A DNA stretch of 64,000 nucleotides from Tamaricihabitans halophyticus (GTDB lineage Bacteria; Actinomycetota; Actinomycetes; Mycobacteriales; Pseudonocardiaceae), in NCBI RefSeq assembly GCF_004340875.1, contig NZ_SLXQ01000004.1:248001-312000 (forward strand), given 5' to 3'. The translations under genes were made by a program, and so were the position numbers. How positions within the stretch are numbered: position 1 is the stretch's first letter; every line of letters begins with the position of its first letter. The notes beneath the pieces are model-generated. The model worked only from the letters and a program-made list of their open reading frames with translations. It searched no databases and was not told the DNA's origin. Positions 1 to 64,000 of this stretch are shown one piece after another.

Positions 1-3000
1 TACGTCACTGGCGACACCGAAGGGAAACGAGCCTTCGCCCGCGCCATGGTCGCCCAGCTCGCGGTGTTCCACGCGCCGGGCGACGTGCTCACCGCCTACT
101 GCGTACACCCCGAGGACCGGTCTCACTGGGAATGGGCAAAGTGGATTCCGCACGCTTTGCATCCGACCAAGCACGATGCGGTGGGACAACTGCGCATGGT
201 GGCACCGAGTGTCAGCGCGCTGGAAGCGATGTTGGAGGACATCATCGCCAACCGGCCGCGGTTTGATCCACACAGTGCGCCGGTTGAGGGAGCCGCGCAC
301 CTCGTGGTCTTCCTCGACGGCGGTAAGACGGACAGCTCCGAGCATCTGAACGTCGAAGGCGGCTTGGAAGGCGTCACGGTGCTCAACCTGGTGGATCAGC
401 CTCCCCGGTTGCTCGACCCGACGACGCTGGTGTTGAACATCGCCGAGGACGGCGCGCTGAGCAGTCGCACCATGGATGGCGAGAGCTCGGTGGGGCGAGC
501 CGACTCGCTGGATGTCACCGATCTGCTCGGCATTGCCCGTGGTCTCGGCCCGTTGCGACTGTCCGCGTTGTCGGTTAGCGATCAGCCACTTTCCGGGACA
601 CTGGAACTAGCGGACCTGCTCGGGCTCGGCGATCCGTACGAGTTCTCGCTCAGTACAACCTGGTCTACCCGGTCCAACCGGGACAGACTGCGGGTCCCGA
701 TCGGTATCCATTCCGATGGGCGGCCGATGGAGATCGATCTGAAGGAGTCCGCCCAGGACGGGATGGGACCGCACGGACTACTCGTTGGCGCCACCGGTTC
801 GGGTAAGTCGGAGTTGCTCCGGACACTGGTGCTCTCGCTGGCCGTCACGCACGACCCGGAGATCCTCAACTTCGTCCTCACTGACTTCAAGGGTGGTGCT
901 ACCTTCACCAAACTGGACCAGCTGCCGCATACCAGTGCGGTGATCACCAACCTCGCCGATGAGCTACATCTCGTGGACCGCATGTTGGACGCCATCCAGG
1001 GTGAGCTGCAGCGTCGCCAGGAACTACTCCGCAAGGCGGGAAACTACGCTTCGCAGCGCGACTACGAGAAGGCCCGTACAGCGGGGGCACCGCTCGACCC
1101 CCTGCCCGCGCTGCTGGTGATCGTGGACGAGTTCTCCGAGTTGCTGACCGCCCGGCCCGATTTCATCGATATGTTTGTCCAGATCGGACGGGTTGGCCGG
1201 TCGCTCGGCGTACATCTCTTGCTAGCGTCGCAGCGTCTCGATGAGGGCAAGCTACGTGGTCTGGAATCACATCTTTCTTACCGCATCGCACTTCGTACCT
1301 TTTCCGCGATGGAAAGCCGTACCGTGCTCGGTTCGCCCGATGCGCACCAGCTCCCCCGCTCCCCCGGTAACGGGTTCCTGAAGACCGGCACCGAAGAACT
1401 GACCCGGTTCAAATCCGCGTATGTCTCCGGCGTGCACCATCGTGGTGTCACTACCCAAACGGACAGCGAGGGTCGGCAAATCGACCCTGTGCAGGACTAC
1501 TCGACCAAGTACCTGGCGCCGAAACTGGCCGAAGACCTGCCCGAGAAACCAGCCGCGACGGGCGATACCGACGAGCTCGGTGAAACGCTGCTTGACGTGA
1601 TGGTTGGCAGGATGATCGGCCAGGGCCGGCCCGCGCACCAGGTGTGGCTGCCGCCGCTGGCTGAACCGCCCACATTGGACCAACTTCTCGACCCCCTGGT
1701 GTCCACTCCGGACCGCGGCTTGACCACAAACCAGGAAGGCGTCGCCGGTACGCTGCGGGCAGTTGCCGGAATCATCGACAAACCGTACGACCAGCTGCGC
1801 GAGCCCCATTGGCTTGACCTCTCCGGGGCTGGCGGCAACGTGATCGTGATCGGCGGCCCACAGAGCGGTAAGAGCACGATCCTGCGCAGTATCGTAGCAA
1901 GTCTTGCGCTGCTACACACGCCGCAGGAAGCCCAGTTCTTCTGCCTTGACTTCGGCGGCGGCGGTCTGACCGCGATGCGTGATCTCGCGCATGTCGGCGG
2001 CACCGCCACGCGTCGGGAAACCGACCGGGTACGGCGCAGCATCGCCGAAGCAGCGAGCCTGCTCGCCGAGCGCGAGGAACGCTTCAGCCAGCACGGCATC
2101 GACAGTATGTACACCTACCGTCGAATGTTGCGCGAGGGCAAGTTTCCGGAGGACCGCTTCGGTGATCTGTTCCTGGTAGTCGATGGCTGGATGACGTTGC
2201 GCACAGAATTCGAGGATCTCGAACCCGTTGTCACGAGCATCGTTAACCGCGGACTCGGATTTGGCATTCACGTGGTCGCCGCGTCTAACCGCTGGATGGA
2301 CCTGAAGATGAACATGCGGGACATCTTCGGCACCCGCGTCGAGCTACGTCTCGGCGATCCAACCGACTCGATGTTCGGCCGCCGGCAGGCCATGACCGTG
2401 CCGGAGCAGACACCGGGGCGCGGCCTGACTCCAGACGGGTACCACTTCCTCTCGGCGGTCCCCAGGATCGATCAGCTGTCGACCGACGAACAGCTCGCCG
2501 AAGGCGTGAAGCACATGGTCGCCGCGGTCAACGAAGCTTGGCAAGGCAGCCCCGCACCCCGGGTACGGCTGTTGCCAGCCGAACTGCCGTTCGACAAGTT
2601 GCCACCGGCGGATGCCGATCCGAAACGCGGTCTGCCCATCGGGATCTCCGAACGCGACCTCGGCCCGGTTTACCTGAACTTCGAAGCCGAACCACACGCG
2701 CTCGTCTTCGGCGATGTGGAATGCGGTAAGAGTTCGTTCCTGCGGAGCTTGGCCGCCGCGATCATGCAGCGCTACAGCCCGGCACAGGCGCAGATCGCGG
2801 TTATCGATTACCGCCGGAGCCTGCTTGGCCTGGTACCCGATGAGTACCTGATTGGGTACGCCACCAACTCCGGCTCGGTAACCGCGATGGTGAACGAGAC
2901 GGTGGGCGCGATGACCAAGCGCCTACCGGGTGACGACATCACCCCGGAACAGTTGAAGAAGCGTGATTGGTGGAGCGGCCCCGAACTCTTTGTCCTGGTC

Positions 3001-3324
3001 GACGACTACGACCTTGTGGCGACGAATCCGCACGACAACCCGATGAAATCACTGCTCGAATTCATGACCCAGGGCAGGGACATCGGCTTGCACCTCGTCG
3101 TGACCCGGCGTTCCGGCGGCGCAAGCCGGGCGATGTTCGATCCGGTGCTCTCCCGCATTCGCGACTTGGCCTCCCCCGGCATCCTGATGTCTGGAAACAA
3201 GGAAGAGGGGCCGTTGCTAGGTAACCGCAAGGCGGAGCCACTGCCGCCCGGTCGGGGTTGGCTAATCACACGGGCGGGCGGGCACCAGCTCGTGCAGTTA
3301 GCGCATACGCCCCCCGCTGACTAA
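1..3324 (+). CDS. eccC: Type VII secretion ATPase EccC (5' truncated by window edge)
   Basis: This is the motor ATPase of the ESX/type VII secretion system, a membrane-anchored FtsK/SpoIIIE-family protein that recognises and drives WXG100-type substrates. The frame is open from base 1 (15 codons precede the first ATG at 46), so about 200 N-terminal residues with the membrane anchor lie outside the window. Three P-loop domains are visible: GATGSGKSE (about 787-813), GGPQSGKST (about 1852-1878) and GDVECGKSS (about 2710-2736). Domain 1 has a full Walker B (LVIVDEFSEL). Domains 2 and 3 have LVVDGW and LVDDYDL without the Glu, matching the usual EccC picture in which domain 1 is the main catalytic unit. 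EccCa and EccCb are fused in one chain. No other ESX gene follows inside the window. Confidence 0.96.
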   Translation, partial: YVTGDTEGKRAFARAMVAQLAVFHAPGDVLTAYCVHPEDRSHWEWAKWIPHALHPTKHDAVGQLRMVAPSVSALEAMLEDIIANRPRFDPHSAPVEGAAHLVVFLDGGKTDSSEHLNVEGGLEGVTVLNLVDQPPRLLDPTTLVLNIAEDGALSSRTMDGESSVGRADSLDVTDLLGIARGLGPLRLSALSVSDQPLSGTLELADLLGLGDPYEFSLSTTWSTRSNRDRLRVPIGIHSDGRPMEIDLKESAQDGMGPHGLLVGATGSGKSELLRTLVLSLAVTHDPEILNFVLTDFKGGATFTKLDQLPHTSAVITNLADELHLVDRMLDAIQGELQRRQELLRKAGNYASQRDYEKARTAGAPLDPLPALLVIVDEFSELLTARPDFIDMFVQIGRVGRSLGVHLLLASQRLDEGKLRGLESHLSYRIALRTFSAMESRTVLGSPDAHQLPRSPGNGFLKTGTEELTRFKSAYVSGVHHRGVTTQTDSEGRQIDPVQDYSTKYLAPKLAEDLPEKPAATGDTDELGETLLDVMVGRMIGQGRPAHQVWLPPLAEPPTLDQLLDPLVSTPDRGLTTNQEGVAGTLRAVAGIIDKPYDQLREPHWLDLSGAGGNVIVIGGPQSGKSTILRSIVASLALLHTPQEAQFFCLDFGGGGLTAMRDLAHVGGTATRRETDRVRRSIAEAASLLAEREERFSQHGIDSMYTYRRMLREGKFPEDRFGDLFLVVDGWMTLRTEFEDLEPVVTSIVNRGLGFGIHVVAASNRWMDLKMNMRDIFGTRVELRLGDPTDSMFGRRQAMTVPEQTPGRGLTPDGYHFLSAVPRIDQLSTDEQLAEGVKHMVAAVNEAWQGSPAPRVRLLPAELPFDKLPPADADPKRGLPIGISERDLGPVYLNFEAEPHALVFGDVECGKSSFLRSLAAAIMQRYSPAQAQIAVIDYRRSLLGLVPDEYLIGYATNSGSVTAMVNETVGAMTKRLPGDDITPEQLKKRDWWSGPELFVLVDDYDLVATNPHDNPMKSLLEFMTQGRDIGLHLVVTRRSGGASRAMFDPVLSRIRDLASPGILMSGNKEEGPLLGNRKAEPLPPGRGWLITRAGGHQLVQLAHTPPAD

Positions 3325-3356
3325 GTCGCTGGTTGCGGTGTACCCGCACACCCGTT

Positions 3357-3406
3357 GTGACCGCGTTCTTTAAGGTTGGCGAGTTTATCGGGGTTACCGT
3401 GGTCGC
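3357..3406. repeat. Dispersed intergenic repeat, copy 1
   Basis: The segment just after the eccC stop starts GTGACCGCG, continues with the core CGCGTTCTTTAAGGTT and ends CGTGGTCGC, which is roughly the inverse of the start. Related copies occur at 3418, 39034 and 61993. All four lie at gene ends, so a terminator or REP-like role is possible. This is inference only. Confidence 0.55.
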
Positions 3407-3417
3407 AAGCGCCTCCT

Positions 3418-3455
3418 GAACCGCGTTCCTTAAGGTTATTGCGGTTGACCGCTGT
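3418..3455. repeat. Dispersed intergenic repeat, copy 2
   Basis: A second, more diverged copy lies about 60 bases after copy 1, with core CGCGTTCCTTAAGGTT followed by TTGCGGTT. It lies in the leader of the GNAT gene that starts near 3478. Confidence 0.45.
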
Positions 3456-3477
3456 GGCTGCTCCGTAGACTTGGAGG

Positions 3478-4005
3478 GTGGCTGATGTGGTGGAACTCCA
3501 TGGTTCGTATGTGCGGTTGCGGCCGGTGGCCGCGCGGGATGCCACGCGCCTGCGCGAAGTGCTTGCCGATCCGACGGTTGCCCGCTGGTGGGGTGATCCG
3601 GACGAGGAGTTGGCTGGTGTCCTCGAACCGGATGAGGACACCGCTAGTTTCGTTATCGAGTACGCGGACAACGTCGTCGGCCTGATTCAGTACAGCGAGG
3701 AGCCGACTCCGGGGTACCGGCACGCAGGGATCGATATCGCGGTGCATTCCGATTGGCACGGCCGCGGCGTGGGCACGGATGCGATTCACACGCTCGCGCG
3801 ATATTTGCTCGACGTGCGCGGCCATCACCGGCTGACCATCGATCCGGCCGCGGACAACGCCTCCGCCATTCGGGTGTATAAGCGGCTCGGTTTTCGTCCG
3901 GTTGGCCTGCTGCGCCAGTACGAACGAGCGCCCGAAGGCCACTGGCGGGACGGCCTGCTGCTCGACCTGCTCGCCACCGAGCTTCGCCCCGTCGCGCGTT
4001 CCTGA
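3478..4005 (+). CDS. GNAT-family N-acetyltransferase, AAC(6')-like
   Basis: A single-domain GNAT acetyltransferase of about 175 residues. It transfers an acetyl group from acetyl-CoA to a small molecule or protein amine; the substrate cannot be told from sequence. The N-terminal strand HGSYVRLRPVAARD, the acetyl-CoA loop around WHGRGVGTDAI and the C-terminal NASAIRVYKRLGF motif are typical, and the layout resembles aminoglycoside 6'-N-acetyltransferases. The GTG at 3478 directly abuts a GGAGG at 3473-3477, so the in-frame GTG at 3487, nine bases from the Shine-Dalgarno, may be the real start. It stands alone between eccC and the small acidic protein. Confidence 0.82.
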   Translation: MADVVELHGSYVRLRPVAARDATRLREVLADPTVARWWGDPDEELAGVLEPDEDTASFVIEYADNVVGLIQYSEEPTPGYRHAGIDIAVHSDWHGRGVGTDAIHTLARYLLDVRGHHRLTIDPAADNASAIRVYKRLGFRPVGLLRQYERAPEGHWRDGLLLDLLATELRPVARS

Positions 4006-4229
4006 CCTGCCACGACATTTCAGGTCAGCAGTGTCACACTAGATCAACTAGGAAAAACTGGCGTATCGCGCAAACGTCGTTTACGGTGGGTCAGCGCGAT
4101 TACTTGCGGTAATGCGTAGCGGAGCGTGTAGACCACGCCCGGTTGCAGGGGAACGCAGGTGCACGCGCCGAAGGTGGCGCCAGTCAGGGCTGCCTCGGCG
4201 GAAACACCACGGCGGCGCAAGGGGAGTCC

Positions 4230-4400
4230 ATGACCACCATCCAAGACCAGGCCAGCGAGCACACCGAAGACACACCGATCTTCGCCCAGTTGCACGAGGA
4301 GCTTGGTATCTCGCCTTCGGACATCGCTCCGTCCAAGGAGCTGCCGGCCGAGGACCACGCAGCAAGCGACTCGGCCGCCGACGCGGACCAGGAGGCATAA
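4230..4400 (+). CDS. Small acidic protein, unknown function (56 aa)
   Basis: I do not recognise this 56-residue product. The ATG at 4230 follows a good ribosome site (AAGGGGAG) and the frame ends just before a perfect hairpin at 4424-4454, so a real monocistronic small gene is likely. The protein is strongly acidic, has no Cys or Trp, contains a short predicted amphipathic stretch (IFAQLHEELGISPSDI) and ends in a Ser/Ala/Asp-rich tail. The 224 bases upstream hold no gene; they contain a small palindrome, ATTAC-N5-GTAAT (4099-4113), that might be an operator. A RiPP precursor is conceivable from its size, but no maturation enzyme is adjacent and the C-terminus lacks Cys and aromatic residues. 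Confidence 0.6.
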   Translation: MTTIQDQASEHTEDTPIFAQLHEELGISPSDIAPSKELPAEDHAASDSAADADQEA

Positions 4401-4423
4401 CCCCCGGTTCACCAAACGTAGGC

Positions 4424-4454
4424 AGATGGCGCGAACGGACCGTTCGCGCCATCT
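4424..4454 (+). terminator. Perfect 15-bp inverted repeat hairpin
   Basis: AGATGGCGCGAACGG at 4424-4438 is followed by one base and its exact reverse complement at 4440-4454. It lies 23 bases after the stop of the small acidic protein and has no long T-tract. This fits the GC-rich hairpin terminators common in actinomycetes. Confidence 0.8.
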
Positions 4455-4592
4455 TCCGTGCGCACGTCGCGCCGCCGGATGTGATCGCTACGATCACGCC
4501 GACGTGCGCGAAACGGTCGTGGTCACCGGGCGTGCTGGGGCATAACGTCAAGAACAACGCGCCCAGTAGCCGACGACACGACGAGGTGTCCG

Positions 4593-6389
4593 ATGCGCCA
4601 CCGACCGATCCGGATCGCCAACTTCTCCGGGTACTTCGGCGACCGATTCACCGCCATTGACGAGGTACTGGCCGGTGACCCGGTCGATGTGCTCGTCGGT
4701 GACTATCTCGCCGAAATCACCCTGGCCGCGCTGTCCGCCCGATACCTCCGCGACCCCAGTACCGGGTACGTCGAGTACTTTCTCGACCAGCTGAAACCTC
4801 ATCTCGCCAGCATCGCCGAGCGCGGGATCAAACTGGTCACCAACGCCGGCGGATTCCACCCCGAAGCGCTGGCCGAGGCCGTGCGCACACTCGCCGACGA
4901 GGCATCCGCCCCACTTCGCGTCGCCTACGTCGCTGGGGACAACCTGCTCGACCAGCTTCCCGCGCTGGCCGCCGCCGGCCACGAACTGCCGAACCTGGAC
5001 ACCGGTGCCCCACTGGCCAGCTGGGACGCCAAGCCGATCGCGGCGAACGCCTACCTCGGCGGTTGGGGCATCGCCGCCGCACTCGAGGCCGGCGCGGACA
5101 TCGTGGTCTGCGGCCGAGTCACCGACGCCTCGCTGACCGTCGGGCCCGCCGCGTGGTGGCACGGCTGGCAACGAACCGACTGGGATGCCCTTGCCGGCGC
5201 GGTCGCCGCTGGACACATCATCGAATGCGGAGCGCACGCCACCGGCGGAAACTTCTCCGGGTTCACCGAGATTCCCGCGATGACCACACCGGGCTTCCCG
5301 ATCGCCGAGATCGCCGCGGACGGCAGCAGTGTGATCACCAAACACGCCCGCGACGACGGCGCGGTCACCGTGGACACCGTCACCGCGCAGCTGGTCTACG
5401 AGATCCAAGGACCGTACTACCGCAATCCCGATGTCACCGTGCGACTGGATTCGCTCGAACTGACCCAGCTGGCGCCCGATCGTGTGCAACTGACCGGTAC
5501 GACCGGTACCGCGCCACCGGAGACCACCAAGGTCGCTCTGTTCGCGCCGATTGGATATCACGTCGTGCACACCGTCTACGTGACCGCGCCAAACGTGCCG
5601 GAGAAGATCGAGCTGCTCCGCACCCAACTGACCAGCATGCTGCCCGACGGTGTCGACGAACTCTCGGTGACCGGGCTCGGTACCGCGGCAGCCGATCCAG
5701 CAGCACAGTGGGAAGCCACCGTTCCCGTCCGGATCATGGCGGTCGCCCGGGAACGCGAGCCGCTGGCGCGCCTACATCTCGCCAGCAAGGCGGGCAGTCT
5801 GTATCTGAGCAGTATTCCCGGGTTCTACACCGATGTCGCGACCAGTGCTTCGACGCAGCCACGGCCGCGGATCGAGTACTGGCCCGCGCTGCTGCCGCTC
5901 ACCGAGGTACCACACCGGGTTGGCCTACCGGACGGCGATACCGTCGACATCGCCGCGCCACCCACGGCCGAGGTCCTGTCCCAACCACATCATCCGGAGC
6001 CGACCGAGGAGCCACGCTCAACCGGTCCGGTACACCGGCTACCGCTCGGCACCCTGGCGCATGCGCGCAGCGGCGACAAGGGCGGCAACAGCAACGTGGG
6101 CGTGTGGGTCAGCGATCCGCAAGCCTGGCCATGGCTACGCGAGTTACTGTCCACCGCCGAACTGCGCCGGCTGCTGCCCGAATGCAAGGACTTGACCATC
6201 GAGCGGCACGAGTTCCCTCGGCTGCGCGCCGTGCATTTCGTCCTGCGCGGCCTGCTCGGCCAGGGCGGCTCGTCGAACAACCGGGTCGACCAGATCGGTA
6301 AGGCGATCGGCGAGTACCTGCGCGCCAAACACGTGCTGATTCCCGAGGAACTGCTCAGCGGACGGGAGCGCGACCATGGGACTGACTGA
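4593..6389 (+). CDS. AtuA-family (DUF1446) acyclic-terpene-utilization-like protein
   Basis: A 598-residue AtuA/DUF1446 protein. In Pseudomonas, AtuA belongs to the acyclic terpene (citronellol/geranyl-CoA) catabolic locus, but its biochemical role is not firmly established. The N-terminal part shows the family hallmarks GDYLAEITLAALSAR, TNAGGFHPEALAE, an AYLGGWGIAAALEAGADIVVCGRVTDAS block and GGNFSGF. The last 120 residues (TLAHARSGDKGGNSNVGVW onward) form the smaller AtuA-like C-terminal domain, which some organisms encode separately. The ATG at 4593 follows ACGAGGTG. The downstream CoA-transferase overlaps by 14 bases, so the pair is probably an operon for activation or breakdown of an unusual acyl-CoA. 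The substrate is unknown. Confidence 0.88.
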   Translation: MRHRPIRIANFSGYFGDRFTAIDEVLAGDPVDVLVGDYLAEITLAALSARYLRDPSTGYVEYFLDQLKPHLASIAERGIKLVTNAGGFHPEALAEAVRTLADEASAPLRVAYVAGDNLLDQLPALAAAGHELPNLDTGAPLASWDAKPIAANAYLGGWGIAAALEAGADIVVCGRVTDASLTVGPAAWWHGWQRTDWDALAGAVAAGHIIECGAHATGGNFSGFTEIPAMTTPGFPIAEIAADGSSVITKHARDDGAVTVDTVTAQLVYEIQGPYYRNPDVTVRLDSLELTQLAPDRVQLTGTTGTAPPETTKVALFAPIGYHVVHTVYVTAPNVPEKIELLRTQLTSMLPDGVDELSVTGLGTAAADPAAQWEATVPVRIMAVAREREPLARLHLASKAGSLYLSSIPGFYTDVATSASTQPRPRIEYWPALLPLTEVPHRVGLPDGDTVDIAAPPTAEVLSQPHHPEPTEEPRSTGPVHRLPLGTLAHARSGDKGGNSNVGVWVSDPQAWPWLRELLSTAELRRLLPECKDLTIERHEFPRLRAVHFVLRGLLGQGGSSNNRVDQIGKAIGEYLRAKHVLIPEELLSGRERDHGTD

Positions 6390-7860
6390 CCGGCTCCAGA
6401 AAGCCATCGACGCGCCCGCCACCGACGATGGCGGATTCGACCCCCGGGCCGAGCTCGAGGAGGTCCTTGCCGGGATCGGCCTTTCCGGCAGCGATACGGG
6501 TGGCTCGATCACGTTTCGCGGTGCCGATCCGATCGTGCCGTCCACCCTGCGGCTGGGTGCCGCCGCGGGCATCGCGATGGTCGCCAAATCCGCGGCGATC
6601 GCGCGACTCTGGCGAGAACGTGGCGGTAACGGGCAGAACATCGAGATGGATCTGCGGGTCGCGCCGCATCGGCTCTGCCCGTTCTATGACCGCAAATGGG
6701 AACTTCTCAACGGTTACCCGGGCGCGGCACCGTCGAATCCCAGTCAGGCCCTGGGTTTCCGGTTCTACCGCACCGCCGATGACCGGTGGGTGATGCCGCT
6801 CAACCCGTATCCGAAGATCAAGATGACCGCGCAGCGGTTGCTCGGCGTACCGGACGACGGCGAGTCGGTGGCGCGGGCGATATCCACCTGGCGTGCCGCC
6901 GATCTGGAGCACACCGCGGAGCGGGCCGGTGTCGTCGTACCGATGCTGCGTAGCACCGCCGAACTGATGGCCGAGCCGCAGTACCGGGACGTGCTGGCGG
7001 AGATGCCGCTGATCGAGGTCACCAAGATCGCCGAAAGCGCGCCGGAACCGTTCGCCCGCAACGCGTTGTCGCCGCTGGCGGGTGTCCGGGCGCTCGGTAT
7101 GGGACACGTGATCGCCGGCGCCGGGGTGGGGCGGGCATTGGCGCTGCATGGCGCGGATGTGCTGAACCTGTGGCGGCCGTTCGAACTGGAGCACGAGGTC
7201 ACCTACATCACCGCGAACGTCGGCACCCGATCAGCCACGCTCGATCCGTACCGCGAGCCGGGGGCCGCGCGGCTACGCGAACTGCTCGCCGGCGCGGACG
7301 TGTTCTACGCGAATCGGCGGCCGGGTTATCTGGAGAAGATCGGCGTTTCGGCGGCGCAGGCCGCGGAGACCCGGCCGGGCATCGTGCATGCGACGGCATC
7401 GCTGCATGGCGAACATGGTCCGTGGGCACAGCGGGTTGGCTTCGATCAGACCGCCGGCAGCGTGGCGGGCATGATGCTGCTGGACGGGGACGCGGACGGT
7501 CCGGCGCTGCCGCCGATCATGGTGGTGAACGACTACATCGTGTCCTGGCTGATGACCGCCGGCATCGTGCGGGCGCTGCTGCGCAGGGCCGTCGAAGGCG
7601 GCAGCTATCGGGTGCACGTATCGCTGACCCGGGCGGCGTTGTGGATTCTCGCCATGGGGATCTTCGACAAGGACTACGCGACCTCGGTCGCGGGGACCGG
7701 GGTGGAGCACGCCTATCTGGATCCCGAGGTGTTCACCGCGCAAACCCCGCTCGGCCATTACCAGGGCGTCACCGATCAGGTCCGGATGTCCGAAACGCCG
7801 GGTGAATACCGGCACGTACTCGTTCCGCGCGGTTCCTGCCGGCCGCAATGGCTCAGCTGA
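6376..7860 (+). CDS. CaiB/BaiF-type (family III) CoA-transferase
   Basis: A 494-residue family III CoA-transferase, the class that moves CoA between carboxylic acids through an aspartyl-anhydride intermediate. It starts inside the end of the AtuA-like gene (GGGAG eight bases upstream), which implies translational coupling. Family features include LGMGHVIAGAGVGRALALHGADVLNLWRP-type nucleotide-loop sequence, a VDVFYANRRPGYLEKIG-like helix, RPGIVHATASLHGEHGPW and HVSLTRAALWILAMG. The N-terminal 200 residues resemble a second, divergent CoA-transferase half (GGNGQNIEMDLR), so the chain looks rearranged compared with the usual ~400-residue enzymes. The substrate is unknown. Together with AtuA it suggests a small acyl-CoA catabolic unit. 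Confidence 0.85.
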   Translation: MGLTDRLQKAIDAPATDDGGFDPRAELEEVLAGIGLSGSDTGGSITFRGADPIVPSTLRLGAAAGIAMVAKSAAIARLWRERGGNGQNIEMDLRVAPHRLCPFYDRKWELLNGYPGAAPSNPSQALGFRFYRTADDRWVMPLNPYPKIKMTAQRLLGVPDDGESVARAISTWRAADLEHTAERAGVVVPMLRSTAELMAEPQYRDVLAEMPLIEVTKIAESAPEPFARNALSPLAGVRALGMGHVIAGAGVGRALALHGADVLNLWRPFELEHEVTYITANVGTRSATLDPYREPGAARLRELLAGADVFYANRRPGYLEKIGVSAAQAAETRPGIVHATASLHGEHGPWAQRVGFDQTAGSVAGMMLLDGDADGPALPPIMVVNDYIVSWLMTAGIVRALLRRAVEGGSYRVHVSLTRAALWILAMGIFDKDYATSVAGTGVEHAYLDPEVFTAQTPLGHYQGVTDQVRMSETPGEYRHVLVPRGSCRPQWLS

Positions 7861-7879
7861 GGGGAAACCAGTGACACTG

Positions 7880-8059
7880 CTACTTCAACGCGGACAGGAA
7901 GTTCGCGAACGCCGCGCGATCCAGTTCGAGGCGGCCGGCAACGCGGTTCTTGGTGTCCCGCACCCCGACCACGCGAGTCGTGTACGCGACCTCGACGCAC
8001 CCATTGGAAACGCCACTATGGCTGCTCTTGAACCATGTGGCCTTGTCCAGGGCGCCCAT
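7880..8059 (-). CDS. DUF397 protein (59 aa), partner of the XRE regulator
   Basis: A 59-residue DUF397 protein that begins GALDKATWFKSSHSG, followed by CVEVA, VGVRDTKN and a C-terminal RAAFANFLSALK helix. Its ATG at 8059 directly follows the TAG stop of the XRE gene (8060-8062), so the two are translationally coupled. DUF397 proteins are encoded next to XRE/DUF5753 regulators throughout actinomycetes (WhiJ-type loci and SCO4441/SCO4442-like pairs in Streptomyces), where they modulate development and antibiotic production. A toxin-antitoxin-like relation has been proposed for some. Its biochemical activity is unknown. Confidence 0.92.
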   Translation of the reverse strand: MGALDKATWFKSSHSGVSNGCVEVAYTTRVVGVRDTKNRVAGRLELDRAAFANFLSALK

Positions 8060-8914
8060 CTACTGACTCCTGTGCTCCTGTATCGCATCCCGCACCATCA
8101 TGGCTGACTTCTCGAAGTCTACCGCCATGGCGGCAAGCCGACTCCACGCCGTCTCGTAGACAGCGACCTCATCGGGATCGTCCAGATAGGCGCCGCCGGT
8201 CAGCGTGTCGAGGTACGGGTACTTACTGCCATCGGCAAGCGTGAGCAGGAAGTACGGCGCACCCAACGCGGCATGCCCACTGATATTCGTCGGCAGGATC
8301 TGGATCGAGGCATGCGGAACGTCCTGCGCCACCTCGGACAGATACTCCAGCTGCGTGATCATCGCCGAACGCCCGCCGATCGGGCGGGCCAGGGCCGCCT
8401 GATCCACGATGGCCCAGAGCCTGATCTGGCGTTCGATGAACCGCTTCTGCCGCTGTATCCGCGCCGCCACCCGCTGATCGATGATCTCGTCGGCGGCTGT
8501 CGGATCGGCATGCCGGATCACCGCGCGGGCATAGTCCTCGGTCTGCAACAGGCCTGGCAGCACATCGACGCCGAACTCATGGATCTCGACCGCATCCTCT
8601 TCCAACTCGAATGCATCGACCGCCCGGCCAAGGACCTCTTTATAGAGATGCCACCAACCACGCTGCTTGGCTTTCCTCGCGAGTTGAACCAGCGTTCCGG
8701 TCGTCGCCTCGTCCGCTCCATACACCTGACACAGCGCATACGTATCGTCCCCGGATACCGCGGACCTGGCCTGCTCGATCCGGGACAGTTTCGCCCGCGA
8801 GAACGACTCAAGCCGGTCCGCGACCTCCTCAAGGCTCAGCCCAGCCGCTTCGCGCATCCTGCACAACGTTTTGACCAGAATGATCCGCCGCAGCGGTGGC
8901 CTCGACTGTGTCAT
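8060..8914 (-). CDS. XRE-family regulator with DUF5753 domain
   Basis: A 284-residue helix-turn-helix regulator. The XRE fold lies near residues 12-70 (LCRMREAAGLSLEEVADRLESFSRAKLSRIEQARS), and the rest is the DUF5753 ligand/partner domain (LLQTEDYARAVIRH, RQKRFI, QIRLWAIVDQAAL and HASIQILP motifs). The ATG at 8914 is chosen because GGGGGACC lies just upstream; an in-frame TTG at 8956 would place the start inside the palindrome. A perfect palindrome (8936-8956) lies 22 bases before the start and suggests autoregulation. It forms a two-gene operon with the DUF397 gene and diverges from three tiny overlapping ORFs. Confidence 0.93.
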   Translation of the reverse strand: MTQSRPPLRRIILVKTLCRMREAAGLSLEEVADRLESFSRAKLSRIEQARSAVSGDDTYALCQVYGADEATTGTLVQLARKAKQRGWWHLYKEVLGRAVDAFELEEDAVEIHEFGVDVLPGLLQTEDYARAVIRHADPTAADEIIDQRVAARIQRQKRFIERQIRLWAIVDQAALARPIGGRSAMITQLEYLSEVAQDVPHASIQILPTNISGHAALGAPYFLLTLADGSKYPYLDTLTGGAYLDDPDEVAVYETAWSRLAAMAVDFEKSAMMVRDAIQEHRSQ

Positions 8915-8935
8915 TGAGGTCCCCCAATCCAGTGG

Positions 8936-8956
8936 TTGAGAATTTCTCATTCTCAA
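8936..8956. promoter_or_regulatory. Perfect palindrome, probable XRE operator
   Basis: TTGAGAAT-N5-ATTCTCAA is a perfect 8+8 inverted repeat 22 bases upstream of the XRE start codon. The position suits autoregulation by the XRE protein. It is AT-rich compared with its surroundings. Confidence 0.65.
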
Positions 8957-8985
8957 GAAGGTTGCACATCGTGGAGATGCGCGTC

Positions 8986-9002
8986 ATAGTGGTGGTCACT
9001 AT
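8986..9002. promoter_or_regulatory. Second palindrome in the XRE divergent promoter region
   Basis: ATAGTG-N5-CACTAT is a perfect 6+6 inverted repeat with the same five-base spacer as the nearby 8936 site. It lies on the side of the plus-strand three-gene operon. It could be a second operator, but its half-site differs from the first. Confidence 0.45.
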
Positions 9003-9080
9003 AGCGAGGGCGGACGACAGAACCGGTCACGCCTCGCGGTGATCCGACCTCGGATCGTCGCCGAAATTCTGGGAGGACAT

Positions 9081-9230
9081 ATGGCTTGGCGCAGGCGTAC
9101 CCGCGGGCGGCACGGCCGCCCCGCGCGGGTCAAGGTCGTGATGGACGAAGCCCATGGGTGGCCACGGGTGACTCGGGTGCAGTTGCCGATGGAACCGCAC
9201 CCGCTCGAGATTCCCAGGAGGCCACGGTGA
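9081..9230 (+). CDS. Small basic protein, first of three overlapping ORFs (49 aa)
   Basis: A 49-residue Arg-rich protein of unknown function. The ATG at 9081 is preceded by GGGAGG. Its TGA overlaps the next start as GTGA (9227-9230). It belongs to a three-gene micro-operon divergent from the XRE/DUF397 pair. Comparable tiny ORFs accompany XRE/DUF397 loci in related actinomycetes, as far as I recall. No domain is recognisable. Confidence 0.6.
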   Translation: MAWRRRTRGRHGRPARVKVVMDEAHGWPRVTRVQLPMEPHPLEIPRRPR

Positions 9231-9445
9231 TCGAATGCGATCGGATCCTGCTGGCCAGGGCCATGCGAGTCAACCAGGAGCTCGGGCGAGTGACCGTAGC
9301 GCTGTTCGCCACGCAGAATGGCGGCGAACTCACCGCCAAACCACTACGGCTGGTCGGTGAACAGCTGCGTGATCTGGCCGACGCGATGCTGCACCGCGCG
9401 GACGAACTCGCCGCCACCCAGCCCGTACGCGATATCGAGACATGA
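9227..9445 (+). CDS. Small helical protein, second of three overlapping ORFs (72 aa)
   Basis: A 72-residue protein starting at GTG 9227 within a GTGA overlap. It is predicted to be mostly helical (VNQELGRVTVALFAT and LRLVGEQLRDLADAMLHRADELAA) and has no recognised family. Its TGA overlaps the third ORF as ATGA (9442-9445). The pair of overlaps argues that all three ORFs are translated from one message. Confidence 0.6.
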   Translation: MIECDRILLARAMRVNQELGRVTVALFATQNGGELTAKPLRLVGEQLRDLADAMLHRADELAATQPVRDIET

Positions 9446-9636
9446 ACGGCTGGCCGGGGCTGTTCAGCAGCCAACAGCTGCATCACGTCTCCCCCGGTAA
9501 TGAGCAACGCGTCCGGCACCGCGGCCGCAGCTTCGGCCTTGCCGACTGCGGCGCGGTGTGCCTCCCACCGATCGTCACACCGAACAGACCGTCGCGGTAC
9601 TGCGCGCGATGTTTCACCCAGAGTCGCGCCCGCTAG
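9442..9636 (+). CDS. Small Cys-rich protein, possible zinc knuckle (64 aa)
   Basis: A 64-residue protein starting in the ATGA overlap at 9442. It has an HRGRSFG-DCGAVC segment followed 15 residues later by YCARC, a His/Cys arrangement that could bind one zinc ion. No family assigned. Its TAG shares the tetranucleotide CTAG (9633-9636) with the TAG of the convergent phosphotransferase gene, so the two genes end on the same four bases. Together with ORFs 9081 and 9227 it forms the divergent partner of the XRE/DUF397 operon. Confidence 0.6.
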   Translation: MNGWPGLFSSQQLHHVSPGNEQRVRHRGRSFGLADCGAVCLPPIVTPNRPSRYCARCFTQSRAR

Positions 9637-10715
9637 GCCGCGTTGATCCGTCGGCTCGCCTGCTCGAACAGCGATAGCGTCGCCGCGTGCAGTCGTTGGC
9701 CCACCCGCTCCGGTGCCTGGCCCGCGCAGGCCCGCGCGTAGGTGCCTTCAAGCACGATGCCCAGTTTGAAACAGGCGAGCACCGCGTACCACTGGATCCC
9801 GCTGAGGTCGCGCGTACTGTGCTGGGCGTATCGCGCGATCACCTCCGCCTCGGTCGGAAACCCCGAATGGCCGCCGAGCGCGCTGTTCATCCCGGCTACC
9901 CCACCCTCGGCATGTGGCCAGGTCGCCAGCAACCAGCCAAGGTCAAGCAGCGGATCGCCCACCGTGCACATCTCCCAGTCCACAATGGCCGCGACCGCGG
10001 TACCCGCTGGTTCGAACAGCACGTTCGCGAAGTGGTAATCGCCGTGCAGGATGCCTGGTGTCCAGCGCGCCGGCTGGTTTCGCCGTAGCCATTCCGCCAC
10101 AGTGGACACATCACCGATGCTCGCGCCGGGATAACCCGGGTACTGCTGATAACTCGCCAGCTCGCCAAGCCAACGATCTACCTGACGGTCCAGAAATCCC
10201 TCCACTCGGCCAAAATCCGCCAGGCCGACCGCGAGATGATCCACCGCGCCGAGCTTGGCGATCGCGTCCACGACGGACAGCCCCATCCCGTGCCGCATCG
10301 CGGGATCACTCGCCTGTGGCTCGGGTAGCTCGACCGCCACGTTGATCCCGGTTACCGGTTCCATCAGGTAGAAGGCCGCACCCAGCACGGACTCCTCCGG
10401 GCAGGGCGCGATCAGTTTCGGATGTGGCACGTCGGTGTCCGCGATCGCCGCGAGTAGCCGCATCTCCCTGCGAATGACCCGGTTACTGCGCTCCCGCAGG
10501 TGCCGCGGCCCCCTGCGCAGCACGAACGAGCGGTCGCCTCGCTCGAAGCGCAGCATGATGTTCTGCGTGCCGCCGCTGAGCGGGCGCAAGTCCCGGATAT
10601 CCGAACCGGTCACGAGCTCGCGCGCATCCATCCAGCTGGCGAGGCTGGCTACGTCCACAACCGACTGGTCGACGACTTCCGCGGTCTCCGCGGCACGTTC
10701 CGCGTTCTTGCCCAT
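9633..10715 (-). CDS. APH-family phosphotransferase (ACAD10-like kinase)
   Basis: A 360-residue aminoglycoside-phosphotransferase/choline-kinase fold protein. The nucleotide-binding GGTQNIMLRFERG, the catalytic HGDYHFANVLF loop and the metal-binding DWEMCTVGDPLLDLGWLL motif are all intact. The closest look is to the APH-like proteins related to the N-terminal part of ACAD10, linked to hydroxy-acyl or acyl-CoA catabolism, rather than to true drug kinases. The ATG at 10715 has GAGGCGGG upstream. An in-frame GTG at 10733 directly abuts the ilvD stop. It is probably cotranscribed with ilvD. Confidence 0.85.
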   Translation of the reverse strand: MGKNAERAAETAEVVDQSVVDVASLASWMDARELVTGSDIRDLRPLSGGTQNIMLRFERGDRSFVLRRGPRHLRERSNRVIRREMRLLAAIADTDVPHPKLIAPCPEESVLGAAFYLMEPVTGINVAVELPEPQASDPAMRHGMGLSVVDAIAKLGAVDHLAVGLADFGRVEGFLDRQVDRWLGELASYQQYPGYPGASIGDVSTVAEWLRRNQPARWTPGILHGDYHFANVLFEPAGTAVAAIVDWEMCTVGDPLLDLGWLLATWPHAEGGVAGMNSALGGHSGFPTEAEVIARYAQHSTRDLSGIQWYAVLACFKLGIVLEGTYARACAGQAPERVGQRLHAATLSLFEQASRRINAA

Positions 10716-10733
10716 GGTTGCCCGCCTCGTCAC

Positions 10734-12437
10734 TCAGGAACAGACCGCGCCCTGTGCGGCGGAACCGACCAACCGCGCGTACTTGCGCAGCACACCGGTT
10801 CCACGACGCTCCGCGGGTGGTTGCCAGTTCGCCGCGCGCCGCGCCAGCTCTGCCTCGTCCACCAGGAGCTCGAGGCTGCGGCTCGGCATATCGAGCACGA
10901 TCGGATCGCCGTCGGCAACCAACGCGATCGGCCCGCCATGTGCCGCCTCCGGCGCGATATGGCCAACGCACAAACCCGTCGTACCACCCGAGAACCGCCC
11001 ATCGGTCAGCAGCAGCACATCCTTGCCGAGCCCGGCCCCCTTGATCGCACCGGTCACCGCGAGCATCTCGCGCATCCCCGGACCACCCATCGGCCCTTCG
11101 TTGCGGATCACCACCACATCGCCGGAGCGCAACTCGCCAAGCGCGTCCATCGCGGCCAGCTCGCCGTCGAACACCCTGGCGGTGCCCTCGAAGCGGGTCG
11201 AATCGAAGCCGGCGCTTTTCACCACGGCGCCGTCCGGCGCCAGGCTGCCGTGCAGGATCGTGAGCCCACCAGTCGGGTGGACCGGATCCGACATCGCGCG
11301 CAGCACCGAACCGTCCAGTCGAGGTGGATCCAGCTCGGCCAGATTCTCCGCCACGGTCTTACCGGTGACCGTTTGGCAATCGCCGTGCACCAGACCCGCC
11401 TCGAGCAGCGCCCGCAGCACCACGGGTACGCCGCCAACCCGGTCGACCGCGGTCATCACGTACTTGCCGAACGGCTTGACGTCCGCGAGATGTGGCACCC
11501 GCTCACCGATCCGCGCGAAATCCGCCAAGGTCAGCCGGACCTCGGCCTCGTGGGCAATCGCCAGCAGGTGCAGTACCGCGTTCGTCGACCCACCCAGTGC
11601 CATCACCACGGCGATCGCGTTCTCGAACGCCTCGCGAGTGAGGATGTCCCGTGCGGTGCGCCCGCCTCGCAACATGCCAAGCACCGCTTCGCCACTCTCC
11701 CTGGCCAGCACGTCCCGCCGGCGATCCACCGAGGGCGGGCTGGCCGAACCGGGCAACGCCATGCCGAGCGCTTCGGCCACGCACGCCATGGTGTTCGCGG
11801 TGTACATCCCGCCGCAGGCGCCCTCACCAGGGCAGATCGCCCGTTCGATGCGGTCCACCTCGGCCCGCGAGATCAGCCCCCGCGAGCACGCCCCGACCGC
11901 TTCGAAGGCGTCGATAATGGTGACTTCCCTACCATCCACGCTGCCCGGCAGGATGGAACCCGCATAGACGAACACCGAGGCCAGGTCCAGTCGCGCGGCG
12001 GCCATCAGCATGCCAGGCAGGCTCTTGTCGCAACCGGCGAGCAGGACGGTTCCGTCGAACCGCTCGGCCTGCACCACCGTCTCCACCGAGTCGGCGATGA
12101 TTTCCCTGGAGACCAGGGAGTAGTGCATACCCGCATGGCCCATCGAGATCCCGTCCGAGACGGAGATGGTCCCGAACTCGAGCGGGTATCCACCGGCGGC
12201 GTGTACGCCCTGCTTGCTCGCCTCGGCCAGCCGCTGTAGCGAAAGGTTGCACGGCGTGATCTCGTTCCACGACGAGGCGATCCCGACCTGCGGTTTGGCG
12301 AAGTCGTCATCGCCGAGGCCAACGGCGCGCAACATCCCGCGAGCCGCCGCACGCTCCATACCGTCCGTGACATCCCGGCTACGTGGCTTCGGATCTGGCC
12401 CGTCACCAAGCGTCTGATCAGTTGGTCCGGTATCCAT
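10734..12437 (-). CDS. ilvD: Dihydroxy-acid dehydratase (IlvD/Edd family)
   Basis: A 567-residue IlvD/Edd-family dehydratase. It converts 2,3-dihydroxy-isovalerate or -methylvalerate to the 2-oxo acid in branched-chain amino acid synthesis and needs an Fe-S cluster. The three cluster cysteines sit in [17 protein letters not shown] and [52 protein letters not shown] and TDGRFSGGT are the remaining hallmarks. The ATG at 12437 has AAGGGAG at the right distance. It stands apart from ilvB/N/C, so it may be a second copy or act on a sugar acid. The APH-like kinase follows without a gap. Confidence 0.94.
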
Positions 12438-12710
12438 CGGACGGCTCCCTTGCTTCGTGCGGATGCCCCGTGCTCACGAGATCACATTCCACCACCGGCG
12501 ACAACGTGTGGACTTCCCACGCATCCGACGAGGATTATTCAAATGTGATTTCGGGCATACCATCCTGACCTGCGGCTACCTAACGGAGCGCATACTTTGT
12601 GCGCCGTCTGGCTGACCGGCGAGCCGAACAAGTGTCAGGATTTTGGCCGCACCACTTTTTAGCAGCGCACCCGACTGACCGCCTCGGCCAACCCGCTACG
12701 GAGCATCCGA
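12438..12710. other. Divergent intergenic region, ilvD / methyltransferase
   Basis: These 273 bases contain no supported gene. They must hold promoters for both divergent genes. I see no palindrome, T-box or riboswitch pattern that I could name. Confidence 0.5.
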
Positions 12711-13304
12711 ATGTCCTACCTGCTGGCGTCCCTCCGCAATCCCGTGCGTACCGCGACGCTCGCTTCGACGACTACCGCCTGCGCCGAACAGTTCGTCGGC
12801 GACATCGGGCTGAGCAGTGCCAAACGGGTCGTCGAGCTCGGCGCCGGCAGCGGTTCGGTCACCAGCGTGCTGCGGCGACAACTACCTACCGAAGCCGAAC
12901 TACTCGCCGTCGAGGTCAGCCCGATCCTGGCCAAGCAACTGCGGCGGCGCTGCGCGGGCCTTGGCGTGGACGTCATCCACGGATCGGCCTTTCAGCTGCC
13001 CGAACTGCTTGCCGAACGTGGCATGGACAACGTGGACCATGTGGTCTCCACGCTGCCGTGGACGATGCTGTCCGCGCAGCAGCAGCGGGACCTGCTGGGG
13101 ACGATCCGCGATGTCCTCGACCCGACCGGCACGTTCAGCACCCTGCTCGCCGCGCACCGCTTCGACAGCAAGTCCGGCAGGCTGTTCGGGCGGCTGCTTC
13201 GCGAACAGTTCGACGAGGTACGGCCGGGACGTGTGTTCTGGCCGAACCTGCCGCCGCTGCGGCCATACCACTGCTCCCCCTATGGGGACCCGCCGCGCAA
13301 CTGA
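12711..13304 (+). CDS. SAM-dependent methyltransferase, phospholipid N-methyltransferase-like
   Basis: A 197-residue class I methyltransferase. VVELGAGSGSVTSVL is the SAM-binding glycine loop, ELLAVEVSPILAKQL carries the acidic residue after strand 2, and VSTLPWTML occupies the NPPF-like position. The N-terminal LRNPVRTATLASTTTACAEQFV resembles the start of PmtA-type phospholipid methyltransferases and related rRNA-dimethylase-fold proteins. The exact substrate is uncertain. The ATG at 12711 follows GGAG. The end (13304) nearly touches the end of the convergent ROK gene (13313). Confidence 0.75.
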   Translation: MSYLLASLRNPVRTATLASTTTACAEQFVGDIGLSSAKRVVELGAGSGSVTSVLRRQLPTEAELLAVEVSPILAKQLRRRCAGLGVDVIHGSAFQLPELLAERGMDNVDHVVSTLPWTMLSAQQQRDLLGTIRDVLDPTGTFSTLLAAHRFDSKSGRLFGRLLREQFDEVRPGRVFWPNLPPLRPYHCSPYGDPPRN

Positions 13305-13312
13305 CCAGCACG

Positions 13313-14497
13313 TTACGCCAGGCGCTGGGCCATCGCATCGATCGTGGCCGGAGCCAGCATCTCGTCGGCGACCAACCCGGCCAGCCCGGTCAGCGTCGCG
13401 TTCTCGCCGAGCGCGGACGGTTCAATCCTCAGCTTCTTCAACGCGCTGGCATGCGCGTTCGCCGTCACCGTCTCGGTAAGCCGGTCCAGAAACGGCGGTA
13501 GCACCCCGATAGCGCCGCCGACCCGTAGATAACGTGGGTTCACGATGGTGACCACGGTGGCCAGCACAGTGCCGACGAGTTTGCCGGCATCGGCGGTTGC
13601 CCGTACCGCGTCCCGCTGGCCCGCCCGCACCAGGCGCGCCACATCCCCCACCGAGCGCGCGCCCGTCGAACGCAATCGCCGCGCCAGTGCATAGCCACTG
13701 GCTACCGCGAACACACAACCCCGCCGACCACAGGTGCACGGCTGCTCGTTGCCTTCGATCCGCATATGGCCGATCTCGCCCGCGCCACCGCTTTCGCCCC
13801 GGTGCGTACGACCATAGGTGACCACGCCGGCGCCAATCCCGGTACCGATCTTGACGCCGACCAGCGCGGCAGCCGGCCGGCCGAGCGCGAAATAGTCGCC
13901 GAACGCCAGCGCGTTCGCGTCATTCTCCAGCACCACCGGAACCCCGAAAGCCTCTTCGAAGGGTGCGCGCAGCGGTACGCCCGTCCACTCCGGCATCGTC
14001 GGCGGCGCCACGGTACAGCCGCGGCTGCCATCAACCTGACCAGGCACGCCAAGACCGACGGCACACAGGCTGTTCGCCCTGCCGGCACGCTCGAGCAGCT
14101 CCTGCCCTTGCTCGACCAGTTCCGGAAGTGTCCGGTGTGGACCGCTGCGCGCGGCGACGGGTTGCTCGCTGCGCAGGAAGACCGTGCCGCACAGGTCGAC
14201 CACGGCGAGCGTGGCGTGGCTCTGGCCCAGGTCGATCACCAACGCGGTACGTCCCGTGTCATCCACGCCGAGTAGTTCCGCCCGCCGGCCACCGCTGGAC
14301 TCCTGATGCCCAGTCCGGCGCAGCCAGCCCAATCTGTCCAAGGTGTCTAGTCGATCGACCATGGTCGCTCTGGACAGCCCTACGCGAGCCTGGAGTTCCT
14401 GTCTGGTCAGCGGGCCATCAGCGCGTAGCACGGCCAGGATATGCCCCGGGGACGTCGGATTCGGCCGACTCGCGACAGGTGGGTACTCCGGAGGCAT
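13313..14497 (-). CDS. ROK-family transcriptional regulator at the end of the phn operon
   Basis: A 394-residue ROK-type regulator. An N-terminal winged helix (LTRQELQARVGLSRATMVDRLDTLDRLG) precedes the sugar-kinase fold, with the phosphate loop VIDLGQSHATLAVVDL, ENDANALAFGDYF, GTGIGAGVV and GEIGHMRI. The zinc motif reads CTCGRRGCVFAVASG; the Glu that usually follows the last Cys is Phe. The ATG at 14497 is preferred because the conserved part begins there; an ATG at 14569, ten bases after the stop codon of the phosphatase-like gene, would add 24 unconserved residues. ROK regulators respond to sugars or sugar phosphates. A ribose-phosphate signal from C-P lyase metabolism is an inference only. 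Confidence 0.85.
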   Translation of the reverse strand: MPPEYPPVASRPNPTSPGHILAVLRADGPLTRQELQARVGLSRATMVDRLDTLDRLGWLRRTGHQESSGGRRAELLGVDDTGRTALVIDLGQSHATLAVVDLCGTVFLRSEQPVAARSGPHRTLPELVEQGQELLERAGRANSLCAVGLGVPGQVDGSRGCTVAPPTMPEWTGVPLRAPFEEAFGVPVVLENDANALAFGDYFALGRPAAALVGVKIGTGIGAGVVTYGRTHRGESGGAGEIGHMRIEGNEQPCTCGRRGCVFAVASGYALARRLRSTGARSVGDVARLVRAGQRDAVRATADAGKLVGTVLATVVTIVNPRYLRVGGAIGVLPPFLDRLTETVTANAHASALKKLRIEPSALGENATLTGLAGLVADEMLAPATIDAMAQRLA

Positions 14498-14576
14498 CTC
14501 CCCATCATCCCTGACCTGCCCTTGCCGGCACGCAACCGACACCCACGCTGTGCGCCCCGCCACCGCCATACATCGG

Positions 14577-15401
14577 TCAGCCTCGAATCGCGCCAGCCAG
14601 CTCCTCCGCGAGCAGTGGGGTCGCGGCGACCACCCCGGACCACCGTTTGCTCAGATCGTTGTCGATCTCGACTGGCCGTCCGAACGCATCCAGTACACAA
14701 CCACCGGCCGCCGGCACCAGCACCAGCGCGGCGGCCAGGTCAACGATGCGATGGGTGTCCGAGCCGGCATCCACGAAACCATCCGTCGCGCCCTCGGCAA
14801 CAAGCGCGGCTTCCAGGCAGCTGGTGGACAGCACCCGAACCCTGCTGGCCTGATCCGCTACCCGCCACCACGCGTCCACGGTGTGCCGCTGCGGGCGCAG
14901 CAGGCTCACCGCCGCGCCAGCGAGGCTCGTCCGGCCGGTCGTGCGATACGGCGTCGGCTCGCCAGCCACCGCACGCCAGCACCGCCCGGTGTCCAGCCAG
15001 CAGGTCAGCGACTCCACCGGAACCCCATCGCGCACCAGGGTCGCGGCGAAGGCCGACAGCGGAACACCCGCCACCGCGTTCGCCGTTCCGTCCACCGGAT
15101 CAACCACGATCGTGCTCGCCGATCCGTTGTCGACGACGCCGACCTCCTCGCTGAGCAGGTTCACCCCTAGCCGGTTCACCTGCTCCGCGATGGCGCCATC
15201 CACCAGCTCATCGAGTCGCATCGTCGGCGTTCCGTCCGCCCCCATACCGACCTTCTCGGCCAGCTCCGTGCGGGTGAGCGTGCCGCGTGCCGACCGGAAG
15301 GCGGCGGCGGCCACGTTCGCGAGCGCCGCCAGCGCCGGGTCGGTAGCCGCAGGAATCTCCGGATCTGGGATCGGCCAGCCGATCAGGCCCGGGTCGGTCA
15401 C
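14577..15401 (-). CDS. Inositol-monophosphatase-superfamily phosphatase coupled to phnM
   Basis: A 274-residue member of the lithium-sensitive IMPase/FBPase/bisphosphate-nucleotidase superfamily. Metal-binding motifs are present: SEEVG (about 84-88), VVDPVDGTAN (about 99-108) and a second Asp in HRIVDLAAALVLVPAAGG (Asp about 221). The GTG at 15401 overlaps the phnM stop as GTGA, tight translational coupling that puts the enzyme inside the phosphonate pathway. An upstream GTG at 15455 would overlap phnM more deeply. No PhnP or PhnN is encoded here, so I infer that this enzyme may dephosphorylate a ribose bisphosphate, or the cyclic phosphate product, released by C-P lyase. That activity is not shown for the family. 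Confidence 0.85.
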   Translation of the reverse strand: MTDPGLIGWPIPDPEIPAATDPALAALANVAAAAFRSARGTLTRTELAEKVGMGADGTPTMRLDELVDGAIAEQVNRLGVNLLSEEVGVVDNGSASTIVVDPVDGTANAVAGVPLSAFAATLVRDGVPVESLTCWLDTGRCWRAVAGEPTPYRTTGRTSLAGAAVSLLRPQRHTVDAWWRVADQASRVRVLSTSCLEAALVAEGATDGFVDAGSDTHRIVDLAAALVLVPAAGGCVLDAFGRPVEIDNDLSKRWSGVVAATPLLAEELAGAIRG

Positions 15402-16615
15402 CGCGTACTCCTCTCCGGCACGGCCGCTGGCAGCACTGATCGTACGGCCGGCCACTGACCGCTGAGCGACACCAACACCAGATCCGCACGCAGGCCCTCG
15501 GCCAGCGCACCCCGGTCGGTCAACCCAGCTACCTCGGCGGCACCTTCGGTCACCAACCGAATCGCCGACGGCACGTCGAGTTCCCCGAACCGCACCAGAT
15601 CGAACGCGGCGGCAAGCAGGCCGGACGGCAGATAGTCCGAGGCAAGCGCGGTCACCAGGTTCTCCGCGATGAGCTCCTGGCCAGAGGCGTTGCCGTTATG
15701 CGAACCGCCACGCAGCACGTTCGGCGCGCCCATCACCACGGGCAAGCCATGCTCGCGGGCCGCGATGGCCGCCTCGCGAGTGGTCGGGAACTCAGCCACC
15801 GCGCCACCCCGGGTGCACAGCGCGGAGATCTCCGCCGCGCTGTCCGGATCGTGCCCAAGGAGCCGGATCTGGCCGGCCTGTGCAAGCTCGCCCACCCAGT
15901 CCAAGGCCTCAGTACGCACCGACAGCCGCTCGTTGCGTTTCTCGATCATCGCATCGACCTGCTGTTTCGCCTCCTCCTCCGCGTAGCCGCGGGTACCCAT
16001 CAGATAGCGCTCGAAGTACCGGCGGTCCGCGTACTGGCCCTGCCCGGGAGTGTGGTCCTCATGCGAAACCAGCGGCACTCCGGACACCGTGTCCAGCCTG
16101 CGGCGTAACGCCGCGAGACCCGTTGGGCACCGCACGTCCAACCGGTACAGGATATGGTGCGCGACCAGAGCGTGCGTATGGTTATCGATCGCCGCACACG
16201 TCTCCTCTGCCGCCCGCACCGACCGGCGCAACCCACCGGCCATACCGTCCTCGAAGCCAGCACCGTGAAACACCGTCGTTACCCCGGCGGCGCGGAGTTT
16301 GCCCTCAAAGGACACCAACGCGAACTCGATTGGCAGTTCGGCGCCGGGCCGTGGCAGCCGTTCCTTCTCCAAGCCGTCGCTGTGTACATCCACCAGTCCG
16401 GGCAGGCACAACATGCCCTGACCATCTACATCAGACAAGGTACCTGGCGTATGCGGTTCGACCGCGGCGATCAGCCCATCGCGCACCACGATCCGCGCAT
16501 CATCGAGCACCCGGTCCGGCAGCACCGCGCGAACATGGCCAAGCACAAAGTTTCGCGGCGCGCCGGCCAGCGTCCAACCGCCCTCACCAACCCGTTCCAG
16601 TATCCCCGCGGTCAT
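15398..16615 (-). CDS. phnM: PhnM, ribosyl-phosphonate triphosphate diphosphohydrolase
   Basis: A 405-residue amidohydrolase-fold PhnM. It removes pyrophosphate from alpha-D-ribose 1-methylphosphonate 5-triphosphate to give the 5-phosphate substrate of C-P lyase. Hallmarks are LPGLVDVHSDGLEKE, VFHGAGFEDG, SHEDHTPGQGQY, LGHDPDSAAE and GAPNVLRGGSHNGN. It starts in an ATGA overlap with phnL (16612-16615) and ends in a GTGA overlap with the phosphatase-like gene. All catalytic landmarks look intact and the length is close to the E. coli protein (378) with a short N-terminal extension. Confidence 0.95.
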   Translation of the reverse strand: MTAGILERVGEGGWTLAGAPRNFVLGHVRAVLPDRVLDDARIVVRDGLIAAVEPHTPGTLSDVDGQGMLCLPGLVDVHSDGLEKERLPRPGAELPIEFALVSFEGKLRAAGVTTVFHGAGFEDGMAGGLRRSVRAAEETCAAIDNHTHALVAHHILYRLDVRCPTGLAALRRRLDTVSGVPLVSHEDHTPGQGQYADRRYFERYLMGTRGYAEEEAKQQVDAMIEKRNERLSVRTEALDWVGELAQAGQIRLLGHDPDSAAEISALCTRGGAVAEFPTTREAAIAAREHGLPVVMGAPNVLRGGSHNGNASGQELIAENLVTALASDYLPSGLLAAAFDLVRFGELDVPSAIRLVTEGAAEVAGLTDRGALAEGLRADLVLVSLSGQWPAVRSVLPAAVPERSTR

Positions 16616-17349
16616 GCCGCCTCCCCTAGCACATCGGCCGGCGCGCCGTCCCGGCTGACCGTCCCATCCGCGAGCAGCACCACCCTGGTGGCCAACCGTC
16701 GCATCACTTCGGCGTCGTGGAAAACAGCAAGTACGGCGACGTTCTGCTCGACAAGGGAATCCACCAAGCTCAGCGCGGCCTCACGGTTCTCTGGGTCCAA
16801 TGCGGACACTGGCTCGTCGAGCAACAGCAACCGAGGTGGCCGCACGGTACCCGCCGCGAGATTCACCCGCTGCCGCTCGCCACCGGAAAGTACGCCACAA
16901 TCGACGTCCCACAGGCTTTCGTCCACATTCAACCGATGTAGCGCCGCGGCCGCCGCATCGCGCGCCTGTTCCCGATCCAACCCACGCCGGCGTGCGGTCG
17001 CGGCGACCGTTTCGAGCGGTCCGGTGCGTGGTGGCGCGGCCAGAAACTGCGAAACGTAGCCGATTTCCCTGCCGCGCAGTCGCGCCATCGCGCGATCCGG
17101 CAGTCCGGTGAGCTCGATCGGTTCGCCGCTCGTTGTCATTCGAACCGACCCCGAGTCGGCGAGATAGGTTCGGTACACACAACGCAGCAGCGAGGATTTG
17201 CCCGCACCGCTGGCACCGGCCAAGGCGACGTGCTCCCCCGCGTGCACGTCCAGGTCCACGCCGTGCAGGGAGGACACTCGTCGGCCGTCGATCGTGTGCA
17301 GAGTGAAGGTTTTGCGTAGCTCGCGTACCGCGAGCACCGGACTAGCCAT
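16612..17349 (-). CDS. phnL: PhnL, C-P lyase system ABC-type ATPase
   Basis: A 245-residue ABC ATPase subunit of the phosphonate pathway. In E. coli PhnL is needed with PhnG, H and I for the ribosyl-transfer step and binds the core complex through PhnK. Walker A is GASGAGKSSL, the signature is LSGGERQRVNL and Walker B is LLLLDEPVSALD. The H-loop is VFHD. The ATG at 17349 sits eight bases after a perfect AAGGAGG; the in-frame GTG at 17358 overlaps the phnJK stop (GTGA) but abuts the Shine-Dalgarno. The gene is soluble-protein-like, with no membrane segments. Confidence 0.94.
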   Translation of the reverse strand: MASPVLAVRELRKTFTLHTIDGRRVSSLHGVDLDVHAGEHVALAGASGAGKSSLLRCVYRTYLADSGSVRMTTSGEPIELTGLPDRAMARLRGREIGYVSQFLAAPPRTGPLETVAATARRRGLDREQARDAAAAALHRLNVDESLWDVDCGVLSGGERQRVNLAAGTVRPPRLLLLDEPVSALDPENREAALSLVDSLVEQNVAVLAVFHDAEVMRRLATRVVLLADGTVSRDGAPADVLGEAA

Positions 17350-17354
17350 GGCAC

Positions 17355-19193
17355 TCACCTCCTTGCCGCGGCGACCAGCCGCTGGGTGTACGGGTGGTGT
17401 GGATCGTGGAAAAGCTGGTCGGTGAGGCCGCGCTCGACCACCCGACCGAGTTGCATCACCAACGTGCGATCGGTGAGCGCTTCGATCACCGCGAAATCAT
17501 GGCTGACCACGACGGCCGCGATGTCCCGCTCGGCCAGCAAACCGCGCAGTAGATCGATGACCCCTGCGGCAACCGAAGCGTCCAGCCCAGTGGTGGGCTC
17601 ATCCAGCAGCAGCACCGCGGGTTCGGTAGCGAGTGCCTTGGCGATCTGCACGCGCTGTCGCATGCCACCAGAAAAGGTCCGCACCGGATCATCCATCCGG
17701 GAGAGCGGCACCTCGACTCGATCGAGCAGTTCGGCCGCCCTGCGCCGGATGCGGTGATACCCACGCCAACCGGCCGCGGTCAGCCGTTCGGCGATATTGC
17801 CGCCCGCGGTGATATCCAGGTTCAAGCCCGCGGCAGGATCCTGGTACACCACGGCCATCGAATCGATGCGCAGTTTCCTGCGTTGCTCGTCCGGCAGGGC
17901 AAGCACATCGGTGCGTCCCGCGTCGACCGCGCCGAGCCGGACGGTACCGCTGGTTGCCGGCACGTCACCGACCACGCAGCTGAGCACGGTCGATTTACCC
18001 GACCCCGACTCGCCGATCAACCCCAGTGCCTCGCCTGGTGCGACATCGAAATCAACATCCCAGGCGGCCACGATCGCCCCCGTCGACGGGCTCACCGCGC
18101 TACCGCTTTCCGGTCCCGTTCCGGGCACCGCGGCCGCCCCGCCCGAACCGTGCACCTTCCCTACCTCGGACACCCGCAAGGCCCATTCCGGCGTGTCCGC
18201 GGTGCGCTCGACAGTGCCGTGAACCTCCTCCTCGACCTCAGTTCCGACCAGCCTGCGGCGCGGGTCAGGCAGTTGTCCCAGCGGTGCTCGCTTCCGGTGC
18301 GCCACGATATCGGCATCGCCTTCGCGTACCCGGGTGCACCATTCGGTGTCACTGCACACGTAGCCGCCGTTCGGGCCGCCCTCGACAAGGAAGACGTCGT
18401 CGCTGCCACACAGCTTGCAGTACGAGTCCGGTGCGTACTCCACTTCGAACGGAACATCCGCGAACGTCAACGGGTGCACGTCGGTATGCGGCGGGATCGC
18501 ATAGATCCGCTTTTCTCGACCGGCACCGTAGAGATTCAGGTGCTCGGCCTGATGCAGCCGGGGCACGTCCCAGCGCGGTACCGGGCTGGTAGCCATCACG
18601 TAGCGGCCATCGACTTCCACTGGGTAGCCGCTTGACGCGGTGATCAACCCGTTGCGCACGATATCCTCGTAGAGGCTCACCCACATCTTCGAGTAATCCG
18701 CCTCGGCATGCATCCGGCCGCATTCGACGACGGACTTCTCCACGCCACGCAACGGCTCCGGAACCGGAACCTGGTACACCATGATATGCCGCTCGCCAAG
18801 TGCCTCTTCCGGAATGCGGTGTCGACTCTGGATCACCGTTGCGTCCCTGGTGTCCGTGGTTTCCGCACAGTCTGTCGTACCACCGATCATCCGACGCAGG
18901 TTCGTCGCGTTAACCCCCGCGTCATCACCCTGATCGATGACCTTGACGGTGTCGGCAGGCCCGATCACGCCGAGGGTGACCTGCAGACCACCGGAACCCC
19001 AGCCGCGGGCAACCGGCATCTCCCGAGACCCGAACGGTACCTGGTAGCCGGGCACACAGACCGCACTCAGGACCGCACGGCGCACCTCGCGTTTGGCTCC
19101 CTCGTCCAGAATCTCCTGGCGGACTCCCCTTGCTTCGTCCACATCGGCCAGTAGCGCACGGATCGCGGACGCATCGGTCGTTGTTACGGTCAT
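17355..19193 (-). CDS. phnJK: PhnJ-PhnK fusion: C-P lyase radical SAM subunit fused to its ABC ATPase
   Basis: One 612-residue frame carries two proteins that E. coli makes separately. Residues 1 to about 310 are PhnJ, the radical-SAM enzyme that cleaves the C-P bond of 5-phosphoribosyl 1-phosphonate. RRAVLSAVCVPGYQVPF, the GGLQVTLG region and four Cys at about 259, 262, 280 and 286 (CKLC...C-X5-C) match the Fe-S cluster and thiyl-radical cysteines. After a Gly/Ser/Glu-rich linker, residues about 337-612 are PhnK, with LGLIGESGSGKST (Walker A), FSGGMRQRVQIAKAL (signature) and LLLDEPTTGLD (Walker B). The ATG at 19193 overlaps the phnI stop (ATGA); a TTG at 19199 is less likely. There is no sign of a frameshift joining two genes. 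Confidence 0.95.
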   Translation of the reverse strand: MTVTTTDASAIRALLADVDEARGVRQEILDEGAKREVRRAVLSAVCVPGYQVPFGSREMPVARGWGSGGLQVTLGVIGPADTVKVIDQGDDAGVNATNLRRMIGGTTDCAETTDTRDATVIQSRHRIPEEALGERHIMVYQVPVPEPLRGVEKSVVECGRMHAEADYSKMWVSLYEDIVRNGLITASSGYPVEVDGRYVMATSPVPRWDVPRLHQAEHLNLYGAGREKRIYAIPPHTDVHPLTFADVPFEVEYAPDSYCKLCGSDDVFLVEGGPNGGYVCSDTEWCTRVREGDADIVAHRKRAPLGQLPDPRRRLVGTEVEEEVHGTVERTADTPEWALRVSEVGKVHGSGGAAAVPGTGPESGSAVSPSTGAIVAAWDVDFDVAPGEALGLIGESGSGKSTVLSCVVGDVPATSGTVRLGAVDAGRTDVLALPDEQRRKLRIDSMAVVYQDPAAGLNLDITAGGNIAERLTAAGWRGYHRIRRRAAELLDRVEVPLSRMDDPVRTFSGGMRQRVQIAKALATEPAVLLLDEPTTGLDASVAAGVIDLLRGLLAERDIAAVVVSHDFAVIEALTDRTLVMQLGRVVERGLTDQLFHDPHHPYTQRLVAAARR

Positions 19194-20305
19194 CGACAAT
19201 CCCTTCCAGCCGGGTCAGCGACCCTCGGCCCCATTCCGGCGTCCGCTGCGGCCCGCATCGCCTGCTTGCGTTCGACCATCGAACGAAATGTCACATAGTG
19301 CGGCAGCTTCAGGTGTTCCAAGAATCCACCGGAATCGAGGCCATCCGTGGTCAGCAACAGCAGCTGCTCCAGGGGCCCCTGCCGACCGAATCGCCTATTC
19401 GCTATGTCCAAATTGGCCATAGCGATTACCTTGCGCTCGTTGTGCCCTAGACAGAGCCCGTAGCCGACATCGAACTTCGTCCGATCCTCCTCGGCACCGT
19501 CCAGATCCTCGATCGCCTCCGCCTCCGTCACCCGGAACTCGCCTACGGTCACCGGGTTCCCGGTGTGTGGATGCCGGATTCGCAGCGGCAACCGGCCATG
19601 CCGCACCTCGCCGAGCGTCACCTCGTGCACATCACCATCCGGACCGAGAATCGACCGGTACCAGAGCCCGACCAGCGCACCCGTCTCCGCGCGAGCCATG
19701 GTCGCCAACACCGCCGATCGCGCCGCCGGCGGCCGGGCGGGTACTCGGGTGATGTCATGCGGTTCGGCGTCCCCGTTCTCGCCACGGTGATCAACCACCA
19801 GATCAAGTTTGCGTAGTAGATCAAGGAAGCGGCGCGGCTGCCGCTGCTCATCGGTACGTTCCACAGGTTCCGGCTCCGGCGAGGCATCGGGTGGAGCCGG
19901 CTGGCCATCCGGCCGCTCGAGCATCCGTCCCGTGTAGTCGGTGGTACGCCCAAGCAGCTGCGGTCCGTCCGGTTCCCGGAAAGCCGGCACGATCCGGCGC
20001 AGTACGATCAGCTCATCGGGATCGACAGGTTCGCTGTTCGCCAACCGGGGAAGCGTCGAACGCTGAGCGCGCACCAGATGCGCCGCCTCCAGCGGATCAC
20101 CTTCGGCCTGCCGCAGTGCCGCGGCCGCGGTCGGTTCGTGATAGAGCCCTGCTTCGCCCATCACGCGATCAACGGCAAGCCGGAACCGTTCCGTGATCTG
20201 CTCGGTCGATGCCCACGGTGCCGGAGCGTGATCACGTTTGCGGCGAACCAGATCCTCGGCGGCCAGAATCGCCGCAAGCCCGCCGCGTGCGCCTGAATAC
20301 CCCAT
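19190..20305 (-). CDS. phnI: PhnI, C-P lyase complex nucleosidase subunit
   Basis: A 371-residue PhnI. In E. coli it displaces adenine from ATP with phosphonate to give ribose 1-phosphonate 5-triphosphate, acting with PhnG, H and L inside the C-P lyase core. The start GYSGARGGLAAILAAEDLV, the central MARAETGALVGLWYRSILG and the C-terminal DVGYGLCLGHNERKVIAMA and LDSGGFLEHLKLPHYVTF segments are characteristic. Its ATG overlaps the phnH TGA by one base (TGATG at 20303-20307). The C-terminal tail (about 30 residues) is longer and more polar than needed. Confidence 0.95.
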   Translation of the reverse strand: MGYSGARGGLAAILAAEDLVRRKRDHAPAPWASTEQITERFRLAVDRVMGEAGLYHEPTAAAALRQAEGDPLEAAHLVRAQRSTLPRLANSEPVDPDELIVLRRIVPAFREPDGPQLLGRTTDYTGRMLERPDGQPAPPDASPEPEPVERTDEQRQPRRFLDLLRKLDLVVDHRGENGDAEPHDITRVPARPPAARSAVLATMARAETGALVGLWYRSILGPDGDVHEVTLGEVRHGRLPLRIRHPHTGNPVTVGEFRVTEAEAIEDLDGAEEDRTKFDVGYGLCLGHNERKVIAMANLDIANRRFGRQGPLEQLLLLTTDGLDSGGFLEHLKLPHYVTFRSMVERKQAMRAAADAGMGPRVADPAGRDCR

Positions 20306-20919
20306 CAGTCCTCCAGTTCCGTCACCGCGGTTGTCCGCGGCAGGCCAACCATCCGTCCGTCCGGGGCCACCAGCAGCAGGTCGATTCCAGCCGGATAACC
20401 CGCCACCGCGACATCGCGCGCGGCAAGGAGATCCGAGCCCACCCCAGCCAGGGACACCCGCAGCTCACCTGGCACGCCGGGACCGGACAGTTGCCAGCGG
20501 GTCGCCCCACCGTCCACATCAGATACCGCGAGCGCGACGAGCGCGCCGTGCTCCGGAGCGCTGGCGCTGCCACGCGGCAGCGCGGCCAGTTCAGTGGCGG
20601 ACAGCGTCCCCTCGGCGGCAACAAGCCGCGCCGAGCCCAGGTCGGCGATTGGCGCATTGGTCACCACTCGCACCACATCGACCCAGTGCGGGTCCTCGTG
20701 TCGTACGTACACCCCAGTACCGAGATCGGCGAGCGCCAGCACTGGCAGTAGTACCGGCGGCAGCTCGCTGGCCGGATCGGTTGCCAGCCGCTGCACCTGA
20801 CCGGGCCTGGACAGTGCGTCGAGTACCGCGCGAAAAACCCGCTGCGCGTCATCCGGCAGCAGATTCGCCCTGGCCACTCGCTCCGCGACCGTGCGGTCCA
20901 CGTCGAGCACTCCCGTCAT
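20305..20919 (-). CDS. phnH: PhnH, C-P lyase core subunit
   Basis: A 204-residue PhnH, an essential non-catalytic core subunit of the PhnGHIJ complex with a PLP-transferase-like fold. The family N-terminus (DDAQRVFRAVLDALSRPGQVQRL) and the C-terminal pattern GIDLLLVAPDGRMVGLPRTT are clear. The start is ATG 20919, within an ATGA overlap with phnG; the open frame upstream to 20964 is not used. The lengths of PhnG and PhnH here (144 and 204) match the usual sizes. Confidence 0.93.
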   Translation of the reverse strand: MTGVLDVDRTVAERVARANLLPDDAQRVFRAVLDALSRPGQVQRLATDPASELPPVLLPVLALADLGTGVYVRHEDPHWVDVVRVVTNAPIADLGSARLVAAEGTLSATELAALPRGSASAPEHGALVALAVSDVDGGATRWQLSGPGVPGELRVSLAGVGSDLLAARDVAVAGYPAGIDLLLVAPDGRMVGLPRTTAVTELED

Positions 20920-21350
20920 GTCAACTCCTCGAACTCGACGATGGTGGGTGCCAGCTCTGCCCATTCCCGCTCCGCCTGCCGGTGACCGCGTTCAGCCACC
21001 GCGCGACAGAGATCGTCCACATCGGCCGCGCGATCCCGCCCTGCCTGCGCTTCCGCATCGAGTACCGCCGCGGCGAGTACCGCGGCACGATCGTCGCCCA
21101 ACCGGACCGCCCAGCCACGTTGCTCGGCCAGCTCTACCTCGGCACGACAGGCAAGCACATCCCCGAGCAAGAACCGCTCGGCCGCGACCGGTTCGCGTAC
21201 CTGCGCGGTGATACAGCCGACCTCGGGAGAAACCAGCACCCGAAGTCGCGCGCCATCGCCAAGACAGGCGTCCGCCAGTTGGATCAACTCATCCGGTTCG
21301 GCCTCAGCGAGCAGCGCGCAGCGTTGCTCCCGGCCCATTCCTTCGCTCAC
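20916..21350 (-). CDS. phnG: PhnG, C-P lyase core subunit
   Basis: A 144-residue PhnG, the small subunit required with PhnI for ribosyl-phosphonate formation. It begins with the conserved block REQRCALLAEAEPDELIQL and ends with WAELAPTIVEFEELT. The GTG start at 21350 overlaps the phnF stop as GTGA (21347-21350). Acidic and helical, without membrane segments. Confidence 0.9.
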   Translation of the reverse strand: MSEGMGREQRCALLAEAEPDELIQLADACLGDGARLRVLVSPEVGCITAQVREPVAAERFLLGDVLACRAEVELAEQRGWAVRLGDDRAAVLAAAVLDAEAQAGRDRAADVDDLCRAVAERGHRQAEREWAELAPTIVEFEELT

Positions 21351-22144
21351 CGCTCCTCCTCGACAACTGGCGCCCGCGGCGCCGTGTCATCTCGTAGTTC
21401 TGGGTCGTCTAGTCCTGGGTCGTCTAGTCCTGGGTCGTCTTGCAGTTCCACCACCACGCGCACGGCATCCGCCCGGGTCCATGAGTCGCTGCACATCAGC
21501 AGCTGGCCGGAAGACGCGTCCCTGCTTGCGCTTTCCACCAGCCACGCCGGTTGGCTGGCCTCCATGCGCAACCCGCGCAACACTTCACTTGGTGGCACAT
21601 CCAGGCTGACCCGACACCACGCGCGAACCGGCGATACCCGACCCATCTGGCGCAGCACCAGATCGATCGAATCCACCGCGTGCAGAGCCAGATCGAGATC
21701 CGGCACCAAGTCGACCGGAATCCATTCATGCACCCAAGACGCCAGCAGATCATCGATATAGAACTCGCGGATCACCCGATGCGCGAGCGAACCGGCCGGC
21801 CTAGCCAACCTGGCTGCCCGATCGTCCGGAAGCGGGATCTGGTCAACGTCCTTGACCAACGCCCGAGGTTTGGCCCCCGCGGCAGTGACCGTAGCCGTCC
21901 AGGACGGCGGCCTCCGATGCGAGATCACGTAGTCAATCCGGCGATTCACGTACGTGCCCGAACCCTGCACCCTGCGGACAACCAGCCGGCGTTCCAGTTC
22001 CTGAACCGCCGCGCGCGCCGTGGCCCTGCCCACCCCGAACCTGGTGGTGATCTCGTGCTCGCTGGCTACCCGGGTACCCGGCGTGCATCCGTCGAGTTCC
22101 CTGCCGAGTTCCTCGGCGATTTCCAGGTATCTGGTCGAACTCAC
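21347..22144 (-). CDS. phnF: PhnF, GntR/HutC-family regulator inside the operon
   Basis: A 265-residue GntR-family regulator of the HutC/PhnF branch. The winged helix covers about residues 15-75 (ASEHEITTRFGVGRATARAAVQELERRLVVRRVQGSGTYV), followed by a UTRA-type ligand domain (IREFYIDDLLASWVHEWIPV, SLDVPPSEVLRGLRMEASQPAWLVES). It is placed between the transporter genes and phnG. GTG 22144 is the likely start because the family begins there, although the ribosome site is weak. The C-terminal tail contains a short acidic repeat (DDPGL DDPGL DDPEL) encoded by a 15-base tandem repeat. I found no TGGTATAGACCA-like operator in the operon. Confidence 0.88.
   Translation of the reverse strand: MSSTRYLEIAEELGRELDGCTPGTRVASEHEITTRFGVGRATARAAVQELERRLVVRRVQGSGTYVNRRIDYVISHRRPPSWTATVTAAGAKPRALVKDVDQIPLPDDRAARLARPAGSLAHRVIREFYIDDLLASWVHEWIPVDLVPDLDLALHAVDSIDLVLRQMGRVSPVRAWCRVSLDVPPSEVLRGLRMEASQPAWLVESASRDASSGQLLMCSDSWTRADAVRVVVELQDDPGLDDPGLDDPELRDDTAPRAPVVEEER
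21401..21440. repeat. 15-bp tandem repeat within phnF
   Basis: Two perfect copies and one partial copy of TGGGTCGTCTAGTCC run from 21401 to 21440. They encode DDPGL-type acidic pentapeptides in the C-terminal tail of PhnF. The array keeps frame because 15 is a multiple of three. Copy number could vary between strains. Confidence 0.85.
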
Positions 22145-22274
22145 AACACCACGATGTGCGGCCAACTCGTCCGAACAACTGCGCCACAGGTAACACACGA
22201 ATCCGAGAAAGTGAACATCCGGATAGCTTGTTGCCCACCAACCGCGGAGAACCGGATCGTTATCGACAACTGGC

Positions 22275-23948
22275 TCAGCGAAGGACGCTTCGTAGCCACA
22301 GCGCCAGTAGTTCGACAACAAGCACGGTGCCGAAAACCAGGAGCATCACGGTAGTCACGACACCGAACTCCAACACCCTGGATGCGTTGAGCAGTTGGAA
22401 ACCGATCCCACCGGCGCCGACGATACCGAGCAACGTCGCGGACCGGATGTTCACATCAAGCTGATAAAGCAGATGACCAACGAACGCCGGCGCGGCCTGT
22501 GGCACCGTTGCCGAGCAGAACACCTGCCATGCGCTCGCGCCGGTCGCCCGAACCGCTTGTTCCTTGCCGGGATCCACTTCCTCGAGCGAATCCGCAACGA
22601 GTTTACCCAGTAGCCCAATGGCTCCCACGCCGAGCGCACAGGCACCGGCAACCGGCCCCAATCCGGTGATTACCACGAACACGATCGCCAGCACCAACTC
22701 CGGCAACCCACGTACGGTCACCACGATGGTCCGGAATACCTTGGCAACCGAAGCACGTGGCGCGACGTTGCGGGCGGCGAGCGCGCCGATGGGCAAGGCG
22801 AGCACGGCCCCGATCAGGGTTCCCGCCAGCGCGATCTTCACGGTAACCCACAGATCGGCCAACAGGGTTGGCAACATACCGCCGGTTTCCGGCGGCCAGA
22901 ACAAGCCAAGGGTGCTGCCAAGATCACCAAGCGCGCCGAAGAACTGGCCGACCGACAGCTCAGCACCCCAGATCGACGCGAGTACGACGAGACCGGTCAA
23001 CACCAGATAGCCCGCCCGGCGAATCCGCTGGAATGTCCACCGTGGACTCAAACGCTGTTCGCTTCGCGCGCCGCGCTGGCTGGGTACACTGGACACCGAT
23101 CGACGACCACGATCGGTGGAACGCAGCAGTGCGCGCCGGATCGCCCCGGAGAGCAGCTCGATCACGATGCACAGCACCAGCACGACCAGCGCCAGGGCCA
23201 TACCGCGCTGGTAGTCCAGTTGCCGGAACGCCGTCGCGATCTCATGTCCGAGGCCGTTTACTCCAACGAAGCCGAGCACCACCGAGATGCGCAGGTTGAT
23301 ATCGAAGCGATGCAGCGCGTGCGCCACGAAGGCGGGCAGCACTTGGGGAAGTACTCCCGAGGTCAACTCCTGCAACCGCGAGGCTCCGCCCGCACGGACC
23401 GCCTGCCTCGGCCCTTCGTCGATCTGCTCGATCGCGTCGGCATACAACTTGCCGACCATGCCGACCGAGTGCAGACCCATCGCAAGCACACCGGTGAGTG
23501 CACCAAGCCCGAACACCCTGAAGAAGATGATCGCGAGCACCACGTCCGGGACGGCACGGGCCACGACGATCAGCCCGCGCGAGGTATAGCGCGACGTCCG
23601 GTTCGGAGTCGTGTTGCTGGCGGCCAGCACCGCGATCGGCACACTCAGCAGCACGGAAAGCAACGTCGCACAGACAACAATCGCCAACGTCTGACCGGTC
23701 AGCCGCAGCAGCTCGCCAGTTCCAGGGAAATCAAGTGGAAACATCCGCCCGGCGAACTCGGCGGCGTTACGCCCGCTGTCGATCAGCGTGGCGATGTTGA
23801 TCCGCAGATCCAGCACCGCCCAGCAACCGAGGCCCAACAGAGCCGCGATCGCCAGAAACGCCAGCGCGCTCGTCGGGCGCGGTGCCGCCAGCGTGCGCGG
23901 CTGCGCCGGAGCCCCTTCGCCCGCTGGCGCTCGAGTAATCGGCATCAT
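22275..23948 (-). CDS. phnE: PhnE1-PhnE2 fused phosphonate ABC transporter permease
   Basis: A 557-residue permease made of two tandem PhnE-type units. Both halves carry the cytoplasmic EAA loop region (QIDEGPRQAVRAGGASRLQEL... and EVDPGKEQAVRATGASAWQVF...) and each has about six hydrophobic segments, so one chain probably supplies the whole membrane pore. The second half repeats LGFVGVNGLGHEI as LGIVGAGGIGFQL. The start is the first of two adjacent ATGs (23948), overlapping the phnC stop (ATGA). It imports phosphonates or phosphite with PhnD and PhnC. The product ends 130 bases before the start of phnF. Confidence 0.92.
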   Translation of the reverse strand: MMPITRAPAGEGAPAQPRTLAAPRPTSALAFLAIAALLGLGCWAVLDLRINIATLIDSGRNAAEFAGRMFPLDFPGTGELLRLTGQTLAIVVCATLLSVLLSVPIAVLAASNTTPNRTSRYTSRGLIVVARAVPDVVLAIIFFRVFGLGALTGVLAMGLHSVGMVGKLYADAIEQIDEGPRQAVRAGGASRLQELTSGVLPQVLPAFVAHALHRFDINLRISVVLGFVGVNGLGHEIATAFRQLDYQRGMALALVVLVLCIVIELLSGAIRRALLRSTDRGRRSVSSVPSQRGARSEQRLSPRWTFQRIRRAGYLVLTGLVVLASIWGAELSVGQFFGALGDLGSTLGLFWPPETGGMLPTLLADLWVTVKIALAGTLIGAVLALPIGALAARNVAPRASVAKVFRTIVVTVRGLPELVLAIVFVVITGLGPVAGACALGVGAIGLLGKLVADSLEEVDPGKEQAVRATGASAWQVFCSATVPQAAPAFVGHLLYQLDVNIRSATLLGIVGAGGIGFQLLNASRVLEFGVVTTVMLLVFGTVLVVELLALWLRSVLR

Positions 23949-24754
23949 CCGGCCGCGGTGAGTACGGAGCGCATGGCTGGCTGGGTGTACACCTCCATCG
24001 CGGATTCGCGCGACAGACCAACGCTCGGCGCATCGAGAACAACCTCGCCGGAACGCAGTCCGATAATCCGGTCGCCCCAGGACAGCGCGAGGTCGAGTTG
24101 ATGCAGGCTGCACAGCACCGTGAGGCCCTGCTCCACGCTGATCTCCCTGATCAACCGCATCACCTGCGCGGCGGACTCCGGATCGAGCGAGGCGACCGGC
24201 TCATCGGCCAGCAGGATCTCCGGGCGCTGTACCAGGGCCCGCGCTACCGCGGCACGCTGTTGCTGGCCACCGGAAAGCGTGTCAGCGCGCTGGAACGCCT
24301 GTGCCGCCAATCCGACTCGCTCGAGCTGGCCCAACGCCTCGCGTCGAACCGATCGCGGATAACTCAACAGACCGAGCCGGGGGCCGCGCAGCCGGCCAAG
24401 CGCCCCCGTGCAGACGTTCTCCAGCACGGTCAGCCCGCCGACCAGCTCGAACTGCTGGAACACGAACCCGACACGTCGCCGCAGAGCCCGCGCTCGCGCA
24501 CCTCGCATGCTCCCGACATCCGCACCGAGCACCGATACGGTTCCGGAGCTCGCCCGCTGCAGCCCGTCCACCTGACGGAGCAATGTGGACTTTCCGGAGC
24601 CGGAATGCCCGAGCAGTACGACCACTTCGCCGGCCCGGACATCGAAGGAAACGTCGTTCAGTGCGACCACATCGGGCGGGAAGTGCTTGGACACATCGGA
24701 GAACCGGATCGTTACCGCGCCGCTCTTCGGGTCAGGAAACTGACTCACCGTCAT
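23945..24754 (-). CDS. phnC: PhnC, phosphonate ABC transporter ATP-binding protein
   Basis: A 269-residue import ATPase. Walker A is LLGHSGSGKSTLL, the signature is LSGGQQQRAAVARAL, Walker B is LLADEPVASLD and the H-loop is CSLHQLD. The family-typical QQFELVGGLTVLENVCTG follows the Q-loop. The ATG at 24754 has TAGGAGAG upstream and lies 32 bases after phnD. It energises uptake through the fused PhnE. Confidence 0.95.
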   Translation of the reverse strand: MTVSQFPDPKSGAVTIRFSDVSKHFPPDVVALNDVSFDVRAGEVVVLLGHSGSGKSTLLRQVDGLQRASSGTVSVLGADVGSMRGARARALRRRVGFVFQQFELVGGLTVLENVCTGALGRLRGPRLGLLSYPRSVRREALGQLERVGLAAQAFQRADTLSGGQQQRAAVARALVQRPEILLADEPVASLDPESAAQVMRLIREISVEQGLTVLCSLHQLDLALSWGDRIIGLRSGEVVLDAPSVGLSRESAMEVYTQPAMRSVLTAAG

Positions 24755-24786
24755 GCTCTCTCCTATCCACTATGGACTTGTCAGGT

Positions 24787-25734
24787 TCACGCCTGGCACT
24801 GCTCGTCGTCGGTGATCTCACATACCTCCCGGACACCGTCGTAGAAGGCATCATCCACGTCGGTGTATCCCCAGCTACCTTCCTCGCCGACCGAGCAATC
24901 CTTGTCGCAGAAGCCGTTCTCCCGCAGGTAGTCCACATTGGCCTTCTCTTGGAAGGCATCGGTGATCGTCTTACGCAACGCAGGGTCCAGATCATCGGCG
25001 ATCGCGGCTGGCGACCCGGCGATGGTCTCGGACTTCCAGATGACCTCCAGGTCTCCCTTCTTCAACTGACCCTTGCCGGGCAGCGTGACGTCCACCATGT
25101 CGTCGAAGGCGAACCCCGCTTCGCACTGACCGCTGGCCACCGCCAAAGCGGAGGCGTCGTGTCCACCGGTCATGACCTCTTCGATGTCCTGTTCCGGATT
25201 CAACCCCGCTTCGATCAACCCAGCGGACGGATAGAGATATCCAGAAGTCGAGTTCGGATCCACGAAGCACACCTTCTTGCCCCGCATATCAGCAAGCTTG
25301 GTGATTCCCGAGCCGGGTTTGGTGATCGCATAGGACTGGTAACCGGGTTCGGCACCCTGTTCCTCCACTTGCGCCCCCACCGGGGTGGTGCCCACCCCGC
25401 TACTGCGGGCAAGCACGTAGGAGAACGGGCCGTACTGCGCGATGTCCACCTTGCCGGTCCGCTGGCCCTCGATGATCGCCGCGTAATCGGTCGCGTGCTG
25501 GAAAGTGATCTTCTTGCCGGTCTCCTCCTCGAGCATGTCGATCACCGACTGATAACTCTGCTGCAGACTGGTCGACTCCTCGCTCGGAACCGCGGCGAAG
25601 ACGAGCTGATCCGGATTTCGTGACTCCTGGTCGGCGGAATCGTTGGCGGCGCTCTGTCCGCAACCGGCCAGCATCAGTGCGGCCGTCGCGGTCACCGCAA
25701 CGGGGCCGAGCACCTGCCGTGTGCTACGCGTCAT
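24787..25734 (-). CDS. phnD: PhnD, phosphonate-binding lipoprotein
   Basis: A 315-residue periplasmic-type binding lipoprotein. The signal peptide has a hydrophobic core and lipobox LAGC at about residues 22-25. The PhnD fold shows FAAVPSEESTSLQQSYQSVIDMLEEETGK, IAQYGPFSYVLA, CFVDPNSTSGYLYPSAGL and GYTDVDDAFYDGVREV. Four late Cys (FCDKDC, VCEITDDEQC) could form disulfides. This is the first gene of the operon; GGAGGAGGAG precedes its ATG. Ligand specificity (phosphonates, phosphite or phosphate esters) cannot be read. Confidence 0.93.
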   Translation of the reverse strand: MTRSTRQVLGPVAVTATAALMLAGCGQSAANDSADQESRNPDQLVFAAVPSEESTSLQQSYQSVIDMLEEETGKKITFQHATDYAAIIEGQRTGKVDIAQYGPFSYVLARSSGVGTTPVGAQVEEQGAEPGYQSYAITKPGSGITKLADMRGKKVCFVDPNSTSGYLYPSAGLIEAGLNPEQDIEEVMTGGHDASALAVASGQCEAGFAFDDMVDVTLPGKGQLKKGDLEVIWKSETIAGSPAAIADDLDPALRKTITDAFQEKANVDYLRENGFCDKDCSVGEEGSWGYTDVDDAFYDGVREVCEITDDEQCQA

Positions 25735-26050
25735 CGTCGAGTTCTCCTCCTCCGCCCGGGATGGCGGTCCGCTCCGGCCGGAGGTACGCGCCGGCCGATG
25801 GGGCCAACACTGGGTGCCGCCGGTACCGCCGTGGCGACCATCCGGTTACCGACAACCAAACTCACCGAGTCACTTGTCTTCACCCGATCGAACGACAACG
25901 GCAATCGGGCCGATCAACAACCCGACGTCACCAGCACAACGCGTAGTGCGACTGTGGGTGAGCCGGAGCGGGAAAGACAGTTGTGCGCGCGAGATACCGT
26001 TTCGGCACGCCGGGCGTGGTGGACGGCCGGCGGGTTCGAGGGAGGCTCGA
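25735..26050. other. Divergent promoter region, phn operon / GH18 gene
   Basis: These 316 bases separate divergent phnD and the GH18 gene and must contain both promoters. They hold the phnD ribosome site (a GGAGGAGGAG tract on the minus strand) and the GAGGGAGG site of the GH18 gene. I see no clear PhnF-type palindrome. CTTCACCC (about 25879) resembles half a PHO box, but no in-phase direct repeat follows it. No ORF here is convincing. Confidence 0.6.
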
Positions 26051-26935
26051 ATGCGCGCGCGACTGGGCCGCCGGCTGGTAGCCGGCACGGTGGCGGCCTT
26101 GCTCACCTGCACTGTGCTTGCGGTAGGCGGCGCGCAAGCCACCCGAAATGGGACCCAGGCATCTCCGTCCGCACCCGTGACACTCGGCTACTACGAGGGC
26201 TGGATCCAGCAGGAACGGCCACCGTCCGCGTTCGACCTCGGCGCCTGGACGCACATCATGCATTTCGGCGTCTATCCGACCGCGGCCGGCGGACTGGAAT
26301 GGGCCAATCTCACCGGCGGGCAGGCGAACGAGCTGGTCAACGCCGCGCACGAACAGGACAAGAAGGCGATCCTGGTGATCGGCAGCGAAGGGTACGGCGA
26401 GCAGTTCGTCGAAGCCACGAAACCGGCGAACCGCGCGGGATTCGTCGCCGAGATCGTCAACGCGATGCGCCAGCACGGCTACGACGGCATCGATATCGAC
26501 TGGGAGGAACACGTTGCGGCCGACCAGTTCAGGAGCCTGATCACCGAACTACGCACGGCACTCGATGAGGTTCAGCCCCGCCCATGGCTCTCGTTCGACG
26601 CGGTCTCCGGGCTACTCGAACCGGAACTCGCGGCCGAGCTGACCGAGTACGTCGAGGTGATCCACCTGATGGCGTACTGGAGCGACGGCAGGGATGAGCT
26701 CGCCGCCTACCGATCGGCCGGCATCCCGCCGCACAAGCTCGCGCTCGGCGTTGGGCTCTACGTTGACGCGCAGGACGGCTACCACGACGACACGCGGCAG
26801 AAGGTTCGCGCGAAAGCCGAGCTGGCCCGGACGGAACAGCTCGCGGGGCTCGGCGCCTGGTCGTTCGGGCATCTCGACGACGGCCACTCCGATCCACGGC
26901 TGCAGCCGCTCCGCGAGTTCGTCGCCAACGAGTAG
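26051..26935 (+). CDS. Secreted GH18-family glycoside hydrolase
   Basis: A 294-residue secreted glycosyl hydrolase of family 18 (chitinase or endo-beta-N-acetylglucosaminidase type). It cleaves GlcNAc-containing polymers with retention through substrate assistance. The N-terminal signal peptide (basic MRARLGRRL, hydrophobic stretch, cleavage after GAQA) is followed by LGYYEGWI and the active-site signature [12 protein letters not shown], with the catalytic Glu present. Later landmarks are [11 protein letters not shown] and KLALGVGLY. The ATG at 26051 follows GAGGGAGG; reading the frame further upstream adds an implausible leader. No carbohydrate-binding module is attached. Confidence 0.9.
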
Positions 26936-26965
26936 CTCGCGTACCGGCACGGCCGCTGATGTCGC

Positions 26966-26980
26966 TCTGCCATCAGCAGA
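26966..26980. promoter_or_regulatory. PopR-like operator upstream of the clpP pair
   Basis: TCTGCC-ATC-AGCAGA lies 86 bases before the first clpP start. It differs at one base from TCTGCC-N3-GGCAGA, the motif I recall for PopR control of clpP3-clpP4 in Streptomyces lividans. The recollection should be checked against the paper. Confidence 0.6.
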
Positions 26981-27066
26981 TTGGCTTGGCGCACCGTCAC
27001 TGCCGAAGCCAGTATCGGTCGTACGGCGTCGAATCATCGGCGCGACGACCAACACAGGGAGCGACT

Positions 27067-27693
27067 ATGCGGACAGCCGTGGCCGAATCCGGTGCGGCCG
27101 GAGGAACGCTCGACGACCAGCTGGCTACTCGGTTGCTGAGCCAGCGCATCGTCGTCCTCGGCACCGAAGTGGACGATCAAGTGGCGAACCGGTTGTGCAC
27201 GCAGCTGTTGCTGCTCTCCGCCGAGGATCCACGCAGCGATATCAGCCTCTACATCAATTCGCCGGGCGGTTCGGTGAGTGCAGGACTGGCGATCTACGAC
27301 ACCATGCGGCTCATTCCCAACGACGTCGGCACCCTAGCCATGGGACTAGCCGCCAGCATGGGCCAGTTCCTGCTTTGCGCCGGTACCCCTGGCAAACGGT
27401 TCGCCCTGCCACACTCCCAAGTGCTGATGCATCAGGGATCGGCCGGTTTCGCCGGCACCGCGGCGGATGTGGAGATCTACGCCGAACAACTGGAACGCAC
27501 CGGTACCACGATGAACCAGTTGACCGCCGAGCACACCGGCCAGTCGGTGGACACGATCGAGAGGGACAGCCTGCGGGATCGGTGGTTCAACGCCAAGGAA
27601 GCCCTGGAATACGGGTTCATCGATCACATCGTCGAACAGCTGGACGACGTACGTCCGTCGACCAACAAGCAGACGGCGGGGTTGCGATCATGA
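27067..27693 (+). CDS. clpP: ClpP-family serine protease, first of a pair (ClpP3-like)
   Basis: A 208-residue ClpP peptidase subunit; it forms the proteolytic barrel that degrades proteins unfolded by ClpX or Clp[22 protein letters not shown], the catalytic Ser in [11 protein letters not shown], the His in VLMHQGSAG and the C-terminal Asp in [21 protein letters not shown] are present. The ATG at 27067 has GGGAG upstream. It overlaps the next clpP by ATGA (27690-27693). The adjacent PopR-like gene suggests the stress-inducible clpP3-clpP4 type rather than the housekeeping clpP1-clpP2, but the main pair is not in the window to compare. Confidence 0.92.
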
Positions 27694-28277
27694 GCCAGTA
27701 CACGATTCCCACCGTCGTGGAAAAGACCGCTACCGGTGAGCGAGCCTTCGACATCTACTCACATCTGCTCGCCGAGCGGATCATCTTTCTTGGCACCGAA
27801 ATCGACGATGGCGTAGCGAATGTCGTCATGGCCCAGCTACTGCATCTCGAATCAGTGAGCTCGGAGCTGGATATCGGGCTGTACATCAACTCACCTGGTG
27901 GATCATTCAGCGCGCTGACGGCGATCTACGACACCATGCAATTCATCAAGCCCGATGTGGCCACGTTCTGCATGGGACAGGCGTCCTCCGCTGCCGCGGT
28001 ACTTCTCGCCGCTGGCACGGAAGGCAAACGGTCGGTATTGCGGCATGCGAAGGTACTGCTTCATCAACCGTCCAGCCAGGCCCGTGGCACACTGCCCGAT
28101 CTGGCCATCCAGGCAAAGGAAGTAACCAGAGTCCGCGCCGAAATGGACGAGATCCTCAGCCGGCACACTGGCCACCCGGAAAGCAAGATCAAGAGCGACA
28201 CGGATCGCAACATCACGTTCTCCGCGACAGAGGCCGTCGAGTACGGCCTCGCCGACCAAGTGATCACCACCCGGTAA
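27690..28277 (+). CDS. clpP: ClpP-family serine protease, second of a pair (ClpP4-like)
   Basis: A 195-residue ClpP subunit translationally coupled to the first (ATGA). [20 protein letters not shown], catalytic Ser within [14 protein letters not shown], His in [12 protein letters not shown] and Asp in [21 protein letters not shown] are intact. Paired ClpPs form mixed two-ring barrels in actinomycetes, and the divergence between these two fits such a hetero-complex. Its stop lies 21 bases from that of the convergent PopR-like gene; a short CCGG-rich inverted repeat separates them. Confidence 0.92.
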
Positions 28278-28298
28278 TCAACCCGGCCGGAACGCCGG

Positions 28299-28727
28299 TC
28301 AGGCGGCAAGGCAGTGAATACTGCCCGACTGGCTGCCGCCTGGCCGCGTCACGGCCGAATCTGGCACGGACGTCGGCCACTGAACCGCGGCCAACTCCAA
28401 CACCGAGGCTGGCCGGTACCGGACACCGAGCAGTTCCTGTCCCAGTTCGGTCAGTAGCTCGGCGAGCTCCACCCCAAGCGCGTCACAGATAGCGGCGAGC
28501 ACCTCCGAGGACGCTTCCTTACGACCTCGCTCCAATTCAGACAGATAGGGCATCGAGATCCGGGCCTCGCGCGCGACCTCGGCCAGGGTTCGGTCTTGCG
28601 CGCGCCGCCTACGCCGCAATGCCTCGCCGAGGATCGACCGCAACAGCGGCCGTTCCTTCTCCCATGGCCGTTCCTTCTCCCATGGCCGTTCCTTCTCCCA
28701 TGGTCCGGGGACCACCCGATCCGACAT
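28299..28727 (-). CDS. popR: PopR/ClgR-type XRE regulator ending in Leu-Ala-Ala
   Basis: A 142-residue XRE regulator of the ClgR/PopR group. The HTH region LGEALRRRRRAQDRTLAEVA, ISMPYLSELERGRKEASSEV and LAAICDALGVELAELL matches activators of clp genes. It is convergent with the clpP pair. In S. lividans PopR activates clpP3-clpP4 and is itself a ClpP substrate that depends on two C-terminal alanines. This protein ends CLAA, the same kind of tag, which would close a feedback loop. The N-terminus has three copies of a PWEKER hexapeptide from an 18-base repeat. ATG 28727 with GGGAGG upstream is preferred over the open frame to 28772. Confidence 0.82.
   Translation of the reverse strand: MSDRVVPGPWEKERPWEKERPWEKERPLLRSILGEALRRRRRAQDRTLAEVAREARISMPYLSELERGRKEASSEVLAAICDALGVELAELLTELGQELLGVRYRPASVLELAAVQWPTSVPDSAVTRPGGSQSGSIHCLAA
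28648..28701. repeat. Three perfect 18-bp tandem repeats in the PopR-like gene
   Basis: Three identical copies of GGCCGTTCCTTCTCCCAT run from 28648 to 28701. On the coding (minus) strand each encodes the hexapeptide unit PWEKER (cyclically). Perfect identity suggests recent slippage expansion. Confidence 0.95.
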
Positions 28728-29031
28728 CTGCAAGACCTCCCAGGCGCGCGCCACTGACCTAACCGCGTTCAACGTACCCAGCCGCGGCGGCCGGACTGGA
28801 CTCGTTTCGCCACCGGCTGAACAGCTCTGCTGTCCTTGGCTTCGTTGAAGATGGTCATCGACAGTCTTACCGGCCGCCGGTCAGCCAGCCGGCACAATAG
28901 CCGCAGCGTATAGGTTGTTATACACCAATCTGGCGATATTCCTTGCAAGGAAGACTCTTCCTAGCGAGATAATGGCGTATCATGGTCCTCGTCCAGGGAT
29001 ACCCGAGATACCCGAATGGGGGTGATGGAGC
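28728..29031. promoter_or_regulatory. Divergent region, PopR-like gene / MarR gene, with palindromes
   Basis: About 300 bases without a gene. It contains ACAGC-TCT-GCTGT (28821-28833, nearer the PopR-like gene), GTATA-N6-TATAC (28908-28923) and the 14-base perfect palindrome TTCCTTGCAAGGAA (28939-28952). The last overlaps a TTGCAA that could be a -35 element, with GATAAT at 28968-28973 as a possible -10 (19-base spacing). The palindrome nearest the MarR gene is the likeliest MarR operator. Confidence 0.55.
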
Positions 29032-29514
29032 GTGCACGCGGAGCACGGTATCGGCGAGTCCGATCACGACGATGACGAGATCATCACCTGGTGGGGACTG
29101 GTGATCGAGGGATACCACGTGACGAACGATCGAATGATGGCCGAGATCGCGGAGCGTTTCGATCTCGCCCCCTCCTCGTTTGACATCCTGATCCGACTGA
29201 TCCGCTCCCCCGATCACCGCATGACCATGACCAAACTTGCTGGCGAGGCCGCACTGAGCAGTGGCGGATTCACCAAGGTGGCCGACCGGCTGACCACGGC
29301 AGGGCTGATCCGACGGGAACCGTGCGAAACGGATCGGCGAGTCACCTACGCGGTGCTCACCGAACATGGCCGGGATATCGCGGAACGTTCCAGGACAGCC
29401 TGTGCCGAGATCCTGCGCAACCGGGTGATCGCTCCGCTCGGAGCGCCAGCAACCGCGGCGTTAGCCAGCACGATGCGCACTCTCCGCGCGGTGAATGGCG
29501 GACCCACCGAGTAA
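29032..29514 (+). CDS. MarR-family transcriptional regulator
   Basis: A 160-residue MarR-type winged-helix regulator, normally a dimeric repressor released by phenolic or lipophilic ligands. The recognition helix and wing lie in MTKLAGEAALSSGGFTKVADRLTTAGLIRREPCETDRRVTYAVLTEHG, which includes the conserved D-x-R-x3-V wing. The GTG at 29032 has GGGGGTGATGGAG upstream. It is probably autoregulated through the palindromes at 28908-28952. No target gene is obviously adjacent: mgtE lies 421 bases downstream on the same strand. Confidence 0.9.
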   Translation: MHAEHGIGESDHDDDEIITWWGLVIEGYHVTNDRMMAEIAERFDLAPSSFDILIRLIRSPDHRMTMTKLAGEAALSSGGFTKVADRLTTAGLIRREPCETDRRVTYAVLTEHGRDIAERSRTACAEILRNRVIAPLGAPATAALASTMRTLRAVNGGPTE

Positions 29515-29935
29515 CGCACGGCGGGGCAGCCGCGAAGTACGCATGGGTACTGTGTACCGTGCGAACGGCGCACCAGTCGACCTGATTGCGCTATCGGCGA
29601 ACGTATTCTGGAGGTGAGACCGTGTCCGAAGACGGAAGTAGTAGTTGCCACGCGGACACGGCCGCCTGACGCTCGCACAGACGACTGCTGGGTGCGCAAG
29701 GTCCGCGTGGTTTACCGATGTCATCGTCCAGACGCTGGTTCGACCACCGCCCAAACCTCAGGATCTCACCGCATGAACCAGATACCGGGTCAGCTCGTCT
29801 CGTCCGTCCACTATGCGCATGGCACTGGCTGTCGCGCGCGGCCGACTCATCCAGGTGGCGATCCCTAGCGCTGGCGCGCTCCCCTGCCACCTGCACTCGT
29901 CCACAACGGACATAACCGCGGTTAGGAGTCGACCG
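29515..29935. other. Long leader/intergenic region before mgtE
   Basis: These 421 bases hold no full-length gene. They contain a short leader ORF with a strong ribosome site (29622-29669), a 9+9 inverted repeat CCGTGTCCG / CGGACACGG around it (about 29620-29662) and, at the 3' end, TAGGAG before the TTG start of mgtE. I do not see the conserved pattern of an M-box (ykoK) riboswitch. Regulation of mgtE through this leader is an inference. Confidence 0.5.
29622..29669 (+). CDS. Possible 15-residue leader peptide upstream of mgtE
   Basis: A GTG start sits six bases after GGAGGTGA, one of the best ribosome sites in the window. It opens a 15-residue frame, MSEDGSSSCHADTAA, then TGA. The inverted repeat CCGTGTCCG/CGGACACGG spans the ORF, so translation would compete with hairpin formation. 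This resembles attenuation leaders such as enterobacterial mgtL in principle, not in sequence. It may also be fortuitous. Confidence 0.4.
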   Translation: MSEDGSSSCHADTAA

Positions 29936-31288
29936 TTGACGACCGGAGGATACGACACCGACCACGAAGAACTCACCGAGCTGCTGGAACGCAACGACCT
30001 AGCTGGTATCCAGCGGTGGATCGCGGACTACCCGCCGCATGTGATCGCTGACGAGATCACCCGTGCGGAACAGGTAGCGGCCATCATGCTGTTCCGCCTG
30101 CTGGACAAGGACCGTGCGCTCGAGGTTTTCGAAGAGCTGGACCCGACCGAACAGCAGAAGATCCTCAGTGGACAACGCGATCACGCCTTCCATGAGCTGG
30201 TCGAGGCGATGGACCCGGATGACCGGGCGCGCCTGCTCGGCGAGGCTCCCGCGAAATTCGCGCGGCGGGTACTCGCCGGACTCAGCCAGCAGGAACGAGA
30301 GATGACCGCCGCGCTGCTCGGCTACCCACAAGGCTCGGTCGGCAGGCATATGTCCCCGAAAGCCGTACCGGTGCGCGCCACCGGCACGGTGACCCAGGCG
30401 TTGCGCAGGATCCGGCTGAAAGGTTCGGATGCCGAAACCGTCTACACGCTGCCGGTCGTCGACGAGGAGCGCCGGCTGATCGGTACCGCGACGCTGCGTT
30501 CGCTGGTCCTCGCCGACCCGGATCAACCGGTGGCTGATCTGGTCGACCGGCAAGCGCTGAGCGTGCCAGCCACGGCCGACGCCGAGGAAGCCGCCCGCCT
30601 GATGCAGGAGGCGAACCTGCTCGGCCTGCCGGTGGTGGACAGTGAAGATCGCCTGGTCGGGATCCTCACGATCGACGACGCGATCGAACTGATCGAGACC
30701 GCGGACACCGAGGACGTCGCCAGGCTGGCCGGCGCGTCCCCGCTGACCGGGCACTATCTGACCGCGAGCGTATTCCAGGTCGCCCGGTCTCGGGCGGTGT
30801 GGCTGCTGCTCCTTCTCGTTGCCGCGACGCTGTCGGTGAACGTGATGCAACTGTTCGAGGACACGCTGGCGAAGGTGACCGCACTGGCACTGTTCATCCC
30901 GCTGCTGGTCGGCGCGGGTGGGAACGCGGGCGCGCAGGCGGCGACCTCGGCCGTACGCGCGATCGCGGTCGGCGAGGTACGCGCACGGGACGTGCTACGG
31001 GTCGCCTGGCGGGAACTGCGGGTCGGCCTCAACCTCGGTCTGATGCTTTCCGTCGTAGCGTTCTCGATCGGCGCGATCCTGGTCGGCTGGTCAATCGCGG
31101 CGGTGCTCGGGATATCCCTGGTCGCGATCTGCGCATGGGCCGCGGTGGTCGGCGCGGTGATGCCGCTGGTCGCCAAACGTCTTCGGATCGACCCCGCGGT
31201 CATCTCCGCGCCGCTGGTCACCACCTTGGTCGACGCGACCGGACTGATCATCTACTTCCTGGTCGCGCAGGCCGTCCTGCAGTTCTGA
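29936..31288 (+). CDS. mgtE: MgtE-family magnesium transporter
   Basis: A 450-residue MgtE magnesium channel/transporter. The cytoplasmic N domain (ELLERNDLAGIQRWIADYPPHVIADEI, VFEELDPTEQQKIL), two CBS domains (VGRHMSPKAVPVRATGTVTQALRRIR, VVDSEDRLVGILTIDDAIELI) and five C-terminal membrane helices are present. The last include FIPLLVGAGGNAGAQAATSAVRAIAVGEV with the pore residues. The N and CBS domains sense cytosolic Mg2+ and close the pore. The TTG at 29936 is chosen because TAGGAG lies seven bases upstream and the length then matches the family. The open frame further upstream is not protein-like. Confidence 0.92.
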   Translation: MTTGGYDTDHEELTELLERNDLAGIQRWIADYPPHVIADEITRAEQVAAIMLFRLLDKDRALEVFEELDPTEQQKILSGQRDHAFHELVEAMDPDDRARLLGEAPAKFARRVLAGLSQQEREMTAALLGYPQGSVGRHMSPKAVPVRATGTVTQALRRIRLKGSDAETVYTLPVVDEERRLIGTATLRSLVLADPDQPVADLVDRQALSVPATADAEEAARLMQEANLLGLPVVDSEDRLVGILTIDDAIELIETADTEDVARLAGASPLTGHYLTASVFQVARSRAVWLLLLLVAATLSVNVMQLFEDTLAKVTALALFIPLLVGAGGNAGAQAATSAVRAIAVGEVRARDVLRVAWRELRVGLNLGLMLSVVAFSIGAILVGWSIAAVLGISLVAICAWAAVVGAVMPLVAKRLRIDPAVISAPLVTTLVDATGLIIYFLVAQAVLQF

Positions 31289-31297
31289 CCGGCGCGG

Positions 31298-32152
31298 CTA
31301 GGACCCGTCCTCGCCGTCCTTGGTATCCCGCTTCTTCGGATCCGGTCGCTCAGCGGCCTCGGCGGCGCGCGCCTCTTCCCTGTCGATCATGTTCGTCAGC
31401 AGATGCTGCTGGCCGAAGGTCCACACGTTGTTCGCCAGGAAGTACAGCAGCACCGCGATCGGCATGGGCAGGAACAAACCGGAGAACAGCACCCCCGCCG
31501 GGGCGATATAGAGCAGGAACTTGCTGATCATCGCGGTCTGTGGGTTCGCCATCGCCGATTCGGTCTGCCGGCGCATGGACATCTTCATGGTGAAGTACGT
31601 CGCCGCTGCGGCGAGAACCATCAGCGGCAGGCCGACGGTCAGCATCTCCGCCCGGTCGGTGCCGAACTGAACCAGCTCGGCCTCGGACTGGCTGATCCAG
31701 CTACCGAGCTTCGCGCCGAAGAGGTCCGCATTGATGAAGGAGGCAACCCCTTCGCGGTCGAACACGTAGTTGCTCTCCGCGCCAGGGGTGAAACTGCGCA
31801 GCACATAGAACAAGCTCAAGAAGACCGGGATCTGCAGCAGTGCGGGTAGACAGCCGCCGAGCGGGTTGAAGCCGCCCTCGCTCTGCAACTTCTGCATTTC
31901 CAGCATCAGTCGCTGGCGATCGTTCCCGTACTTCTCCTGCAGCTCTTTGATCTTTGGAGCGAACTTCTGCATCTTCCTGCCGGCGCGCAACTGGCTGATC
32001 GCCGGCTTGATCAGCAGCACCCGCAGGGTGAAAACCAGGAAGAACACGGAAAGAGACCAGGCGAACCCACTGTCGGGTTCCAACAGTGCGCCGAATACCG
32101 CGTGCCAGACCCACAGGATCGCTGACACGGGATAGAGAATGAAATCGAACAC
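31298..32152 (-). CDS. yidC: YidC/Oxa1-family membrane protein insertase
   Basis: A 284-residue YidC/Oxa1-type insertase that helps membrane proteins fold into the cytoplasmic membrane. ILYPVSAILWVWHAVFG, then the hydrophilic-groove helix VLLIKPAISQLRAGRKMQKFAPKIKELQEKYG with its conserved Arg region, NPLGGCLPALLQIPVFLSLFYVLR and the last helices FLLYIAPAGVLFSGLFLPMPIAVLLYFLANNVWTFGQQ match the family. The start is GTG 32152 (family-typical N-terminus) rather than the open frame to 32215. There is no oriC neighbourhood (rpmH, rnpA, jag), so this is probably a second YidC. The charged tail is short. Confidence 0.92.
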   Translation of the reverse strand: MFDFILYPVSAILWVWHAVFGALLEPDSGFAWSLSVFFLVFTLRVLLIKPAISQLRAGRKMQKFAPKIKELQEKYGNDRQRLMLEMQKLQSEGGFNPLGGCLPALLQIPVFLSLFYVLRSFTPGAESNYVFDREGVASFINADLFGAKLGSWISQSEAELVQFGTDRAEMLTVGLPLMVLAAAATYFTMKMSMRRQTESAMANPQTAMISKFLLYIAPAGVLFSGLFLPMPIAVLLYFLANNVWTFGQQHLLTNMIDREEARAAEAAERPDPKKRDTKDGEDGS

Positions 32153-32269
32153 GATGAGTTGACTCCGTCTGATAGCCGAAAGCGGACTGGCCAGTTGGCC
32201 CGGTTGGCCGACCACGTACCCGCTTTCGCGGGCGGCCAGCGCACGGCATTCATGCGTGCGCCAGCACGG

Positions 32270-32566
32270 TCACGTGACGGCGAAGCCCGCAGACGGCGCC
32301 CGTGGGCGCGCTCGACCAGGAGCATTCGGATCGCGTAGTCGGATGAAGGCGGCGCGTTTGGCGCGTTCCCGCAGGGAGATTTCCAGCGTCCGGATTGGAC
32401 CAGTCGCGGGCCCTACCGGATCCCTGGTCACCCCGATCAGCAAGGTGACGGCGATCGTCGCGGTGACCGCCGTAGCCAGCGCCACGGTGCTGGACAGCCA
32501 GCCACCCGGCAACATGACGAACACGGCCGGGAAAAGCACCGCGAGCACGAAGCGCAGCCGGAACAC
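32270..32566 (-). CDS. Small two-helix membrane protein (DUF6412-like)
   Basis: A 98-residue protein with two adjacent hydrophobic segments (FVLAVLFPAVFVMLPGG and SSTVALATAVTATIAVTLLI) and a basic C-terminal tail. It resembles DUF6412 proteins found next to yidC paralogs in actinomycetes, from memory. GTG 32566 with GGAAGG upstream is the likely start; the ATG at 32623 would add an unconserved leader. Its role is unknown. The location suggests it works with the insertase downstream. Confidence 0.65.
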   Translation of the reverse strand: MFRLRFVLAVLFPAVFVMLPGGWLSSTVALATAVTATIAVTLLIGVTRDPVGPATGPIRTLEISLRERAKRAAFIRLRDPNAPGRARPRAPSAGFAVT

Positions 32567-32680
32567 GAAGCCACCTTCCTTGGATTCCGGCTTCACTGTA
32601 CCGGCAGCCGGCCGCTGCCCCATACGCGAGGTTCGTACGAGTTGCCAAGGCTAGCCCGACAGGGCAAGCACCCTGGCTAG

Positions 32681-33595
32681 CTAGAGTTGCACGCCGCGTT
32701 CGGCCAGCCAGGCCTGCGGGTCGACCTTCTCGCCACCGTTCTGCCAGACCTCGAAGTGCACATGCGGCCCGGTCGACTGGCCCTCGTTGCCGATCTCGGC
32801 GATCTTCTCGCCCGCCTCGACGCGCTGTCCTGCGCTGACGTCGTAGACCGCCATATGCCCGTAGACGTGCACCGTGCCGTCGTCCAGCTGAATCCGTACC
32901 CAGTTCCCGAAACCGCTCGCCGGGCCGGCTTCGATCACCGTGCCACCGGAGGCGGCGACGATCGGCGTGCCGAGGGAGTTGGCGATGTCGATGCCCATAT
33001 GGCTGGCGCCCCACCGGGCACCGAAGCCCGAGGTGAACGTGCCCTGGGCGGGAGCGACGGTGCCGCCCGCGGCGACTTGCGGTTGCTGCGGTTGCTCGGC
33101 CGCCTGCTCGGCCCGTTCGGCCTCGCGGGCCGCCGCTTCGCGGGCCTCGCGTGCTTCCCGCGCTTTCCTTGCCGCCTCGGCCGCCGCCGCTCGCGCGGCC
33201 TCGGCTTCGCGGGCCTGCCGCTCGGCGGTGACCTGGGTGGTCTCGGCGAGCTTGCGCGCCTCGGCCGTGCCATCACCGTCCGCGCCGAGTACGACGGGAC
33301 GGGCGGTGAGGCCGGAGCCGCCACCGGTGCCAAGCGCGGCGTTCGCGATGTTGCCATCGGCTAGCGGGGTAACCGTGTGATCTGAGTCCGAATCGGCCGT
33401 CGCGGCCAGTGATTGTCCTGCGGCAGCGGCGGCGAACGCGCCAGCCGCTACCGCGGCAACCACTACTTTGCCGCGTAGCGCGGAACTTGGCGTGGGGATG
33501 CGATGCGCGCCAGGGGCGCGCTTGATCGCGACAGCATGTGCCTCATCAAGCGCAGGAGAGCAGCCGCGACCGCCGGGGGAGCGGTGTCGTGCCAA
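32681..33595 (-). CDS. Secreted M23-family (LytM) peptidase
   Basis: A 304-residue exported peptidoglycan hydrolase-like protein. A hydrophobic export signal (GKVVVAAVAAGAFAAAAAG) is followed by a long Ala/Glu/Arg-rich coiled coil (AERQAREAEAARAAAAEAARKAR...) and a C-terminal LytM/M23 domain. The zinc motifs are HMGIDIA (H-x3-D) and HVHFEV (HxH), both complete, so a metallopeptidase that cuts peptide cross-bridges is plausible. The coiled coil may couple it to division or envelope proteins. TTG 33595 with GAGAAGGG upstream is the likely start. I see no c-di-AMP riboswitch in the leader. Confidence 0.85.
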   Translation of the reverse strand: MARHRSPGGRGCSPALDEAHAVAIKRAPGAHRIPTPSSALRGKVVVAAVAAGAFAAAAAGQSLAATADSDSDHTVTPLADGNIANAALGTGGGSGLTARPVVLGADGDGTAEARKLAETTQVTAERQAREAEAARAAAAEAARKAREAREAREAAAREAERAEQAAEQPQQPQVAAGGTVAPAQGTFTSGFGARWGASHMGIDIANSLGTPIVAASGGTVIEAGPASGFGNWVRIQLDDGTVHVYGHMAVYDVSAGQRVEAGEKIAEIGNEGQSTGPHVHFEVWQNGGEKVDPQAWLAERGVQL

Positions 33596-33802
33596 TGCCT
33601 GACCCTTCTCGTCGGGGAAGTCCGACCGGAGGCTCCAGGCGGGGGATCCTGGCGAGCGGCTCGGGGGCGCCACTCGAACGACTCCATCGTGGCCGGACCG
33701 TTATAGGGTTTATCGAACCGTAACCACGAGATTCCAGGGTTGGCAACCCGCCGCACGACAACACTGCCACGATACTGAACGAATTCCCAGTTCAGGGCCG
33801 CA

Positions 33803-35191
33803 TTAACGAGATTCTGTGGCGCGCGTCTCGGGTAACCCGCGCATCGCGCCAAGCGCCTGCGCTGGCACATCGACCGTTGCCGCTCCGTGACCAAGCCGAT
33901 GCAGTACGGAGCGCACGATATCGCTGGTACGTGCCACGGTATTGGACAACAAGGATGAGGAAATACCGTGCGTGTGCTCGGTGCCCCCCTGCAAATACAG
34001 GCCCGCGCGCAGCGCCGGATCAGTGATCACCCGATAATCGCGCGCTACGCGGATGTTTCCTTCGGCGTCCGTTCGACACCACTCGCCCACCGCGCCGAGC
34101 AGCCGCGCCGGATCAACTGGACGATATCCGGTGGCACAGACGAGCACATCACAGTCGAGTACGGTCTTTTCCAGTGATGCCAACGATTCCACCGTGGCAC
34201 GTACCCCGCCATCGGCTTCGGCCACCTCGACCAACCTAGCCACGTTGTAGATCCGCAACCGTTCGGCGCCCAGCACCTTTTCCCGGTAGAGCCGCGCGTA
34301 CAACTCCTCGATCAACTCAGGATCAACCACGGAGTAGTTCGTGTTGCCGTGATAATCCAGGATCATCCGTTTTACCTCACCCGGCGCGGTGAAGTACTTG
34401 TCAACCGCATCTGGGTCGAACACCCGGTTGGCGAACGGGCTGTCATCGGAAGGGCTGTAACCGTACCGGGAGAACACCGCGCAGATCTCCGCGCGCGGGA
34501 ACCGATCATGCAGGTACTTGGCCACTTCCGCGGCGCTCTGCCCAGCACCGACCACGGCGAACCTCGCTGGATCCGACTCGGCGATCGTATCTACTCTGGA
34601 CAAGAGATCGCGGTTGTGCCAGACGCGCTCGCCAAGGGACACACCGTCCGGCAGATTCGGTTCCATGCCGATCCCGAGCACCAGATTACGCGCCCGGTAC
34701 AGCACGGTCGGCGCACCGCCACCGGTAGGCCGAGTGACCACATCGAACAACTCAACCGTCGAACCGGTGGTAACCGGGCGAATCTCGGTCACCACCGTGC
34801 CGTAAGCGACCTGATCCGCGAACCTCGCCGCGGCCCACTCCAGGTAGTCGTGAAACTCGACACGAAGCGGGAAAAGGGATTTCTGGTTGATGAAATCGAC
34901 CAGCCGTCCCTTGTTGTGCAGGTAGGCAAGAAAGCTGAACTCGCTGGTCGGATTGCGCAAGGTGACCAGATCTTTCATAAAGGACACCTGCATCGTCGCA
35001 TCGTCGATCAGCATCCCGCGATGCCAGCCAAAGGCAGCCTGCCGTTCCACGAACGCCGCGGTCAGATCCTGCCGCCCAGCCTGCTGATTGTGCTCCCGGA
35101 CGGCAATCGCCAGCGCAAGGTTTGACGGGCCGAACCCAACTCCTACCACGTCGTATGTCGGTACCTGCTCATCTGGCGATTGCTGCGACAT
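33803..35191 (-). CDS. L-ornithine N5-monooxygenase (siderophore hydroxylase)
   Basis: A 462-residue flavin N-monooxygenase of the SidA/PvdA/IucD/CchB family. It hydroxylates the side-chain amine of ornithine (or lysine) with NADPH and O2, the committed step to hydroxamates. The FAD motif GVGFGPSNLALAI, the NADPH motif VVGAGQSAAEVAKYL, the substrate-region DYHGNTNYSVVDPE and the final VCATGYRPVDPARLL are intact. The Asn-Tyr-Ser block fits ornithine enzymes. It diverges from the ABC exporter, sharing a promoter region with iron boxes. The product feeds the hydroxyornithine-selecting modules of the NRPS. Confidence 0.95.
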   Translation of the reverse strand: MSQQSPDEQVPTYDVVGVGFGPSNLALAIAVREHNQQAGRQDLTAAFVERQAAFGWHRGMLIDDATMQVSFMKDLVTLRNPTSEFSFLAYLHNKGRLVDFINQKSLFPLRVEFHDYLEWAAARFADQVAYGTVVTEIRPVTTGSTVELFDVVTRPTGGGAPTVLYRARNLVLGIGMEPNLPDGVSLGERVWHNRDLLSRVDTIAESDPARFAVVGAGQSAAEVAKYLHDRFPRAEICAVFSRYGYSPSDDSPFANRVFDPDAVDKYFTAPGEVKRMILDYHGNTNYSVVDPELIEELYARLYREKVLGAERLRIYNVARLVEVAEADGGVRATVESLASLEKTVLDCDVLVCATGYRPVDPARLLGAVGEWCRTDAEGNIRVARDYRVITDPALRAGLYLQGGTEHTHGISSSLLSNTVARTSDIVRSVLHRLGHGAATVDVPAQALGAMRGLPETRATESR

Positions 35192-35498
35192 TCCCGTCCT
35201 CTCACGCTCGCGCCAACTGGCAACGGCTGACGACTAGAAGACAACTGGTGCACCGGCCGCACACCTTAGCCTAGATTAATGTAGGTGAGCCTAACCTAAT
35301 GATCATGATCATAGACGGCCCACTGGGAACTGTGCGTGTGCGGCCGCTCACGTATCGATGCGCACTACTAAGGATAGGCTTGCTTCGCTTATCGTGTCAC
35401 GCGTTGCCACGGCGGGGCGCCCGTTCGGCCGAACGGCCAACCAGGCACAGTGACCGCTGACCACGAAAGTGCTGACCACGAAAGTAAGGAACGATGCG
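35192..35498. promoter_or_regulatory. Divergent siderophore promoter region with iron boxes
   Basis: A 307-base region between the hydroxylase and the ABC exporter. Three 19-mers match the DtxR/IdeR consensus TTAGGTTAGGCTAACCTAA: 35281-35299 at 16 of 19, an overlapping 35266-35284 at 12 of 19, and 35369-35387 at 12 of 19. A 14-base palindrome ATGATCATGATCAT lies at 35299-35312. Iron-dependent repression of both directions is likely. Confidence 0.75.
35281..35299. promoter_or_regulatory. Strong IdeR/DmdR-like iron box
   Basis: The 19-mer GTAGGTGAGCCTAACCTAA matches 16 of 19 consensus positions, the best iron box in the window. It lies about 90 bases upstream of the hydroxylase start. Confidence 0.8.
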
Positions 35499-37211
35499 AT
35501 GCCGCAGCAGCCGAAGCCAGGCAGCCGGCCCGCGCGTGGCGTCCTGGCCAGCTCGATTCGGGGCCAGTCCGCACTGGTGACGACCAGTACGGTGTTCTAT
35601 ATCTTGCACCAGGGCGCTGAGGCCTCGGTGCCGCTGCTGATCGGCGTGATCATCGACGAGGCGGTCACCACCGGCTCGGTGAGTGCACTGGCCCGCTGGC
35701 TGCTCATCCTCGCGGCGGTGTTTCTCGGCCTCGCGCTGAGCTTCCGGTACGGCGCCCGTGCTGGCGAACGCGCCTCGTATCAGGCGGCGCACCGGTTGCG
35801 GATGCGACTCACCAGCAGGGTCGTCGATCAGCACGGTGGAGCCGAAGCCGGCCGGCTGTCGGGGGCTTTGGTGAACATCGCGACGAATGACGCCAAGCGG
35901 GTGGGCGCGGTCAATCTCGCGCTGCCCCTTGGTGTCGCCGGCCTCGCCGGCATTCTGGTCGCGGGCACGGTATTGCTCCGCATCTCCACACCGCTCGGCC
36001 TGCTGGTCCTGCTCGGCACCCCGTTACTACTCGTCCTGGCCCACCTGCTCGGCAAACCGCTCGAGCGGCGCAGTGGCGCGGAGCAGGAACGAGCCGCGCA
36101 CGCCTCGGGTGTGGCCGCGGACCTGGTCTCCGGACTACGCGTACTCAAGGGCATCGGCGCCGTTTCCACCGCCGTGGCCAGGTATCGCGCCACCAGCAGG
36201 AACTCGCTGGCGGCTACGGTCCGCGCCGCCCGCGCCGAAGCCTGGCACGACGGGGCGATCCTGATACTCACCGGGGTGCTGATCGCGCTGATCGCGCTCG
36301 TCGGCGGGCAGCTCGCGATCAACGCCGAGATCACCATCGGCAACCTGGTCACCGCGGTCGGCTTGGCTCAGTTCCTGCTGGGACCACTGCAGATCTTCGC
36401 CGTGGTGAACGGGCAGCTCGCGCAGGGCAGGGCTTCCGCGAAGCGGATCGGCGAGGTACTTGCCGCCACACCGGCGGTGCATGCCGGCGAGGAGCCGCTG
36501 CCCAGCACCATCCGCGGTGAACTCCGACTGCGCGGATTGCGACTCGATCCACTGCACGATGTTGACCTGTCCGTACCGGCTGGGCACACGCTCGGGATCG
36601 TCGCCACTGATGCGCGCGCGGCGACGGCCTTACTGGACTGCCTTGGCCGGGCCGCGGAACCCACGGCGGGATCGGTTTCGCTGGACGGGATCGACGTGTC
36701 CACTGTCGCGCCGAGCCGGCTTCGCGAGGCGCTCGTGGTCGCGGCGCATGACGCGGATCTGTTCGAGGAGAGCCTGCTGGACAACGTCACGGCCGCGACA
36801 CCGGAACTGTCCGAGGACGCGGTGGCCGCGGCCCTGCGCGCCTCCGGCGGGGACGAGGTCGCGGAAACCCTCCCCGCTGGCGCGCACACCGTACTCGCCG
36901 AACGGGGCCGCTCACTGTCCGGTGGGCAACGACAGCGGGTTGCCCTTGCCCGCGCGCTCGCCGGCGATCCACCGGTGCTGGTGCTGCATGAGCCCACCAC
37001 CGCCGTGGACGCCGTGACCGAAGCGCGGATCGCCGAGGGTATTCGCGAGCTGCGTACTGGACGCACCACCGTGCTGGTCACTACCAGCCCAACACTGCTG
37101 AAGATCACCGACACGGTGGTTTTCGTTGCCGGGGCAGCGGTCCAGGCCGAGGACACGCACTCCCGGTTGTTGCGCGCGGACGACCAGTATCGCTCGGCGG
37201 TATTGGGATGA
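35499..37211 (+). CDS. ABC exporter half 1 with degenerate nucleotide site
   Basis: A 570-residue half-transporter: six membrane helices then an ABC ATPase domain. The signature LSGGQRQRVALARAL is intact. Walker A reads GIVATDARAATAL (no GKS/T), Walker B reads LVLHEPT (Asp to His) and the H-loop His is absent (LVTTSPTLL). It therefore cannot bind and hydrolyse ATP normally alone. It pairs with the next gene, whose defects are complementary. The ATG at 35499 follows AAGGA. Its promoter region holds an iron box, so siderophore export is the probable role. Confidence 0.9.
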   Translation: MPQQPKPGSRPARGVLASSIRGQSALVTTSTVFYILHQGAEASVPLLIGVIIDEAVTTGSVSALARWLLILAAVFLGLALSFRYGARAGERASYQAAHRLRMRLTSRVVDQHGGAEAGRLSGALVNIATNDAKRVGAVNLALPLGVAGLAGILVAGTVLLRISTPLGLLVLLGTPLLLVLAHLLGKPLERRSGAEQERAAHASGVAADLVSGLRVLKGIGAVSTAVARYRATSRNSLAATVRAARAEAWHDGAILILTGVLIALIALVGGQLAINAEITIGNLVTAVGLAQFLLGPLQIFAVVNGQLAQGRASAKRIGEVLAATPAVHAGEEPLPSTIRGELRLRGLRLDPLHDVDLSVPAGHTLGIVATDARAATALLDCLGRAAEPTAGSVSLDGIDVSTVAPSRLREALVVAAHDADLFEESLLDNVTAATPELSEDAVAAALRASGGDEVAETLPAGAHTVLAERGRSLSGGQRQRVALARALAGDPPVLVLHEPTTAVDAVTEARIAEGIRELRTGRTTVLVTTSPTLLKITDTVVFVAGAAVQAEDTHSRLLRADDQYRSAVLG

Positions 37212-37224
37212 CGGGGGCGATGGG

Positions 37225-39024
37225 ATGACCGAGCCACACGGAGACGCCGCGGCCAGGCAACAACCGACCGGGCAGGCCGGCTTGCTGCCAACGGCGGACG
37301 GGCCGGCCATTCGCGGTGCGCTCGGCGCGCTGCTGCGTAGTGCACGTTGGCTCGCCGCCGGCGCGTTTCTGCTCATGCTCGTCGCCACCGGGCTCGGCTT
37401 GCTTATCCCGCCGCTGCTTGGCTATCTCGTCGATCTCGTCGCCGAACAACGCGCGGCCGATACGATCGTCCTACCAGTGCTGCTGATTCTGGGTATCGCT
37501 ATCGGGCAGGGCATTACCACCGCGGTCGGTTTGACCAGGCTGGCCAGGCTCGGCGAAGGAATGCTGGCCGAACTGCGTGAGCGCTTCGTCCGGCGGGCGT
37601 TGCACCTGCCACTGGAACGCGTGGAGCAGGCCGGGTCCGGTGATCTGACCGCACGGGTAACCAACGACGTATCGATGATCGCGGACGCGGTGCGCAACGC
37701 GCTGCCGGAGCTGGCGCGCTCCGGGCTGACCATCGTGCTCACCCTGATTGGCATGATCGTCCTTGACTGGCGATTCGCGGCCGTCGCCCTTGTCGTCGCG
37801 CCGATCCACGTACTGACGGTGCGCTGGTACCAGCGCCACGCCGTACCGCTGTATGCCGCGCAACGGGTAGCGACGGGTGCACAACAACACCAGTTGCTGG
37901 ATACCGTCGGTGGAGCCCATACGGTGCGCACCTTTCGGCTCGGCACGGCACATGTCGACAAAGTCCGGACCCGCTCCACGCGTGCGATGGAGCTGATGCT
38001 GCGGGGCGTGCGGCTGGTTACCGGTTTCTACAATCGACTGAACTTTGCCGAACTCCTCGGCTTGAGCACCGTGCTGATCACCGGCTTCGTGCTTGTCCAA
38101 AATGGCTCGGCGACCATCGGCACCGCCACGGCCGCGGCGTTGTACTTCCACAACCTGTTCAATCCGATCAACGCCGCGCTGCGGTTGGTGGACGACGCGC
38201 AGGTCGCGCTCGCCAGCCTGGCCAGGCTCGTCGGCGTGACTGAACTACCCCCACAACCGGAGAACACCCGCACCGGTCAGCAGCTCGACCCGACGATCAA
38301 GGTCGCCAACGTTCGACATGAGTACGTGCCGGGCCAGCCCGTACTTCGGGATATCGACCTCGAGGTGGCGGCTGGTCAGCGCGTCGCTCTGGTTGGCGCG
38401 AGCGGTGCGGGCAAGACCACGCTCGCCAAGTTGATCGCCGGGATACACGCACCGAGCAGGGGCTCGATCACCCTGGGCGAGGTCGACCTTACCGAGCGCG
38501 GACCACACGCGATCAGTGATTTGGTCGGTCTGATTAGCCAGGAGGTGCATGTATTCGCCGGCCCGCTCGCCGACGACCTGCGCCTTGCCAAACCCAAGGC
38601 TGCCGACGAGGAACTGCTCGCGGCTGTTGACCAAGTGGGCGCGCGGGATTGGGTCCAGGCGCTGCCCGATGGTCTGGCCACCGTGGTGGGCGAGGGTGGC
38701 CACCGGCTGACCGTCACCCAAGCCCAACAACTCGCGCTCGCACGCCTGATACTGGCGGATCCGCGGATCGCGATCCTGGACGAGGCCACCGCGGACGCGG
38801 GCAGCGCGGGCGCCCGCGTGCTGGAATCCGCTGCCGCCAACGCACTCGCCGGGCGCACGGCGCTGGTGGTGGCGCATCGGCTCACGCAGGCGGCTGCCTG
38901 CGACCGCATCGTGGTACTGGATGCGGGCGCCATCGTGGAAACCGGTACCCACGACGAGCTGGTTGCCGCCGACGGACGCTACGCCCGGCTGTGGCGCGCC
39001 TGGTCCGCCCCACGCCCGACCTGA
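37225..39024 (+). CDS. ABC exporter half 2 with degenerate signature motif
   Basis: A 599-residue half-transporter. Walker A (GASGAGKTTL), Walker B (IAILDEAT) and H-loop (VAHRLTQ) are canonical, but the signature reads LTVTQAQQLALARLIL instead of LSGGQ. With half 1, one composite ATP site (Walker A of half 2, signature of half 1) is complete and the other is doubly degenerate, as in asymmetric heterodimeric exporters. It starts 13 bases after half 1. Substrate probably the siderophore made by the neighbouring NRPS; the direction of transport is inferred from the exporter fold. Confidence 0.9.
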   Translation: MTEPHGDAAARQQPTGQAGLLPTADGPAIRGALGALLRSARWLAAGAFLLMLVATGLGLLIPPLLGYLVDLVAEQRAADTIVLPVLLILGIAIGQGITTAVGLTRLARLGEGMLAELRERFVRRALHLPLERVEQAGSGDLTARVTNDVSMIADAVRNALPELARSGLTIVLTLIGMIVLDWRFAAVALVVAPIHVLTVRWYQRHAVPLYAAQRVATGAQQHQLLDTVGGAHTVRTFRLGTAHVDKVRTRSTRAMELMLRGVRLVTGFYNRLNFAELLGLSTVLITGFVLVQNGSATIGTATAAALYFHNLFNPINAALRLVDDAQVALASLARLVGVTELPPQPENTRTGQQLDPTIKVANVRHEYVPGQPVLRDIDLEVAAGQRVALVGASGAGKTTLAKLIAGIHAPSRGSITLGEVDLTERGPHAISDLVGLISQEVHVFAGPLADDLRLAKPKAADEELLAAVDQVGARDWVQALPDGLATVVGEGGHRLTVTQAQQLALARLILADPRIAILDEATADAGSAGARVLESAAANALAGRTALVVAHRLTQAAACDRIVVLDAGAIVETGTHDELVAADGRYARLWRAWSAPRPT

Positions 39025-39033
39025 CGCGGCGCC

Positions 39034-39070
39034 CCGTGTTCGCGTTCTTTAGGGATCTTGCGGTTCTTGG
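39034..39070. repeat. Dispersed intergenic repeat, copy 3
   Basis: CCGTGTTCGCGTTCTTTAGG followed by a TTGCGGTTCTT tract lies between the convergent ABC exporter and acetyltransferase genes. It overlaps the acetyltransferase stop. The core CGCGTTCTTT is shared with copies 1 and 4. Confidence 0.5.
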
Positions 39071-39654
39071 GTAGGTGGGCGGCGGTCGTGGATCATCAGC
39101 GCGGCCCGCTTTCGTTCCAGGTCCACGGTACGTGCCTGCCGAAAACCAGCTCGTTGGAAGGCCCGGACGGCACGTTCGTTGCGGACATCCGGTTCGGCGA
39201 CAACCCGGGCGGCTACCGGGTACTCGGCAAACTGCCAAGCAGCCATCGCGGCCAGCAGCCGAGGGCCCAAACCTCTGCCGACATAGCGCGTCGAACCGAT
39301 CAGTACGTGAATACCGCGATCCCGGTCGGACAGTTCCGGCTCACCAGCAAGCGGCGAACTGGCCACCTCGTAGGTCTCCCAATAACTCGCCGGAGCACCG
39401 TCCAGTTCCCCGATCCACGCCGACTCCCCCCGATTTTCGGCAAACGCGCGCAGGTACTCCCGCACGACCGCTACCGAGTACGCTCCTTCACCGTCCCTAT
39501 CGGTATGCAATCGCCAGAAGTTCTTGGCATGCTCGGCGTTCAGCCAGTCCCGCACCAGCGGCGCATCCTCCTGCGCCGAGGCTGGGCGTACCGCCATCCC
39601 AGCTGGAACCTCCGATACGGGAAGGTGCACGAGTCGACTCCGTGCCGCAGTCAT
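39049..39654 (-). CDS. Siderophore N-acyltransferase (IucB/MbtK-like GNAT)
   Basis: A 201-residue GNAT of the IucB/AlcB/MbtK type (Acetyltransf_8). Typical are the FWRLHTDRDGEGAYSVAVV start, SYWETYEVASSPL, HVLIGSTRYVGRGLGPRLL (acetyl-CoA loop) and VVAEPDVRNERAVRAFQRAGF. The family acylates hydroxylated side-chain amines of ornithine or lysine. Here it would make N5-acetyl-N5-hydroxyornithine (or formyl; the donor is not decidable). ATG 39654 follows GAGGAA. It is the last gene of the SBP-NRPS-MbtH operon. In the erythrochelin system, as I recall, acetylation is supplied from elsewhere; here the enzyme is local. Confidence 0.86.
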   Translation of the reverse strand: MTAARSRLVHLPVSEVPAGMAVRPASAQEDAPLVRDWLNAEHAKNFWRLHTDRDGEGAYSVAVVREYLRAFAENRGESAWIGELDGAPASYWETYEVASSPLAGEPELSDRDRGIHVLIGSTRYVGRGLGPRLLAAMAAWQFAEYPVAARVVAEPDVRNERAVRAFQRAGFRQARTVDLERKRAALMIHDRRPPTQEPQDP

Positions 39655-39683
39655 GTCGTTCCTCGATTCGAGCGCCGGTTCGG

Positions 39684-39893
39684 TTACTCCCCCATCGCCT
39701 CTACCAGGCTACGTGGGCGCATATCGGTCCAGTTCCGCTCCACATAGTTCAGACACGCCTCCCGTGACTCGACACCGAACACCTGGGACCAGCCAGCCGG
39801 CACCTCGGCAAACGATGGCCACAGACTGTGCTGGTTCTCCGCGTTCACCAGCACCACGAACTGACCCTCTGGGTCGTCGAACGGGTTACTCAT
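39684..39893 (-). CDS. mbtH: MbtH-like protein
   Basis: A 69-residue MbtH-like protein, the small chaperone/activator that binds NRPS adenylation domains. [32 protein letters not shown] and the signature [17 protein letters not shown] are complete. Its ATG, with AAGGAGG upstream, overlaps the NRPS TGA (ATGA at 39890-39893), so both proteins are made together. Confidence 0.97.
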
Positions 39894-42800
39894 ACCTTTC
39901 CTCCTTTTTGTTCGGTCAATGTAGATAGTCGAGCCTCCGGTGTCGCCACGGCGCCACGCAGTACCGATACCCACCGGTCGGCCAGCAGCGCGACGGCATT
40001 GTGGTCGAAGAGCTCAGTGGCGTACTCGAGCTCGCAGGGCACCGGCCCATCATCGGCCGGCTCATAGAAGCTCACGGTCAGCTCGGTGCGCGCGGTCCCA
40101 GTCGGCACTGCGACGAGTTCGGCACCGAGCTCTTCGACCTCGGTCAGTACCGCCTGCTCGTGGTGGACGAGTAATACCTGCGGCACTGGCGGCAGTTCCA
40201 GCTCCGCGACCAGCCAGGCATAGGGAACATCCTGGTGGTCAAGAGCACCCAACGTCGTCTCCCGGACCCTGCTCAGCAGCTGGAGAAAGCGCGGATCGCC
40301 AGTCGTATCGGTACGCAGCAGCACCGTGTTCGCCAGGCAGCCGACCAGCCCGCCGAGTTCGTCCTCGGTGCGACCGGCGACCTGAGTGCCGATCGGAAGC
40401 TCGGTGTGCCCCTCGGCGCCCAGTACCGTACCCAGCGCGGCGTGCAGGATCATGAACATGCTTGTTCCGGTGCGCTGAGCTAGCCCATCGATCGCGGCGT
40501 GCAGTGCGCTGTCCAGAGTGAACTCGTATCGACCACCGGCGGTCGAGGTGGCCTCCACCGCCTTCGCGCCCGGCAGCCGAACTCGCCCGGCAAGGCCAGC
40601 CAGCTGGCCGCGCCAGTACTCGATCTGGGTCGCAGCGAGGCTGCCAGCGTCATCAGGGTCACCGAGTAGCTGATGCGCCCACAGCGTGTAGTCGGCGTAG
40701 TCGAACGGCAACGCGGTCCATTCCGGAGCCAGCCCGGCACGGCGGGCGCGGTAAGCCGTCACGAAGTCCCGTAGCAGTGGGACAACCGACCACTCGTCAA
40801 CGGCAAGATAGTGCATCCCGAACAGCAGGGCGGTTCCGTCCCGCGCGCTGAGCAACTCGACCCGCAGCGCCGGCTGCTCAACCAGTGCCGGTCGGTATCC
40901 AGCCTGTTCACCTAGCGCCGCGGTAAGCGGTTCGGCGGATTCGGCGAGCAGCACGAGTTCCGGTGGGTCGACCAACCGCTGTCTCGCCACACCGTCCTGC
41001 TCCGCGTAGGAGGTACGCAACGGCACATGGCGGTCGACGAGATCGGTGAGCGCCTGGCGGAGCGTGGGTAGATCGAACGACGTGCTGGTGGTCAACGCGA
41101 GCACCTGATCATCGCCGCCGCCGACACGGTAGCGCGCCCAATGTTCGACCTGATTCGGCGCTAGCGGCAACGCTTCCGGCCGCTCCTGGGACCGCAGGTC
41201 CGGTCGCGCGGTCCACGCCGAGTCGATTCGCTCCGCAAGCGCCGCGACCGTTGGGGCGTCGAACACGTCGCGAATGGACAGATCGGCACCGAACTCGGTG
41301 CGAATCCGCCCGAGTAGCCGCATCGCGGACATCGAGTGGCCACCGAGCGCGAAGAAACTGTCCGCCACGGCGACCTGGGCGACACCAACCCCGTGTAGCC
41401 CGAGCACTTCGGCGAACAACCCGGCAAGCTTGTGCTGGCGCGGTGTCTCAGCTACCGAGTCCGTTCCGGTCAGCGCGGCCCAGTCTGGTGCGGGCAGCGC
41501 CGCCGCGTCGATCTTGCCGTTCGGCGTCAGCGGGAGCGGCCCGGCCAGTTCCACCAGAACATGCGGCATGAAGTAGTCCGGTAGCAACGTGGCAAGCTGC
41601 CCGCGAATAGTGGGTTCGTCCAGCCCAGCCGAGTCCGGATCCGGTACCAGGTATCCGACCAACCTGGGCTCCCCGGTACTCCGGTCCACGACAACCGTGG
41701 CTTGGCCCACGCCGGCACATTCGGTGAGTACGGCGACGATCTCGTCGAGTTCGATCCGGAAGCCACGGATCTTCACCTGGGCGTCGGATCGACCGAGGAA
41801 CTCCAGTGTTCCGTCCAATCGCGACCGAACAAGATCGCCGGTCCGGTACAACCGGGAACCTTCCGGGCCAAACGGGCTCGCTATGAACCGCGCCGAGGTC
41901 AGCGCTTGCCGGCCAAGATAGCCGCGTGCCAACCCCGGCCCCGCGAGGTAGAGCTCGCCGGCGACCCCGGGAGGTACCGGTCGCAACCTGGCGTCCAGCA
42001 CATACACCGCCGTGTTCGGGTCCGGCCTACCGATCGGCGCGGGGCCGCGTAGCCCTGGCTCAGCGCGCCACAGCGTGGAGTTCACCGTCGCCTCGGTCAC
42101 GCCATAACAGACGAACACGGTCAGCTCATCAACCCAGCGCTCGATGAGGTCCGCGGATACGGTTTCGGTGCCAACAAGCAACGTCGTGCCGGCAGGTAGC
42201 CGCTCCTGGCTCGGCAACGCGGAAACCAGCGAAGGTGGCAACGCGGCATGGCTCACCCGCTGGGTGCGCAGGAACTCGGTCAGCGGCCGGCCAGGAACCC
42301 GGATCTCATCGGGCGCGAGTACCAGGGTTGCACCGGTACACAAGGCCATGCACAGCTCGAAGATCGCGACGTCAAACCCGATCGAGGCGAACTGCAACAC
42401 CCGCGACCCAGGCCGCACCCCGAACCGGTCAACCGCGGTGGCCACCAGGCTCGCCAGGCCGCGATGCGGTACCACGACACCCTTTGGCCGACCGGTGGAG
42501 CCGGAGGTGTAAATGACATAGGCGGCTTGGTCGAGCGGCACCACTGTCGGCGAGAACACCGGCTCAGTCGCGGCGAGCTCACCCAGTACCTCAGCCGAAT
42601 CCAGAACCAGCCGCGATACGCCAGGCTCTCCTGCGATCTTCTCCGCATGGGTTTGCGTGGCGATCAGCAGCCGCGCGTCCGAATCGCTCAGTTGGTAGGC
42701 GAGCCGGTCGGCGGGATGCGCGATATCCAACGGCAGGTACACGGCGCCCAGTGTGGTGATCGCGAGCAGCACGCCGATCTGTTCGGCACCGCGCGGCAAG

Positions 42801-45800
42801 GCAACCGCCACCACATCGCCGGGCCGGATTCCTCGGTTGGCCAGCACGGCGGCGATCCGTTGGATATCGGCGTGCAGCTCGGCATAGCTGACCTCGCGGC
42901 ACCCATCACACACCGCGACCGTCTCGGCGTGGTCCCGCGCGATCGAGGCGATCAGATCCGGCAGCGAAGACTCCGGTACGGCCCGGGATTCGGCGTGGCC
43001 ACCGGCACGCGCGCGGTCCAGTTCGGCCGAACTGAGCAGCTCGATCTCCGCTACCGACAGCTCAGGCTCAGCGGCGACGGCGTTGACGACGCTGTTCAGC
43101 CGGTGCGCAAGGTCCGCGACGATGTCCTCCGTGAACAGTTCGGTCGCGTACTCGATTGAGCAGTGCAGCGGTCCCCCGGTGGCCGGGTCCTCGCGGAAGC
43201 TGAACACCAGGTCGAACTTGGCCGCCCGGTGTTCGACTGGTTCCCAGTCCAGCCGCAGCTCCCCGAAATCGAGCGCGGCTTCCTGCGGATCACGGTAGCT
43301 CACCAGCACCTGGAAGAGTGGGTTCCGCGCGGCCGAACGTGCCGGATTGCATTCCTCGACGACAGCCTCGAACGGCACATCGGCATTCGAGAAGGCCGCC
43401 AGATCGGTTTCCCGCAGTTGCCGGACGAGCTGGCGAAAACTCGGTGCACCGGACAGGTCAGCCCGAAGCACCACGGTGTTCACGAAGAATCCGACCAGCT
43501 CGTCCAGCGCTTCGTCCGAACGGCCAGCAATCGGTGTGCCGAGCGGGATATCCGTGCCCGCGCCCATCCGGTACAGGAATGCGGCAACGGCGGCCTGCAC
43601 GACCATGAACATGCTCGCACCGGTTTCTCCACTGAGTTCCCTGAGCTGTCCGCTCGCGTACTCGTCAAGCGGGAACTCGAGTACCCCACCGGAGCCGCTT
43701 GGCCGTGCCGGCCGAGGGCGCGCTCCCGGCAGCTGTATCTCCTCGACGATGCCGGCCAAGGAATCTTTCCAGTAGGCCAGCTGGCTGGCCAGCACACTGT
43801 CCGGATCGGACCGATCACCGAGCAGCTGACGCTGCCAGAGGGTGTAGTCCGCGTACTGAACGGGTAGCGGCGACCAGTCCGGGGCCGCTGCGACCAGGCG
43901 CGCTCGGTATGCCGCGGACAGATCACGCAGGAACGGGGCGTCGGACCACTCGTCGGTAGCGATATGGTGCAGCAACAGCAACAGCACGTGTTCCGTATCG
44001 GACAGTCGGAACACGGTTGCCCGCAGCGGGATCTCGATGGACAGGTCGAACGGGCGATCGAGACCGGCGCGCAGCAGCTCTGGCAGTTCGGCCGCGGTGA
44101 CCTGGACCTCGTCTACCGGTACGTCGACCGTGTCCGCGGGAAGCACCCGCTGCTCGGGTACGCCGCCGCTGACCGGGAACACGGTCCGCAATGCCTCGTG
44201 CCGCCCCACCACGTCGGCAAGCGCCGATCGCAGCGCGGTGCCGTCCAGCTGGCCGGACAAACGCAGCGCCAACGGGAAATTGTATGCCGCCGAGCCGGTG
44301 GTGGACTGGTCGATCAGCCACAATCGCTGCTGGGCGAAGGAAAGCGGGATCGCGACGGGCCGATCCTGCGGCACGAGCACTGGTCGCGGCCCCCGCGTGC
44401 CACCGGCACGGGGCGCGAGTTCGGCGACCGTGGGTGCGTCGAACAGATCGCGGATCGACAGTTCCGCGCCAAGTTCCGTGCGAGCCCTGCTGATCAGTCT
44501 GGTCGCCAGCAGCGAGTGGCCACCCATCTCGAAGAAGCTGTCGTCGATACCGACCGAGGCGGCGCCAAGCAGCTCCGCGAACAACGCGCACAGCACCCGC
44601 TCGGCAGCATCTCTTGGCTGCCTGCTGTCCGCGCCGGCTTCGATCACCGGGGCGGGCAGCGCAGCGACATCGAGCTTGCCGTTGACGGTCAACGGCAACG
44701 CGTCGACGCCGATAATCGTTGCGGGCACCATATAGTCCGGTAGCAGCCGTTTGACGAACCGTTTGAGCTCTTCGGGGCGGGCCGAACCCACGACATACCC
44801 GACCAGCCGAGGAAATCCGTTGGCCGAGGACATCAGTACCGTGGCATGCGCGACATCCGGATGTTCGGCAAGCGCGGCACTGATCTCACCGAGTTCCACC
44901 CGGTAACCGCGGATCTTCACCTGGTCGTCGGTGCGGCCCAGGAAGTCGAGGTTCCCGTCGATGCGCGTCCGCACCAGATCACCAGTCCGGTACATCCGGG
45001 CGCCAGGCTCGAATGGATTGGCCACGAACCGTTCCGCGGTCAGCCCCGGCCGGTTGTGGTATCCCCTGGCCAGCCCGATACCGGAGATGTAGAGCTCACC
45101 CGGAGTCCCCGGCGGCACCGGCCGCAGCCGCGGATCGAGCACGTACGCCCGGGTGTTCCAGATCGGACGGCCAACCGTCGACGTCGCCGAGTCGAGGGTG
45201 CCCCCACCAAGGGTGTTGATCGTGTACTCCGTCGGCCCATACAGGTTGTAGCCGAAAGTCCCCTCCGTATCGCACAGCCGCCGCCATACGGTCTCCGGAA
45301 CCGCTTCCCCACCAAGCAACACCAGTGGCGGGATATGGCCTTCGAGCAATCCTTCGTCGATCAGCTGCTGCGCGTAGGTGGGCGTCACGTTCACCACGTC
45401 GACGGCGTGCCGGTTACAGTAACGGACCAACTCGGGCGCGTCCCTGCGCAGCCGCTCATCGCAGATATGCACCTCGTGTCCTTCGATCAGCCAGAGCAGC
45501 TCCTCCCAGGACATGTCGAAGGCGAACGAGACGGTATGCGCGATCCGCAGCCGGCGCCCAGCCAGCCGGACGGTCGGATCGAAGATCTCCGCCCGGTGAT
45601 TGAGCTGCATGTTCGTCAGCCCGCGATACGGTGTGACGACTCCCTTCGGTCGGCCGGTCGATCCGGAAGTGTAGATCAAGTAGGCGGGGTGTTCGAGCCG
45701 TTCCGGCCGATCCTCGGCGAACGCACCAAGTTCTACATCGGACAGTGGCGCGGTGGCGAACGTCTCGAGTTGCGCGTGGATGGCGGGTTCGTCCAGCTCC

Positions 45801-48800
45801 AGTACCGGCGCCGGCGTATCGGGTAGCGCATCGACCGCGGACTTCGTGGTCACTACCCGCAGCGGGGCTGTGTCGACCAGCATATGCGCCAACCGCTCCG
45901 GAGGATGTTCGAGATCGACGGGCAGGTAGGCGGCACCCGTGCGCAGCACGGCGAACAGTGCCACGACCATCTCGACGGAACGAGGTATGGCGAGCGCTAT
46001 CACCTGTTCCGGCCCAGCGCCGTGCCGCAGCAGTAACCGGGCCAGCTGGTTGATCCTGGTATCCAACTCCGCGTAGCTCAGGTGCTCGGTACCGCAGACC
46101 ACGGCGAGCTGGTCGGGGTCCCGTGCCGCGCGCTCGGCGAGCAGTTCGGCGACCGTGCGGTGGTCCATCTCGTGCGTGCTGGCCGCCCAGTCACGCGCGA
46201 GCGATTCATGTTCGGCCGTGAGCAGCAGATCAAGCTGGCCAACGCGGTCATCCGGCCGACGGACCATGCGTTCCAGAATAGTCACGAAACGCTCGAGAGT
46301 GGACTGTGCGACGTCGCCGTCGATGCGGTCCGCGCGGTAGGCGAGTTCGATACTGATCCGTCGTTGCGGTGTCGCGATCAGGGTCAGTGGGTAGTGCGTG
46401 GCGTCTACATGCGTCGCCTGGCTGATCCCGTGCCGGCTGCGCAGGTTCGCCAGCCATTGCACGCCGTCCGCCGGTCGCAGTACAAACAGTGTGTCAAACA
46501 GCTGCCGATGGCCGGATTCCCGCTGCACCTCGCCGAGGCCGAGATAATCGAAGGGCAGCAGCTCGGCTCGCTCGTCCTGCATGCGACGGAGCAGCTGCCG
46601 TAGCGTCTCCGCCGACCGGCAGGTCACCCGGACCGGCACGGTGTTGAGGAACATGCCGATAATGCTCGTCACGTCGGCGACCGCGGCGGGCCGACCGGCC
46701 ACGGCGGTGCCGAATACGATATCGCCTCGTCCGAGTGCGGCGGCCATGGTCAGTGCCCAGCCGGCACCGAGCAGGGTGTGCAGGGTGAGCCCGTCGCCAC
46801 GGGCGAATTCCCTGAGCCGATCGCTGAGTTCGGCGGACAGCTCAACGCCCAGATTGGTCGGCATCACCGGCCGGTCACCTGGCTCGCTTTCGGTGAGCAG
46901 GCTCGGCTCGGTCAGCCCACCAAGGGCCTTCCGCCACGCCAGTTTTGCCCTGCTGAAGTCCTGCTCGGCCAGCCAGGACAGGTAATCGCGATATGTTCCG
47001 GGTGGCGCGAAGAGCCGGTCGCTGCCGGCCAGTTCGTACAGTGCGAAGAGCTGCTCGAGGAGCAGTTCGGCCGACCAGCCATCCCAGGCGATGAGGTGAT
47101 AGGTGAGCACCAGGCGGTCCCTGCCCGGCGCGAGCCGGAGCAGCATGAACCGGAAGAGCGGTGGTTCGTCGAGCCGGAATCGCAGAGTACGGTCCGTGGC
47201 GAGCAGCTGGCGAACGCGCTCGTCCCGGTCGCCGGGAGGCAGCTCGCGCAGATCATGCTCGGTGATCCGTGGGCGCGGATCGACCGTGACGAACTGTACC
47301 GGCTCGGGTAGGCCATCGCTGGTGAATCCCGCGCGCAGGCTGGCGTTCCGGTTGAGCAAGGTGGTCACCGCAAGCGTCAGCCGGTCGACATCGAGCGTTC
47401 GGTTGAAGTCGAATGTGGACTGTGCTGTGTAGACATCCAGCTCGTCGGCGTCGTAACTGGCGTGGAAGTAAAGCCCCTCCTGTAGCGGCGACAGTGGCCA
47501 GACTTCGGCGACCGGGAAGGCGCTGCGGGCATGTACCTGGTGGGTCTGCTCTTCGGTCAGCCGCAACTGGACGTCCGCGACGCTCGTCTGTGTCGACGGC
47601 GTGTCCGCGATCGTGCCGAGTTCGGCAAGCGCGGCCGGGGTGCGGGCGGTGAACACGTCCTGCGGGTCGATTTCCAGCCCGTTGGATCTTGCCCTGGTGG
47701 CCAGGCTGATCGCACTGATGCTGTCCCCGCCGAGCGCGAAGAAATCATCGTGCTCGGCAACCGTGGCCAGACCGAGCACGGTGGCGTAGGCATCCCGGAG
47801 GATGCGCATCGCGGGCGTGTCGCGGGCGTGTTCTTCCGCAGAACCGGATTCCGTCTCAACACCGGGCTGGCCGGCTGGCTGCCCGTCCGGCAACGCGGCC
47901 CGGTCCAGCTTGCCGTTCGGGGTATGCGGTAGCTCGGCGAGTAGCTGTATCCGATGGGGTATCGCGTGGTTGGGCAGCCGCTCGGCAAGGGATCGCCTCA
48001 GCTCGGCGGCGTCCAGCCGGGCCTGCTGGTGCGGCACCGCGTAGCCGAGCAAGGAGCCGTGCCGGACGATCGCCGCCGCCGCGACCACACCAGGAATCGA
48101 CCGCAGCTGGGCCTCGACCTCGCCCAGCTCGATCCGGTTTCCCCGAATCTTCACCTGGTGATCGGTTCGGCCAAGGTATTCCAGCGCGCCATCGCCACGG
48201 CGGCGGACGAGATCACCGGTGCGGTACAGCCGGGTGCCCGGTTCGAAGGGGTTGGCCACGAATCGCTCGGCGGTCATACCGGCGCGCCGGTGATAACCCC
48301 TGGCCAGCTGGATACCTCCGAGGTACAGCTCGCCGGGCGCGCCGATGGGCACCGGGCGCAGCCAGCTGTCCAGTACATGCAGGGTGGTATTCCATACTGG
48401 CGTGCCGATCGGCACGCCATCCGAGGCGTGTTGCTCGGTCTGTTCGCTCTGCCCGTAAGGCCACCAGCTGACGTCCACAGCCGCCTCGGTCGGACCGTAC
48501 AGATTGTGCATGGCCACCCCGGTCAGTTCGGTCCATCGCGCCGCCAGTGCAGTGGACAGTGCTTCCCCGCTGGTGAAGACGCGCCGCAGACTGCTGGCCC
48601 AGTCTCGTTCGGTGGCCAGTTCGGGTACGCCGACGAAAGCGTCGAGCATCGTCGGCACGAAGTGCATGGTGGTGATCCGCTCGGCGCGGATGAGTTCGGC
48701 GAGATAGCGCGGATCCCGGTGCCCCGCGGGATCCGCGAGTACCACGGTGGCGCCCTCGCGCAGCGCCCAGAAGAACTCCCAGACGGATACGTCGAAGCTG

Positions 48801-51800
48801 GCCGGGGTTTTCTGTAGCACCCGATCCTCGGGTGCGAGGCCGAAGCTGGCCTGCATCCAGTTGAGCCGGTTCACGATTGCCCGGTGGCTTACCAGCACTC
48901 CCTTTGGCTGGCCGGTGGATCCCGAAGTGTAGATCAGATAGGCGGGATGTTCCGGTTTCGGCTGGTCTTCCGGCACCGGCATCGCCGGCTCGTGGCCGGT
49001 TGGTTCGTCGACGAGTATCGGGTGGACTCCGGACACCGCGGGCAGCATGGTGCCGGATCTGGTCAGCACGACCTTGGCGCCGGAGTCGGCGAGCATGAAG
49101 GCCAATCGTTCGGCCGGATAATCCAGGTCCAGTGGTAGGTACGCGGCGCCAGCCTTGCCGACCGCGAGCAGCGCGATCATCAACTCCGCCGAGCGCGGCA
49201 CGGCGACGGCGACGATGCTTTCCGGACCAACCGCGGCTTCCCGCAAACGGTGGGCAAGGAGCACCGCCGCCCGGTCAAGTTCCCGATAGGTCAGCCTCGT
49301 CTCCGGGGCGATCACCGCGATCGCGTCCGGACTACGCCGCACCTGATGGTGGATCGCGGTCAACAGGGTGTCCGCGCCGATCGGTCGCTCGGTCGCGTTG
49401 GCGGCTTCGACTGTGGCGCGTTCGGTAGCCAGTCGCGGATCGAGATCGCGCACCGACCGCTCCGGTCCGGCGCAGATCAGCTCGACGAGCCGGACCAGCT
49501 GATCAAGCAGCTCCTGCGCCGATGCTTGCGACAGCCGTGCCTGGTCGTACTTCATGGTGAATTCGAAGCCATCGACGGGAGTGATGATCAACGCGACCGG
49601 GTAGTGCACCGCGTCGATCACCTCGACTCCGGTGACCCGCAGCTCGCCGGCGGGGTCGGTGGGTGCTGGATCCCGTGGGTAGTTCTCGAAGACCACGAGC
49701 GTGTCGAACAGTTCGGCATCCACCCCGGTTATCCGCCGCAGCTCGCGCAGCCCGAGGTGCTGGCTGTCCAGCAGGGCGGACTGTTCGCGCTGGCTACGCC
49801 GCAGAAAGTCCACAACGGACTCGTCAGGTCGCGGCCGTTGCCGCACTGGCACGGTGTTGATGAACAACCCCACCGCGGACTCGATCCCGCTGACCGTCGC
49901 TTCCCGGCCGGATACGGTGCTACCGAAGCACACGTCAGTGCGTCCGGTGTGCGCGCGTAGCAGCAGGCCCCATGCGCCATGCAGCACAGTGCCAATGGTC
50001 ACCCCGTGGGTCCGTGCGAACTCGGTGAGCCCGCTGGCCAGCGCCCCGGACAACCGGGTGGCCAGCTTCGCCCGCCGAGGCTCGGCCCTGGACGGCGAGA
50101 CCAGGGTGGTTGGCTCGTCGATCCCGTCGAGCGCCTGTTGCCAGGCGCTGCGGGCCGCGTCGTCGTCGCGTGCCGCAAGCCAGGCGAGGTAGTGCCGCCG
50201 GGGTGTTGGTTCGGCGAGCTGCTTCGGCTGGCCGTGCGGGGCGTAGCGCGCGAGAATCTCGCGCACCATGATCGGCACTGACCAGCCGTCCGCGACAAGG
50301 TGGTGGAAGGTGAGCAACAACCTGCCACCGGTCGCGGACCGGACGAAGGTGGCCCGTAGCAACGGCGGGCGAGTCAGTTCGAAGCCGGCTGATCGGTCCC
50401 GGTTGGCGATCTCGGCGAAACCCGAGTAGTCCGCCTCTGCCACTTCGCGCCAGGGCAATCGTGCTTCGGCGGCCACGACCTGCACGATTCGCCCGTCGTT
50501 CAGTTGCCGGAATCCGGAACGCAGGGATTCATGCCGGTCGAGCAACTCCTGCGTCGCCTGCCGGAGCGCCGCCGCGTCGACCTGTCCCGCGAGCTCGAGG
50601 GCCTCCTGCACGATGTAGACATCGGCGGCACCATGGCGCGCGTGCGCGTGGAAGTAGAACCCTTCCTGTAGCGGGGTAACCGGAAGCACGTCGGCATAGT
50701 CGCCGCAGTCGACCAGCTCACCATCGTCCACCGCGAGCGAGACCTCGGTTGGCGCGGTCATGGTGGCATCCAGGTCCTTGGCCGCGCGCGCCGCCGCGTT
50801 CTCGATGATGCCGGCGACCGTGCGATGCTCGAACACCTGCCGTACGGTGAAGCCGATCCCCTGTTCACCGGCAAGCGACATCAGCCGGAGCGCGAGGATA
50901 CTGTCGCCACCGCACTCGAAGAAATCGTCGGTGATGCCGATGTCGGGGACGCCCAGTACCTCGGCGCACAGCCGGCTGAGCAGCGCCTCGCGTGGCCCCC
51001 TCGGCCGCTGGTCGCCCGCGCTGCCGAACGTCGGCGCTGGTAGCGCGGCACGATCGAGTTTTCCGTTGGGCAGTAGCGGAAAACGATCCAGCGCGACGAT
51101 CGCGGCTGGCACCAGGTAGTCCGGCAACCGAGTGCGTAGGTGTTCCCGTAGTGCCTTACCCAACGCCGTCCGGTCACGGTAACGAGCTGGCACGTTCGCG
51201 AAATCGGCCGCGCTGCCGGAGGTGACGCCAGGGCGGTAGTCCGCCCGTGGCGAATGACCGAGCGTGAAGACCGCGTCCACCCTGCCGTCCGCGGCGCTTC
51301 CGGTCCACGTGCAGCTGGTCTGATAGCCATACCGCGCGCCGAGTTCGGACAGCTCCTGTGGGTCGACGGCGGTTGTGCGACTGGGCACCGGGTGACCGTC
51401 TACTTCGGCCAGTGCGCGGAGGTCGTCGACGATGCGGGCATTGGCAATCCCGCACAGCCTGAGCGTGTCCGGTCGTTCCTGTTCCAGCCGGTCCCCGAGC
51501 TCGGCAAGCGTGCGCACCTCGGTGTCCCACCGAAGTTCGGTGGCCGAACTCGCCACGTCGGGCGCCCTGCCCTTACGCAATACCACGTCGTAGCGGTACC
51601 GGCTGAGCTCGTTCGGGTCATCGGACTGTTTGATCCGGATGTCCAGCCCGCCGATCCCGTCGATCTCGCGGGCAAGCGCGGGGAAGAAATCCGGGTCGAG
51701 CAGCAACTCGCCTTCGCTGGCAAGCGCGGAATCGATCGTCGCGCGGCCAAGGTCGTTGGTTGCTTCGGCGATACCTGCCCGCAGGCAACGCAGCAGGCGC

Positions 51801-54271
51801 AGGTTCCGGATATCGCCAAGGAACACGGCGCCGCCATCGACGAGTAGCCGCAGCGCGCCCCGGAGTACCTCGACGAGGTACTCGACGCTGGGAAAGTACT
51901 GTGCCACCGAGTTGAGGACGACGGTATCGAACCGGTCGTCGGGCAGACCAGTGAAATCACTGGCCTGCAGGGTGCGCAGCTCCACCCGTCCGGCGAGTTC
52001 GGGGCGCTCCGCTATTTTGCGCCGCAGTGCCTCGATCGCTTCGGCGGAAAGGTCGGTACCCCAGTATTCGACGCTGTCCGCGGCCAACTGGGACAGGAGG
52101 AGTCCGCTACCCACACCGATTTCCAGCACTCGACGCGGGCGCAGCTCGCTGATCCGCCGCACCGTCGCCGCGCGCCAGCGCCGCAGCTGCGGCAGCGGGA
52201 TCGGTGCCCCGTCATAACTACTGTGCCAACCGGCGAAACCGTCCTCGAAGGGATCACCGGCCGTGGCGGCGTAGAGCACTTCGTGGAGCTGCCTCCACTG
52301 CGCGACCGTATCCGCTTCGGCCCGCTGATCCCGGGTATCACGTGCCAGCTCGGGCACCACGTAGGCGACGAGTCGACGATCTCCGGTACCAACCTCGTAC
52401 GGGAGGACCACCGCGTCCGCCACCGCGTCGTGTGCGGTCAGCGTGGCACTGACCTCGCCGGGTTCAATCCGGTAGCCGCGCACCTTCAGCTGATCATCGG
52501 CCCGCCCGAGAAATTCCAGCACGCCATCGGCGCGCCAGCGAACCCGGTCTCCGGTGCGATACATCCGGGCACCCGCGAGCTCGGCATACGGGTCGGGCAG
52601 AAACCGTTCGGCGGTACGGCCCGGCATGCCGAGGTAGCCCCTGGCCAGGCCCCTCCCCCCGAGGTACAGCTCACCAGGGAAACCGGCTGGCACCGGCTGC
52701 AGAGCCGAATCGAGCACATAGCAACGGGTGTTTCGATCCGGTACGCCGATCGGCACCGGTCCCTGCCAGTCCGGTTCGGCCGCCCAGAGTGTCGAGTTGA
52801 CACTGGCTTCGGTGACCCCATAACAGACGAACAGCTGCTGGCGCTTGGCGAACCGGTTCACCAAGCCAGCGGGAACCGACTCGGTGCCAACGCCAAGCAC
52901 CGCGTTCGCCGGTAACAGGCAGTCCGCTGGCAACGCGCTGACCAACGATGGCGGCAGGAAAACGTGCGTCAGCTCCTGCTCGATCAGGAAATCAGTGAGC
53001 TGCCGGCCAGCGATCCGGTACTCGTCCGGCACGATCACCACGCTGGCGCCGACGCAGAGCGCCATACCCAGTTCCCATACCGCGACGTCGAATCCGATCG
53101 ACGCGAACTGGGCGACTCTGCTGTGCTCATCGACCCCGAACCGCTCGATCGCGGTAGCGACCAGACTGCCGATCCCGTCGTGGGTCAGGTGCACGCCTTT
53201 TGGGGTTCCGGTGGAACCGGAGGTGTAAATCAGGTAGGCGGCGCGCGCCAGCGGCAGGGGTTCCCGAGCCGCGAGTTCTCCGCTAACGCCGGCCAGCTCG
53301 GCTGGATCATCCAGCACGATCGGGGTGGCTTCGCTCGCCGGTAGCTCGGTAAGCAGCGCGCCGACCGTCAGCACGGTGCGCGCACCGGAATCACGAAGCA
53401 CGTAGCCGAGCCGCTCCGCCGGACTGGCCAGTTCCAGTGGCAGATAGGCCGCACCCGCTTCGAGTACACCGAGCAAACTCGCCACCAGCCGGGCGGAACG
53501 CGGAAGGGCTACCGCGACGACGTCCTCGGCGCCGACGCCACGCGCGACCAGCAAGCTGGCAATCTGGTCCGCCTCCGCGAGCAGTTCGCGATAGGTCACC
53601 GTGTTCTGTCCATCATGGACGGCTATCGCGTCGGGTGCGCGGGCGGCTTGCCGACGTACGGTGTCCGGCCAGGACAGCTCGACGACCGGACCGTCATTGA
53701 CGCCCCAGGAACCGACCAACCGGGCGCGCTCCTCGGCGGTCGTCAGCGCGACACGGCCGATCGGCCGTGTCGGGTCGGCGCACAATTCCTGCCACAAGGC
53801 GGTAAAGCGACCCAGCTGCGCGGCGAGTAACGCGGCTGGGCACGCGGCGGCGAACTCCACATCGACCAGCGCGCCGGCTGGGCGAACGGTCATCGTGAGG
53901 TCCGCGGTACGCGCACTGAACGCGGATGCGTCGGCCCCTGGCTGCTCGATCAGTTCGGCCAGTGCCGCGGACACCGTGTCGCGCAACTCCTGACCAGTCT
54001 GCTCTGGACGGATGCGCAGCCGCAGTGGCCGTAGCGGTGTCTCGCCCAGGTCGACGCATGCCACCTCGAGGCCGATCTCGCGGGCGCCGGTAACGCGATG
54101 CGCATAGCCGGCCAGCGCGGCAATCGCCGTGGTAGCTGGTTCGACATCGGGCAACGGGAGTTCGGCATGCAGCCGGACTGGCTCGGATTCGCCGTGCGCG
54201 GCGTGACCATCGAGCAGCCGCGTGGCCGCCACCCCACCGATATCCGCGATCTCCCGGCCTTCCGGCATCAT
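39890..54271 (-). CDS. Four-module NRPS for a hydroxamate siderophore
   Basis: A 4793-residue single-chain NRPS. Domain order with approximate residues: C-lobe remnant without HHxxxDG (1-200); A1 (core near 347) with an N-methyltransferase inserted before A9 (VLEIGVGSG near 717); T1 GGDS (1120); C2 HHLVADGWS (1324); A2 (1780); T2 GGDS (2180); C3 [10 protein letters not shown] (2394); A3 (2868); T3 GGHS (3250); C4 HHIATDEWS (3436); A4 (3921); T4 GGHS (4311); terminal C5 [10 protein letters not shown] (4487). No E or TE domain. Specificity lines read by eye: A1 DVWFGGCVN, A2 DVWHFSLVD (Ser, as EntF), A3 DMENLGLIN (hydroxyornithine, as coelichelin), A4 DVFALGCVN. A1 and A4 resemble each other and may take acylated hydroxyornithine. 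ATG 54271 with GGGGAG upstream is preferred over 54388. Confidence 0.96.
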
Positions 54272-54338
54272 CGTTTCGACTCCCCGCGTTCGGCGAACTG
54301 GTCCGTTGGTCGTGGTTGTCGATGGCCGTGTACAGCCA

Positions 54339-55352
54339 CTACCGCGCGTTCGGCCCCGTTTGCTCCAGCAGTGGCACCACACGATCAATCGCGTACGGGA
54401 TGCTCAGCACGGTGTTGAATGAGACGGCGGCGCCGACGGGCGGGTCGTAGTACGTGACAAACACCGAGGCGTCCTCGCGGGCAACCTTCGATCGCTGGTA
54501 CACCTCGTCGTTTTGCACCCGCTTGCGTACCGAGTCGTCCGCGACGGTCCACAACATCCGATCCACGTCGGCGACGAGGTCCAGCCGTTCGGAGCTCACC
54601 TCAGCCGCATTGTTGTCCCCGGCCAGTTCGGTGATTTCCGATGATCCTTGAAAACCGAGCTCGAGGGCGAACTCCGCCTTCGCGTCGTGGTCCGCGAACA
54701 GTGCGTACTCCCCTGGCTGAAAACTATCCGCGACTACAATGGACTGTTCGGCGAACTCCGGATGCTCTTGGCGCACGGCGGCGAACTTGGCGTCCACTCC
54801 ATCGATCAGCTTGGTGGCCTGTTGCTGCTTGCCGACCGCCTTGCCGATCCGTTCGGTCATCAGTCGCCATGGCGCCGCGTAGTCCTGCTGACCGGGGGGC
54901 TGCGCCACGGTCGGCGCGATCTTCGCCAACTTCTCGTACTGTTCCTTGGTCATCCCGCTGTACTGCGCGATGATCAGGTCCGGCTGGAGCTTGGCGATCT
55001 TCTCCAGCTGATAGTCGTCCCGCTCCCCCACGATCTCCGGTTTTGTCTCGCCCCACTTCGGCTTGGTCCACGGCCAGTTCCCGTACGGCCGCTCCCCGAA
55101 CCAGTCCACCACGCCCACCGGTTTGATGCCGAGGGCCAGCAGGGCCTCCTGATCGTTGAGCCCCAGCGCCACCACTTTCCGCGGATTCTCCGGCAATTCG
55201 GTAGTTCCGTACTTATGCTCCATCCGGACGCCGGAGTTGCCCTCGGCGCCGTCCGAGGCGGTACCGCAGGCGGCAACCACGACCGCCAGTACGGACACGA
55301 CAACCAGAGTCGACAGTCGGCGCACGAAGCGGCGGGCGCGGAACGTGGACAT
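54339..55352 (-). CDS. Ferric-siderophore-binding lipoprotein
   Basis: A 337-residue solute-binding lipoprotein of the FepB/FhuD/CchF type. The signal peptide ends in the lipobox VVAAC (about residues 24-28). The TroA-like fold shows [57 protein letters not shown] and a C-terminal [14 protein letters not shown]. It delivers the ferri-siderophore to the FecCD permeases encoded divergently. ATG 55352 with AAGAGGTG upstream is used, not the GTG six bases earlier. It is the first gene of the NRPS operon, 67 bases before the NRPS, an arrangement that ties uptake to synthesis. Confidence 0.94.
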
Positions 55353-55678
55353 CGGCACCTCTTACGGGTCGTGGGATGTGGCCAAGGCCGGCGGAAAACT
55401 CCAGCGGACGCTAGTTAGGAAAGCCTAAACACACTGACGACCCTAAGGTAAGCATCACCTAACCTCAAGCACGACGTTCGCTACGCCACTCCACGTTGCC
55501 GAGCACCCCGGGTAACCCCGGGACAACCAACTGAGGTAAAGCTAGCCTTAGCCCCACGGTGCAAGGTGTCAGTGGACGTGTCGAACCATCCGGAGCCGCC
55601 GGTGTTGACCAGATCGAGGTTGACCACATCAAGCCCGCCGCGACCAGCGGCATCCAGTTTGCTTGGCAACGAACGCCC
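55353..55678. promoter_or_regulatory. Divergent uptake/NRPS promoter region with three iron boxes
   Basis: About 326 bases without a certain gene. Matches to the 19-mer iron-box consensus are at 55415-55433 (13 of 19), 55444-55462 (14 of 19) and 55532-55550 (14 of 19). Boxes 1 and 2 sit 60-110 bases before the SBP gene, box 3 about 130 bases before the permease start. An in-frame GTG at 55559 would begin the permease just after box 3, but the protein-like part starts at 55679. Iron repression through IdeR/DmdR is expected. Confidence 0.7.
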
Positions 55679-56728
55679 ATGACACGCGTATCGACCACAC
55701 GGCCCCCGCCAGCCGTACCCAGACAATCGGCACGATCCTCCTGGCGGGTACCACTACTCGTGGTGTGCGTTGTCGCGCTGGTATCGCTGTGCCTGATCTC
55801 GATCGCCGTGGGCGCACGACCGATCGGGCTCGGCGAGATATGGCAGGGAATCGTCCAGCCAGGTGGTTCCGAGATCGACGCGATCATTCGCGATTACCGG
55901 ATTCCCCGCACGCTGCTCGGACTGCTCGTCGGGGTCGGCCTCGGCCTCGCCGGGGCATTGATGCAGGCACTCACCCGCAACCCACTCGCCGATCCGGGGT
56001 TGCTCGGCATCACCAGCGGCGCCTCGTTCGGGATCGTCTTCGCCATCGCCGTCGCGGGTGTTACCGCCGTACACGGCTACATCTGGTTCGCCTTCGCCGG
56101 TGCGCTACTGGCCAGCACGGTCGTCTCGCTGCTCGGTGGGCTGGGCAACGCCGGTGCGACCCCGGTCAAACTGGCTATCGCGGGGATCGCGATGACCTTT
56201 CTACTCGGCTCGTTCACCAGTGCGATGGTGCTCTCCGACGCGCAGACACTGAACCGCTATCGCTTCTGGTCAGCCGGATCGTTGGCCGGACAGCCGCTGG
56301 AGATCATCACACAGCTGCTCCCCTTCCTGGTTGCCGGAACGCTACTGGCGCTCGCCAGCGGGCCCGCGCTGAACAGCCTCGCGCTTGGCGAGGATGTCGC
56401 CGTCTCGCTTGGCCATAGACCACGGCTGGTGCGTCTCAGGGGGATGCTCGCGATCACGCTGCTGACCGGCGCTGCCGTAGCGCTCGCCGGTCCGATCGTG
56501 TTCGTCGGACTGGTCGTACCGCATATCGCGCGTATCCTGGTCGGTCCCGATCAGCGTTGGCTGTTGCCAACCGCGATGCTGATCGCGCCGATCCTGCTGC
56601 TTGCCGCGGACGTCCTAGGGCGCGTCGTAGCCCGGCCAGCCGAGATCCAGATCGGCATCATCGTGGTCTTTCTCGGTGTGCCGTTCTTCATCTACCTCGT
56701 CCGCCGCCACCGGCTCACGGAGCTATGA
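55679..56728 (+). CDS. FecCD-family siderophore permease 1
   Basis: A 349-residue FecCD/BtuC-type permease with about ten membrane helices. Landmarks are YRIPRTLLGLLVGVGLGLAGALMQALTRNPLADPGLLGITSGASFG, GITAVHGYI-like helix, RFWSAGSL and GPIVFVGLVVPHIARILVGPDQRWLLP (the ATPase coupling loop). It forms the channel with permease 2, which starts inside its stop codon (ATGA at 56725). It is opposite in direction to the binding lipoprotein and NRPS. Confidence 0.94.
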   Translation: MTRVSTTRPPPAVPRQSARSSWRVPLLVVCVVALVSLCLISIAVGARPIGLGEIWQGIVQPGGSEIDAIIRDYRIPRTLLGLLVGVGLGLAGALMQALTRNPLADPGLLGITSGASFGIVFAIAVAGVTAVHGYIWFAFAGALLASTVVSLLGGLGNAGATPVKLAIAGIAMTFLLGSFTSAMVLSDAQTLNRYRFWSAGSLAGQPLEIITQLLPFLVAGTLLALASGPALNSLALGEDVAVSLGHRPRLVRLRGMLAITLLTGAAVALAGPIVFVGLVVPHIARILVGPDQRWLLPTAMLIAPILLLAADVLGRVVARPAEIQIGIIVVFLGVPFFIYLVRRHRLTEL

Positions 56729-57795
56729 CCATGCCCGTTGTCGAAGTCCGGCGAGTCGCGGGACGCACCGCGTTCCGGCTGGGCAGGCACTCGGTGTCCG
56801 GCCAGCTGCACCCACGAACCTGGCTGGTCTGCCTCGTCCTTGCCGTTGCGAGCTTCCTGGTGTTCAGTGCCGGTATCGCGATCGGCGACTATCCACTCGG
56901 CTTCGTCGACGTAGTGCGCGCGCTCGCCGGCGGTGGCGATAGCTACGCGCTGTTCGTCGTACAGGAACTGCGGGTCCCCCGCTCGGTGGTTGCCCTGCTC
57001 GTCGGCGTCGCGCTGGGCATGTCCGGCGCGATCCTGCAGACCATCACGCGCAACCCGCTGGCCAGCCCGGACATGATCGGCATTACCCACGGCGCCGGCT
57101 TCGCAGTGGTATCCGGAATCGTGCTCGGGTTCGGTTCCGGCTTGGGTACCCAGGTCCTCGGGCTGGCCGGCGGGTTCGCCGCCGCGCTGCTCGTCTACCT
57201 GCTGGCTTGGCGCCGTGGCACTACCGGCTACCGGATCGTGCTGATCGGCATCGGTGTCTCCTGGACCTGCATCGCGGCTATCGACTACCTGATGACCAGG
57301 GCCTACGAGTACGAGGCCCAGCAGGCGATGGGCTGGTTGGTTGGCAACCTCAACGGGCGCGATTACGACCAGGCGCTTCCGCTGCTCATCGCACTGCTCG
57401 TGCTAGTCCCCGCCACCCTGCTGCTCACTCGCTGGATGCGAGTACTGCAGCTCGGGGACGAGACAGCCAGCGGTCTCGGCACCCCAGTGCAGCTGACCCG
57501 ATTCGCGCTACTGCTCACCGCCGTCGGGCTGGCCGCTTTCGCCACAGCCGCGGCCGGTCCGGTGCTGTTCGTCGCCCTCGCCGCGCCGCAGATCGCCCGG
57601 TTGCTCTGCCGGACGTCGGCGCCACCCCCGGTCGCCGCAGCACTGACCGGGGCGCTTCTGGTCCTCGCGAGCGATCTCGTCGCGCGCCAGCTACTCGCCG
57701 ACGCGGAACTGCCCGTGGGCATCGTGACCGGCGCGTTCGGCGCGGCGTTCCTGATGTGGCTGCTGGCCCGGATCAACCGGCAACGGTTCGGCTGA
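56725..57795 (+). CDS. FecCD-family siderophore permease 2
   Basis: A 356-residue FecCD permease, partner of the preceding one. RVPRSVVALLVGVALGMSGAILQTITRNPLASPDMIGITHGAGF, QAMGWLVGNLNGRDYDQ and GPVLFVALAAPQIARLL are characteristic. The ATG at 56725 overlaps the upstream stop; ATG 56731 is nearly as good because GGAG is then eight bases away. No FecE-type ATPase gene follows; the convergent P450 begins 20 bases later. The importer must borrow an ATPase encoded elsewhere. Confidence 0.93.
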   Translation: MTMPVVEVRRVAGRTAFRLGRHSVSGQLHPRTWLVCLVLAVASFLVFSAGIAIGDYPLGFVDVVRALAGGGDSYALFVVQELRVPRSVVALLVGVALGMSGAILQTITRNPLASPDMIGITHGAGFAVVSGIVLGFGSGLGTQVLGLAGGFAAALLVYLLAWRRGTTGYRIVLIGIGVSWTCIAAIDYLMTRAYEYEAQQAMGWLVGNLNGRDYDQALPLLIALLVLVPATLLLTRWMRVLQLGDETASGLGTPVQLTRFALLLTAVGLAAFATAAAGPVLFVALAAPQIARLLCRTSAPPPVAAALTGALLVLASDLVARQLLADAELPVGIVTGAFGAAFLMWLLARINRQRFG

Positions 57796-57815
57796 GGACA
57801 TCTGGTTCGGGCACC

Positions 57816-59030
57816 TCAGTTCGCGGGGAACGCCATCGGAAGCGTGGCAAACCCGTTAGTTGGCCACAGTGTCTGCTGAACCTCACCCGCGAGCTCGAAG
57901 TCGGGGATCCGGCGAAGCACTTCCTGCAAGCAGATCCGTACCTCGAGCTTGGCGAGTTCTTCCCCGATACACCGGTGGATCCCGTTACCAAAGGCGAGGT
58001 GCTTGCGGTTGTCCCTGCTGACGTCGAAGTCGTCAGGGTTGTCGAAAACCCGCTCGTCCCGGCTGCCCGCACCGAAAACAACCGCTATTCGCTCGCCGGC
58101 GCCGATCTGTCGCCCGCCGAGCTCGACGGGCTTGGTGGTGGTCCGCGCAAGGGCCCGCGCAGGACTGGCAAGCCGAATCAGTTCGATCGTCGCCGCAGGC
58201 AATGACGTTGGGTCCGCCGCTAGCTGAGCACGGATATCAGGATTGTCCGCAAGATATTTGAGCGACCAGGAGATCGCCGAAGCAATCGTCTCATGACCAG
58301 CGGAGAACAGCAGGGTGAAGGTGCCGATAATCTCGGTATCGGTCATCGGACGCCCGTCGATCTCGGTATGCAACAACGCATCGATAACGTCGTCCTTGCG
58401 CTCCTTGCGACGCTCGGCGATCCACGAGGTCGCAAACGCCGTAATATCGTCGAATATCGCCTCGACACCCGCCATATCCTGAGCAAACGCGCAGGCAATG
58501 AGCCGGTTCGCCCAGTCGTGGAAGTACCGCCAATCGTCCTCCGGCAAACCAAGTAGCAGGCAGATCCCCTTCGCCGGCAACGGAGTCGCAAGCTGCTTAG
58601 CGAAGTCAACCTCGCCCTTATCAATAAACTCATCGATAAGTTCGTTGGTGAGCTCAACCAGCCGGGGCTCGAAGCTCGCGATGCGATCGCCTCGGAAAAA
58701 CGGAATCAACGGCGACCGATACTTGCGGTGCATCGGCGGATCCGACTGGAGCGGCGGAAACGGGCGATCAGGGGAACTGACGGGGGGAACAGTCGGGCTG
58801 GGAGCGGAAATGAACGTCTCCGTGTCACGGACGACCTTGGTGATAGTCTCATGATCAAAAACCGACCAGAATCCACCGAACTGCTCTGTATAAGCCACCG
58901 GACACGTCCGACGCATCTCGTTGTCATGCTCGGCCGTATTGAACAGACTCTCCGCCGACAGCGGATCCCAGTCCTGGTTAGGCTTGCCCGTGACAGGGCA
59001 TTCCGCAGTGCGTTCGATGGACTCGGTCAT
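57816..59030 (-). CDS. Cytochrome P450
   Basis: A 404-residue soluble bacterial P450. The I-helix FSAGHETIASAISW, the K-helix ELIRLASPARALARTT (ExxR present) and the heme loop FGNGIHRCIGEELA (Cys ligand present) are all intact. ATG 59030 with GAGAGGAACACCT upstream is the start; the frame runs open to 59075. The 3Fe-4S ferredoxin 235 bases upstream is its probable electron donor. The substrate is unknown. It may act with the siderophore cluster or independently; no iron box lies in front of it. Confidence 0.94.
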   Translation of the reverse strand: MTESIERTAECPVTGKPNQDWDPLSAESLFNTAEHDNEMRRTCPVAYTEQFGGFWSVFDHETITKVVRDTETFISAPSPTVPPVSSPDRPFPPLQSDPPMHRKYRSPLIPFFRGDRIASFEPRLVELTNELIDEFIDKGEVDFAKQLATPLPAKGICLLLGLPEDDWRYFHDWANRLIACAFAQDMAGVEAIFDDITAFATSWIAERRKERKDDVIDALLHTEIDGRPMTDTEIIGTFTLLFSAGHETIASAISWSLKYLADNPDIRAQLAADPTSLPAATIELIRLASPARALARTTTKPVELGGRQIGAGERIAVVFGAGSRDERVFDNPDDFDVSRDNRKHLAFGNGIHRCIGEELAKLEVRICLQEVLRRIPDFELAGEVQQTLWPTNGFATLPMAFPAN

Positions 59031-59144
59031 AGGTGTTCCTCTCAAACCACGACGGCCATGAAATACGGACAACACGAAATCAAAGTGACGATGTGCAGTA
59101 AGTCACCTATTTCGGCTAAGTAAATCCACGCCTGTCAAGGTCCA

Positions 59145-59216
59145 TCACGCACGCGAGCGTTCACCCAACGGACGCAACCGCGGGTCGTCCATCGGCGTCG
59201 TCGAACGCTGGGCCAT
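59145..59216 (-). CDS. Possible 23-residue peptide between ferredoxin and P450
   Basis: An ATG at 59216 follows an excellent GAAGAGGAGA ribosome site on the minus strand and opens a 23-residue frame (starts MAQRSTTPMDD, ends GERSRA) within the ferredoxin-P450 gap. It has no aromatic, Cys or His residues, so it does not look like a substrate for P450-crosslinked RiPPs. It may be a real small protein, a translational coupler or chance. Confidence 0.35.
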   Translation of the reverse strand: MAQRSTTPMDDPRLRPLGERSRA

Positions 59217-59241
59217 TCTCCTCTTCTCCCGGGGCTGTTTT

Positions 59242-59278
59242 GATCGAGGTAACGCTTGACGACTGTCAGCCCTCGATC
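59242..59278. terminator. Hairpin at the end of the ferredoxin gene
   Basis: GATCGAGG at 59242-59249 pairs with CCTCGATC at 59271-59278, an 8-bp stem with a 21-base loop spanning the ferredoxin stop codon. In the minus-strand transcript it is followed by AAAACAG, not a U-tract. It could attenuate read-through from ferredoxin to P450. Confidence 0.3.
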
Positions 59279-59463
59279 GAAAGTGCTCTCTCAGGGCAAC
59301 CGTCGACGGCGGCACGCACCCGGGTGCGAAGCCCTCCGTCGTCTGGGACCTCAGAGGCAGGCACGCGTGCATAGCCGTCGTCATCGAGATCGAACGTTTC
59401 CGGAGCCGACATGTTGCACAGCCCGTGCCCTTGGCAACGACCGCTGTCCACGAAGACCTTCAT
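59266..59463 (-). CDS. 3Fe-4S/4Fe-4S ferredoxin for the P450
   Basis: A 65-residue single-cluster ferredoxin of the type that donates electrons to actinomycete P450s. The Cys pattern is C-x5-C in CQGHGLC, with His in the position often Cys, and a distal CP in VDGCPERALSIE. The His substitution makes a 3Fe-4S cluster likely. ATG 59463 with TTGGAG upstream. It precedes the P450 in the same direction. Confidence 0.93.
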   Translation of the reverse strand: MKVFVDSGRCQGHGLCNMSAPETFDLDDDGYARVPASEVPDDGGLRTRVRAAVDGCPERALSIEG

Positions 59464-59615
59464 TCATACTCCAATTTGGTGAGAGCCTGGCTGTGTTCGG
59501 TGCCGGTAGCGTAGTTCGCACTGTCCACCATGAACGGGATGCCGATGATGGATCCACCGTCAACGAATCAACCGAGACCCGGATAACTGCTCGGCAGGAC
59601 CATGCCCTCGCCAGT

Positions 59616-60212
59616 TCAGTACTGGCGCGACCAGATCGGCGCGACGAGCACCCATTCGTGCGCCCACTGCGCCGCGCGAACCCGATCCAGCCGCCAGCGA
59701 AGCGCGGTGACGCACAGGCCGACGACCATTCCGATGGCGAAGTAGCTGACCAGACCGGTCAACACACCGGTGGGCACCGCCATGCTCTGGGTGGTGGGTT
59801 GCCGGTTCGGTCTGCCACTGTCGTCGACCCAGATATCCACCCGCTCACCAGCCCGCATCCCCGGCTGGCTGGTGATCTTTCCGGTATCCGTACCGCCCGA
59901 CTCGGTCTGCCACCGAGCCCGCACGCGGGTATCCGGCGTGGTCAGGTCGCCAGGTTCGGTGAGTGTTCGACGGGGCGCGTCGTCCAGCAACACCGCCTGC
60001 GTCTGATACGACGTTTCCGCCCGATGCGCCACCGCGTCGCGGGTAGCGCTCCCCGCGGCAACGGCGATCGGGATGGCGATGATCATGATCAGCAGGGCGC
60101 TCACGACCAGACTGGACTCCAGCCGGTCGACCGCGCGCCGCGTGGAACCAGCCGGGTACCGAAACACCCACTCCAGTAGGCGCGACCGCCGCCGCACCCG
60201 CTCCAGGCCCAT
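59616..60212 (-). CDS. Rv1733c-like two-helix membrane protein
   Basis: A 198-residue protein with two membrane helices (SLVVSALLIMIIAIPIAVAAG near residues 34-54; VLTGLVSYFAIGMVVGLCVTALRW near 148-171) that flank an extracytoplasmic domain of about 90 residues. The pattern (GERVDIWVDDSGRPNRQPTT before helix 2) is that of the Rv1733c family of mycobacteria and relatives, of unknown function. ATG 60212 with GGGGAAGG upstream. Divergent from the arylsulfotransferase-like gene. Confidence 0.75.
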   Translation of the reverse strand: MGLERVRRRSRLLEWVFRYPAGSTRRAVDRLESSLVVSALLIMIIAIPIAVAAGSATRDAVAHRAETSYQTQAVLLDDAPRRTLTEPGDLTTPDTRVRARWQTESGGTDTGKITSQPGMRAGERVDIWVDDSGRPNRQPTTQSMAVPTGVLTGLVSYFAIGMVVGLCVTALRWRLDRVRAAQWAHEWVLVAPIWSRQY

Positions 60213-60491
60213 CTCCTCGCCTTCCCCAGGTCAACCATCCGTCTCACGTCCAGTATTCCCCGCTAACCGAGGGACGTAACTACCTCGCGGGGGGAAAGCA
60301 TTGTCATCCCGCTCACGTTCATGGACAGAAAGTCACCGATCTGCACACCGTCCCCCGGACGGCCAAGCCACAGGCGCCACCAACGGAGCCGACGGTCCTG
60401 GTCAGCTCAACCGGAATCACCGTTTCGCCATGCGCGCGGCATCGCGCTGATGGATGATGGCCGCGTTCATTTTCCGGCGAACGGAGAAACG
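60213..60491. other. Divergent intergenic region, Rv1733c-like / arylsulfotransferase-like
   Basis: These 279 bases contain no supported gene. The ribosome site GGAG of the arylsulfotransferase-like gene lies at the right end. I see no named regulatory element. Confidence 0.45.
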
Positions 60492-61964
60492 ATGCGTGGA
60501 ACACGCGGGGACGAATTGCCTCACCGCCAGCGTGGCTTGCTATGGCTACCACTCGGCACCGCGCTGCTCCTCGCGCTTGTCTGGGCGGTCGCCTCCGCGC
60601 CCGCGGCGGCGAACCCTTCGACTGCCGTGCCGCATGACTTCGTCACCAGGCCAGATCTCACACCGCCGGTGATCAACGTGCACACGGCCGAGGAAGGTAC
60701 CGCGCCGGGCCACATCTTTCTCAGCCCGCGTGGCACCGACGCGCAAACCGGCCCGTTGATCGTCGACGACAGTGGCCAACCAGTCTGGTCCAAGCGGGTT
60801 GGCGATGGCGAGCAAACCCGCGCGATGGACTTCAAAGCCCAGCGGTACCAGGGAGAGCCGGTACTCACCTGGTGGCAGACCGACCCCGAGGGCGGCCAGG
60901 GGCAATACGTGATCATGAACCAGCGGTATGAGCAGATCGCCACGGTGGAAGCCGGTAACGGGCTCAACGCAGATCAACACGAAATGATCATCACGTCGCG
61001 GGATACCGCGCTACTCGTCATATACCACGGCCAGCAGGAAAACGATCGACCCGTGATCGAAGGAGTCGTACAGGAAGTCGATCCGGAAACCGGCGACGTG
61101 TTGTTCGAATGGCACAGTCTCGACGACGTTCCGGTGTCCGAGTCCGTGGAACCGCCGCCCGAGGATCCCGGCGCCGCACACGACTACTTCCACATCAACT
61201 CGGTCTACGAAGACGCGGAGGGAAACCTGCTCATCTCGGCCCGGCACACCAGCACGATCTATCAGATTGACCGGGAAACCCGGAAGGTGTCCTGGCGGCT
61301 GGGCGGCAAGAACAGCGATTTCGCCGTTGCCGAGGACGCCGAGTTCGGTTGGCAGCACGATGCGCGCTGGCTTCCCGACGGGCGGCTCAGCTTGCTGGAC
61401 AACGTGTCGAAGAAGCCGGGCCCGCCATCGCGGGCACTCGTGCTCGATGTGGACACCGAGAAACGAACCGCCGACGTGGCACGCTCCTTCCCCCATCCCG
61501 ACGGCACCACCAGTGTCTCGCAGTCGAACAATCAGGTACTTCCGAATGGACACAGCTTCGTTGGCTGGGGATCCCAACCCAGTTACACCGAGTTCGACGC
61601 GAACGGCGAGGTCCTGTTGCACGCGGACTTCGGCGCCGAGATGCAGTCATACCGGGCATTCCGGCTGCCGTGGCAAGGTTTCCCGCAACAACCACCGGAT
61701 GTCGTGGGCAAGCGGGCAACCGACGGCACGATCCAGGTGTACACCAGCTGGAACGGTTCGACGGAGACCCGTTCCTGGCGGATCCTGGCCGGCGCCACTC
61801 CGGACGATCTCCAACCCGTAGCCGAAACGGACCGGGACGGCTTCGAAACCATGGCGCCGATCGACGGCGAGTACTCCTACGTCGCCACGGAAGCACTGGA
61901 CGGAAACGGCCAAACGCTGGGTACCGCCAAGCCGGTACGAGTTATCGCCGCCAACTCCCAGTGA
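60492..61964 (+). CDS. Secreted arylsulfotransferase-like (ASST) protein
   Basis: A 490-residue exported beta-propeller-like protein of the arylsulfotransferase (Arylsulfotrans_2) family. Family members transfer sulfate between phenolic compounds, though the activity of actinomycete members is mostly untested. The N-terminal membrane/signal segment (LLWLPLGTALLLALVWAVASAPAAA) is followed by repeated propeller blades: GPLIVDDSGQPVWSKRV, DYFHINSVYEDAEGNLLISARHTSTIYQID, FGWQHDARWLPDGRLSLLDN and NNQVLPNGHSFVGWG. The two motif His (DYFHIN, WQHDAR) are the likely catalytic region. ATG 60492 with GGAG upstream. A transcriptional single gene. Confidence 0.85.
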   Translation: MRGTRGDELPHRQRGLLWLPLGTALLLALVWAVASAPAAANPSTAVPHDFVTRPDLTPPVINVHTAEEGTAPGHIFLSPRGTDAQTGPLIVDDSGQPVWSKRVGDGEQTRAMDFKAQRYQGEPVLTWWQTDPEGGQGQYVIMNQRYEQIATVEAGNGLNADQHEMIITSRDTALLVIYHGQQENDRPVIEGVVQEVDPETGDVLFEWHSLDDVPVSESVEPPPEDPGAAHDYFHINSVYEDAEGNLLISARHTSTIYQIDRETRKVSWRLGGKNSDFAVAEDAEFGWQHDARWLPDGRLSLLDNVSKKPGPPSRALVLDVDTEKRTADVARSFPHPDGTTSVSQSNNQVLPNGHSFVGWGSQPSYTEFDANGEVLLHADFGAEMQSYRAFRLPWQGFPQQPPDVVGKRATDGTIQVYTSWNGSTETRSWRILAGATPDDLQPVAETDRDGFETMAPIDGEYSYVATEALDGNGQTLGTAKPVRVIAANSQ

Positions 61965-61992
61965 GGGAACGAACTCGGCAACCGGACGCGCT

Positions 61993-62036
61993 CCGTGATC
62001 GCGTTCTTTCAGGTTAGCGAGGTTCGGTGGTCACGG
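61993..62036. repeat. Dispersed intergenic repeat, copy 4
   Basis: CCGTGATC at 61993-62000 pairs with GGTCACGG at 62029-62036 (7 of 8 bases), enclosing the core GCGTTCTTTCAGGTT. The copy sits between the convergent arylsulfotransferase-like and MFS genes and overlaps the MFS stop. A bidirectional terminator role is plausible. Confidence 0.6.
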
Positions 62037-63287
62037 CGCACCCAGTTCGGTGCGTACCGCCCGCCGGGACGCGAGCAAGGCACCGGCGCTGACAAACGCG
62101 AGGAACGCGGCGCCAAGAAACACCGGCAGGTAACTGTCCACCAAGGTGACCACCCAGCCAGCCAGGAACGGCCCGCCGGCGCGGGCACCGATCACGAACA
62201 TCGCCAGCGTGCCGTTGATACTCGCGAAGTGCCGTGGCCCGTAGTACTCGGCGAGCAAGGTGCCACGCAGCAGCTCTGGCAACCCGAAACCGAGTCCGAA
62301 CAGGACCACGCAGACCACGATGGACACCGTGGCGCCGGAACCGTGTCCAGTAGTAAGCATTGGCACCACCAGCGCGAGCGCCTGCGCGCACAGCAGGATC
62401 GCGCTCGCCAGATGTTCCGGCAAGTACCGGCGTAGCCAGCTGATCAGCAGCCGCCCGCATACCTGGAACAGCCCAACCGCACCGGAAAGCAGACTGGCTT
62501 GACCGAGCGGATAACCACGATCCACCAGGTACGCGACGAGAATCACCGAGATGGCAACTCTCGACGCCGTCGCGGCCACCATGCACAGCACGAACCAGCG
62601 AAACGACGCGCTGCGCACGGCGGTGGCACGAGCCACTGAACCATCTCCCCGCGCGGTAACCGGATCGACCCGTTCCCGCCGCCGACCGTCCGGCAACAGG
62701 CCCAGGTCAGCGGGCCGACGGCGGAGCACCAGGCCATGAATCGGTACACAGCAGACCGCGACGGTGGCCGCGAGCACGAGCAAGCTGTCCCGCCAGCCCA
62801 ATATGTCAATCAACCAGCCGGTCAACGGCACGAACACGACGCTGGCCAGCCCCCCGAACACGGTCAGCACCAGTACCGCTCGCGCGCGGTACGCGGAGAA
62901 CCAGGCCGTGGTGACCGCGAAGGCGGGCTCGTACAACGTTATCGCCATCGCGAGCCCGGCAACGGCGAAGATGCCGAAGAACACCGCGATCGAGTCCACA
63001 TGCGACCAACCGAGCAGTACGAGTACGGTCAGTACGCTGCCAACCGTCATCAGGGTGCGCGCTCCCCGTGCCTGGAGCAGCCGACCGACGGGCATGGCGA
63101 CCACGCCGGAAACCGCGATGCCGACCGCGTAAGCGGCGTTCAAGGTGCCGAGCGACCAGCCGAGTTCGATGTGCATGGGCACGACGAACACCGAGAAGGC
63201 GTAGATGAGCACACCCCAGGACACCAGTTCGGTCACGCTCAGTCCGGCCACCATGTACCAGCCGTAGAACAGACCGGACCGCCTCAT
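62031..63287 (-). CDS. MFS transporter
   Basis: A 418-residue major facilitator with twelve predicted helices, in the branch of MCT/oxalate-formate-antiporter-like permeases. It starts RRSGLFYGWYMVAGLSVTELVSWGVLIYAFSVF. The loop after helix 6 carries a charged stretch (RRRPADLGLLPDGRRRERVDP). ATG 63287 lies four bases after the stop of the PAT gene, so they form an operon; the frame running up to 63434 is not used. Substrate unknown. An acetylating enzyme with an efflux pump suggests a resistance or detoxification module. Confidence 0.88.
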   Translation of the reverse strand: MRRSGLFYGWYMVAGLSVTELVSWGVLIYAFSVFVVPMHIELGWSLGTLNAAYAVGIAVSGVVAMPVGRLLQARGARTLMTVGSVLTVLVLLGWSHVDSIAVFFGIFAVAGLAMAITLYEPAFAVTTAWFSAYRARAVLVLTVFGGLASVVFVPLTGWLIDILGWRDSLLVLAATVAVCCVPIHGLVLRRRPADLGLLPDGRRRERVDPVTARGDGSVARATAVRSASFRWFVLCMVAATASRVAISVILVAYLVDRGYPLGQASLLSGAVGLFQVCGRLLISWLRRYLPEHLASAILLCAQALALVVPMLTTGHGSGATVSIVVCVVLFGLGFGLPELLRGTLLAEYYGPRHFASINGTLAMFVIGARAGGPFLAGWVVTLVDSYLPVFLGAAFLAFVSAGALLASRRAVRTELGAP

Positions 63288-63291
63288 CCAC

Positions 63292-63804
63292 TCACCCCAA
63301 CACCGTGGAATCGGCCAGCCGGCACTGCAACAGCACCGTGTCCAGGTCCCTACCGTGCTTGCGCCCGACGCCACGCAGTCGACCTGCTTCGGTGAAACCG
63401 CAGCGATGATGCAACGCGAACGAGGCAGGGTCATCGCCGTCCACGATGACCGCTATTACCTCGCGCACTCCAACCTCCCGGCACCGCGCAAGCAGCCCGT
63501 CGAGCAGCAGTCGACCGACTCCCCTGCCGACCGCCCACGGCGCGAGGTAAATCGACTCCTCGACGGTATAGCGATACGCCTGCTGCGCCCGCCAGGGTTT
63601 CGCATAGGCATAGCCAGCGAGTGCCGCATCGTTGTGCGCAACAAGAAACGGCAACCCGCTACTCGCCGCGTCGTCCAGCCGAGCTCGCCACGATGCCGCA
63701 TCCGGCGGGATCTCCGCGAAGGTCACCACGCTGTCCAGCACGTAACGCCGGTAGATCCGGCTGATATCGCCGAGATCATCAGCACGAGCGGCGCGAATAT
63801 CCAT
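63292..63804 (-). CDS. PAT/Bar-type GNAT N-acetyltransferase
   Basis: A 170-residue acetyltransferase of the phosphinothricin/methionine-sulfone family (PAT, MnaT). Landmarks are DISRIYRRYVLDSVVTFAEIPPD, YAYAKPWRAQQAYRYTVEESIYL, GRGVGRLLLDGLL (acetyl-CoA loop) and HHRCGFTEAGRLRGVGRKHGR. Family members acetylate phosphinothricin, methionine sulfone or sulfoximine, so real substrates vary. ATG 63804 is likely (TTG 63816 is weaker). It is followed by an MFS gene and diverges from an XRE regulator across an AT-rich palindromic region. Confidence 0.85.
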   Translation of the reverse strand: MDIRAARADDLGDISRIYRRYVLDSVVTFAEIPPDAASWRARLDDAASSGLPFLVAHNDAALAGYAYAKPWRAQQAYRYTVEESIYLAPWAVGRGVGRLLLDGLLARCREVGVREVIAVIVDGDDPASFALHHRCGFTEAGRLRGVGRKHGRDLDTVLLQCRLADSTVLG

Positions 63805-63829
63805 CTCGGCACACAATCTCGAAGTATTC

Positions 63830-63863
63830 TTCTATAGTAAAATCTTTCGTTATTATAGAGAAA
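63830..63863. promoter_or_regulatory. AT-rich imperfect palindrome between PAT and XRE genes
   Basis: TTCTATAGTAA (63830-63840) and TTATTATAGAGAA (63851-63863) form an imperfect inverted repeat in the 59-base gap between the divergent starts. It is far more AT-rich than its surroundings. A likely operator and promoter for the XRE regulator and the PAT-MFS operon. Confidence 0.6.
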
Positions 63864-64000
63864 TGGTCGATCTTGAGCAACTCGGTGCACGCATCCAGGC
63901 CGCCCGTACCGACTTCGGCCTCACGCTGCAGCAGCTCGCCGACCGCTCGGCGGTGAGCGTCAGCATGCTTTCCGCTATGGAGCGCGGCGCCAAGGCGCCA
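63864..64000 (+). CDS. XRE-family regulator, truncated by window end
   Basis: The first 45 codons of an XRE helix-turn-helix protein: GARIQAARTDFGLTLQQLADRSAVSVSMLSAMERGAKAP. The recognition helix and ERG turn are clear. The rest is outside the window. Its ATG directly follows the AT-rich palindrome, so it probably controls itself and the divergent PAT-MFS operon. Confidence 0.9.

Follow-up and report, generated by a model that had tools for sequence, protein, structure and literature searches.

In Escherichia coli, the C-P lyase core complex and PhnM together yield 5-phospho-ribosyl 1,2-cyclic phosphate. The phosphoribosyl 1,2-cyclic phosphate diphosphodiesterase PhnPP, represented by Elen0235 of Eggerthella lenta, has a PHP fold and goes through ribose 2,5-bisphosphate to ribose 5-phosphate. 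The PhnP of E. coli, which acts on the C-P lyase product, has a metallo-beta-lactamase (MBL) fold and carries out ring opening only. The cyclic phosphate thereby becomes ribose 1,5-bisphosphate, and PhnN makes PRPP (PMC10574752). The DUF1045 protein, hereafter also called RcsF, a 2H phosphoesterase found together with PhnN in phn operons of Frankia and in others, has been proposed as a cyclic phosphodiesterase (PMC8235418, PMC10574752). In a survey of 54 phn operons, 27 contained PhnP, 16 of the rest contained a 2H enzyme and approximately 11 contained neither (PMC10574752). The open-access literature searched yielded no description of a phn-linked inositol monophosphatase (IMPase), and an earlier mention in subscription papers is possible; the searched passages of a review on phosphate in Streptomyces (PMC7866108) contain no mention of such a gene.

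The window, i.e. the whole stretch of 64,000 nucleotides of Tamaricihabitans halophyticus DNA which was analysed, contains a complete and tightly packed C-P lyase operon on the minus strand, the final gene of which codes for an IMPase-fold phosphatase (14577-15401, minus strand). The ORF runs from a GTG at 15401 to a TGA at 14577 and corresponds to 274 amino acids without an internal stop. The overlap with phnM described in the original prediction was confirmed, the four bases GTGA being common to the stop of phnM (15398-16615) and the start of the IMPase gene. The operon, all of it on the minus strand, begins with genes for a phnD-like phosphonate-binding protein (24787-25734; PF12974, E 4.2e-60), phnC (23945-24754; TIGR02315, 274.5 bits, above the cut-off), a phnE of 612 amino acids in which two permease domains are fused (22275-24113; two stretches of TIGR01097, E 1.4e-142) and a phnF-like regulator with GntR and UTRA domains (21347-22321; TIGR02325, E 1.1e-19, below the cut-off). 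These are followed by phnG (20916-21350; PF06754, E 7.7e-20), phnH (20305-20964; PF05845, E 3.6e-34), phnI (19190-20305; PF05861, E 2.3e-90), a phnJ-phnK fusion (17355-19199), phnL (16612-17358; TIGR02324, E 2.7e-67) and phnM, coding for RPn triphosphate diphosphatase (NF011984, 302.6 bits, cut-off 260). The fusion protein of 614 amino acids combines the C-P lyase catalytic subunit (PF06007, residues 30-292), with the PhnJ cysteines kept in the alignment, and the ABC ATPase (TIGR02323, residues 373-611). The PhnJ match also lies in a similarly long frame in other operons of the IMPase type (G455, G762, G793), and in some operons phnJ and phnK are apart. As had been claimed, neither phnP, phnN nor phnO was found in the operon. 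A ROK-family gene (13313-14569, minus strand) lies directly downstream of the IMPase gene; at locus L050 the IMPase gene is likewise followed by a ROK gene, there on the opposite strand. Elsewhere in the window, a single very large ORF of 4832 amino acids occupies 39890-54388 (minus strand).

The 274-amino-acid protein belongs to the inositol monophosphatase superfamily by its profile, its metal ligands and its predicted fold. It passes PF00459 (Inositol_P) with 70.6 bits (E 1.9e-19) against a cut-off of 27, and the metal-ligand pattern E..DPxDG..D, which had been said to be kept, is indeed intact, with E85/E86, D101, D104 and D221 present and invariant across the subfamily described below. 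An AlphaFold2 model calculated from an alignment of 33 sequences (pLDDT 96) has the IMPase fold, not the MBL or PHP fold of PhnP and PhnPP, and its best match among solved structures is MJ0109 (1dk4; Z 29.8, 2.4 Å over 246 residues). The archaeal dual FBPase/IMPase enzymes MJ0109 and AF2372 are the closest solved structures, with approximately 25 % identity and the same metal site, and their family acts on a furanose bisphosphate. The protein differs from them in scoring 130.8 against a cut-off of 264 with the archaeal FBPase/IMPase model NF009321, its best NCBIfam match, and in having its own invariant signature (R169-P170, W178, D215, H217). Besides these residues and the metal ligands, R187, R189, D211, R218 and R242 are invariant in the subfamily, and several of the invariant basic residues would suit a bisphosphate substrate. 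The structure matches also include the Staphylococcus aureus IMPase-II with 2'-AMP (5dw8), so the IMPase fold can bind a ribose 2-phosphate.

The known end enzymes were searched genome-wide with curated model thresholds in the T. halophyticus genome, which is 98.7 % complete. No protein passed for PhnP, the top score of 27 bits against a cut-off of 272 belonging to an RNase Z-like MBL protein (L029), or for PhnN, for which the top score (54 bits against 156) was that of guanylate kinase. TIGR03223 (DUF1045, RcsF) had no matches, and for PhnPP (NF041661) a COG0613-like PHP protein (L129) scored 93 bits against a cut-off of 500, so that the phnP gene which the original prediction had suggested looking for elsewhere in the genome was not found at these thresholds, nor was a phnPP gene. 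All four known end-step genes are thus absent at curated thresholds, and proteins of equivalent function but divergent sequence may be encoded elsewhere in the genome. The original prediction had taken the lack of phnP and phnN as a clue to the function of the IMPase gene, and this holds in part. The known end enzymes are missing, but the absence of phnP carries little weight, since the PhnP model is not passed in any of the 40 further actinobacterial genomes searched, most of which have C-P lyase; what is informative is the contrast with operons containing DUF1045 and PhnN.

PhnJ was surveyed in 394 genomes of the class (11 positive) and 397 of the order (9 positive), and there were 17 PhnJ genomes in all. 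Six of the 17 have an IMPase of the subfamily, always within the phn operon, and these six contain neither a DUF1045 match nor a PhnN above the cut-off. The other 11 comprise five Frankia-type genomes with DUF1045 and PhnN, one (G462) with DUF1045 alone, and five with none of the known end enzymes, namely three of Mycobacterium type (G290, G383, G631), G138 and G242. The phn operons of the Mycobacterium-type genomes (L027, L028, L123) contain neither PhnP, PhnN, DUF1045 nor the subfamily IMPase. The presence of PhnN or DUF1045 in 0 of 6 IMPase-bearing versus 6 of 11 other PhnJ genomes corresponds to a Fisher p of 0.043. Among the actinobacterial loci examined no operon had both kinds of gene, an exclusivity which is partly due to relatedness, since a divergent PhnJ type is common to the IMPase operons and most operons with PhnN are of Frankia type. 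In Streptomyces endocoffeicus both kinds occur, each in an operon of its own. DUF1045 with PhnN occupies the same functional slot beside phnL and phnM as the IMPase, but its fold is unrelated and it leads via PhnN to PRPP. As 5 of the 11 IMPase-negative PhnJ genomes are without known end enzymes, the end steps may come from genes elsewhere, a point against the role proposed below for the IMPase.

We propose, in line with the original prediction of a phosphatase giving ribose 5-phosphate and with a probability of approximately 0.6, that the gene codes for an alternative end-step enzyme of the actinobacterial C-P lyase pathway which would yield ribose 5-phosphate and phosphate. A role in this pathway is likely, the substrate, regiochemistry and product being inferred. 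The core complex and PhnM would produce 5-phospho-ribosyl 1,2-cyclic phosphate, the cyclic ester would then be opened, and the metal-dependent IMPase-fold enzyme would cleave off the phosphate left at C1 or C2, so that ribose 5-phosphate and free phosphate result. The enzyme would take the place of PhnN, and its reaction that of the route through PRPP; combined with a ring opener, it would match what PhnPP achieves by itself. Since PhnPP proceeds via ribose 2,5-bisphosphate, such an intermediate is chemically reasonable. Like PhnPP, the candidate would end the pathway at ribose 5-phosphate and phosphate, bypassing PhnN and PRPP, but it belongs to another fold and family, and the opening of the ring, which PhnPP performs itself, is for the IMPase only a candidate activity.

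The operon in T. halophyticus encodes no ring opener, and no conserved neighbouring ring-opening enzyme was found when one was sought across the IMPase operons, so a phosphatase alone would leave the pathway incomplete if it did not open the ring as well. The ring opener may be the IMPase itself or an enzyme encoded elsewhere, the genome having the COG0613-like PHP and RNase Z-like MBL proteins. If it were the IMPase, the same protein would hydrolyse both ester bonds of 5-phospho-ribosyl 1,2-cyclic phosphate in the manner of PhnPP, which would agree with the absence of a ring opener from every IMPase operon examined, with DUF1045 and PhnN both being missing where the IMPase is present, and with the conjugative Arthrobacter plasmid NZ_CP093327.1 (L125), whose phn operon from phnD to phnM has the IMPase as its sole extra enzyme. 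The presence of PHP and MBL phosphoesterases elsewhere in the T. halophyticus genome argues against such a double activity, and we know of no member of the IMPase superfamily that opens cyclic phosphodiesters, which makes it doubtful.

The proposed end-step role is consistent with the distribution of the gene. In a scan of 84,980 species genomes, in which the locus counts refer to the matches listed and are lower bounds, at least 55 loci were found at 47-72 % identity, followed, among the matches listed, by a break to 35 % or less. In a phylogenetic tree, 53 sequences and the window protein formed one clade (support 97/90), and on this sequence comparison the IMPase is a member of a distinct actinobacterial subfamily of at least 54 sequences. 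Hosts include Streptomyces, Saccharopolyspora, Mycobacterium, Amycolatopsis, Nonomuraea, Rhodococcus, Nocardia, Microlunatus, Frankia and several MAGs. The gene-neighbour conservation that the original prediction had left to be checked is seen at 29 of 54 subfamily loci among the matches listed, which lie in phn operons, compared with 0 of 25 other IMPases near phn core genes (Fisher p 6e-7, a value which ignores the kinship of the loci), and on two plasmids, according to the annotation in public records, the Arthrobacter plasmid and one of Pseudonocardia. The gene follows phnM at 21 of the 29 phn-linked loci, phnE at five (Rhodococcus, Nocardia) and phnL at three, and so stays in the operon despite changed gene order. 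The order phnM/IMPase, seen again at 21 further loci belonging to several families, with an overlap of four bases at 15 loci and a spacing of one base at five, is more than a chance arrangement. An apparent fusion of PhnM and IMPase (L025, L082) is artefactual and stems from a stretch of N in the assembly. Three MAG contigs with the operon (L072, L081, L083) are labelled Bifidobacterium breve; they cluster with differently labelled contigs and the label looks doubtful. In two Mycobacterium operons the IMPase is followed by a Phn-HD-like oxygenase (L039:10828-11361, L057:10741-11397), and a relative lies near the IMPase in a MAG (L080:9362-10009), the only three loci in which the HD protein was seen; that of L039 scores 145 bits with TIGR03276, below the cut-off of 214.6.

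Copies of the gene also occur outside C-P lyase operons. One of the two copies in Amycolatopsis acididurans lies inside the phn operon and the other elsewhere. At 18 loci of Lentzea, Saccharothrix and Actinosynnema type (within L044-L064) the IMPase gene adjoins a malate dehydrogenase gene and the genomes have no PhnJ, so the enzyme has, or has gained, another use, which is a caveat to the proposed end-step role. These 18 copies nest within the phn-linked members, which suggests, with the tree rooted by midpoint only, that the operon was lost and the gene retained. Two Rhodococcus genomes and one Streptomyces genome have the IMPase with phnE sequence and no PhnJ. Together with the position of the gene after phnE in Rhodococcus and Nocardia, these genomes are what would be expected of a general phosphatase acting on phosphate esters that enter via PhnCDE under phosphate starvation, with no relation to the C-P lyase product. 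Such a function is improbable, since 21 loci place the IMPase after phnM and not after the transporter, the operon of the Pseudonocardia plasmid contains the IMPase with no phnCDE nearby, and in L074 and L035 phnE is matched only in part, so that these sequences may be operon remnants. That the protein is an ordinary IMPase, FBPase, HisN or PAP phosphatase present in the operon by happenstance, as its standard fold and metal site and the Actinosynnemataceae-type copies without C-P lyase would allow, is highly improbable, considering that its scores stay well short of the curated cut-offs for the IMPase, FBPase/IMPase, HisN (TIGR02067, 64.3 against 275) and CysQ PAP phosphatase (TIGR01331, 37.3 against 228.8) models, that the coupling is conserved in many families and on plasmids, and that the same genome encodes four other IMPases, one of which (L004) passes the HisN model with 287.7, so that the housekeeping roles are covered.

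An IMPase acting at the end of the C-P lyase pathway would release phosphate directly and not through PRPP. The phn-linked IMPase would escape surveys limited to phnP, phnPP and phnN. Were the enzyme also to open the ring, it would add a further independent fold ending the pathway, besides the PHP (PhnPP), MBL and 2H routes, and its activity would be new to the superfamily of lithium-sensitive phosphatases. For a large group of actinobacteria from soil and fresh water, the gene provides one testable end-step candidate, which is also found on a conjugative plasmid.
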